Below, piece after piece: positions 1 through 36,860 of a stretch of DNA of 36,860 bases. Position 1 is the first letter of the stretch. The number at the start of each line of letters is the position of its first letter. Position numbers and translations under genes: made by a program. Under the pieces are notes generated by a model. The model was not told the origin of the DNA. It was given only the letters and a program-made list of their open reading frames with translations, and did not search any database. The stretch comes from Verrucomicrobiota bacterium (GTDB lineage: Bacteria > Verrucomicrobiota > Verrucomicrobiia > Limisphaerales > UBA9464). The DNA lies in contig VHCX01000033.1 of assembly GCA_016871615.1 (NCBI GenBank), positions 1 to 36,860 on the forward strand. The letters run 5' to 3'.

Positions 1-258
1 CACGTCGAACTCCCGCGGCACGGTGACGAAGCCGTCGCTCACTCTCACCCGCACCCGGTTCGTGCTCGGTCCCTGCGCCTCCGTCGGCTGCCAGGTCACC
101 AGGCCATTGGTCGACACCGTCAGGCCCTCGGGTCCCGAGACCAGGCCGAAGACCAGCGGCTGCGGCGGGAGGTCGCCATCCACCACCCTGAGCGCGAAGT
201 TCAGCAGCAGGCCCTCGGTCACCCGACGGATGCCCGGGTCGGTCCACACCGGCGCCTG
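1..258 (-). repeat. Direct repeat copy 2 (identical to 556-813)
   Basis: Bases 1-258 are identical to 556-813 at an offset of 555 bp, which is exactly one A+B pair of protein repeats (185 codons). Identity breaks at 259/814 (g versus a), resumes briefly, then stops. The left end is cut by the window, so the identical block may be longer. Confidence 0.95.
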
Positions 259-3200
259 GTTGCGCTCGGCGACGATCACGTCGAACTCCTGCGAGGCGCT
301 GGCGATGCCGTCGCCCACGGTCACCCTCACCCGGTTCGTGCTCGGTCCCTGCGCCTCCGTCGGCGTCCAGGAAAGCACCCCGTTGGTCGTCACCACCATG
401 CCGACCGGCCCCACGGCCAGCCGGTAGGTCAGACGCTGGACCGGGATGTCCGCGTCGGTTGCCTGCAGCGCGAAGGTCAGCAGCGAGCCCTCGGCCACGC
501 GCCGCGTGGCCACCTGGCCCACCCAGGTCGGCTGCCGGTTGGACTCCCGCACCACCACGTCGAACTCCCGCGGCACGGTGACGAAGCCGTCGCTCACTCT
601 CACCCGCACCCGGTTCGTGCTCGGTCCCTGCGCCTCCGTCGGCTGCCAGGTCACCAGGCCATTGGTCGACACCGTCAGGCCCTCGGGTCCCGAGACCAGG
701 CCGAAGACCAGCGGCTGCGGCGGGAGGTCGCCATCCACCACCCTGAGCGCGAAGTTCAGCAGCAGGCCCTCGGTCACCCGACGGATGCCCGGGTCGGTCC
801 ACACCGGCGCCTGATTGCGCTCGAGGACGATGATGTCGAACTGGTTGGTCGATGCCGCCTGTCCATCGCTGGCGAAGACGCGGACGAGGTTGGTGCTCGG
901 ACCCTGCTCCTCGGTGGGCAGCCAGGCGAGCAACCCGTTGGTGCTCACCGTCAGGCCGGTGGGGCCCTCGACGAGTCCGAAGGTCACCATCTGACCGAAC
1001 GGATCCGGGTCGGCGGCCTTGAGGGCGAAACTGATCCGCAACCCCTCGCTGACCCTCCGGGTGCCGACGGGCGTCCAGACCGGCGGCCGGTTCAGGGTGG
1101 CACGCACCCGGAAGCCCACCGGTCCGCCGGCCGGGATCCGGACGCGGACGTACCAGTCGCGTTCCAGCGACGGCAGGTCGCGTCCCGCCTGCACGTTCAC
1201 CTGCTCCGGCTCCAGGCCCGGTCTCGGATCGTTGAACGAGAAGGGCGAAAGCGGCGGCGGCTCGTCGGGGCTGACCTCCATGTCGGCCTCGCCGGTCAGG
1301 GCCTCGAGGTCGAAGGTGATCCCGGGCACATTGCCAGGGTTCCGGAAGATGAATTCCAGGTCCCGAGGCCCGTTGGTCGCCGGCGAATCGAACCAGAGGC
1401 CGTCGTTCAAGGTCTGGAACACGGCGTCCGGGAAGCGGTAGTCGGCCAGGATCGAGTAGGGGGTCGTCCGGGAGCCCACGCTCGCCACGCCGAAGTACCA
1501 CCGGCCCCCGGCCAGCGGCACCGGCTGGGAATCCGGGGTCAGCAGGAGGTCCTCGTCGCCGGATCCCGCCTGGTCGCTCTGGTACTGGAAGGTCTGGAGC
1601 GTGGGCACGGGCAGCCGGTTGCGGGCGCCGAGGACCAGGTCGTTGGTCGCCCCACGGGTCTTGACCCGCAGCGCCACCGCATTGGTCGGGACACTGACGT
1701 AGTAGAAGTCGTCGTCGACGCCCGTGTGGCCCGTGGAGATCCACCGGCCCGGGACCAGTTCCCGGATGCGACCGCGCTGCTCGGTGGCGTTGATCGTGTA
1801 GGCCACGCCGGGGATGCCCGAGACATTGGTGACGGCGAGGTACCAGAGCCCCGGCGAGAGCGGGACGGGCTGGCTGTCCAGATGGATGATGAGGGTCTCG
1901 TTGGTCGCCCCGGCGTTGATCGACTCGTACTCGGCCTGACCCTTGCCGGGCAGTTTCGGGGCGCGGATCGCGTAGAGGTCGACGTCGCCAGTCTGGGCGG
2001 TGACGGTGAAGGTGACCCCGAGCACGTTGCTGGCGGGCACCTCGTAGGAATAGTACTCCTGCAGGAAGGGAAGTGCGTTGGTGACCCGCAGGTCCCTGCG
2101 ATGGACCAGCGGCGTGATGCGCACACCGAAATCGGTGCGGATCGAAAACTCGTTGGACGAGGTCCCGCCGGCGCCCTTCACCGCCAGGTAGTACCGCTGC
2201 CCACGGGGAAGCAACGGCGGCAGGTTGCCGTCGACGACCCGCTCGAAGGAGCGTCCCGCGGGCAGGCGCGAGGTGAAGGTCACCGTGTCGGACTCGATGG
2301 GATCGGGGACGCCCGAGGCGCTGTAGAGCAGGGTCAGCGGCGGACCGGACAGGTTGACCAGCAGGTTGGTGGCCCGCTCGGCCTCCAGCGGCACGTCCAC
2401 GAGGAAATACCGGATGTCCTCGCCCACCACGTTGGTGGTGAAGGCGATGCCATTGGTCAGGCGGAAGGTCGGCGGGTTGGTCGGCATGAAGGTCATGCGC
2501 AACTGCCAGTCGATGAGCTGCCCGGCCTCGCCGCCGCGGGCGTCGGTCACCTGGAGCTGCCAGGTTCCCGAACCCGGCTGGCCCATGAGCGGGCGCAGGG
2601 GCTCCTCGGGCTGGTAGACGAGGCTGGCCCCTTCCTGATCGAGCCAGACGCGGCCAATCTCCAGGCCCGGAGGCTGGTTGGTCTCATAGGTCCTCGGCAG
2701 GACGGACACGAAGCTGACCGGGGTGCGCGAAGACGTCGCCACGAACACGGCGGTGTTGGTCTGCCAGACCCCGGGTCTCGGGTCGTTGAGGTTGAGCTGG
2801 ACGGCGCCGTCGATCCACACCTGGGCGTTCACGATCTCCCGGGCCTCCGCCGACTTGCGGACGGTGAAGGCCAGCCGGTAGGTCTGGCCGATGTTCAGGT
2901 CGTACTGGCGCTCGAGGATGGCGTTGCGCAGGTGCAGCACCTGGCCCTCGGGAGGCCCCTGGACCACCGAAACCAGGTTGGACTTCACGGTCCATCCCTC
3001 GAGCCGGTTCGTCCCGGCCGCATAGTCCCCGGGCGAAAGGGTCTCCCAGTCGTTGGACTGCAACACCTGCGGATAGGCGCGGCCGATGAAGGGGGTCTGC
3101 GCGAACTTGATCGGCGTGTAGGCGGAGTTGGTCGAATCGCCGAAGACCGCGAAGGCCCGGTTGGTCACGACCCCGCCGGCCGGAAACAATCCCGGCGCCG

Positions 3201-6200
3201 TCTTGAGGACGATCTGTCGGCCGTTCTCATCGATGAAGAGCGCGCTCAGCGAACCCGGCCCGTTGCCGAGGGGGGCGGGTTGCCCCACGAGCAGCACGGG
3301 TCCGGCCCGCCGGTTGGTGCGGTCATACCACCCGCCCACGACGAGGCGGTCGTTGCCCGAGTCGGGCTGGATCCAGGCGTCGAGGGTCAGGCCACCCAGT
3401 CGCCCGATCTCGCGCACCCGCGAGTCGGTGGTCGTGGCTCCGGTGCCGGTGCCCGACACCCGCATGCCGAAGTTCATCTGCCCGGGGACTGTGGAACCGA
3501 TGTTGAGCAGGTTGATGGTCTGCCCGGGGATCGCATCGAAGCCCGATCCATCGAGCGGCCACAAGGCCGCCAGACCCGACCTCACGAGGGACGGACTCTT
3601 GGCCTTGCCCACGAGGCCGTCCTCGTAGATGCGCCGGATCTCGCCGTCGCGAAGGGTGCGGCGCCACAGGCCGACATCGTCGAAGTGGATCGGACTGGCC
3701 GGCAGCTGCGCCACCGCCATCGAGCCCAGGTGGAAGGACGACGGCTCATTGCTGGCGGAGAACCGCGCGGCCTGCTGGGCGACGACCTCGCCGTTGAAGT
3801 AGATCTTGGCCAAGCCCTCGCCCCGGTCGATCGACAGGGCGACGTGGTGGTAGTTGCTGGTGACCAACACCCCGCCGAGGCCCCCGGCCGACGTGAGCCC
3901 GCGGTTCTCGAAGACCAGCGCGCCGGCGCCGCCGGGGGTGACCAGGCGCAGCGCCAGGTCGGAGACCCGGGGATGCTCGGCGCGCACGGCGACCTGGACG
4001 TCCGACACCGGCCTCGGGTCGTCCACCTGGACCGTGGCCACGGTGCGTGCGACATCGGCCAGCGTGGCTGAGCCACCCTCGATGGTGCGGGTGAACCTCG
4101 ACGACAGGTTGCGCTCGCCATAGATGGCGACGTCGAAGCACAGCGGCACGCCCGAGGGGTTGCGGAAGAGCACGAAGTAGGTCCCGGTCTGGAGGGCGGG
4201 CACATCCCTCACCGAGATGCTGATCTGACCCGGGCCCAGCAGCGTCGCCACGCGGTCGTTGACGTCGGGATTCTCCGGGTCGGGGAACGCCTCGCGCCGG
4301 ATGAACACCTCCAGCGGGAGGTTCGCCGGCACCAGGTTGGTGACCTCGACGATGAGGCGACTGGCATCCGGGGGCACCAGCCGAAGGCGGAAGTCGTAGC
4401 CCCCGGGTCCGAGGCAAAGGGTCTCGAACACCCGTTCATCGAAGGCCGGCAGGATCTCGGGCTGGACCTGCAGCTCGACCGAGCCGAGGACGCCCGCCGA
4501 CCCCAGCACGTCGTCCTGGAGCAGGTAGTTCCAGGCACCGGAGGAACCCAGGCCCGCGAAGTCCAGCAGCGTGGTGCTCGGGCCGTCGGTCGGCTGGCCG
4601 CCGGCGAACCGAAGGCCCGGGATGTCGTCATACAGGCCCGTGACCGGCCCGGAAACCCGGGTCAGGCCCGTGCCGTAGTCGCGGATGGACCGGCGGTTGT
4701 TGATGGTCACGCCGAAGCCGGCGTGCAGCAGGGTTCCCTGCAGGTCGAAGAAGTCCTCATGAAGGAGAGATTGGATGAAGGTGACGTTGCGGGTGATGCC
4801 GGAGGGTCCGGAGCCGAAGTACCGGACCACGCCCGGGGCGTCCGGGCTGCCGTCGGGAATGCCCCGTCCACCGCTCACGGGCGTCATGAGCACGCTGTAG
4901 CCGTTGGCGCCGAGGACCTGGAAGGGGCGGTCGCTGCTGCGCACCACCAGCTCGAACTCGCCCGCCTGCTGGTCCTCGGCCTTGACGGCGATGTAGTAGA
5001 CCTCGCCGTTCGCGGGGGCGTTGGTGATCTCGATGCGCTCATCCGAGCCCTGGAGGGTCGACCGGTAGGCCGAGGCCAGGACATCGGCCTGCAGGTTGGT
5101 CAGGCCGGGATCCGTGGACATGTAGAGGTCGAGGTCGGGCCCCAGCACCCGAGCCCGCAGGCGGGTGCCGCCCCCCTCGGCGCCCGGGCCGCGCGGGCGC
5201 GCCAGGTTGGCCGCCGAGGCAATCACGAACTCGACATACTGGCCGTTGGTCAGGCCGGTGGCCGCGGCCGCCTCGGGATTGAAGAGGTTGGTGAAGACGA
5301 AGAAGTGCCACTGGGCCGGCTGCCCGGCGGCCCCGCCGATCAGCGGCGACTGGGCACCGACCCTGGAGGCCGGCACCGGGATGCCGTTGGTGGCCACCAC
5401 GGATACGGGCGGCCTCTGGACCGGACCGAAGGCCGTCGCGGTGCCGAGCGACTCCGCCGTGGCCACGATGTCATCCCCGCTGGCCGCATCGGACGACAGC
5501 GCGACGACGAAATCCTGCAGGATGCCCGGACGGTTCAGCAGGTTCTGCGACTCGCGCGCGGCCAGGGCGTTGACGTTCACCCGGCGAGCCACCACGTGGA
5601 CGATGTACTCGCTCGACAGGGGCGGCTCGAGCACCACGCGCTCCACGTTGTTGACCGTGTCGAAGACCGTGTTGACGACCCCCTCCTCGACCACCTCGAC
5701 GGCGTTGGTCCCGATCCGGGGCGCGGTGAAGCCGGTGCGGGCCAGGTCGTTGCCGACGAAGATCTCGCCCGTGACCACGTTGGACACGATGAGGTCCAGG
5801 TCGTTGACCAGCTTGACGCCGGCGGCCGGGTTGCCCGGCGGGTCGGTCCAGACCAGCGTGAAGTGGAAGGCGCCGGTGGAGGCCACCTCGTTGGTGGTCA
5901 GACGCAACCGGACCGACTGGCTGGTGCCGGTGGACAGTTCGCCGGCGAACCCCGCCAACTCGACGACCGCGCCGTCGGCACGGTTCAGCCGCACGCCGCT
6001 GTCGAGCGCACGCGGAAGACTCGGGCGCCCCCAGCCGCCGTAGTTCATCACGGAACGGAAATTGGGCGCGTAGATCTCGGCCGACGGCCGGGCGCTGTTG
6101 ATGACCAGCGCCTTGTAGGCGGCCGCCTCGATGCGCCTGGGCAGGTTCAGCCCGGGCCGGTGCCAGAACTCCTCGATCTGGGCCAGCATGCCGGACACGG

Positions 6201-8046
6201 CCGGCGCGGCCATGCTCGTGCCGGAGAGGAAGCGGTACCACGGAGCCACGGACCGATTCAATTCGTCGAAGACCGCGTACTGGGACGAGTTGGTCTCGTA
6301 CTCGCTCTCCAGCCGCCACTGCGCCGAGCGGGCCGAGAGGATCTGGGAACCCGGGGCGACCACGTCGGGCTTGAACCGCCCGTAGCTGCCCTCGATGCCG
6401 ATGCCCACGTTGCCGCGGCTCGAGAAGTTGGCGATCTCGGTGTCGCTGTCGGTCGACGCCCGCAGGACGAGGTTGGTGGTCAGCTCGGTGTTCGTGGACG
6501 GATCACGGAACTGCCGGCCGCCGGCCCAGATCACGCGCCCCTCGTCGTCGGTGACCACCGCGTTGGTCAGGTTGCGACGGCTCTCGAGCGCGCCCACCGT
6601 GATGACGTTCTTGGCGTTGCCCGGGACGGTGATCGACCCGCGACGGCCGCCGACGCCGTTGTTGCCCCCCTGGCCCGAGTTGCCGGCGGCGAACACGAAG
6701 AGCACCGGCTGCTCGCCGGAGGTCCCGGGCAGGGCGTCGCGGGCGGCCGCGTCATAGCTGGCCGAAATCGAGTTGTACTCGTAGGCCCCCTGGTAGCCCC
6801 AGCTGTTGTTCGAGATGAGCGCGTTGGTCATCGCCGCCTGCTCCTGGAGGAAGGCGTCCGAGATGGTGGGGCCGGTCTGGAGGTCGATCGGCAGGACGAA
6901 GAGGCGGGCGTTGGGGGCCATCCCGCGGAACCGGGCGTTGGTGACCGAGCCCTGCACCGGCCCCGGGACCTGCAGCGAGGCGGCCCCGCTGCCGGCGATG
7001 GTCGCGGCGACATGGGTGCCGTGGCCGTCGGTGTCGGTCAGGAGATTGGTCTGCGAGCCCACCGTGAACACCCGGTTGGTCGTCAGGTCGGGGTGCGTCC
7101 AGTCGATGCCGGAATCGTTGACGTTGACCACCACGTTGCTGCCGGTGAGGCCGCGGTAGGGCGTGGTGTTGGTGATGTCGGTGGCGCTGCCCAGCAGGTA
7201 GGCCGACCGGTCGTTGAGCAGTTCGCGGCGATGGGCCTTCTCGATGAGGTGCACCTCGGGGGCGCGCGCCAGCGGCACGAGGGCGCCCGGGGGCGCGTCG
7301 ACCGTGACCAGCGTGCCGAAAGGGCTGCGCTGGCGTCCGACCTCGCGGACCCCGAGGGCCTCCAGGCGCGCCATGGCGTCGGGGTCGGCCAGCGACAGCA
7401 TCAGCCGCTGTCCGGCCTCCAGCGGACGGCCGTCGACCGCCCGGGTGAGCAGGTCGGGCTCGAGCTTGAAGGCCGGGTGCCAGGGCGAGACCGACGCGAT
7501 GTCGGCGTCGAGGGCCAGGGTCTCGACCGAGGCGTCGGTACCCTGGACGAGGAAGGCGTTGACCGGGAGGTAGGACACCACCGACAGGTGATGCTCCTCG
7601 AGCCGTCGACGCGCGTCGGCGTCGGGCTCGCGGGCGAACTGGACGATGTGGAAGCCCGGCTCCGGACCGGCCACCAACGCCTCGGGCAGCGGCAGCGGCT
7701 CGCCGGAGCGGGTGTCGATGAGGGCGTTGCGCAACACGAGGGCGCGAGGGTCGGTGCGGAGCTGGTCGACGGTGCGGGCCGTGTTGCGGGCACGCCACGG
7801 GAACTCCGGGTCGCGGTGGACCGGCAGGTCGCCGGCCGCCAGCGGGCTCACGCGCACGCGCTTGGCGTCGACATGGGCCGACACGGCCAGCGAGGGAGCG
7901 AGGGCCGGGGCGGACGATGCCGCGGCGACGACCGGCACCCCGGACGCGGAGGCGGGGTCCGACGCCGGCGGCTGCACCCAGCGGTACAGCCCCAGGGAAC
8001 CCACCGCCAGGGCGATGGCGACGATCAGGCTTCGAGACGGGCGCAT
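1..8046 (-). CDS. Giant secreted S8 subtilisin-like serine protease, multidomain (C-terminus beyond window)
   Basis: This frame is open from an ATG at 8046 to the left edge, 2682 codons with no stop, so the C-terminus is missing. An N-terminal hydrophobic segment (about residues 5-22) looks like a signal peptide or anchor. A propeptide-like stretch follows, then a subtilisin domain with a complete triad: Asp311 (NDSGID), His342 (DGHGTH), Ser611 (SGTSMAAP), plus oxyanion Asn456 (AAGNSG). Behind it I see a KP-43-type beta-barrel (LVWTDPPGN, about 665-800), PPC-like modules (about 900-1000 and 1860-2200), two proprotein-convertase P-like domains (about 1110-1200 and 1810-1855), a LamG-like fold (about 1395-1480) and four Ig/cadherin-like repeats from about 2317. 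It probably cleaves extracellular protein. The start lies 22 bp after the Verru_Chthon A stop, suggesting co-transcription with the pseudopilin operon. Thr-Asn pairs are very frequent. The family call is firm; the cassette link is inferred. Confidence 0.93.
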   Translation of the reverse strand, partial: MRPSRSLIVAIALAVGSLGLYRWVQPPASDPASASGVPVVAAASSAPALAPSLAVSAHVDAKRVRVSPLAAGDLPVHRDPEFPWRARNTARTVDQLRTDPRALVLRNALIDTRSGEPLPLPEALVAGPEPGFHIVQFAREPDADARRRLEEHHLSVVSYLPVNAFLVQGTDASVETLALDADIASVSPWHPAFKLEPDLLTRAVDGRPLEAGQRLMLSLADPDAMARLEALGVREVGRQRSPFGTLVTVDAPPGALVPLARAPEVHLIEKAHRRELLNDRSAYLLGSATDITNTTPYRGLTGSNVVVNVNDSGIDWTHPDLTTNRVFTVGSQTNLLTDTDGHGTHVAATIAGSGAASLQVPGPVQGSVTNARFRGMAPNARLFVLPIDLQTGPTISDAFLQEQAAMTNALISNNSWGYQGAYEYNSISASYDAAARDALPGTSGEQPVLFVFAAGNSGQGGNNGVGGRRGSITVPGNAKNVITVGALESRRNLTNAVVTDDEGRVIWAGGRQFRDPSTNTELTTNLVLRASTDSDTEIANFSSRGNVGIGIEGSYGRFKPDVVAPGSQILSARSAQWRLESEYETNSSQYAVFDELNRSVAPWYRFLSGTSMAAPAVSGMLAQIEEFWHRPGLNLPRRIEAAAYKALVINSARPSAEIYAPNFRSVMNYGGWGRPSLPRALDSGVRLNRADGAVVELAGFAGELSTGTSQSVRLRLTTNEVASTGAFHFTLVWTDPPGNPAAGVKLVNDLDLIVSNVVTGEIFVGNDLARTGFTAPRIGTNAVEVVEEGVVNTVFDTVNNVERVVLEPPLSSEYIVHVVARRVNVNALAARESQNLLNRPGILQDFVVALSSDAASGDDIVATAESLGTATAFGPVQRPPVSVVATNGIPVPASRVGAQSPLIGGAAGQPAQWHFFVFTNLFNPEAAAATGLTNGQYVEFVIASAANLARPRGPGAEGGGTRLRARVLGPDLDLYMSTDPGLTNLQADVLASAYRSTLQGSDERIEITNAPANGEVYYIAVKAEDQQAGEFELVVRSSDRPFQVLGANGYSVLMTPVSGGRGIPDGSPDAPGVVRYFGSGPSGITRNVTFIQSLLHEDFFDLQGTLLHAGFGVTINNRRSIRDYGTGLTRVSGPVTGLYDDIPGLRFAGGQPTDGPSTTLLDFAGLGSSGAWNYLLQDDVLGSAGVLGSVELQVQPEILPAFDERVFETLCLGPGGYDFRLRLVPPDASRLIVEVTNLVPANLPLEVFIRREAFPDPENPDVNDRVATLLGPGQISISVRDVPALQTGTYFVLFRNPSGVPLCFDVAIYGERNLSSRFTRTIEGGSATLADVARTVATVQVDDPRPVSDVQVAVRAEHPRVSDLALRLVTPGGAGALVFENRGLTSAGGLGGVLVTSNYHHVALSIDRGEGLAKIYFNGEVVAQQAARFSASNEPSSFHLGSMAVAQLPASPIHFDDVGLWRRTLRDGEIRRIYEDGLVGKAKSPSLVRSGLAALWPLDGSGFDAIPGQTINLLNIGSTVPGQMNFGMRVSGTGTGATTTDSRVREIGRLGGLTLDAWIQPDSGNDRLVVGGWYDRTNRRAGPVLLVGQPAPLGNGPGSLSALFIDENGRQIVLKTAPGLFPAGGVVTNRAFAVFGDSTNSAYTPIKFAQTPFIGRAYPQVLQSNDWETLSPGDYAAGTNRLEGWTVKSNLVSVVQGPPEGQVLHLRNAILERQYDLNIGQTYRLAFTVRKSAEAREIVNAQVWIDGAVQLNLNDPRPGVWQTNTAVFVATSSRTPVSFVSVLPRTYETNQPPGLEIGRVWLDQEGASLVYQPEEPLRPLMGQPGSGTWQLQVTDARGGEAGQLIDWQLRMTFMPTNPPTFRLTNGIAFTTNVVGEDIRYFLVDVPLEAERATNLLVNLSGPPLTLLYSASGVPDPIESDTVTFTSRLPAGRSFERVVDGNLPPLLPRGQRYYLAVKGAGGTSSNEFSIRTDFGVRITPLVHRRDLRVTNALPFLQEYYSYEVPASNVLGVTFTVTAQTGDVDLYAIRAPKLPGKGQAEYESINAGATNETLIIHLDSQPVPLSPGLWYLAVTNVSGIPGVAYTINATEQRGRIRELVPGRWISTGHTGVDDDFYYVSVPTNAVALRVKTRGATNDLVLGARNRLPVPTLQTFQYQSDQAGSGDEDLLLTPDSQPVPLAGGRWYFGVASVGSRTTPYSILADYRFPDAVFQTLNDGLWFDSPATNGPRDLEFIFRNPGNVPGITFDLEALTGEADMEVSPDEPPPLSPFSFNDPRPGLEPEQVNVQAGRDLPSLERDWYVRVRIPAGGPVGFRVRATLNRPPVWTPVGTRRVSEGLRISFALKAADPDPFGQMVTFGLVEGPTGLTVSTNGLLAWLPTEEQGPSTNLVRVFASDGQAASTNQFDIIVLERNQAPVWTDPGIRRVTEGLLLNFALRVVDGDLPPQPLVFGLVSGPEGLTVSTNGLVTWQPTEAQGPSTNRVRVRVSDGFVTVPREFDVVVRESNRQPTWVGQVATRRVAEGSLLTFALQATDADIPVQRLTYRLAVGPVGMVVTTNGVLSWTPTEAQGPSTNRVRVTVGDGIASASQEFDVIVAERNQAPVWTDPGIRRVTEGLLLNFALRVVDGDLPPQPLVFGLVSGPEGLTVSTNGLVTWQPTEAQGPSTNRVRVRVSDGFVTVPREFDV
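556..813 (-). repeat. Direct repeat copy 1 (identical to 1-258)
   Basis: This is the upstream copy, in reading direction, of the 258-bp perfect repeat. It keeps the frame and encodes one Ig-like unit. Lack of synonymous differences points to recent duplication, gene conversion or an assembly effect. The B unit between the copies is clearly diverged. Confidence 0.95.
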
Positions 8047-8068
8047 GACGAAAACGGGTTGGCGGCGT

Positions 8069-11000
8069 TCAGTCCGTGGTCAGCACGCGGTGTTCTTCCA
8101 CCACGGGACGCAGGGTTTGGGTGACCGGGGCGTTGGTCGAGAGGGCCCCCTCGAAACGCAGCACGGTCTTGGTGGCGAATTCGCCGGTGACGACATAGTT
8201 GGTGGCCATGCCGAAGAAGGGGCCCGGCGCGGTGACCACGGCCCCGGCGGCCGGCCGCAGGGTCTGGGCCCAGGCGTACACCACGTAGCGCGGTTCCTCG
8301 GCCTGGAGCAGCGAGAGGATCTGCTGCGGGATGCGCTCGACGACCTCGTCGGGCACGGGCCGGAAGGGCCGGCCCGGGTTGTCGGGATCGGGGAGGATGT
8401 TCTCCAGCAGCGGCGATCCGGCCGAGAGCGACTCGACCGAGCAGATCTCGGCCACCGACTGGAAGCGCGGCAGGGACCGACGCGGCCTGGCCACCCGGAT
8501 GGGATTGCCATCCAGGCCGACACCGACCTCGACCAAGGGATCGCCCGGACCGGCGTTGGTGTGCACGAAGCCCGACACGATGCCGCGCACGGCCTGTCCC
8601 TGGGCGTTGGTGTAGCCCGCGACGATGCGGTGCAGGTAGGAGGACGGATTGCCACCTGCCGGATCAAGCACCGTCGGCACGAGGTTGGTGCCGTCGCTGG
8701 CCAGACGCCGGAGCACCGGAACCCCGGAAAGGATGGCAGACCATGCGGCGAGGTTCGTCTGGTTCACGCCCACCTGCCCCCGCGCCGCGTTCTCGGTGAG
8801 GGCCGTGGAGAAGGTGTCCAAGAGCGACCAGTCGTTGGTCGGGTGGGTGCCATGGCTGCCGGACCACCACCGCCAATGGTGACGGTCTGCAATGTGTCCG
8901 ACGTCGAACGTCTCGATGTTGGCCACCGGGCTCTTGAGATAGATCGTCTGCCAGGGCGTGCCCCGGTGGACCCGACCCAACTGGCCGATCGAGGCGAAGG
9001 CGTTGGTCGGCGTCGGGAACGACCAGGCGGCGCTGTTGGTGACCAGGGGGTCCTTGTAGGCCATGTCGACGGCCAGCAATTCGGAGGACACACCGGTTCC
9101 GAGGACTGGGCTGACCCCCCAAGGCGCATGGGCGCTGATGGCCTTTAGGGGGGCGGCCACCCGGTTGGTCCGATTGACGGTGGTGACGAGGAAATCGCCG
9201 CTCGCCTCAGCGATGCGACTCTCGACGATCGCGGGATCGAGTCGCAATCCCGAGAACACCGACGGGCGACGTTCCAGGTACACGTCGGAATAGAATTTCC
9301 AGTAGCCCTCGGGATGGGTGTAGACCACGCCCCCCGGTTGCAGATCCTCCTTCGTGTAGTGGACGAAGGGGTCGTTGGCCATGCGCCGCTCCGTCAACTG
9401 GACCTCGCCCACGGGATTGAAGCCCACCTGGATGCGGTTGCCGTTGACATTGCCGCCGGAGGCCAGGAGCCGGTCGAGTTCGCGCCGGGCCACCACCTGG
9501 GCGCTGCGTGGCACCGAGTTGATGCCATAGAGGAAGGCCCGCAGGCCGAGGCTGGCGTCGACCCGGGGATCGCCGGTCGTCTGAAGCCCCGGCAGCGTCA
9601 CCGACTCCCAGAACGCGAGCACCCGGACCGGGTTCACCGAGGCGGAGAACTGGTTCTCGAAACCCAGCGGAATCACCCGACCCGCCAGGAAGTTGGTCTG
9701 CCACAATTCGGCCATCTGCAGCGGGCGCACCGCTCCGGCGTCGGCCCCGAGGTTGCCGCCGAGGTTGTCGAAACCCTCGTTGATGCCCGCGTCCCCGCCG
9801 ATGCCGGGCACCGCGCCAAAGGCCGTGTAGCGCAAGTTGTCCAACAGGTTGCTCTCGATCGTGCCGCTCTTGAGGTTGACGAAATCGAGCAGGCGCGGCG
9901 GCACGAAGCTGTCGTCCACGATGGCGAAGACCAGCCGGTTGGTGACCGCCAGCGTGAGCTGCGGCACCAGACGGTCGGGCCGGGTGCCCGGCATCGGGAA
10001 GATCGCCAGCGGGTTGTTGGTCTCGTTGAGCGGGAAGACCCGGCCCAGGACCGGGTTGTACACGAGACCGAAGACGGCGTTGTGGTTGAGGGCCGGGATG
10101 TACTCCTGGGCATCCCACCGGGCGCGGAAGCCGGTGTTGCCATTGCCGACGCGCACCACGTTGCCCACCTGCACCGAGTAGTTGGTGCGGTTGAAGACCA
10201 TCGGGTTCTGCGGGCTCCACGGCAGCGACGGGTTGGCCGGTTGGGGGATGAAGAGCGGTTGGCCCAGCGGCCGGGCCGCGTCGGCAAGGCTGCCGTCGTA
10301 CAGGCAGACCTCGGTCCAGTTGGTGGCGATGAGGCGCAACGGCCGGTTGGCCGGAAAGGCCTGCAGGTAGGCGTTCCAGGCCTCCACGGCGGCGTTGTTG
10401 ATGATTTGCACGGTGTACTGCCCGTACTTCACCACGCCGAGGGCGCTCAGGGTGGTCTCATTGGTGGGCCGCACGGCGCCGCCCGGCGGACGCTCGAGCA
10501 GCAGGCGACGCCCGGTGCGCACCCGGGTCTGCCAGAAGGCCTCGTTGAACTTCGGCAGGCCCAAGGCGCTCGGGCCGGTCTGGTTCTGCTTGGTGCCCAC
10601 GATGAACGGGACGCCGAAGACGTTGGTGCGGGTGGGCACCCTGGGGTTGGCGCTGAGGTTCGCCACGTCCAGCGGATTGTCGAAATCCATCCAGTTGGTC
10701 CAGGCCGTGTTGAGGACCTGCGTGAAGGCGTTGGTGACCTCCTCGAGCCCGGCCAGTCGCACAACCGGCAACCGGCGGCCGGGGTTGCGCGGATCCTCAC
10801 GGTCCTCACGGTAGAAGGTCGGCCGGTAGACATGCGGCGGGAAGGGCTCGGTACCCAGGCCCCCCGGCAGGTTGGTGCGCACCTCGTGGATGTTGGCCGA
10901 GAGCTGGAGCAGCCGGTGGAGCTTGGCCGACCAGGTGTGGTTGGTCAGCGAGACCACCTGGGACTGGCCCCGGGAACCGACCGCGTTGGTCACCCAGTGG

Positions 11001-12706
11001 CTGCCGGCGATGGCGATGCCATGGGCGGCATCCTCGCGGGCGACCGCGTTGGCGGCATCGGGGTAGGTGAACTTGCCCAGCTCGGGCAGGCCGTTGGAGA
11101 ACTCCTTGCGCAGCAGGCGGTCACCGGCCAGCTGCATCCAGGACGGTGCCGTCCAAGGCACCAGCGCCGTCGCTCGGGCCGCCGACCCGGCCAGCCCATT
11201 GGTGGTGACCACGTTGGCGCTGTGCGGCTGGTCCCCGTCGGCATCGAGCACCTGGTAGTTGAGGTTGAGCTTGGCCCGCCGGAAATAGCGGTTGGAGAGG
11301 TCGACCCCGACCTCGATGCGCCCGTCGGAGGCGTCGCTGCCGAGGGAGCCCAACAACCGGTAGAACGTGTAGGCGTTGTAGGTGGAGTTGGATGCCTGCG
11401 CCGGCGAGAACAACTGGGCCGCGAAGCCGCTGCGCCGCGTGTCGAGGTTGGTCCAGATGACCCGGTTGGGCCCGAGCGGCAGCAGGGCGGGATCGGTGAG
11501 CAACTGGAAGGGCGTCAAGTACGGCCGGGCCACGTCGCCACCGGACCAGCGTCGCACGACGTTGTCGCCATCGGTGAGCAGGCGCGGGTTGCGCACCTGC
11601 GCCAGGCTCAGCACGAGCGGGCCGTCGGAAAGGTCGTCGACGCCGTTGGACGGCAGCACCCTGGCGGCGGCGCCAGTGTCGCCGGCGGCCCCGACCTGCA
11701 GGCGGGAGTCGTCGGCCAGCACCTCCTGCGCCGTCATTCGACCGGCCTGCCCGCCGACCCGGCGGTTGGCCCAGAGGTTGAGGGCGTGCTCGAAGGCCAG
11801 GCCCGTGTTGTCGCCATTGGTCGAGTAGGCGTAGGTCTGCCAGAGGTTGGTGTTCAGGTCGCGGAACAGTCCGCCGAGGTTGAGCTCCCAGGAGGCCACG
11901 CCCTGGTTGCGGAGGAACAGGCTGGTGGTGGCGTCGGGATTGCGCGCCTGGTTGTGCGCGTGGTTGAGGTCGACCGTCTGGTCGGCCGGGACCACGAGGT
12001 AGGCGATGCGGTAGAGGAAGCGGTTGTTGCCCGAATGCGGCCGGTCGGGATCGGCCAGCACGCCGACCCACTCGGGATCGCCGACCTGCCAGACCCGGTT
12101 GGTGCCGATGGCCAGACCGAGACCGTTGCGCTGGAGCAGGAACCCGTTGGTGTCGAAGCGGCCGTTGCGGTTGAGGTCGAGGTAGAAGCGGTCCTCGAAG
12201 GAATCGGGACGGGAGTCGAGCCGGCCGGCACGGGCGACGACCGGCACCCGGGGATCGAAGTACAGGTTGGCCAGCATCCGCCGGTACTCGAGCACCTCGG
12301 CCGGGTTGTTCAGGTCGAAGGGCCTGCCGCCGTACAGGTAGGAGACGTTGGTCAGGGCCGAGAACCATCGGTTCGACTGGGCCGCCCCCAGCGGATCGGG
12401 GAGCCCGGCGACCGACAGGCCCGGGATGAAGGACGGCGAGACCAGGTTGGTGGACACCAGGAGCGTGGGCGCCTCGCGCAGCCCGTAGGCCGCGATCTGC
12501 GCCAGGATGCGGGCCCGGGCCCGGTTCAGGGCGGCGTCGGCGGCGATGCGCACGTCGGCCTGCTCGCCGGCGGCCGCGACGGCCGCGCGCTCGCGGCGGG
12601 CCACGGCCAGGAAGGCGACCGCCGTGATCGTCACCACCGAGAGCATGATCAGGGTGATGACCAGCGCCACACCGCGCCGGCTGGATGGGATGGAGAGTCG
12701 TTTCAT
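8069..12706 (-). CDS. Verru_Chthon cassette protein A (giant PilX-like protein)
   Basis: The protein has 1545 residues and starts at an ATG that overlaps the stop of the preceding gene by 4 bp (ATGA), suggesting translational coupling. The N-terminus has a short basic leader (SSRRG) then a hydrophobic helix (VALVITLIMLSVVTITAVAF, about 13-32) and a long polar helix, as in PilX/GspK-type minor pilins. It lacks the Glu at +5 typical of major pilins. The rest is a long, mostly beta, exported region with no enzyme motif I recognise. Position and neighbours match Verru_Chthon cassette protein A, a family tied to four-gene clusters in Verrucomicrobiota. I counted 30 Thr-Asn but only 4 Asn-Thr pairs. 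It probably sits at or caps a pseudopilus, or is exported by it; that role is inferred. A longer upstream frame exists but would run through gene C. Confidence 0.87.
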   Translation of the reverse strand: MKRLSIPSSRRGVALVITLIMLSVVTITAVAFLAVARRERAAVAAAGEQADVRIAADAALNRARARILAQIAAYGLREAPTLLVSTNLVSPSFIPGLSVAGLPDPLGAAQSNRWFSALTNVSYLYGGRPFDLNNPAEVLEYRRMLANLYFDPRVPVVARAGRLDSRPDSFEDRFYLDLNRNGRFDTNGFLLQRNGLGLAIGTNRVWQVGDPEWVGVLADPDRPHSGNNRFLYRIAYLVVPADQTVDLNHAHNQARNPDATTSLFLRNQGVASWELNLGGLFRDLNTNLWQTYAYSTNGDNTGLAFEHALNLWANRRVGGQAGRMTAQEVLADDSRLQVGAAGDTGAAARVLPSNGVDDLSDGPLVLSLAQVRNPRLLTDGDNVVRRWSGGDVARPYLTPFQLLTDPALLPLGPNRVIWTNLDTRRSGFAAQLFSPAQASNSTYNAYTFYRLLGSLGSDASDGRIEVGVDLSNRYFRRAKLNLNYQVLDADGDQPHSANVVTTNGLAGSAARATALVPWTAPSWMQLAGDRLLRKEFSNGLPELGKFTYPDAANAVAREDAAHGIAIAGSHWVTNAVGSRGQSQVVSLTNHTWSAKLHRLLQLSANIHEVRTNLPGGLGTEPFPPHVYRPTFYREDREDPRNPGRRLPVVRLAGLEEVTNAFTQVLNTAWTNWMDFDNPLDVANLSANPRVPTRTNVFGVPFIVGTKQNQTGPSALGLPKFNEAFWQTRVRTGRRLLLERPPGGAVRPTNETTLSALGVVKYGQYTVQIINNAAVEAWNAYLQAFPANRPLRLIATNWTEVCLYDGSLADAARPLGQPLFIPQPANPSLPWSPQNPMVFNRTNYSVQVGNVVRVGNGNTGFRARWDAQEYIPALNHNAVFGLVYNPVLGRVFPLNETNNPLAIFPMPGTRPDRLVPQLTLAVTNRLVFAIVDDSFVPPRLLDFVNLKSGTIESNLLDNLRYTAFGAVPGIGGDAGINEGFDNLGGNLGADAGAVRPLQMAELWQTNFLAGRVIPLGFENQFSASVNPVRVLAFWESVTLPGLQTTGDPRVDASLGLRAFLYGINSVPRSAQVVARRELDRLLASGGNVNGNRIQVGFNPVGEVQLTERRMANDPFVHYTKEDLQPGGVVYTHPEGYWKFYSDVYLERRPSVFSGLRLDPAIVESRIAEASGDFLVTTVNRTNRVAAPLKAISAHAPWGVSPVLGTGVSSELLAVDMAYKDPLVTNSAAWSFPTPTNAFASIGQLGRVHRGTPWQTIYLKSPVANIETFDVGHIADRHHWRWWSGSHGTHPTNDWSLLDTFSTALTENAARGQVGVNQTNLAAWSAILSGVPVLRRLASDGTNLVPTVLDPAGGNPSSYLHRIVAGYTNAQGQAVRGIVSGFVHTNAGPGDPLVEVGVGLDGNPIRVARPRRSLPRFQSVAEICSVESLSAGSPLLENILPDPDNPGRPFRPVPDEVVERIPQQILSLLQAEEPRYVVYAWAQTLRPAAGAVVTAPGPFFGMATNYVVTGEFATKTVLRFEGALSTNAPVTQTLRPVVEEHRVLTTD

Positions 12707-13926
12707 TGGGGCGCGGTGCGGAGGACGACCCGCTGGCGGAGCGTCTGGAGGGCGCCGGCGTTGTTCGCCAGCCAGCGGTTGCGGGCCTGCAGCGTGTCGG
12801 GAAGGGCGCGGAACTGGTCGAGTTGCTTGCCGTCCAGCAGCGTGATCTCGATCTCGATGGATGCCGGCAGGTTGGGCCCGCGGAAGAGGGCGCTGACCTG
12901 CCCGGTGTCGGGGTTGACCGTCAGCACCTCGATGGGCAGGGGCCGGGAGACGCCGCCGAGCCGGTTGGTGGCCAGCGCCTGCCAGTCGGCCGGGGCGACC
13001 GGGACATGGCGGGGGGAATTGGTGTTCACGCCGACCCTCGGGAAGAGGACGTCGAAGCGCACCGGATGGTTTCCGTCGAAGGGGCGTCCGTCGGCATCGA
13101 AGGCGGTGATGCGGCACTGGATGACCCCTTCCAGCACGCGGGGGGCGTCGAGGCGGGCCGCGAGGGTCGCCGCCGTGGGATAGGCGGCGGTGGAGAGCCG
13201 CAGGGAGACGAGGTTGGTGCGCAGCGAGGGCGTGCCGGTGAGCCGGTAGGGCGACGCCGTGACCGGCGCGGCCAGTCCGTCCCGCAGCCCGGCGGTGCCC
13301 AGCACCTGCACGACGTTGGAGCTCGGCAGCGCCTCGTCGTAGAGGTAGAGCGAGCCGAGCCCCGGGATCGTCCCCGGGGCCACGGGCCCGGCGTCGGGCG
13401 TGCCCAGGAAGAGGCCGGCCACATGCCACCGGCCGCCGCCGACCGGGTAGGTGAAGAACAGCTCGTCGAAGCGCAGCGGCTGGGTGCGGTTGGCCGCCGG
13501 CCCGTCGCCGGGGAAGAGCAGGTCATAGCCGTTGGCATCCGACGGGCGGACCACCAGGTGCAGGGCGTCGTCGACCCCCGGGGAGGCCGCCCGCTCCACG
13601 CTGCGGACGATCAGGTCGAGGGCCGAGCGCCCCCCCTCGGACAGGTCGGCCTGGTTGAGGCTCTGCCGGAAGGCCCTCTGGGTCTGGTCGAACATCGCAT
13701 AGAGCGCGAGGATGATGACCGTCAGCAGGCCGACGGCGATCATCAGCTCGAGCAGCGAGAAGGCCTGCGTCCGGCGGCGGAGACTCTGGAGTCCGGGGGT
13801 TTGGAGTCCGGGGGTTTGGCGTGGGACGACCCGGACCGGACATCCCGGGCATCCCGTGGTCCCGGGGACGCCGCGGGCCACGCCGGCAACGCCTGCGAAA
13901 TCCGCCTCGACAGGGAAACGCTTCAT
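12703..13926 (-). CDS. Verru_Chthon cassette protein C (PulJ/GspJ-like pseudopilin)
   Basis: The protein has 407 residues from an ATG 4 bp after gene B. A type IV prepilin motif lies unusually deep: the leader is about 55 residues, then AFSLLELMIAVGLLTVIILA with Glu at +5, followed by a polar helix (FDQTQRAF, LSEGGRSALDLIVRSVERAA) typical of PulJ/GspJ minor pseudopilins. The family expects short leaders, so a later start is possible (a GTG in the GVARG region is one), but no clear ribosome site supports it. The leader contains a doubled TPGLQ peptide from a 15-bp tandem repeat. The residue before the cleavage Phe is Ala, not Gly. The end overlaps gene A by 4 bp. It probably builds the tip or shaft of a secretion pseudopilus at the inner membrane. 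Confidence 0.87.
   Translation of the reverse strand: MKRFPVEADFAGVAGVARGVPGTTGCPGCPVRVVPRQTPGLQTPGLQSLRRRTQAFSLLELMIAVGLLTVIILALYAMFDQTQRAFRQSLNQADLSEGGRSALDLIVRSVERAASPGVDDALHLVVRPSDANGYDLLFPGDGPAANRTQPLRFDELFFTYPVGGGRWHVAGLFLGTPDAGPVAPGTIPGLGSLYLYDEALPSSNVVQVLGTAGLRDGLAAPVTASPYRLTGTPSLRTNLVSLRLSTAAYPTAATLAARLDAPRVLEGVIQCRITAFDADGRPFDGNHPVRFDVLFPRVGVNTNSPRHVPVAPADWQALATNRLGGVSRPLPIEVLTVNPDTGQVSALFRGPNLPASIEIEITLLDGKQLDQFRALPDTLQARNRWLANNAGALQTLRQRVVLRTAPQ
13787..13816. repeat. 15-bp tandem duplication in the leader of cassette gene C
   Basis: The unit TGGAGTCCGGGGGTT occurs twice head to tail (13787-13801 and 13802-13816). It keeps the frame and encodes the doubled TPGLQ peptide just upstream of the prepilin motif. 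Confidence 0.9.
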
Positions 13927-13930
13927 AGGA

Positions 13931-14839
13931 TCACAGGGAACCCGGCGGGAACCGGTAGAACTGCACGACGCCGGGCCCGGGGGTCTCCGGGGCGGGGTTG
14001 AACGGGTAGACGATGTTGCCGAAGAAGGACGGATCCTGCGGCACGCTGCCACGCAGCGGGGCCGGTTGGCCGAGCACGTCGGTGCGGAACTCGCGGCGGT
14101 TCAGCCCCAGGCGGTACTGGTCGGGTGCGGGACCGGTGCGCTGCAGGGGCCACTCGAGGATCATCCGGACCTCGGAGACCGCCGCACCCGGACTGTTGCC
14201 CTGGCGCGTCACCGTCTCGAGGGTCACCCGGTAGCGGAAGGCCAGGTCCATCCTGGGATCGTTGGGGTTGCCACGGCGTTCGCTCCAGCGGATGACCGGG
14301 TGCTCGGCCATCGAGCCGCTCATCGAGCGCATCTCCAGCCGTACGACGTTGGTGACCGTGACCGGATTGCCACGGCTGACGGCCGAGGGCTCCAGCGTGT
14401 ACTTCGGGCGACTGACCAGGCCCACGAGCTGGAAGGCGTCGCCGATCGGATCGGAACCGGCAAGCGTGCCGGTCACCATGGGACCGTGGAAGTGGTTGGT
14501 GCGCGTGGGCGACCGGTCGCGGTACTGGCGGACGAGCGTCACGCGGTCGGCGTAGTGGAGCAGGTCCTGCAGGCCGGTCTGCCCGCCGCGCACGACGTTG
14601 AGCAGCAACTCGGCATCCTGGGTGAGCAGCGACTCCTCGCGGTCCTGCCTCTGGACATTCAGGCCGGCCGGCAGCACGCCGATGATCGCCACCATGGCGA
14701 TGGCCACCACGGCGATGCACAGGGCGATCTCGATGAGCGTGAAGCCCGAACCCGTGCCGGTCCGGCGGGTCCGCGGGAGGCGCACGAGCGACGGGAGCGG
14801 CGCCGGGCTCGGGGAGGCGGGATGTCCGGGGAGTCTCAT
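13931..14839 (-). CDS. Verru_Chthon cassette protein B (PilV/GspI-like pseudopilin)
   Basis: The protein has 302 residues. I chose the ATG at 14839, which shares one base with the stop of gene D (TGATG); a TTG one codon earlier is less likely. A leader of about 33 residues rich in Pro and Arg ends in GSG. The prepilin helix FTLIEIALCIAVVAIAMVAI follows, with Gly at -1 and Glu at +5, then GVLPAGLNVQRQDREES, which resembles cassette B and PilV/GspI proteins. The remainder is a beta-rich periplasmic head without a recognisable catalytic motif. It lies second in the D-B-C-A run and is probably coupled to D. It is the only one of the five prepilins here with the canonical Gly before the cleavage Phe. 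Confidence 0.87.
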   Translation of the reverse strand: MRLPGHPASPSPAPLPSLVRLPRTRRTGTGSGFTLIEIALCIAVVAIAMVAIIGVLPAGLNVQRQDREESLLTQDAELLLNVVRGGQTGLQDLLHYADRVTLVRQYRDRSPTRTNHFHGPMVTGTLAGSDPIGDAFQLVGLVSRPKYTLEPSAVSRGNPVTVTNVVRLEMRSMSGSMAEHPVIRWSERRGNPNDPRMDLAFRYRVTLETVTRQGNSPGAAVSEVRMILEWPLQRTGPAPDQYRLGLNRREFRTDVLGQPAPLRGSVPQDPSFFGNIVYPFNPAPETPGPGVVQFYRFPPGSL

Positions 14840-15750
14840 CAACGGAGGGCGGGTTTGAGGATCCGGGACCGGCCGGTGAGGCTGGAGACGATCACCCGGT
14901 TGTTGGTGGCGTTGTCGCGGGGCGTCTCGATGGCATCGGGCGTGACCGACGGGTCGATGCGGCCCGCGGCGTCGCGGGAGATGAACACGCTGCCCTGCCC
15001 CACGCCGAGGGCCAACTCGGAGAGCGGGGGCAGCCGGAGGTCGGCACGACCGTTGAGTGCCCAGGCCCGGTTCATCTCGTCGAGGGCGAGGCGGCCGTCG
15101 GGCCCGAAGGCCACGAAATGCATGGGGATCGCCGGCAGCGTGTCGCCCGGGTACTCGGCGAGGGGGAACCGGAACGGGCGCTGCGGCAGCTGGTGAAGGG
15201 CCAGGTCATGCCGGTCGGTCGGGCCCAGCGGCGCCGGCAGGAAGAGCCGTGGCGAGAGGATGACGCCCTCGGGCAGGGTCTGCCAACCGGGTCCGAGGTA
15301 GCGGGTGTGGCTGCGCCCGGGCTGGGCCCCGGTCTCCCGCTCCACCAGGAGCGCATAGGAGTGGTACACGCCCAGGGCGATGTTGGTGAAGCTGCGAAGC
15401 GCCTGCTCGCGGAACCCCGCCGGCGCCACCTGGCGCCCGACGATCATGGCCTCCACCTGGGAGTCCAGATCCGGCCGGGCCACCCAGACATTGGTGGGTG
15501 CGAAGACGACATACACGGTGGTGCGCAGGCGCAGGGCCTCCTGACGGGCACGGTTCAGGTCGTCGCCGAGCTGGCGGTGCCCGCTGGCCAGGGTCTTGCC
15601 CTGCACCATGCCCCGGATCGCCGGCACGGTGACACCGGCCAGAAGCCCGATCACCGCCACCACAACGAGCAGCTCGAGCAGGGTGAAGGCCCCGGGCCGC
15701 CGGCTGGTAGCGGCAGGGTCCGTGCACCCGGTGGGTCCTTGGGGCTTCAT
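14839..15750 (-). CDS. Verru_Chthon cassette protein D (GspH/FimT-like pseudopilin)
   Basis: The protein has 303 residues. I chose the ATG at 15750 because it gives a leader of about 22 residues ending RRPGA before FTLLELLVVVAVIGLLAGV; a more distant ATG at 15834 would overlap the upstream gene. The helix is followed by PAIRGMVQGKTLASGHRQLGDDLNRARQEALRLRT, a GspH/FimT-like pattern shared by cassette D proteins. A soluble beta domain (VYVVFAPTNVWVA) follows. Its stop shares one base with the start of B. It probably is a minor pseudopilin subunit in the inner membrane/periplasm. The residue before Phe is Ala, with Gly one residue earlier. The family assignment rests on motif and context. Confidence 0.87.
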   Translation of the reverse strand: MKPQGPTGCTDPAATSRRPGAFTLLELLVVVAVIGLLAGVTVPAIRGMVQGKTLASGHRQLGDDLNRARQEALRLRTTVYVVFAPTNVWVARPDLDSQVEAMIVGRQVAPAGFREQALRSFTNIALGVYHSYALLVERETGAQPGRSHTRYLGPGWQTLPEGVILSPRLFLPAPLGPTDRHDLALHQLPQRPFRFPLAEYPGDTLPAIPMHFVAFGPDGRLALDEMNRAWALNGRADLRLPPLSELALGVGQGSVFISRDAAGRIDPSVTPDAIETPRDNATNNRVIVSSLTGRSRILKPALR

Positions 15751-15830
15751 GCGGGGGTGGCGTCGGGTGGGTGGGCGGCTGGGACGGACGGTGGCGCGGG
15801 AGGTTCCGCCGGGGTGAGGTGCCGCCGGGA

Positions 15831-16610
15831 TCACTTCCAGCTGTAGATGTTGTCGCGGTTGTTCGGGTGGTCCTGGTCGGCCGTGAGGTCGGCCTTGCCG
15901 TCGGGCCCGAGGGACATCACCAGGGCGTTGCCCGGGATGAACCGGGGCTGGGCCGGGCGGCCGGGGGCCACCAGCGGGAACGGGCTGAGGACACGGCTGT
16001 CGTAGTCCAGATCGAGCACGACGATGTAGGGATGGCCCCAGGGGTCACGATACACGCCGAGATCGTCCACGCCGTTGGGCTGGTTGCGGCCCACGGTCTT
16101 GGTCGCCAGGTACACCGTGCGCTTGGGGTTCTGGTTGTTGTTGAGGTTGACCGCGTCGGTCACGCCACCCTGGACGTCGGCCACGCTCTGCGCGGTGAGG
16201 ATGGCGATGACCTCGGAGTTGTTGGCCTCGCGGCCGCTGTTGCCCTGGTCGCGGACGAGTTGGTAGCCGGTCTTGGTGGCCACCGTCGGCGTGGGCAGCA
16301 CCCCCTTGGCGTCGGGCGTGTTGGCGTTGCCGAAGATCCAGTCGGGTGCGCCCGCCGGGCGGCCCGTCAGGCCGTGGGCATCCCGGGTCCGCTTGGTGGC
16401 CGGCAGGCGGGAATAGTCGGCCTGGTAGGAATTGATCGCGCCGACGATGCCCGTGACCTCGACCTTGGCCTTGGCCGACTTGGCCTTGGTGGTCGCCGAG
16501 GCGATGGCCGGCAGCAGCATCGCCGCCAGGATGCCGATGATGGCGATGACGACGAGCAGTTCGATGAGCGTGAAGGCGCCGTGGCGCCGGGCGTTCGTTC
16601 GGGTCTTCAT
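15831..16610 (-). CDS. GspG-like type II secretion major pseudopilin (1)
   Basis: The protein has 259 residues from an ATG at 16610; the open frame continues upstream but the prepilin leader fixes the start. It begins with a basic leader (MKTRTNARRHGA), then FTLIELLVVIAIIGILAAML with Glu at +5 and a polar helix (TKAKSAKAKVEVTGIVGAINSYQADYSRLPATK). Near the end YRDPWGHPYIVVLDLDYD matches the DPWGxPY signature of GspG pseudopilins, and the tail NRDNIYSWK matches the family end. At 259 residues it is longer than classical GspG (about 140), with an insert of about 100 residues in the globular head. It lies 101 bp after a paralogue and 80 bp before cassette D. It probably forms the pseudopilus shaft. 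The residue before Phe is Ala. Confidence 0.88.
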   Translation of the reverse strand: MKTRTNARRHGAFTLIELLVVIAIIGILAAMLLPAIASATTKAKSAKAKVEVTGIVGAINSYQADYSRLPATKRTRDAHGLTGRPAGAPDWIFGNANTPDAKGVLPTPTVATKTGYQLVRDQGNSGREANNSEVIAILTAQSVADVQGGVTDAVNLNNNQNPKRTVYLATKTVGRNQPNGVDDLGVYRDPWGHPYIVVLDLDYDSRVLSPFPLVAPGRPAQPRFIPGNALVMSLGPDGKADLTADQDHPNNRDNIYSWK

Positions 16611-16711
16611 GGGTTCTCTGACGCGCGGGTGGGATCGGAACGGAGCGGTTTTCGGGGGGATGGGCGTTGGGCGTTGGACGGACGGCGGGGTCTCCGGGGG
16701 GGAAGTGTGGC

Positions 16712-17497
16712 CTAGTTGGATTCCTTCCAGTTGCCGATGATCTTCACCCGGTCGCGGCCGACGGGGATCTCGGCCCACAGGTCGAAACCGCCCGGGTTGT
16801 TGGTCGGGTTGGTGGAGACGTAGCGCCACGGGTTGAGGCCGCGGTTGGTCGGCACGGGGTGGTCGTCACGGTGGTTGGGCCAGGCGAACCCGCTGGAGCG
16901 CTTGCCCGAGGCGTCGGTCGCGAAGCCCACGGCCAGCACCTCGATGTCGGCGTAGCCGGCGTCGGTGCGCCGGCGGAAGACCTCGGCGTACTGGCCCTCC
17001 TTGAAGTCGGTCACGAAAAGCCGGTTGCGCAGCTCGGCCGGCTTGGCGTTCTGGATGCCCTCCCGGCCGAACCACTGCTGGAGCTCGGCCGAGCGGATGC
17101 CGTCGCCGTCGTCGCCGTCGGCCCTCGGGATGAAGAAGCCGTCCACGCTGGCGGCATTGGTCAGGTAGACGCCGGAAAGCTCGTAGAACAGGGGACTCAG
17201 GGCCGGGTTGGGCAGGGTCTGGAACCCCTGGCCAGGCACGGCGACCCGGCGGATTCCGTCGGGCGGATAGACCCCGAAGCGGGCCTTGTAGGCCTCGATG
17301 AGCGTGACCAGTTGCGCCAGCTCCGCACGCACCCGCGACTCCTTCATCTTGGTCGCCGCCGCCGGGGCCAGCCCGACCACCATGCCCGCGAGGATGCCGA
17401 TGATCGACATGACCACCAGCAGCTCCAGCAGGGTGAACGCGGCCGCGCGCCGGAGGGGTCCCGGCAGGCACGGAGGCGATGGACGGCGGGATCTCAT
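16712..17497 (-). CDS. GspG-like type II secretion pseudopilin (2)
   Basis: The protein has 261 residues from an ATG at 17497. A basic leader of about 20 residues (ending RRAAA) precedes FTLLELLVVMSIIGILAGMV and a polar helix with KMKESRVRAELAQLVTLIEA and a FGVYPPDG turn, the usual GspG layout. The C-terminal part (NPWRYVSTNP and a final IIGNWKESN) parallels the first GspG-like protein, but the DPWG motif has become GLNPWRY. It starts 49 bp after the antitoxin stop with no visible terminator between, so it may be transcribed from the toxin-antitoxin promoter. It probably is a pseudopilus shaft or minor subunit. Ala precedes the cleavage Phe. Confidence 0.87.
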   Translation of the reverse strand: MRSRRPSPPCLPGPLRRAAAFTLLELLVVMSIIGILAGMVVGLAPAAATKMKESRVRAELAQLVTLIEAYKARFGVYPPDGIRRVAVPGQGFQTLPNPALSPLFYELSGVYLTNAASVDGFFIPRADGDDGDGIRSAELQQWFGREGIQNAKPAELRNRLFVTDFKEGQYAEVFRRRTDAGYADIEVLAVGFATDASGKRSSGFAWPNHRDDHPVPTNRGLNPWRYVSTNPTNNPGGFDLWAEIPVGRDRVKIIGNWKESN

Positions 17498-17546
17498 GGG
17501 TTCACGCGGGCAGGGGTCTCGCTGGGGCGGCGACTTTCCCGAAGCT

Positions 17547-17828
17547 TCACCGGTCCTTCAATTCCTTTTCCATGCGCTCGCTCAGCCATTGCTTGATCAT
17601 GCTCTGGTAATTGAGGAAGCGGGAACGGGCCAGACGCTTGATCCGGCTGAGCATCCGGGGGTCCATCCGCAGGGTGATGGTGATCGACTCGGACTGCTCG
17701 GAACCGGCAGTGGCCGAAAGATCCATGAGGCGCGGGTCGACCTGGTTCTCCGCCCAGAAATCGGCCTCGGCCTGCTCGCTGTCGAAGAGCGGGACATCGT
17801 CCCACGACTGGATGGTCTGCTGGTTCAT
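17547..17828 (-). CDS. CopG/BrnA-like ribbon-helix-helix antitoxin
   Basis: The protein has 93 residues. The N-terminal part (SWDDVPLFDSEQAEADFWAE, residues 8-27) is the acidic, Trp-containing toxin-binding segment common in CopG-type antitoxins. From residue 48 ITITLRMDPRMLSRIKRLAR gives the ribbon strand and first helix; NYQSMIKQWLSERMEKEL (73-90) gives the second helix, as in the CopG antitoxin family of type II systems. Such proteins neutralise the toxin and repress their own promoter as dimers. The gene lies 30 bp after the toxin-like gene, toxin first, as in BrnT/BrnA loci. The palindrome at 18193-18213 is a candidate operator. The fold call is strong; the partner is inferred. Confidence 0.85.
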   Translation of the reverse strand: MNQQTIQSWDDVPLFDSEQAEADFWAENQVDPRLMDLSATAGSEQSESITITLRMDPRMLSRIKRLARSRFLNYQSMIKQWLSERMEKELKDR

Positions 17829-17858
17829 GGGAGGCCGGTGCGGGAAGGCTTTCCAAGC

Positions 17859-18146
17859 TCAGCCCGACAGGGCCTGTGTGAGCCGCCGTTGGTAGAAGTA
17901 GGCCTCGGATTCGGTGAATGGCCGGGACAGGATGACCCGGATCACCTTGCCGTTGGTGCGGTAGACGCTGAAAAGGCCCTGCCCCCCGGCGGATTGGCCC
18001 AGGTTGAAGAACCGGGCCTGCACCCCGAATCGCGACGAGTCGGGCAGCAACCGGATGGCGAAGGGATCCTCGAAGGACTCCTCGATCGCCGGGACGGTGA
18101 TCGACCCGTCCAGCTCGAACGGCAGGTTGTTCCAATCGAACTCCAT
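17859..18146 (-). CDS. BrnT-like toxin of a type II toxin-antitoxin pair (divergent)
   Basis: The protein has 95 residues, typical for BrnT RNase toxins (about 90). It has the opening MEFDWN, an SFEDPFAI segment (24-31) aligning with the BrnT (S/T)FxDP turn, and a core RFFNLGQSAGGQGLFSVYR followed by KVIRVILSRPFTESEAYFYQ (67-86), matching the BrnT pattern of GxxxxGRxLxVVY, then IRIISARxAxxxExxxY. The usual N-terminal KHG motif is not visible; ELDG stands near that place, so activity is uncertain. It is the first gene after a candidate promoter and lies 30 bp before a CopG-type antitoxin, the usual toxin-first order. An alternative is a non-toxic DUF4258/BrnT relative. Confidence 0.72.
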   Translation of the reverse strand: MEFDWNNLPFELDGSITVPAIEESFEDPFAIRLLPDSSRFGVQARFFNLGQSAGGQGLFSVYRTNGKVIRVILSRPFTESEAYFYQRRLTQALSG

Positions 18147-18192
18147 TGAGCCGACCCTTCAGTCCCATTTCGTATGGCCGATGCGCATTCAA

Positions 18193-18213
18193 TGTAACTA
18201 CTTTGTATTTACA
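18193..18213. promoter_or_regulatory. Candidate operator: 21-bp inverted repeat over the -10
   Basis: The arms TGTAACTAC and GTATTTACA are reverse complements except for one base, with a TTT centre. The repeat covers the -10 of the candidate toxin-antitoxin promoter and is notably AT-rich for this genome. Ribbon-helix-helix antitoxins commonly bind such sites to repress their own operon. The binding is inferred. Confidence 0.6.
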
Positions 18214-18234
18214 CCGGCGCACCCTCCCGGTCAA
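18206..18234 (-). promoter_or_regulatory. Candidate sigma-70-type promoter of the toxin-antitoxin/pseudopilin unit
   Basis: On the minus strand TTGACC (18234-18229) is followed after exactly 17 bases by TAAATA (18211-18206). Transcription would start near 18199, about 50 bases before the toxin start. It lies just downstream of the pilC terminator. Confidence 0.55.
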
Positions 18235-18275
18235 GGGATGCTTGACGTTCCTGGAGAAGGCCCCTTCCCGGGGCC

Positions 18276-18305
18276 AAAAAAGGCCATCGGTACCCGCCGA
18301 TGGCC
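18276..18305 (-). terminator. Intrinsic terminator of the motor operon (after pilC)
   Basis: On the minus strand a perfect 9-bp stem (GGCCATCGG/CCGATGGCC, 6-base loop, 18305-18282) is followed directly by six T residues (18281-18276). It begins 16 bases past the pilC stop. It is nested in a wider inverted repeat: 18263-18275 and 18302-18314 are 13-base perfect reverse complements that share four bases with the inner stem. Confidence 0.88.
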
Positions 18306-18320
18306 CCGGGAAGGACCGCC

Positions 18321-19682
18321 CTAGTCGCCGCCACCGCCGCCGGCGTCGCCGCCGAGGGTCTCCATCAGCTTGATGAGCGGCAGGAACATCGCGATGACGA
18401 TGGAACCGACGACCACCGCCAGGAACACGATCATGATCGGCTCGAGCAGCGAGGTCATCGCCGAGACGGCGTTGTCGACCTCCTCGTCGTAGTTGTCGGA
18501 GATCTTCAGGAGCATCTCGGGCAGCGCGCCGGTCTGCTCGCCGACGTCCACCATCGAGACGACCATCGGCGGGAACACGCCCGACTTCTCCAGCGGGGCC
18601 GTGATGGTCTCGCCCTCCTTGACCGACTCATGGATGTCCAGCACCGCCTTGGCGACGACCACGTTGCCGGCGGTCTCGCGCACGATGTTCAGGGCCTGGA
18701 GGATGGGCACACCCGACTGGACCAGCGTGCCCAGGGTCCGGGTGAACCGGGCGATGGCCACCTTGCTGATGACCGGGCCCAAGGCGGGCATGTGCAGCTT
18801 GAACTTGTCGAAGTACCAGAGGCCAAGCTTGGTCTTGATGGCCACCTTGAAGCAGATGACGAAGATCGCGATGCCCCAGACGACCTGACCCGGGAAGGGC
18901 ATGCCGCCGAAGAACCAGTCGGGGAAGATCACCGTGTTGTCCTTCAGGGTCTCGGAGATCTTCAGAACGAAGAGGGTGAATTCCGGCATGCCCGCGTCGC
19001 CGCCCAGCAGGTCGGCGAAGATCATCTTGAACTTGGGCACCACGACGATCATCAGCAGCGCCACGATGCCCACCGCCACGACCATGACCGCGATGGGATA
19101 GAACATCGCGGCCACGACCTTGCCCTTGATCTTCTCGGCCTTCTCCATGAACTCGGCCAGACGCTTGAGCACGACCTCAAGCACGCCGCCCAGCTCGCCC
19201 GCCTTGACCATGTTGACGAAAAGACGGTTGAAGACCTTGGGATGCTGGGCAAGGCCCTCCGAGAAGGTCGAACCACCCTCGATGGACAGGGACAGGTCGC
19301 TCAGGATCTTCTTGAGCACCGGGTTGCGCTCCTGCTTCTCGAGCACGCGCAGGCCGCGGAGCAGCGGCAGACCGGCCTCGACCAGGGTGGCGAGCTGCCG
19401 GGTGAAGGTGCAGAGCACCTTGGCCTTCACCTTGCCGCCAAAGCCAGGGATCTTGATGTTGATCTGGCCCGCACCCTTCTTCTTGCCCTTGCCGGCGGCC
19501 GCGTCCCCGGCCGCCTTGCCGCCCTTGGTATCGGACTTGGGCGGGGCGACCTCGGTGACCTTGGTCGGCAGGAAACCCATCTCCTTGAGGCGGTTGAGGG
19601 CCTCGGACTGGCTGCTCACCTCCAGGACGCCCTTGGTTTCCTTGCCACTGCTGTCCATGGCGACGTAGTTGAATTTGGCCAT
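18321..19682 (-). CDS. pilC: Type IV pilus/type II secretion inner-membrane platform protein PilC/GspF
   Basis: The protein has 453 residues, slightly longer than usual (about 400). It starts with the typical FNYVAMDSSGKETKGVLEV segment (4-22), then a charged Lys/Gly/Ala linker (about 50-75), then two GspF repeats. The first has FTRQLATLVEAGLPLLRGLR and membrane helices around MFYPIAVMVVAVGIVALLMI; the second has FTRTLGTLVQSGVPILQALN and a C-terminal helix (IMIVFLAVVVGSIVIAMFLP). AGGAG lies about seven bases before the ATG at 19682. PilC anchors the assembly ATPases and passes pilin subunits into the fibre. It lies 121 bp after the PilB-like gene and ends the motor block at a strong terminator. 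Whether it serves a pilus or a secretion pseudopilus is not decided by the sequence. Confidence 0.94.
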   Translation of the reverse strand: MAKFNYVAMDSSGKETKGVLEVSSQSEALNRLKEMGFLPTKVTEVAPPKSDTKGGKAAGDAAAGKGKKKGAGQINIKIPGFGGKVKAKVLCTFTRQLATLVEAGLPLLRGLRVLEKQERNPVLKKILSDLSLSIEGGSTFSEGLAQHPKVFNRLFVNMVKAGELGGVLEVVLKRLAEFMEKAEKIKGKVVAAMFYPIAVMVVAVGIVALLMIVVVPKFKMIFADLLGGDAGMPEFTLFVLKISETLKDNTVIFPDWFFGGMPFPGQVVWGIAIFVICFKVAIKTKLGLWYFDKFKLHMPALGPVISKVAIARFTRTLGTLVQSGVPILQALNIVRETAGNVVVAKAVLDIHESVKEGETITAPLEKSGVFPPMVVSMVDVGEQTGALPEMLLKISDNYDEEVDNAVSAMTSLLEPIMIVFLAVVVGSIVIAMFLPLIKLMETLGGDAGGGGGD

Positions 19683-19803
19683 ATCGGTCTCCTCGGGGAT
19701 GGGGTCGGAAAAAGGGGTCGAAAGGGGTTTGGGGTGCCCGGATGCGCGGGCGGATCTGGAGGACGAGGTCCTTGAGGTTCCTGGGGACGGTTTTCGGGAT
19801 GGA

Positions 19804-21504
19804 TCAGGTGTACTTCAGAACTTCCTCGACGGTGGTTTCTCCGGCGTAGATACCCCGGAGGCCGTCCTCACGCAAGGTCACCATTCCCTGCTCGATGGCC
19901 TTCTGGCGGACCACGACCGTCGGCGCCCGGTCGTTGATGAGGTTCCGGATCGGGTCGGAGACGGCCAGCAGCTCGTAGATGCCCTTGCGCCCGCGGTATC
20001 CGGTGTCGTTGCAGTTCCCGCACCCGCGGCCGTAGTAGAAGGTCTTGTCGCCGATGTCGTGGGCCGAGAGGTTGAGGTTCTGCATCTGCGACTCGCTCGG
20101 CTCGAACGGCGTGCGGCAGGTCGGGCAGATGCGGCGGACCAGGCGCTGGGCCAGCACGGCCAGGAGGGTGGACGAGATCAGGAAGGGCTCGACGCCCATG
20201 TCGACCATGCGGGTGACCGCGCCGGCGGCGTCGTTGGTGTGCAGGGTGGAGAGCACCAGGTGACCCGTGAGCGATGCCTGGACGGCGATCTGGGCGGTCT
20301 CGAGGTCGCGGATCTCACCCAGCATGATGATGTCGGGGTCCTGACGGAGGAAGGCGCGCAGGGCCTTGGCGAAGGTCATGCCCGCCCCCTCGTTGACCTG
20401 CACCTGCATGATGCCCTCGATGTCGAACTCGACCGGGTCCTCGACGGTGAGGAGCTTGGTGTCGATCTGGTTGATCTGGCGCAGGCAGGAATAGAGCGTC
20501 GTGGTCTTGCCGCAGCCGGTCGGCCCGGTGACCGTGAAGATGCCATTGGGCTGGTTGATCGTCTCGATGATGAAGTCGTAGCCGTCCTTGGGCAGGCCCA
20601 GGGTGTCGAGCTGGAGCTGCACGGCACCACGGTCGAGAACGCGGAGCACCACCGACTCGCCAAAGGCAGTGGGAAGCGTGGAGATGCGAAGGTCGACCTG
20701 TTTGCCGGAGATCACCGTGCTGATGCGCCCGTCCTGCGGGAGCCGTCGCTCGGAGATGTTCAGGTTGGCCATGATCTTCAGGCGCGAGGTGACCGGCGTC
20801 GAAAGGTGCCTGGGCGGCGGCGCCATCTCGTACAGGGCGCCGTCCACGCGGTAGCGGATCTTGAACTCGTCCTCGAACGGCTCGAAGTGGATGTCCGAGG
20901 CCCGGTCCTGCACGGCCTGCATCAGCACGAGGTTGACGAACTTGACCACCGGGATGTCGTTGACCGCGTCGTCGAGCGAGATGGTCATGCCCTTGGGTCC
21001 CTCGTCCTTGACGACCTCGCCGTCGCCCCCGAGCTCCTTGAGCAGCTGCGCGTAGCCCAGGTCGGCCTGGGCCGGGTAGAACTTGTCGACGCAGGCCACG
21101 ATGTCGGCCGGGTTGGCGACCACCAGCTGCAGCGTGTGCTTCAGGGAGAACCCCAGCTCGTCCATCGTCTGGGGGTTGAGCGGGTCGGCAAGGGCCACCT
21201 GCAGGGTGTCGCCGTAGAGGGCCACCGGGACCACCTGGTACATGCGGGCCGTCTCGTTGGGCACCGCGGCGATGGCCTCGGGCGGGATGGTCTCCGGCTC
21301 GAGCGTCACCACCATGGTGCCCAGGTGGTCGGCCATGATCTGCAGGATCGAATCGAGGTCGAGCAGGCCGTAATCCTGCAGGATCTGCGCGACCGGCTTT
21401 CCGCTGCGCTGCACCTCCTGACCGATCTCCTCGATCTGCAGGTCGTCGAGCAGCCCGCGCTCGCGGATGAGGGCCAACAGCGGATGGGAGACGGCTTCAG
21501 GCAT
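19804..21504 (-). CDS. pilB: PilB/GspE-family assembly ATPase (1)
   Basis: The protein has 566 residues, normal for PilB/GspE. The N-terminal part (about 1-150) is MshEN/GspE-N-like. The ATPase part has a Walker [11 protein letters not shown] (Lys333, with Cys at the usual Ser place), an Asp box TVEDPVEF, a Walker B-like [12 protein letters not shown], a His box ([20 protein letters not shown]) and a four-Cys zinc site (CPTC then CGNC). These hexameric cytoplasmic ATPases drive extension of pili or pseudopili. The gene lies 18 bp after pilT and 121 bp before pilC. A second PilB-like ATPase stands upstream of pilT, so the two may serve different fibres. No clear Shine-Dalgarno precedes the ATG. 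Confidence 0.94.
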
Positions 21505-21522
21505 GGGGCGGTGCGTTGGGGG

Positions 21523-22623
21523 TTACTTGCGGGCCTGGTTCTCTGCGCGGGAAGCGCGGATCTCCTCCAGCTTGAGATGGATGGTCATGGGGTCCAGCGC
21601 CTTCGTCACGACCTCCTCCTCGGAGATCATGCCGGCCTGCCACTTCTCGAGGAGAAAGCCGTCGAGGGTGACCATGCCGTATTTCGAACCCGTCTGGATG
21701 TCCGACTGGATGCGGAAGGTCTTGTTGTCGCGGATGAGCGCCGCCACCGAGGGCGTGTTGACCATGATCTCAAACACCGCCACGCGACCCGGCTTGTCGA
21801 TCCGGGGCACGAGCAATTGCGAGATCACGCCCTGGAGCACCGTGGAGAGCTGGATGCGGATGGTCTCCTGCTGGTTCTGGGGGAAGGCATTGACGATACG
21901 GTCGATCGTCTTGGCCGCACCGGTGGTGTGAAGGGTGCCGAAGACCAGGTGACCGGTCTCGGCTGCGGTGATCGCCGCCTCCATCGTCTCGAGGTCGCGG
22001 AGCTCGCCGACCAGGATGATGTCGGGGTCTTGCCGGAGCGCTCGGCGAAGGGCCTCGGCGAAGGTGGGCACATCGACGTTGACCTCCCGCTGGGTCACCA
22101 CCGCCTTCTTGTGCTTGTGATAGTATTCGATGGGGTCCTCGATCGTGATGATGTGCGCCTCGTCCTTCTCCTCGTTGAGGAGATTGAGGAGGGAAGCCAG
22201 GGTCGTGGTCTTGCCCGAGCCGGTCGGCCCCACCACCAGCACCAGGCCGCGGGGCTTGTTGATGAGCGTCCGAACGGTGCTGGGGATGCCAATCTGCTCC
22301 ATCGTGAGCAGCTTGGAGGGGATCTGCCGCATCACGATGGCAAAATTCCCCCTTTCCTTGAAGGCGCTGACGCGGAACCGGGCCAACTCGCCGAAGGCTA
22401 GGGCGAAGTCGACGCCACCTTTCTCCCGGATCTGCTGGATGTGGTCCTCGGAGGTGATGGAACGCATCAGCTCCTCGGTGTCCTCGGGGCGCAGCGGCGG
22501 GCCGTCGACGCGCTGGAGGATGCCGTGGATGCGGATGACGGGGGGAATGTTGACCCGGATGTGCAGGTCGGCTCCGCCTTCGGAGACTATCAACTGCAGC
22601 AGGTCGGACATCTGGTAGGACAT
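21523..22623 (-). CDS. pilT: Type IV pilus retraction ATPase PilT
   Basis: The protein has 366 residues, the usual PilT length. It begins MSDLLQLIVSEGGADLHIRV (5-24) like PilT and has Walker A GPTGSGKTTT (Lys138), an ITIEDPIEYYHKHKKAVVTQRE Asp box region, Walker B-like DPDIILVGELRD, and a His box (GHLVFGTLHTTGAAKTIDRI). It lacks the zinc Cys pairs of PilB, as expected. PilT depolymerises pili to power twitching, DNA uptake or surface sensing. Its presence between two PilB-like genes suggests a dynamic, retractable fibre rather than a pure type II secretion system, which lacks PilT. The C-terminal tail is charged (LEEIRASRAENQARK). Confidence 0.94.
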   Translation of the reverse strand: MSYQMSDLLQLIVSEGGADLHIRVNIPPVIRIHGILQRVDGPPLRPEDTEELMRSITSEDHIQQIREKGGVDFALAFGELARFRVSAFKERGNFAIVMRQIPSKLLTMEQIGIPSTVRTLINKPRGLVLVVGPTGSGKTTTLASLLNLLNEEKDEAHIITIEDPIEYYHKHKKAVVTQREVNVDVPTFAEALRRALRQDPDIILVGELRDLETMEAAITAAETGHLVFGTLHTTGAAKTIDRIVNAFPQNQQETIRIQLSTVLQGVISQLLVPRIDKPGRVAVFEIMVNTPSVAALIRDNKTFRIQSDIQTGSKYGMVTLDGFLLEKWQAGMISEEEVVTKALDPMTIHLKLEEIRASRAENQARK

Positions 22624-22768
22624 GGGTTGTATCTGGAAAGGGGCTGGGGCTCTGGTTCGGGCGCTCTGGATCGGGATCAGCCCGCGCGGACGGACGCCGC
22701 CACGGGCGTCAACGCCGCCTCCTCGAACAAAGCAACTCCGGGGCCATTCATGGTCGCATTCGGTGGGA

Positions 22769-24493
22769 TCAATGCTCGGACACGGTGGCGCGCACGACCT
22801 CGTCGACCGTCGTGACGCCGGCCAGCACCTTGCGCATGCCGTCCTCGCGGAGCGTGCGCATGCCCATCTCGCGGGCCCGGTTGCGCAGCACGTTGGAAGG
22901 CACCTTGTCGTAGATCAGCTTCCGCGCCTCGTCGTTGATGTTGAAGATCTCGAAGAGACCGAAGCGGCCCTTGCATCCGGTCTTGTTGCACTCGGGGCAG
23001 CCCTTGCCCTTGCGGGCGGCGGCCGAGGCGGCCTGCTCCGGCGTGAAGCCCAAGCCGGTGATCTCCTGCTCGGTCAGCGTGTGGGGTGCCCCGCACTTCT
23101 TGCACACCTTGCGGACCAGGCGCTGCGCCATGAGGCATCGGGCCGACGACGCCACGAGGAAGGGTTTCACGCCGATGTCGATGAGACGGGCCACGGCCGA
23201 GGGCGCATCGTTGGTGTGCAGGGTGGAGAAGACGAGGTGGCCGGTCAGCGACGCGTTGATGGCGATGGTCGCGGTCTCCATGTCGCGGATCTCACCCAGC
23301 ATGATGACGTTGGGCGATTGGCGGAGCATGGACCGCAGGGCCGCGGCGAAGGTGAAGCCGATGTGCTCGTGCACCTGTACCTGGTTGATGCCCGCCAGCA
23401 TGTACTCGACCGGGTCCTCGACCGTGATGATCTTGCGGTCGGGCCGGTTGATGTAGTTGAGGCAGCTGTAGAGCGTCGTCGTCTTGCCCGAGCCGGTCGG
23501 GCCGGTGACCAGCAGGATGCCGTCGGGCAGGCTGATCATGCGCTCGAAGGTGGCCTGGTCGTCGGCCATGAAGCCCAGCTCGGCCAAGCCCAGCCGCAGG
23601 CCGGTCTTGTCGAGGATACGCATGACGATCGACTCGCCATGCGAGCAGGGGATCACGTTGACGCGGAGGTCGATCACCTTGCCGCCCACGTTGGTCTGGA
23701 TGCGACCGTCCTGCGGGATGCGCTTCTCGGCGATGCTCATGCCCGAGGAGATCTTCAGGCGGGCGATGACCGGCGCCTGGAGCCGCTTCGGGATGTCCTT
23801 CATCTCTGTCATCATGCCGTCGATGCGGTAGCGCAGACGGAACCGCTTGCCCATGGGCTCGAGGTGGATGTCGGAGGCCCGCAGCTTGAAGGCGTCGACG
23901 ATGATCTGGTTGACGAGGCGGATGATCGGCGCGTCGGCGTCGAGGGCCTGGTTGTCGGCGCCCACATCGCCCTTGAGGGCCCCCACCTCGACCTCACCCT
24001 CGGTGATGTCCTGGATCATCCTGGCGATCTCGGAATCGCCGCGGCCGCCGCCGCCGCCGGAGTTGCCGTAGTACTTGTCCAGGGCCGACCTGAGGTCGTC
24101 CTCGCAGGTGACGCGGTACTCGAGGGTCTTGCCGAGGGAGACCTGCAGGCCGTCAATGGCCTCGATGTCGGAGGGATCGGACAGGGCCACGACCACCGTG
24201 CCGTCGTGGGCGGCGACCGGGACCGCGTTGTACTTGCGGGCCACGTGGCGCGGCACGGCGTTGATGACCTCGTCGGTGAGGCGGGTCTCGGCCAGGTTCA
24301 CGGTCTCGACGCCGAAGTAGGTCGACTTGGCCATGACCACCAGCGACGCCTCGAGGCGGCCGGTCTTGACCAGGGTGTCCACCACCCCCTCGCCGGAGGC
24401 CTCGGCCTCCGGACGCACCTCGGCGACGGCCTCCTGGGTCGTCAGACCCATGTCGAGCATGGTTTCGAGCAGAAAATCGTCTTTGGCAGCCAC
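22769..24493 (-). CDS. PilB/GspE-family assembly ATPase (2)
   Basis: The protein has 574 residues from a GTG start (24493) with AAGGA just upstream. A GspE-N-like region (about 1-150) is joined by a Gly-rich linker (NSGGGGGRGD) to the ATPase part: Walker A GPTGSGKTTT (Lys337), [34 protein letters not shown], a His box with [11 protein letters not shown], and zinc Cys pairs (CKKC, then CPEC with a further Cys). It powers extension of a pilus or pseudopilus in the cytoplasm. It is first in the motor block, 145 bp before pilT, behind a candidate promoter. It is clearly a paralogue of the ATPase at 19804-21504 but differs in its N-terminal domain and Cys spacing. Which ATPase works with the pseudopilins here is unknown. 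Confidence 0.93.
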   Translation of the reverse strand: MAAKDDFLLETMLDMGLTTQEAVAEVRPEAEASGEGVVDTLVKTGRLEASLVVMAKSTYFGVETVNLAETRLTDEVINAVPRHVARKYNAVPVAAHDGTVVVALSDPSDIEAIDGLQVSLGKTLEYRVTCEDDLRSALDKYYGNSGGGGGRGDSEIARMIQDITEGEVEVGALKGDVGADNQALDADAPIIRLVNQIIVDAFKLRASDIHLEPMGKRFRLRYRIDGMMTEMKDIPKRLQAPVIARLKISSGMSIAEKRIPQDGRIQTNVGGKVIDLRVNVIPCSHGESIVMRILDKTGLRLGLAELGFMADDQATFERMISLPDGILLVTGPTGSGKTTTLYSCLNYINRPDRKIITVEDPVEYMLAGINQVQVHEHIGFTFAAALRSMLRQSPNVIMLGEIRDMETATIAINASLTGHLVFSTLHTNDAPSAVARLIDIGVKPFLVASSARCLMAQRLVRKVCKKCGAPHTLTEQEITGLGFTPEQAASAAARKGKGCPECNKTGCKGRFGLFEIFNINDEARKLIYDKVPSNVLRNRAREMGMRTLREDGMRKVLAGVTTVDEVVRATVSEH

Positions 24494-24558
24494 GGTGTCC
24501 TTGGGATTTTCCGTCGGCCATGCCCAGGGGGCGCGGGCCTCGGGAAGAAGTGCCGGTG

Positions 24559-24587
24559 AGTTAAGGAAGGGGCGTTCACAATGTCAA
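24559..24587 (-). promoter_or_regulatory. Candidate promoter of the pilus motor operon
   Basis: On the minus strand a consensus -35 TTGACA (24587-24582) is followed after 17 bases by TTAACT (24564-24559). Transcription would start near 24552, about 58 bases before the GTG at 24493. The -10 matches consensus at three of six positions, so the call is moderate. The rest of the 275-bp divergent gap toward the methyltransferase shows no convincing plus-strand promoter or ribosome site. Confidence 0.5.
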
Positions 24588-24768
24588 ACGCGGACCTGCC
24601 CAAAATCCGGTGCCCCCATGCATCCCCGCACCCCGGGTGACCCACCCTACCGGGCGGGGCACGCCGCCGTCACCGCGAGCCCGCGGTCCAGAATGCGCTC
24701 GACCCGGGGTCGGCGGGCATTAGCGTGCCGCCCGGGGTTTCCACCCACCGCGCCCCGCCACCCGTCCC

Positions 24769-25662
24769 GTGATCGACATCCATTTCGGCGACAACCTCGA
24801 GATCCTGCGCGCATTCCCGGACGCCTCGTTCGACCTCGTCTACATCGACCCGCCGTTCAACACCGGCAAGGCCCGGACCTGCACGCTGACCCGGACCGTG
24901 CGGGACGACCACCACGGGGACCGGACCGGGTTCCATGGCCGCCGCTACCGGACCGAGACGGTCGCCACGCGGGGATACTCGGACACCTTCCCGGATTATC
25001 CGGCCTTCCTGCAGCCCCGGCTCGCGGAGGCCCGGCGGCTGCTGAGGCCCGACGGCTCGTTCTTCTTCCACATCGACTTCCGGGAGGTCCACTACTGCAA
25101 GGTGCTGCTGGACGGGATCTTCGGCCGCGAATCCTTCCTCAACGAGATCATCTGGGCCTACGACTACGGGGCCCGGACCACCCGACGCTGGTCGCCCAAA
25201 CACGACAACATCCTCTGGTACGCCAAGGATCCCCGGAACTACACCTACCGCTACCAGGACATCGACCGCATCCCCTACATGGCCCCGGACCTGGTCGGCC
25301 CGGAGAAGGCCGCCCGGGGGAAAACCCCCACCGACACCTGGTGGAACACCATCGTCAGCCCCAACGGCCGGGAGAAGACCGGCTACCCCACCCAGAAGCC
25401 GTTGGCCATCCTCGACCGGATCATCCGCGTGCATTCCAACCCCGGGGATCGGGTGCTCGATTTCTTCGCGGGCAGCGGCACCGCCGGGGAATCGGCGGCC
25501 CGGAACGGACGGAAGGCGGTACTGGTGGACAACAACCCCGAGGCCATCGCGGTCATGGCCCGCCGGCTCGGTTTCGCCCGACCCCGCTTCCACGGCATCG
25601 CCGCGCCCGACGGGGGCCGACGTCGTCGGACCATCCGCACCCAGGCCGCAGGACCCCGCTGA
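24769..25662 (+). CDS. Orphan site-specific DNA methyltransferase (beta class, N4/N6 type)
   Basis: The protein has 297 residues from a GTG start; no good Shine-Dalgarno is visible. The catalytic motif YIDPPFNTGK (DPPF, 27-30) comes before the AdoMet-binding motif DFFAGSGTAG (FFAGSG at 232-237), the order of beta-class enzymes that methylate an exocyclic amino group of adenine or cytosine. Conserved stretches such as FFHIDYREVHYCKVLL-like text, LNEIIWAYDYGARTTRRW and KTGYPTQKP recall a widespread group of stand-alone methyltransferases. No restriction endonuclease or specificity gene is nearby, so it is probably a solitary epigenetic methylase. It is divergent from the motor operon and ends 18 bp from the convergent DUF1501 gene. 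Its target sequence cannot be read from the protein. Confidence 0.9.
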   Translation: MIDIHFGDNLEILRAFPDASFDLVYIDPPFNTGKARTCTLTRTVRDDHHGDRTGFHGRRYRTETVATRGYSDTFPDYPAFLQPRLAEARRLLRPDGSFFFHIDFREVHYCKVLLDGIFGRESFLNEIIWAYDYGARTTRRWSPKHDNILWYAKDPRNYTYRYQDIDRIPYMAPDLVGPEKAARGKTPTDTWWNTIVSPNGREKTGYPTQKPLAILDRIIRVHSNPGDRVLDFFAGSGTAGESAARNGRKAVLVDNNPEAIAVMARRLGFARPRFHGIAAPDGGRRRRTIRTQAAGPR

Positions 25663-25680
25663 GTTTTCAGGTGCTGGCTC

Positions 25681-27117
25681 TCAAGCCAGGATCCCCCGCA
25701 CGACCTCGCCGGCCACGTCGGTGAGCCGGTAGTCGCGTCCGTTGTGGTGGTGGGTCAGCCGTTCGTGGTCGAAGCCGAGCAGGTGCAGGATGGTGGCGTG
25801 GAAGTCGTGCACGTGGACCCGGTCACTTCCCACCCGGATGCCGAGGTCGTCGGAGGCGCCATACACCGTGCCGGCCCGGACGCCGGCCCCGGCCAGCCAG
25901 GACGAAAAGACCCAGTGGTGGTGCTCGCGGCCGCGGTGGTCGGCAGTGGCGTTGAAGGGGGTCCGGCCGAACTCGGTGGTCCAGACGACCAGCGTGTCCT
26001 CGAGCATCCCGCGCTGGCGCAGGTCCTTCAGCAGGCCGGCGATGGGGCGGTCGACGTTGGCCGCCAGGGGGCCGTGCTGGGTCATGTCGCCGTGGGCGTC
26101 CCAGTTGTCGGACGAGCCCGAGTCGATCAGCTCGATGAATCGCACTCCCCGCTCGGCCAGCCGACGGGCCACCAGGCATTGCCAGGCGAACCCCCGGGTG
26201 CTGCCCCGCTTCAGGCCGTACAGGGCGTGGGTGGCATCGCTCTCGCGGGACAGGTCGAAGAGCTCGGGCAACTCCATCTGCATGCCGAAGGCCGTCTCGA
26301 AGGACTTCATGCGGGCCACCAGCAAGGGATCGGCCGACCGGGCCGACCGGTGGCGCAGGTTCAGGCGGTCCATGGCGGCCATCTCCAGCGCCTGCAGCTC
26401 CTCGGAGGGGGATCGACGTCGGAGATTGGCCACCGGCTCCGCGCCCGGCACCACCCAGGTGCCCTGATGGGCCCCCGGCAGGAAATCACTGGCCCAGACC
26501 TGCCCCCCGGCATACGGGCTCTTGGGCGCGATGACCACGAAGGAGGGCAGGTTGCTGTTCTCGGTGCCGAGGCCGTAGCTCACCCATGACCCGATGCTGG
26601 GCCGGGCGAAGGTGAAGGAGCCCGTGTGGATGCCCAGGGTGGCCTCGTAGTGGTTGGTGTGGTCCGAGGTCATCGAGCGGATCACACACATCTCGTCGAC
26701 GCACCCTGCCATGTGCGGGAAGAGCGTGCTGACCTCCGTGCCGCAGCGGCCGTGCCGCGCGAACTCCCACTGGGGCCGCTTGGCGTACATGGTGAAGTCG
26801 CCCTTGCGCCCCTGGAATTCGTCGACGGTCACGGTCTTGCCGGCGCTGGCGAAGAGCCGGGGCTTGGGGTCCCACGAATCGACGTGGGAGACTCCTCCGC
26901 TCATGTAGAGGAAGATCACCCGCTTGGCCTTCGGCGTGAAATGCGGAGCGCGGGGCAGGAGCGGATCGGCCGAAGCCCCCGGAACGCCCGGGGTGAGCAG
27001 CCCACCGGCCTCCCGCCCGAGCAGGTCGCCAACGATGCCCGGGAAGAGCATGGACCCGCCGACGAGCGACCGCAGGAAGCCGCGGCGGCGGGGATCGAAC
27101 TGAGCTTGGCGGTTCAT
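25681..27117 (-). CDS. DUF1501 family protein, Tat-exported
   Basis: The protein has 478 residues, the usual DUF1501 length. The N-terminus carries a twin-arginine signal (RRRGFLRSLVGG, 10-21). The body has family landmarks: VIFLYMSGGVSHVDSWDPKP, the CVIRSM(T/D)-like text, DNWDAHGDM, LVVWTTEFGRTP, and HRGREHHHWVFSSWLAGAGV. The fold is related to the sulfatase/alkaline phosphatase superfamily; the conserved Asp and His residues could bind metal, but no activity is established. Genes of this family usually follow a DUF1549/DUF1553 gene in Planctomycetota and Verrucomicrobiota, exactly as here (82-bp gap). It is likely a periplasmic partner in the same unknown process. Confidence 0.93.
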   Translation of the reverse strand: MNRQAQFDPRRRGFLRSLVGGSMLFPGIVGDLLGREAGGLLTPGVPGASADPLLPRAPHFTPKAKRVIFLYMSGGVSHVDSWDPKPRLFASAGKTVTVDEFQGRKGDFTMYAKRPQWEFARHGRCGTEVSTLFPHMAGCVDEMCVIRSMTSDHTNHYEATLGIHTGSFTFARPSIGSWVSYGLGTENSNLPSFVVIAPKSPYAGGQVWASDFLPGAHQGTWVVPGAEPVANLRRRSPSEELQALEMAAMDRLNLRHRSARSADPLLVARMKSFETAFGMQMELPELFDLSRESDATHALYGLKRGSTRGFAWQCLVARRLAERGVRFIELIDSGSSDNWDAHGDMTQHGPLAANVDRPIAGLLKDLRQRGMLEDTLVVWTTEFGRTPFNATADHRGREHHHWVFSSWLAGAGVRAGTVYGASDDLGIRVGSDRVHVHDFHATILHLLGFDHERLTHHHNGRDYRLTDVAGEVVRGILA

Positions 27118-27140
27118 CGGGGGGATCTCAGGGGGGGATG

Positions 27141-27180
27141 CGGTTCGGTCGGTTCCGGTCGGTTCTGGTCGGTTCTGGTC
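27141..27180. repeat. Decamer tandem repeat between the DUF1553 and DUF1501 genes
   Basis: Three units of GGTTCYGGTC (27151-27180, the last two identical) follow a degenerate unit at 27141-27150. They fill half of the 82-bp intergenic gap and lie 24-63 bases upstream of the DUF1501 start. No hairpin or T-tract was seen. Confidence 0.8.
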
Positions 27181-27199
27181 GAGGGCGTCCTGGGTCGGG

Positions 27200-30100
27200 T
27201 CAGTCGATGGTCAGGAACTCGTTGCTGCCCAGGAGCACGCGAACCCAGGCCGCCAGGGCCCGGGCCTCCGGTCCGGTCTCCGCCGCGGGCCCGCTCCCAG
27301 TATCGCTCCCAGGCATGGACTGGGCCGCCGACCCGAGAGCCTGCCGGTAGCGGGCCAGGAACGCGGTCGCCTCGGCGGCCTCGGCGGGCCCGGGCGGGCG
27401 CCGCAGGATCCGCCGGAAGACCTGGTCCACCTGGGCCGCCTCGCCGGTGTGGGCGGCCCGGGCCGAGCGCGCCAGGCGTTCGGCCTGACGGTGCACGAGC
27501 GGGTCGTTGAGGAAGAACAGCGCCTGCGAGGGCACCGTGGTGGTACGGCGACCGGCCGTACTGGCGTTGGGATCGGCCCCGTCGAAGAGCGCCAGGAAGG
27601 GGTGCCGCTGGATGCGCTGGGTCATCAGGTACACGCTGCGGCGCTGATGATCGTAGGAGGCCGCGTACGGGCCGTGCTGGGTGTACCCCCAGCGGGTCGG
27701 CGAGGGGAACGGGTGCCCTTCCCCGACCGACAGGTCGAGTTCGCCGCAGGCCTCGAGCAGGGCATCGCGGGTCTCCTCGGCCCCCAGGCGTCGGCGGGCG
27801 AACGGCGAGAACAGGCCGTCGGACGAAGCCCCGGCCGGAGCCATGCGACCGGCGACCAAGCCGGCCGAGGGAGCGTCGGAGGGTTCCACCGGGCAGGAGG
27901 AGGCGTCGAACGAAGTCGCCGAGGCCGGAAGCGCCGACTCGGGCTCGCTGCGTTGGCGGTAGGTGGCGCTGGCCACGATGGCCCGGTGCAGCGCCTTGAT
28001 CGAGCCGCCGGACCGCCGGAATTTGGAGGCCAGATGATCCAGCAGGTCCGGGTGGCTCGGGGCCTGGCCGCGGAGACCGAAGTCGTTGGCGGTGGCCACG
28101 AGGCCCCGGCCGAAGTGCTGCTGCCACACCCGGTTGACCATCACCCGGGCTGGCAGCGGATTGGCCGGATCGGCCAGCCAGCGGGCCAGTTCCATGCGGC
28201 CGCTGGAGGAGGTCGGCGGATCCATGCGCGCGGGCCCCACGGCCGAGAGGGTGCCGCGGCGGACCCTCTGGCCCGGCTGGTCGGGCTCGCCCCGCACCTG
28301 GACGACCGCGTCGCGCGGCGTGCCCTCGGACACGCCGTAGGCCAGCGGGAAGGGACCTTCCACCAGCAATCGCTCCAGTTCGCGGGCCGCCGACTGGGCC
28401 TCGTCCTGCAAGGTCTTCAGGCGCGCCTCGAGGGCAGCCACCCGGGACCGCCGGCGACCGGCCGCGGCGGGATCGGCGGCGGAGGCGACCGATCCGGCCG
28501 GCGGCAGCGGGGCCTCCTGCACGGCGAAGTTGTCGGCGTCGAGGGCGGGCTTCGGACCGACCCGGTGGCCGTAGCTGTCGATGAAGACATCGTCGATCGA
28601 ACCATCCCAGCGCGGGGCCAGTGCGCCGGCGAAGGTCACCGCCTCGCCCCCCTCTTCGCGCAGGGCGGCCTCGTACCGTCGCGCCTTCAGGTCGAGGTCG
28701 ATGGCCACCTGGTACCAGCGACCCCGACGCAGCGGGGCCACCCCGTCCCGGCGGTCGCCGTCGATTCGGAAGAATTCCGACCCCGACCAGAACAGCTCGA
28801 TCGCCGCCGAGGTGCCCGGGCCGTGGCCGAGGTAATACCGCCAGGTGCCTTCCTGAGCCTCCTTCACCCCACCTGGAACCTCGCCGCAACGGAAGTCGAA
28901 CGCCGCCCGCAGGTGCCCGGTCCGGTCGGCCTTCCAGGCCGGGGAGAGGCTTTGCCCGAATCCGTCGTAGGCCGGTCCGCCCGGCATGTGGATGCCCAGC
29001 GCGCCCCGGGGCAGGAACCCCACGAACGGGCTCTGGGAGCCCGTCCGAAGGCGGACCCGGCTGTCGGGACCAGGCCTCCAAGGGCTGGCGGGCGGGGCGT
29101 CGGCCTTCTGTGCCTCGAAGCCGCCATCGATGCCGCGCAGGGAGGCCAGCTCGGTCTCCAGTCGATCCCGCTCGGCCACCGAAGGGTCGGCCGCCGGGTG
29201 GGACGTCGCCACCTCCGTGGACACCGGGGCCAGCGCCTCGGGCTGGAGGGCCAGGTTGTCGAGGCAGAGCCCCGGACGCGGCAGCATCGCGCTGGCCGCC
29301 TCGGCCGGCCCGGCCCCGGAATCGAGGCCGATGAAGTCGAGCACGCCATCCCAGTCGGCCGACAGGCGCAGCGGCCCCGTCGAGCGGACCGAACCGGGCG
29401 TTCCCAGGCGGGCCAGGACGGTGCGGGTCTTCCGGTCGACCTCCAGCTGCAGGTTCTGCCAGGTTTCCGGTGCGAAGTCGCCCAGCACGGTCCGGTTCGG
29501 CACCTGGGTCGATTGGGGGGCCGACGGGCCCGTGCGCAGCGAGACCCCGTGGGCCGAGATCAGCACCTCGAAGGCCGGCCGGCCTCCGTCTCGACCCGCC
29601 CAGAACCGGTGCGCGGCCCGACCCGGCGAGGTGCCGGCCTTCGGTTCGGCGAGGACCTTGAAATCGAGGTTGATCGACAGCCGGGACGCCTCACGGACCG
29701 GTCGCCCGAGCCGGTTCAGCGACTGCCCCAGATGCCACGAGGCCATGCCCGCCGGGATGGACGCCCCGACGCGGCCGCCCGGATACCGGTTGCGCAAGGG
29801 ACTCTGCGCATCGGTGGTGACGGCGATCGGGCCGCCATAGACCCAAGGCGGCACCAGCACCCCCTTGCTGCCCCCGGCGGCCGGGGCCTGCAGCTCGAAA
29901 TCGCCGTCCAGGTCGTCGATGGACCGCAGCACGGCCGAGGGCACAGGCAACCCGGCGCGCTGCACCACCCGGGTCAGCGAGGCGACCCGGGCCTCGTGCT
30001 CACGCCAGCGCGGCAGCGACTCCTCGGGCGGGATCAAGGGCACCATGGAGCGGGTGCGCTGCTTCTGCTCCGAGCCCGGGAAGGCGAAGCGGGTGCTCTC

Positions 30101-30925
30101 AAAGATGCCGTACAGGGCGTAGTACTCGGTCGCGGGGACCGGGTCGTACTTGTGGTTGTGGCAGCGGGCACACCCCAGGGTCAGGCCCAGGAAGGCCTGG
30201 CCCATGGTGTCGATGGTGTCCTGCAGGGTGAGGTGGTGGTAGTTCTCGGAGTCGAAGCCGAAGCGCCGGGAGATGGCCAGGAACCCGGTGGCGGCCACCC
30301 GCTCGGCGTAGCGCTCCCGGGGTCCCTGGCGGGCCAGCAGGTCGCCCGCCACCTGCTCCTGGACGAAGTCGAAGTACGGCTTGTCGGCGTTGAAGGCGTC
30401 GATCACGTAGTTGCGGTAGCGCCAGGCCACCGGCACGGGATAGTCGGCGGTCTCGCCCGCGGTGTCGGCATAGCGCACCACGTCGAGCCAGTGACGCCCC
30501 CAGCGCTCGCCGTGGCGGGGCGAGGCGAGCAACCGGTCGATCACCCGGTCGAAGGCTTCGGGCGAGGCATCCCGCTCGAAGGCGTCGATCTCCTCCACCG
30601 TGGGGGCCAGGCCCGTGAGATCGAAGGTCGCGCGACGGAGCCACGTCCGCCGGTCGGCCTCCGGGGCGGGCTTGCGACCCTGCCGCTCCAGGGTCGCCAG
30701 GATGAAACGGTCGAGCGGCGTCCGACACCATCCGGCATCGACCACCTGCGGGGGGGCCGGATCGCGGACCGGCTGGAAGGCCCAATGCGAGGGGGCCGAC
30801 AGGGCCGACGGGATCGAGGCCGCCGCAGCCGCAGGGACGGGACGGGTCGAAGGCTCGGCGGCCGAGACGGCCAACGCCGCCCAGGCGGCGCTGGCCACCC
30901 ACTTCATGGTCTTGCCGAGGCTCAT
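27200..30925 (-). CDS. DUF1549/DUF1553 (PSCyt2-PSD1) protein with internal LamG-like region
   Basis: The protein has 1241 residues from the ATG at 30925 (another ATG at 30907 and a TTG at 30949 are possible). A signal peptide (MKWVASAAWAALAVSA) is followed by the PSCyt2/DUF1549 domain (about 40-265) with LDRFILATLE, FDLTGLAPTVEEIDAF, HGERWGRHWLD and a CARCH haem-type motif (252-256) in the usual LGCARCHNHKYDP setting. The middle (about 330-830) holds two concanavalin/LamG-like stretches. The PSD1/DUF1553 domain (about 900-1235) has LARWLADPANPLPARVMVNR, GLVATANDFG and STAGRRTTTVPSQALFFLND. A separate N-terminal PSCyt1 haem domain is absent. These proteins are abundant in Planctomycetota and Verrucomicrobiota; a role in complex polysaccharide breakdown is suspected but not shown. 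It is followed by a DUF1501 gene. Confidence 0.92.
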   Translation of the reverse strand: MSLGKTMKWVASAAWAALAVSAAEPSTRPVPAAAAASIPSALSAPSHWAFQPVRDPAPPQVVDAGWCRTPLDRFILATLERQGRKPAPEADRRTWLRRATFDLTGLAPTVEEIDAFERDASPEAFDRVIDRLLASPRHGERWGRHWLDVVRYADTAGETADYPVPVAWRYRNYVIDAFNADKPYFDFVQEQVAGDLLARQGPRERYAERVAATGFLAISRRFGFDSENYHHLTLQDTIDTMGQAFLGLTLGCARCHNHKYDPVPATEYYALYGIFESTRFAFPGSEQKQRTRSMVPLIPPEESLPRWREHEARVASLTRVVQRAGLPVPSAVLRSIDDLDGDFELQAPAAGGSKGVLVPPWVYGGPIAVTTDAQSPLRNRYPGGRVGASIPAGMASWHLGQSLNRLGRPVREASRLSINLDFKVLAEPKAGTSPGRAAHRFWAGRDGGRPAFEVLISAHGVSLRTGPSAPQSTQVPNRTVLGDFAPETWQNLQLEVDRKTRTVLARLGTPGSVRSTGPLRLSADWDGVLDFIGLDSGAGPAEAASAMLPRPGLCLDNLALQPEALAPVSTEVATSHPAADPSVAERDRLETELASLRGIDGGFEAQKADAPPASPWRPGPDSRVRLRTGSQSPFVGFLPRGALGIHMPGGPAYDGFGQSLSPAWKADRTGHLRAAFDFRCGEVPGGVKEAQEGTWRYYLGHGPGTSAAIELFWSGSEFFRIDGDRRDGVAPLRRGRWYQVAIDLDLKARRYEAALREEGGEAVTFAGALAPRWDGSIDDVFIDSYGHRVGPKPALDADNFAVQEAPLPPAGSVASAADPAAAGRRRSRVAALEARLKTLQDEAQSAARELERLLVEGPFPLAYGVSEGTPRDAVVQVRGEPDQPGQRVRRGTLSAVGPARMDPPTSSSGRMELARWLADPANPLPARVMVNRVWQQHFGRGLVATANDFGLRGQAPSHPDLLDHLASKFRRSGGSIKALHRAIVASATYRQRSEPESALPASATSFDASSCPVEPSDAPSAGLVAGRMAPAGASSDGLFSPFARRRLGAEETRDALLEACGELDLSVGEGHPFPSPTRWGYTQHGPYAASYDHQRRSVYLMTQRIQRHPFLALFDGADPNASTAGRRTTTVPSQALFFLNDPLVHRQAERLARSARAAHTGEAAQVDQVFRRILRRPPGPAEAAEATAFLARYRQALGSAAQSMPGSDTGSGPAAETGPEARALAAWVRVLLGSNEFLTID

Positions 30926-31069
30926 CCGGGATCCTGGACTCCATTCCAACCCGTCCCGCGACAGACCGGAAGCGCAAACTCGATGCCTACCGTGGCGCGA
31001 TGGACGGAAAACGAAACGCCTCCGCCTCGCGAATTGTCTTCGGGATCGGCGCGTGATTGCCTAAGGCCC

Positions 31070-32104
31070 ATGACACTGCAGTTCGGATTCCTGGGGCTGG
31101 GCTTCATGGCCGCGACGCACATCCAGGCGCTCGCACACGTGCCCGGCGCCTCGGTGGGCGCGGTCTGCAACCCGAGTGGACGCAACCTCGATGGCGACCT
31201 CACGCGGGTCGGCGGCAACGTCGGCGACCCCAATGGGGTGCGGCTCGACATGACGAAGATGCGCGCCTACCGGGACGTTTCCGAATTCCTGGCCGACCCG
31301 GCGATCCATGTCGTGGACATCACCACGCCGACCAGGAGCCACCTGGAGCTGGCCATCGCCGCGCTGAAGGCCGGCAAGCATGTGATCGTGGAGAAACCCA
31401 TGACCCGGACCTCCGACGAGGGCCGGCGGCTGGCCGAGGCGGCGCGCGAGGCCGCGGCCCGCGGGGTGTTCCTCATGCCGGCCATGTGCCTGCGCTTCTG
31501 GCCGGAGTGGCAGGCGGGGCGCGAGGCCATCGCCGGCGGCCAGCACGGCCGCGTGCTCAGCGCCCGGTTCCGCCGGGTGGCCCAGGCCCCGGGCTGGGGA
31601 CATGGGCACTTCCTCAGCGCCGCCGATTCCGGCGGAGCGCTGCTCGACCTGCACATCCATGACGTGGACTTCATCCGGTACTGCTTCGGGCACCCGTCGC
31701 GGGTGTTTTCGCGGGGCCATACCCGGGTCAGTGGCGGCATCGACCACGTGCTCACCCAATACGACACGGCCAGCGGGGCGGTGGTCAGCGCCGAGGGCAG
31801 TTGGGCCATGACCCCGGGCTTCGGGTTCTGCATGGCCTACACCGTGGTGTTCGAGCGGGCCACCCTCGACTACGACTCCTCGCGGGGCGCCGAGGCGTTG
31901 CGCCGCTATGTCGAGGGGCAGCCGGCCGAGACCCTGAAGCTTGACGGGCCCAACGGCTACGCGGGCCAACTGCGGCACTTCGTGGACTCGATCCGCGCGG
32001 GCACTCCGCCGACCGTGGTCACCGCCGACGACGGTGCCGCCGCCGTCGCCGTCTGCGAGGCCGAGGCCGAGTCGATCCGCACCGGGTTGCCCGTGAGCCT
32101 CTGA
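31070..32104 (+). CDS. Gfo/Idh/MocA family NAD(P)-dependent oxidoreductase
   Basis: The protein has 344 residues, typical for the family. The N-terminal Rossmann domain begins QFGFLGLGFMAATHIQAL (GxGxxA) and includes VDITTPTRSHLELAIAALKA and the conserved EKP (108-110). The C-terminal alpha/beta domain carries GGALLDLHIHDVDFIRYCFG, where His and Asp take the usual substrate-site positions. Members oxidise or reduce sugars, inositols and related polyols with a nicotinamide cofactor; the substrate is not evident. The ATG at 31070 is chosen because it directly precedes the Rossmann strand; the frame continues upstream only as an antisense shadow. The next gene starts one base after its stop, so the two are surely co-transcribed. 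It diverges from the DUF1553 gene across a 144-bp gap in which I see no clear promoter. Confidence 0.93.
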   Translation: MTLQFGFLGLGFMAATHIQALAHVPGASVGAVCNPSGRNLDGDLTRVGGNVGDPNGVRLDMTKMRAYRDVSEFLADPAIHVVDITTPTRSHLELAIAALKAGKHVIVEKPMTRTSDEGRRLAEAAREAAARGVFLMPAMCLRFWPEWQAGREAIAGGQHGRVLSARFRRVAQAPGWGHGHFLSAADSGGALLDLHIHDVDFIRYCFGHPSRVFSRGHTRVSGGIDHVLTQYDTASGAVVSAEGSWAMTPGFGFCMAYTVVFERATLDYDSSRGAEALRRYVEGQPAETLKLDGPNGYAGQLRHFVDSIRAGTPPTVVTADDGAAAVAVCEAEAESIRTGLPVSL

Positions 32105-32105
32105 G

Positions 32106-32891
32106 ATGAACTCCCTGCATGTCGTCTTCGACTGGGACGGGACCCTGTCGTTCATCCGGGCCGGTTGGGGCGAGGTGATGCTCCGTCAGTGGCTGGAGTT
32201 CCTGCCCGCCGCCCCGGGCGAGTCGGACCCGGGCCGCGAGGCCATGGCCCACCGGGAGATCTGGGCGCTGAACGGCCGGCCCAGCATCCACCAGATGGAG
32301 CGCCTGGGAGCGCTCGTCGCCGAGCGCGGCGGCACCCCGTGGCACCCCGACCGCTACCAGGACGACTTCCAGGAGCGCCTCGGCCGACTGATCCGCCAGC
32401 GGATGGATTCCATCCGGCACGGCAAACATGCGGCCGACCATTACATGGTGCGGGGTGCGCGCGCCTTCCTCGAGCGGTCCCAGGCCGCCGGCGCGACCTT
32501 GCACATCGTCAGCGGCACCCCGCGGCCAGCGGTCTCGGCCGAGGTGGATTGCCTGGGGGTCCGCGGTTTCTTCAGGGAGCGCATCCACGGCCCCACCAGC
32601 CTGACCGACACCTCCTTCCACAAGCGCCACGCCATCCGGGGGATCATCGAGGCCGGAGGTCTGGATCCGGCCCGCGCCCTGGTCTCCTTCGGGGACGGGG
32701 CGGTGGAGATCACCGAGACCAAGGCGGCCGGGGGCAGGGCCATCGCCGTGGCGGCCGACGAGGAACACTGGCACTCGGGCCGTTGGGACGAATCGAAGCG
32801 GCTGCGCCTTACCGAGGCCGGGGCCGATTTCGCCATCCCCGACTACCACGAGCCTGCCGGCGTCTGGGCTTGGCTTGGCGGCAGCCACTGA
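32106..32891 (+). CDS. HAD-superfamily hydrolase (probable phosphatase)
   Basis: The protein has 261 residues. All four HAD motifs are visible: motif I FDWDGTLS (Asp9 nucleophile, Asp11), motif II IVSGTP (Ser136), motif III Lys173 (FHKRHA), and motif IV SFGDGAVEI (Asp197 and the Glu four residues on). A long helical cap lies between motifs I and II (about 15-125), as in phosphoglycolate phosphatase-like C1 members. It probably removes phosphate from a small metabolite, perhaps the product or substrate of the Gfo/Idh enzyme encoded one base upstream, but the substrate is not shown by the sequence. A weak CCCGGG/CCCGGG hairpin (32907-32923) lies after the stop without a T-tract; the 166-bp gap to the convergent next gene holds nothing else obvious. 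Confidence 0.9.
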   Translation: MNSLHVVFDWDGTLSFIRAGWGEVMLRQWLEFLPAAPGESDPGREAMAHREIWALNGRPSIHQMERLGALVAERGGTPWHPDRYQDDFQERLGRLIRQRMDSIRHGKHAADHYMVRGARAFLERSQAAGATLHIVSGTPRPAVSAEVDCLGVRGFFRERIHGPTSLTDTSFHKRHAIRGIIEAGGLDPARALVSFGDGAVEITETKAAGGRAIAVAADEEHWHSGRWDESKRLRLTEAGADFAIPDYHEPAGVWAWLGGSH

Positions 32892-33057
32892 AAACCTGTC
32901 CGGAAACCCGGGAGGGACCCGGGGTCACCGATTGCGTCCAGGTCCGTTCCGAAACGACGCGCCGGACAGCATCCACCGTCCAAGCCCCAACCGACAAAAT
33001 CCACCCGATCACCCGGCGGTCAACTGGCCCCGGGACCGCGGCCAGGGAAACCCGACC

Positions 33058-34422
33058 TCACTTCGGGGGGCCCGACAGGGTCTTGGAGGCATCGGTCGCC
33101 TGGACCGTCTTAGGCTCGATCAGGCTCTTCCAGTCGGGAGGCAGATCTTCGAGGGTCTCGGTGAGGATTTTACGGACGGCCGCACGATCGTCGGCGGAGA
33201 GTCGGCGGAAGGGTTCGGACGCGTCGGCCCCGCTCAGCACCTCGGCCATGCGGCGGTAGATCTTCTGCTTCAGGGGTGCCGGCAACCGGCCGAAGGCCTC
33301 GGAGTGGATGAGGAAGCTGCAGGGGTGCTTGAAGAGGTGTTTCTGCAGATCCAATTGGCGCAGGGAACGCCCCTTCCGGTCACGCGGGCCCGCGGCCTCG
33401 AAGCTGCGGACGAACTCCGGGTCGCCCTGCACCGGATGCTCGAGGGGGACCTCTTCGGCCAGGAGCAGGTGCTTGACCAGGCCCTCGACCGGCGACGTGA
33501 GGTAGTCGACATGCCCGTAGGCCGCGAGGTGCTGGGCGGCCATGTAGTGGACGCGGGCGATGAAGTTGTGCAGGTGCACCTGGTGACCAAGCACCATCAG
33601 CGCCGCGATGTCGCTGCCGGGGGACGGGTACTTCGTGGGATCGAAGTAGTCATCGAGGCGGGTCTGGTTGCCTCCGAGCGACGGGTTGGACTTGGCCTGG
33701 ACGAAGTCGTCGCCCATCCGATTGCCGCGGTGCTGCACCGGGCCGTGCGTCCCGGTCACGTACCAGCCGCCCCACCGGTCCGCGAAGGGCGTCCGGTGGT
33801 CGATCGGCTCGATGCCGGTGGCCAGGTCCACGATGCCCTGTCGATCGGTCTGCACCGAGCGGAAGAGGTGTCCCGGCACGCCCATCGTTCGCGAGGAGGC
33901 GTGGCACTCGAGGCAGTTGTCGATGCGCTTGATGACCGGCGTGTCGGTGGGCTTCTGCTCCACCACATAGAAGATGCCCCCGAGGCGCGGATCCACCTCG
34001 GAGATCTCCACCACCGGGGCCCCGGGGATGTAGCCGAGGTAGATGGCGTCGTTGAAGAAGATGGCCCGCGGATTGCCCGGGTGGATGTGCTCGCGCTGCA
34101 GCGAGGTCTTGGAGAACACCAGCGTCTGCGAGGCCGCGGGCACGCTCAGCGCCTTCTGGAAGGAGGGCAACCAGCCCAGCTTGGCGTCCCATTCGAGCTT
34201 CGCCTTACCGGCCTCAATCCTCCGGATGAGCTCGGCCACGGGACCGGTGGGCGTTTCCTTGGAATACTTGAGGGCATCGGTCTCCAGTTCCACCAGATGG
34301 GTCGATCCCTGGAAATCTCCCCGGACCGTCAGGGCTGCCGCGGCGGTCAGGGCGAGCCCGAGGCCGACCATCGTCCGCCGGACACCACCGGAATGGAGTC
34401 GGATACGATGAATGATTCTCAT
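33058..34422 (-). CDS. Exported monohaem c-type (CxxCH) protein of unrecognised family
   Basis: The protein has 454 residues. A basic N-terminus and hydrophobic segment (about 19-34, MVGLGLALTAAAALTV) form a signal peptide. One haem-binding motif, CLECH (170-174, in RIDNCLECHASSRT), is present, followed by GVPGHLFRSV and a GWYVTGTHGPVQHRGN segment; the stretch before it (FSKTSLQREHIHPGNPRAIFFNDAIYLGYIP, given here only as a landmark around residues 105-135) looks conserved. Many His and Met residues in the C-terminal half (LGHQVHLHNFIARVHYM) could supply an axial ligand. I do not recognise a named family, though similar proteins seem to occur in Planctomycetota and Verrucomicrobiota. It is probably a periplasmic electron carrier or redox enzyme. 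It stands alone; no clear promoter is visible in the 137-bp gap upstream. Confidence 0.78.
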   Translation of the reverse strand: MRIIHRIRLHSGGVRRTMVGLGLALTAAAALTVRGDFQGSTHLVELETDALKYSKETPTGPVAELIRRIEAGKAKLEWDAKLGWLPSFQKALSVPAASQTLVFSKTSLQREHIHPGNPRAIFFNDAIYLGYIPGAPVVEISEVDPRLGGIFYVVEQKPTDTPVIKRIDNCLECHASSRTMGVPGHLFRSVQTDRQGIVDLATGIEPIDHRTPFADRWGGWYVTGTHGPVQHRGNRMGDDFVQAKSNPSLGGNQTRLDDYFDPTKYPSPGSDIAALMVLGHQVHLHNFIARVHYMAAQHLAAYGHVDYLTSPVEGLVKHLLLAEEVPLEHPVQGDPEFVRSFEAAGPRDRKGRSLRQLDLQKHLFKHPCSFLIHSEAFGRLPAPLKQKIYRRMAEVLSGADASEPFRRLSADDRAAVRKILTETLEDLPPDWKSLIEPKTVQATDASKTLSGPPK

Positions 34423-34559
34423 GGCGTCAGGAACGTTGACGACCGGCCTGCGGTCGGACCTGTCTCCCTTGGCCGAATCCTAATCCGATCTTGCCCGCGG
34501 AGGCCAGTGGCCTGTCGGGGTCGAGGCCACGGCGCGGAGCGGCGCGTCCGGGCGGGCCC

Positions 34560-34868
34560 TTAGTGCCACCGGAACAGCGCCAGGAACGAGGCGGCCATGG
34601 CCAGGATCAGCACCGCGCCCACGATGGTCCAGAAGCGGCGCCGGTCGGGACGTTTCGGGCGCCCCTGCCCGAACTCCCGGGCCACGAAGTCGTCGTAGTC
34701 GAAGTCGTCGTCGCCATCGCCGGGCAGGTCGAGGCCGGAGACGGCCGCCTCCTCGTTCCAGCCGGAGTCGCGCGAGGCGCCGCAGCCTTGGCAGGCCACC
34801 GCCCGGCGCGGCACGAACTCGCCGCAGACCGGGCAGTCGCCCGGGGGTCGAAAGGCCTCGTCGCTCAT
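34560..34868 (-). CDS. Small zinc-ribbon protein with C-terminal membrane helix
   Basis: The protein has 102 residues. Two Cys pairs, CPVC (12-15) and CQGC (26-29), form a zinc-ribbon knuckle. An acidic stretch (DGDDDFDYDDF) follows, then a basic patch (RPKRPDRRRF) and one membrane helix (about 79-98, WTIVGAVLILAMAASFLALF), placing the ribbon in the cytoplasm by the positive-inside rule. Its function is unknown; such small zinc-ribbon membrane proteins are common hypotheticals. It starts 17 bp after the stop of the phosphoesterase gene and is probably co-transcribed with it. Confidence 0.8.
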   Translation of the reverse strand: MSDEAFRPPGDCPVCGEFVPRRAVACQGCGASRDSGWNEEAAVSGLDLPGDGDDDFDYDDFVAREFGQGRPKRPDRRRFWTIVGAVLILAMAASFLALFRWH

Positions 34869-34885
34869 CGGGGTTCAGGTTGGGG

Positions 34886-36860
34886 TCAATCGTCGTCGTC
34901 GTCCGCGTCGGGGGTCACGGCCCACTCCGGGTAGGGGCGGTCCGTGCCGGCGACCGCGTTCCAGAGGATGCGGTTGAGCACATCCTCCGGGGCCTTGTCG
35001 ACCTCGCGGAAGTTGAGGCGGGCCGAGACCTCGGCGTCGCGCCGCAGCACGGGGTTCAGGAGGGCCTTGGCCGGCGGGTTCATCTGGTCGAGGGGCACGG
35101 TGTTGGGCACCGCCGTGTAGGGCGTGAAGTCCGGCGTGTCCTGGAAGCAGTCGGACATCGGCGTGGCACTCGCATCGAACTGGTTCATGGGCTTCATGCC
35201 CAGCACCTGCTCGGCGGTGCGGATGAGGCTGGTGGTGTTGTACTGGGTCGAGACCACCGCACCGCGCCGGGTGTAGGGGCTGATGCAGAAGGCGGTGGTG
35301 CGGTAGCCGCTGACGTGGTCCCAGCCGGCCTGCGGGTCGTCCTCGATGGCCAGGATGAGGGTCTCCTTCCAGAAGCGGCTGTGGCTGACCGCCTCGACGA
35401 TGCGCCCGAAGGCCAGGTCGTTGTCGGCGACGCAGGCGGCCGGCGTGGGCTGTCCCGGCGAGGTGCCGCTGGTGTGGTCGTTGGGCAGGCAGATGAGGGT
35501 CAGGTTGGGGAATTCGCCGCGAGCCTCGAAGGCCTTGAGCTCGCGGATGAAGTGGTCGGCCCGGTACTGGTCGGGCACCGACATCTCCCAGCCGACGTAG
35601 TCGGTCGGCGTGTAGGGGACCAGGGTCGGCACCATCGCCCGGCTGGAGAAGACCACCTCGTCGGACTCGCCCTTCCAGGTTCGGTAGCAGGGCAGGAACG
35701 GGATCGAACCTTTCTTCTTCGGGTCCCGCCAGCGGACGGTGGGTTCGGCGAACTCGCCGTAGTTGCGCAGGGTCTTGCCGTGCCTCAGGGCGTTGTCCCA
35801 GATGAAGCCGGCCGGCGAATAGGCCAGGGCGTCGGCATCGTCCTCGCCCATGCCGTCGGGGTAGCTGCGCGGGAAGCCGGCGAAGGACTTCTCCATGTAG
35901 TCGGTCGAGAACGCCGTGGTGGACCACTGGTGGCCGTCGGCGCTCAGGATCCCGGCACAGTAGGTGTTGTCGAGCAGCACGAACTCGCGGGCGATCTTGT
36001 GCAGGTTGGGGGTGATCTTCTCGCCGAAGAGGCACAGGTCGGCGCGACCATTGCCCCGGGGATCGTCGCCAAGCACCTGGTCGTAGGTCCGGTTCTCCTT
36101 GATGATGTAGATGACGTGCTTGAAGACGCTGGGCTCGCCGATGCGCTCGGGCACCGGCCGGGGCTTGACGCCGGGACGGGCCGGAAGACGGGACTCGAGG
36201 ATGGCATCGCGGCGCAGGTTGCGGGAGACGGTCTCGGAGAGCTTGGGCAAGGTCCGGCGGCCCGGGATGGGCACCAGCGAGACGGTGCCGTGGTACTGGT
36301 GGGTGTTGAAGCCGTCGGCCCCGGTGTCGGCCCTCTTGGTCTTGGAGGCCATGCCCTTGACGTTGGCGACGATGAGTTGCCGGCGCGCGGTGTCGTGCAC
36401 CAGCGCGGCGGGAAACCAACCCACAGGGATCAGGCCCGCCAGGCGCGATTCGCGGTCGGCCGGGTCGAAGCGGATGACCGCGACCGCGTTCTGCGTGCCG
36501 TTGGCGACATAAAGACTCCTGCCGTCGGGGGCGAAGACCAGAGCGTTGGGCGACGCCCCGAAGAGGTCGGCCGGGTTGATCTTGGCCCAGATCGTCTCCA
36601 CCACGGAGCGGGTCCGGGTGTCGATGACGCTGAGGGTGTCCGCACCGGCGTTGGCGCAGACGACGTGGCGGCGATCGGGAGACACCGCCAGCGCCGAAGC
36701 GTGCAGGCCGGTGAGCACCTCCAGCGGCGCCGTGTCCGCCGGGGCCTTCAGGTCGATGATGGAGACCGAGCCCTCGCTGGCGATGTGGCGGACCGGGTCG
36801 ACCCGGACGGTGGTGCCGCGACCGGCGGGTCCGCTCAGGTCGTCGGGACCGGGGCGACGC
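34886..36860 (-). CDS. Beta-propeller (YncE-like)/phosphoesterase fusion (N-terminus beyond window)
   Basis: The frame is open to the right edge, so the start is missing; 657 full codons plus the stop are present. The first part contains YncE-like propeller blades: HIASEGSVSIIDL, ALAVSPDRRHVVCANAGADT, ALVFAPDGRSLYVANGTQN. The second part is a phosphoesterase domain (PF04185-like, alkaline phosphatase superfamily) with HVIYIIKENRTYDQVLGDDP, NLHKIAREFVLLDNTYCAG, ICLPNDHTSGTSPG and AIEDDPQAGWDHVSGYRTTA; these Asp, His and Thr residues are the expected metal and nucleophile positions. Such fusions are exported proteins of unknown substrate. The tail is acidic (DADDDDD), encoded by a run of GTC-like repeats on the plus strand. 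A small zinc-ribbon gene follows after 17 bp. Confidence 0.9.
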   Translation of the reverse strand, partial: RRPGPDDLSGPAGRGTTVRVDPVRHIASEGSVSIIDLKAPADTAPLEVLTGLHASALAVSPDRRHVVCANAGADTLSVIDTRTRSVVETIWAKINPADLFGASPNALVFAPDGRSLYVANGTQNAVAVIRFDPADRESRLAGLIPVGWFPAALVHDTARRQLIVANVKGMASKTKRADTGADGFNTHQYHGTVSLVPIPGRRTLPKLSETVSRNLRRDAILESRLPARPGVKPRPVPERIGEPSVFKHVIYIIKENRTYDQVLGDDPRGNGRADLCLFGEKITPNLHKIAREFVLLDNTYCAGILSADGHQWSTTAFSTDYMEKSFAGFPRSYPDGMGEDDADALAYSPAGFIWDNALRHGKTLRNYGEFAEPTVRWRDPKKKGSIPFLPCYRTWKGESDEVVFSSRAMVPTLVPYTPTDYVGWEMSVPDQYRADHFIRELKAFEARGEFPNLTLICLPNDHTSGTSPGQPTPAACVADNDLAFGRIVEAVSHSRFWKETLILAIEDDPQAGWDHVSGYRTTAFCISPYTRRGAVVSTQYNTTSLIRTAEQVLGMKPMNQFDASATPMSDCFQDTPDFTPYTAVPNTVPLDQMNPPAKALLNPVLRRDAEVSARLNFREVDKAPEDVLNRILWNAVAGTDRPYPEWAVTPDADDDDD

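Follow-up and report, generated by a model that had tools for sequence, protein, structure and literature searches.

Two giant exported proteins at the start of the window, the whole 36,860-nt stretch of DNA analyzed here, contain the dipeptide Thr-Asn (TN) many times and its reverse, Asn-Thr (NT), only a few times. What does this one-way bias reflect? A preliminary description of the sequence attributed it to selection rather than base composition, suggested beta-turn design, a glycosylation acceptor or a sorting feature, and regarded it as restricted to these proteins. The genes concerned are listed in Table 1; throughout, paired figures (x/y) are observed over expected counts.

Table 1. Features of the window considered in this study.
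Feature	Coordinates	Strand	Remarks
S8 protease giant	1..8046	-	Peptidase_S8, P_proprotein, PPC, He_PIG/Big_9; cut by the window start
Cassette A giant, 1545 aa	8072..12706	-	PilX-like prepilin N-terminus; ATG at 12706
Cassette C-like pseudopilin frame	12706..14052	-	start not fixed; TN 3, NT 1, expected 1.0
Cassette B-like pseudopilin frame	13934..14842	-	TN 2, NT 0, expected 0.7
Cassette D-like pseudopilin frame	14842..15834	-	TN 3, NT 0, expected 0.5
GspG-like pseudopilin frame	15834..16829	-	TN 1, NT 1, expected 1.3; no enrichment
GspH/GspG-like pseudopilin frame	16715..17497	-	TN 4, NT 0, expected 0.5
Pilus motor genes (T2SSF, three T2SSE)	18324..24493	-	internal cytoplasmic/membrane control

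The protease (2682 amino acids) holds 42 TN and 5 NT, and cassette A 30 TN and 4 NT, which are exactly the counts of the preliminary description (given there as about 42 for the protease). Random expectation does not equal these numbers: 5000 composition-preserving shuffles yield a mean of 9.0 TN (maximum 20) for the protease and 6.7 (maximum 17) for cassette A, and when residues are shuffled only within 20 positions, the TN ratio of the two giants is 4.04. Among the residues preceding Asn, Thr alone stands out (4.66-fold in the protease, 4.51-fold in cassette A), while Ser stays at 1.17-fold and 0.99-fold. TN recurs every 10–30 residues, and 26 of the 42 pairs in the protease and 16 of the 30 in cassette A are followed by a hydrophobic residue two positions after Asn (T-N-x-hydrophobic). 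In the protease, the same TN sites return from one He_PIG repeat to the next. At the nucleotide level, the abundance of gttggt that had been noticed on the plus strand is real, as GTTGGT occurs 76 times in the window versus 12.15 expected (maximum in 100 shuffles 21), with 73 copies on the plus strand, of which 1–12706 holds 57. The structure model of cassette A is poor (pLDDT 54.1) and gave no PDB match at E 0.001.

Taken together, the five pseudopilin frames between 12706 and 17497 comprise 13 TN and 2 NT with 4.0 expected. T2SSF and the three T2SSE proteins contain 0, 1, 0 and 2 TN (NT 1, 0, 1 and 0), the DUF1501 protein contains one TN and the DUF1553 protein none, so these groups are as TN-poor as had been described. 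The supposed restriction to the two giants does not hold, since the pseudopilins and exported proteins across the genome and the order share the bias. Gene order and the prepilin-type N-termini of the motif-bearing proteins resemble the Verru_Chthon cassette (TIGR02596/02598/02599/02600), but every match here falls below the curated cut-offs; for TIGR02600, cassette A reaches 21.6 bits (cut-off 332.3) over the first 56 positions only, and hmmscan at 1e-3 returned no match.

To place these proteins in their genome, 837 kb of the 3.83 Mb were surveyed (the window and 40 further stretches) with simple home-made scripts for gene calling and signal peptides, which are crude, so that class labels of single proteins may err. 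Exported proteins (n = 118) contain TN at 236/99.4, NT at 81/99.4 and Ser-Asn (S-N) at 100/103.3, whereas cytoplasmic proteins (n = 244) show TN at 134/126.9 (1.06-fold) and NT at 121/126.9; the comparison of TN with NT by location that had been proposed thus separates the two classes, and the cytoplasmic ratio does not equal the exported one. With local shuffling (within 20 residues), cytoplasmic TN is at 1.02. TN is the top dipeptide of the genome's own exported set (z 14.0 versus 6.6 for the next). In the 111 exported proteins outside the window, TN amounts to 157/80.7 (1.95; bootstrap 1.50–2.44), and this ratio drops to 1.27 when the ten most TN-rich proteins are removed. Pilin-like proteins (n = 10, those of the window included) reach 2.93-fold. 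No excess is found in eight exported DUF1553 proteins (8/9.1), nor in 20 Tat-like exported proteins selected by a stricter pattern (15/15.4, or 0.98), a few of which are doubtful as Tat substrates; this pattern supersedes a looser one (40 proteins, cassette A among them; 59/32.3). The TN-rich proteins carry Pfam domains as different as RCC1, Ig, fn3, HlyD, AsmA, DUF4340, penicillin-binding protein and TPR. Given the drop to 1.27 and the TN-poor Tat-like and DUF1553 proteins, only some of the exported proteins carry the bias.

The bias extends to relatives in the order, probably Limisphaerales or close to it within the Verrucomicrobiota. Full-length cassette A homologues (n = 18, from 18 genomes, locus GC 50.5–68.4%) contain 19–32 TN each versus 5.4–11.2 expected. 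In 20 stretches of relatives, the 20 cassette A frames add up to 529/154.6 and 91 further exported proteins, including S8 giants and pseudopilins, to 869/264.9, compared to 47/35.5 for 46 proteins called cytoplasmic. Local shuffling within 20 residues leaves a TN ratio of 3.01 in the relatives. TN is also the strongest dipeptide of the relatives' pooled exported set (z 48.9, next 8.5), although kinship inflates z, and S-N (1.03), N-T, T-D and T-G are not raised alongside it. In the cassette A alignment (without the partial L061 and L068), 138 columns contain TN, 61 of them in a single one of the 19 sequences and two in all. The pair is retained or lost as a unit: its log odds of 3.15 rank second among 186 dipeptides, whose median is 0.87, as counted without the near copies L073, L067 and L064.

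When 229 exported proteins from the order are pooled, T-N-x-[VILMFWY] occurs 839 times versus 165.4 expected (5.07-fold), and T-N-x-other is at 2.25-fold. When all 20 residues are compared in front of N-x-hydrophobic, the highest value next to that of Thr is 1.25-fold (W), and in the place of Asn after T no other residue exceeds 1.03-fold (H). Pro directly after Asn is rare in exported proteins (0.25-fold), as are Lys and Arg at N+2 (0.05- and 0.24-fold). Judged from these residue frequencies, the motif is specific for T and N at the protein level. In folded exported proteins S-N shows the hydrophobic N+2 preference too, so part of the motif context may be structural.

YidC combines one large periplasmic domain with membrane and cytoplasmic parts, and it thereby offers an internal control. 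Among 30 YidC proteins from the order, the periplasmic domain contains TN at 154/50.1 and NT at 47/50.1, and the non-periplasmic remainder TN at 12/12.1. The periplasmic part of the 30 YidC proteins from families scored as TN-poor has TN at 27/29.4, and the bias is therefore lineage-specific within one protein. The YidC of the source genome itself has 3 TN, one of them in the membrane part, and 0 NT. Past the first membrane helix lies a linker with pLDDT below 50 (residues 32–91 of the AlphaFold model). The 30 linkers of the order (1414 aa) contain 65 TN versus 15.8 and 12 NT versus 15.3 under local shuffling, Thr preceding 65 of their 103 Asn residues. A hydrophobic residue follows at N+2 in 32 of these 65 pairs versus 11.4 expected (P = 5e-9), with Val alone at 18 versus 4.5, compared to 21 of 117 for Thr without Asn (20.4 expected) and 9 of 38 for Asn without Thr (6.6 expected). 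Linkers of families f51, f52 and f54 carry 12 TN versus 2.6 expected, nine with the hydrophobic residue, and those of TN-poor families 10 versus 5.9, one with it. In the P1 domain, a state could be assigned to 82 TN, and 59 of these are in coil versus 588 of 1024 T/N residues; five further TN lie in insertions, outside these 82. The motif is thus confined to exported or periplasmic segments, and it peaks in disordered linkers and in coil at the surface. Its sites turn over, as 36 of 57 YidC columns with TN have it in a single sequence. Retention of the pair as a unit is ordinary in YidC (log odds 1.59, rank 38 of 189), the folded domain has a mild excess of S-N (38/25.4), and Ser replaces the Thr of TN more often than other Thr residues (21.9% versus 8.1%), which weakens a strict need for Thr.

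Other families of the phylum were surveyed in 20-kb samples of one to six genomes each, with the labels TN-rich and TN-poor set post hoc; genome G150 was left out because no exported gene was called, and in the YidC work two of 30 genomes were dropped for want of a YidC match. TN is the top-enriched dipeptide in seven families (f34, f36, f42, f45, f47, f50 and f54), in which T-N-x-hydrophobic is enriched 2.2–4.6-fold. For TN, ratios of about 1 or lower were obtained in f25, f28, f33, f35, f37, f39, f41 and f58. Family f52 is mixed (giants 1.09, YidC 3.0). Even within the order, a giant of G045 (f11) shows no excess (TN 30/28; T-N-x-hydrophobic 4/9.2), and neither do the He_PIG giants of f13 (2/2.2) and f50 (1/1.6). 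The trait is therefore patchy, by family as well as by protein.

The reading that fits these data best, to which we assign a probability of roughly 60%, is that T-N-x-[VILMFWY] is the putative acceptor motif of a lineage-specific general protein modification at the periplasmic face of the inner membrane. An enzyme acting on Sec-exported chains would recognize T-N-x-hydrophobic, and the predicted modification is most likely O-glycosylation of Thr, by analogy with Bacteroidota, where the sugar is attached at D-S/T-hydrophobic. The giant protease and the cassette proteins would then be heavily modified surface or pilus-associated proteins. According to the report on Bacteroidota (PMC12871550), their general O-glycosylation uses the motif D-S/T-[AILVMT], a short motif that is lineage-enriched in soluble regions of many unrelated non-cytoplasmic proteins, and its core transferase is undiscovered. 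The putative TN system works like it but differs from it: Asn follows Thr, the motif is T-N-x-hydrophobic, Ser has no part in it in the pooled exported set (S-N 1.03) although it substitutes for Thr at some YidC sites, and the phylum is another one. D-[ST]-[AILVMT] shows no enrichment, either in the relatives (111 exported proteins, 178/256.1, or 0.70) or in the source genome (118 exported proteins, 104/141.0, or 0.74). N-glycosylation by STT3/PglB shares the periplasmic location and a motif containing Asn, but was rejected: the source genome has no STT3 match (three of 36 genomes match, one over the cut-off), N-x-S/T is not enriched in the exported proteins of relatives (697/750.4, or 0.93) or of the source genome (201/189.1, or 1.06), and neither is D/E-x-N-x-S/T (35/62.1 and 18/18.1). 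A search of the literature by title and abstract start, with subscription journals and preprints outside its scope, found no paper on the TN motif.

With low confidence, the writer of this modification may be a TMEM260-like (PF11028, GT117) GT-C protein. The human TMEM260 enzyme O-mannosylates Ig-like IPT domains, as described in PMC11292533. The PF11028 protein of the source genome resembles it in having a GT-C domain with C-terminal TPRs and conserved acidic residues; in the first-loop motif of 25 bacterial relatives, Glu81 is conserved in 24, Asp82 in 25 and Glu85 in 24. The bacterial proteins, by contrast, are not known to have such an activity and also occur in TN-poor families. All 21 genomes examined from the order encode PF11028, as do all 15 from f34, f36, f42, f45, f47, f51, f52, f54 and f57, a total of 36 of 36 in which not all genomes were individually scored for TN and f57 is ambiguous. 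Among the 27 genomes of TN-poor families it is present in nine and absent from 18, so it is a candidate only, one that may be required for the trait without being enough for it. By E-value, PF11028 proteins looked closer in TN-rich than in TN-poor families. On the PF11028 tree, however, the TN label changes four times (mean after shuffling 6.3, with a value as low in 9 of 500 shuffles), and on the YidC tree, built from a different set of rows, five times (as low in 124 of 500). Since the PF11028 tree largely follows that of YidC and leaves TN-rich and TN-poor families unseparated, no co-evolution is claimed. PMT (PF02366) is missing from the source genome but occurs in 31 of the 36 genomes, and 35 of the 36 encode Wzy_C ligases (PF04932); neither family separates TN-rich from TN-poor genomes, and both were rejected as discriminating writers.

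A nucleotide or codon effect (an ACC-AAC pair, repeat expansion or translation pausing) is refuted as the main cause and seems extremely improbable. ACC is indeed over-used before Asn in the cassette A homologues (387 of 534 Thr codons versus 300 expected) and ACG under-used (102 versus 160), but all four Thr codons serve in TN, the choice of Thr and Asn codons tracks genome GC, and the TN count per protein stays steady from about 50 to 69% GC. The hexamer ACCAAC is enriched in the coding frame (264 versus 55.8) and not in the other five frames summed (29 versus 25.7). Selection, which had been proposed, therefore acts at the protein level, which agrees with the lack of an excess in cytoplasmic genes. 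It is also very unlikely that a few repetitive families such as He_PIG or RCC1 happened to contain TN and passed it on by shared ancestry. Several of the genome's top TN proteins do consist of RCC1, Ig or fn3 repeats, and the protease copies its sites with its He_PIG repeats. Yet YidC, the pseudopilins and cassette A are biased without being related to these repeats, YidC sites turn over, and TN ranks first in seven families.

A structural preference is the more serious competitor, though still unlikely: without any modification, beta-rich exported proteins would favor T-N in turns, in linkers and where strands begin. A hydrophobic N+2 residue, also seen after S-N, is expected at a strand start, TN in YidC P1 favors coil, and the bias is missing from Tat-like and DUF1553 proteins. 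Against this, the identical YidC fold in the TN-poor families has no excess, S-N, N-T, T-D and T-G do not rise with TN, and the pair with its N+2 preference is kept in foldless linkers, where turns are hard to invoke as a cause. For the same reasons, beta-turn design loses ground among the earlier suggestions. A sorting feature is improbable as well, because inner-membrane YidC has the bias and many exported proteins lack it. Another periplasmic role, with the pair read by a protease, a chaperone or a quality-control factor, or with Asn acting chemically without a transferase, would suit a short motif that recurs so regularly in the giants and is limited to non-cytoplasmic proteins. Nevertheless, the demand for both T and N without an enriched substitute resembles an enzyme acceptor more than a chaperone site, and we know of no homologous system; we consider this role quite improbable. 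The modification reading has its own difficulties, namely the exported DUF1553 and Tat-like proteins without excess, the low ratio without the ten richest proteins, the giants of G045, f13 and f50, the ordinary pair retention, frequent Ser and raised S-N in YidC, and PF11028 in TN-poor families. Of the three earlier suggestions, a modification acceptor, itself putative, nonetheless fits best, given a motif specific for T and N that is strongest in disordered linkers.

The full proposal, that Limisphaerales-like and several other families possess a periplasmic T-N-x-hydrophobic modification system, a second bacterial sequon of the O-glycosylation type, with a TMEM260-like writer, is put forward only tentatively and is doubtful as a whole. 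If true, the PF11028 family would be the first place to seek the core transferase of Bacteroidota, reported as undiscovered (PMC12871550), and the possible writer would be related to a human O-mannosyltransferase. The motif gives a concrete and cheap prediction for mass spectrometry, since YidC, the pilins and the giant surface proteins all offer candidate sites for the acceptor. An abundant phylum of soil and freshwater would then have an undescribed, lineage-wide protein-modification code that can be read from genomes alone.

The giant protein of cassette A, roughly 1500 amino acids in length, starts with a PilX-like prepilin N-terminus, and its first ~56 positions identify it in 46 of 59 relatives. 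Past these N-terminal ~56 positions, the cassette A protein has no match in Pfam or NCBIfam. Another genome (G008) has a stretch that matches TIGR02600 (Verru_Chthon cassette protein A) in its C-terminal part at 1e-32; it contains three in-frame stops (two TGA and one TAG) and is perhaps a broken gene. Nine contigs bearing cassette A-type genes (L137, L138, L141, L142, L143, L160, L167, L168 and L178) carry the label 'Akkermansia muciniphila' in their titles. These are names of lake MAGs, and the label looks wrong; L194 is labelled Candidatus Omnitrophota.

Two exported RCC1-repeat giants of the window's genome (G000) also contain Thr-Asn pairs, and its exported DUF1553 (PSD1) proteins are poor in them. 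Certain of the 53 PSD1 matches in G000 are fragments of a single gene. Exported proteins of genome G131 (family f33; L236) are strongly short of Thr-Asn (1 versus 12 expected).

Coordinates of the features discussed
Feature	Location	Strand	Thr-Asn pairs
Cassette A	8072-12706	minus	30
RCC1-repeat giant, G000	L024:11889-16520		18
RCC1-repeat giant, G000	L263:6095-10504		17
Example of a PSD1 (DUF1553) match, G000	27203-30949		
TIGR02600-matching stretch (L029), G008	G008:C2:2561-3079		

Codon choice was counted over 534 Thr-Asn codon pairs from cassette A and 18 homologues. Ahead of Asn codons, ACC is favoured (387 versus 300 expected) and ACG disfavoured (102 versus 160 expected), a skew that may reflect general codon context.
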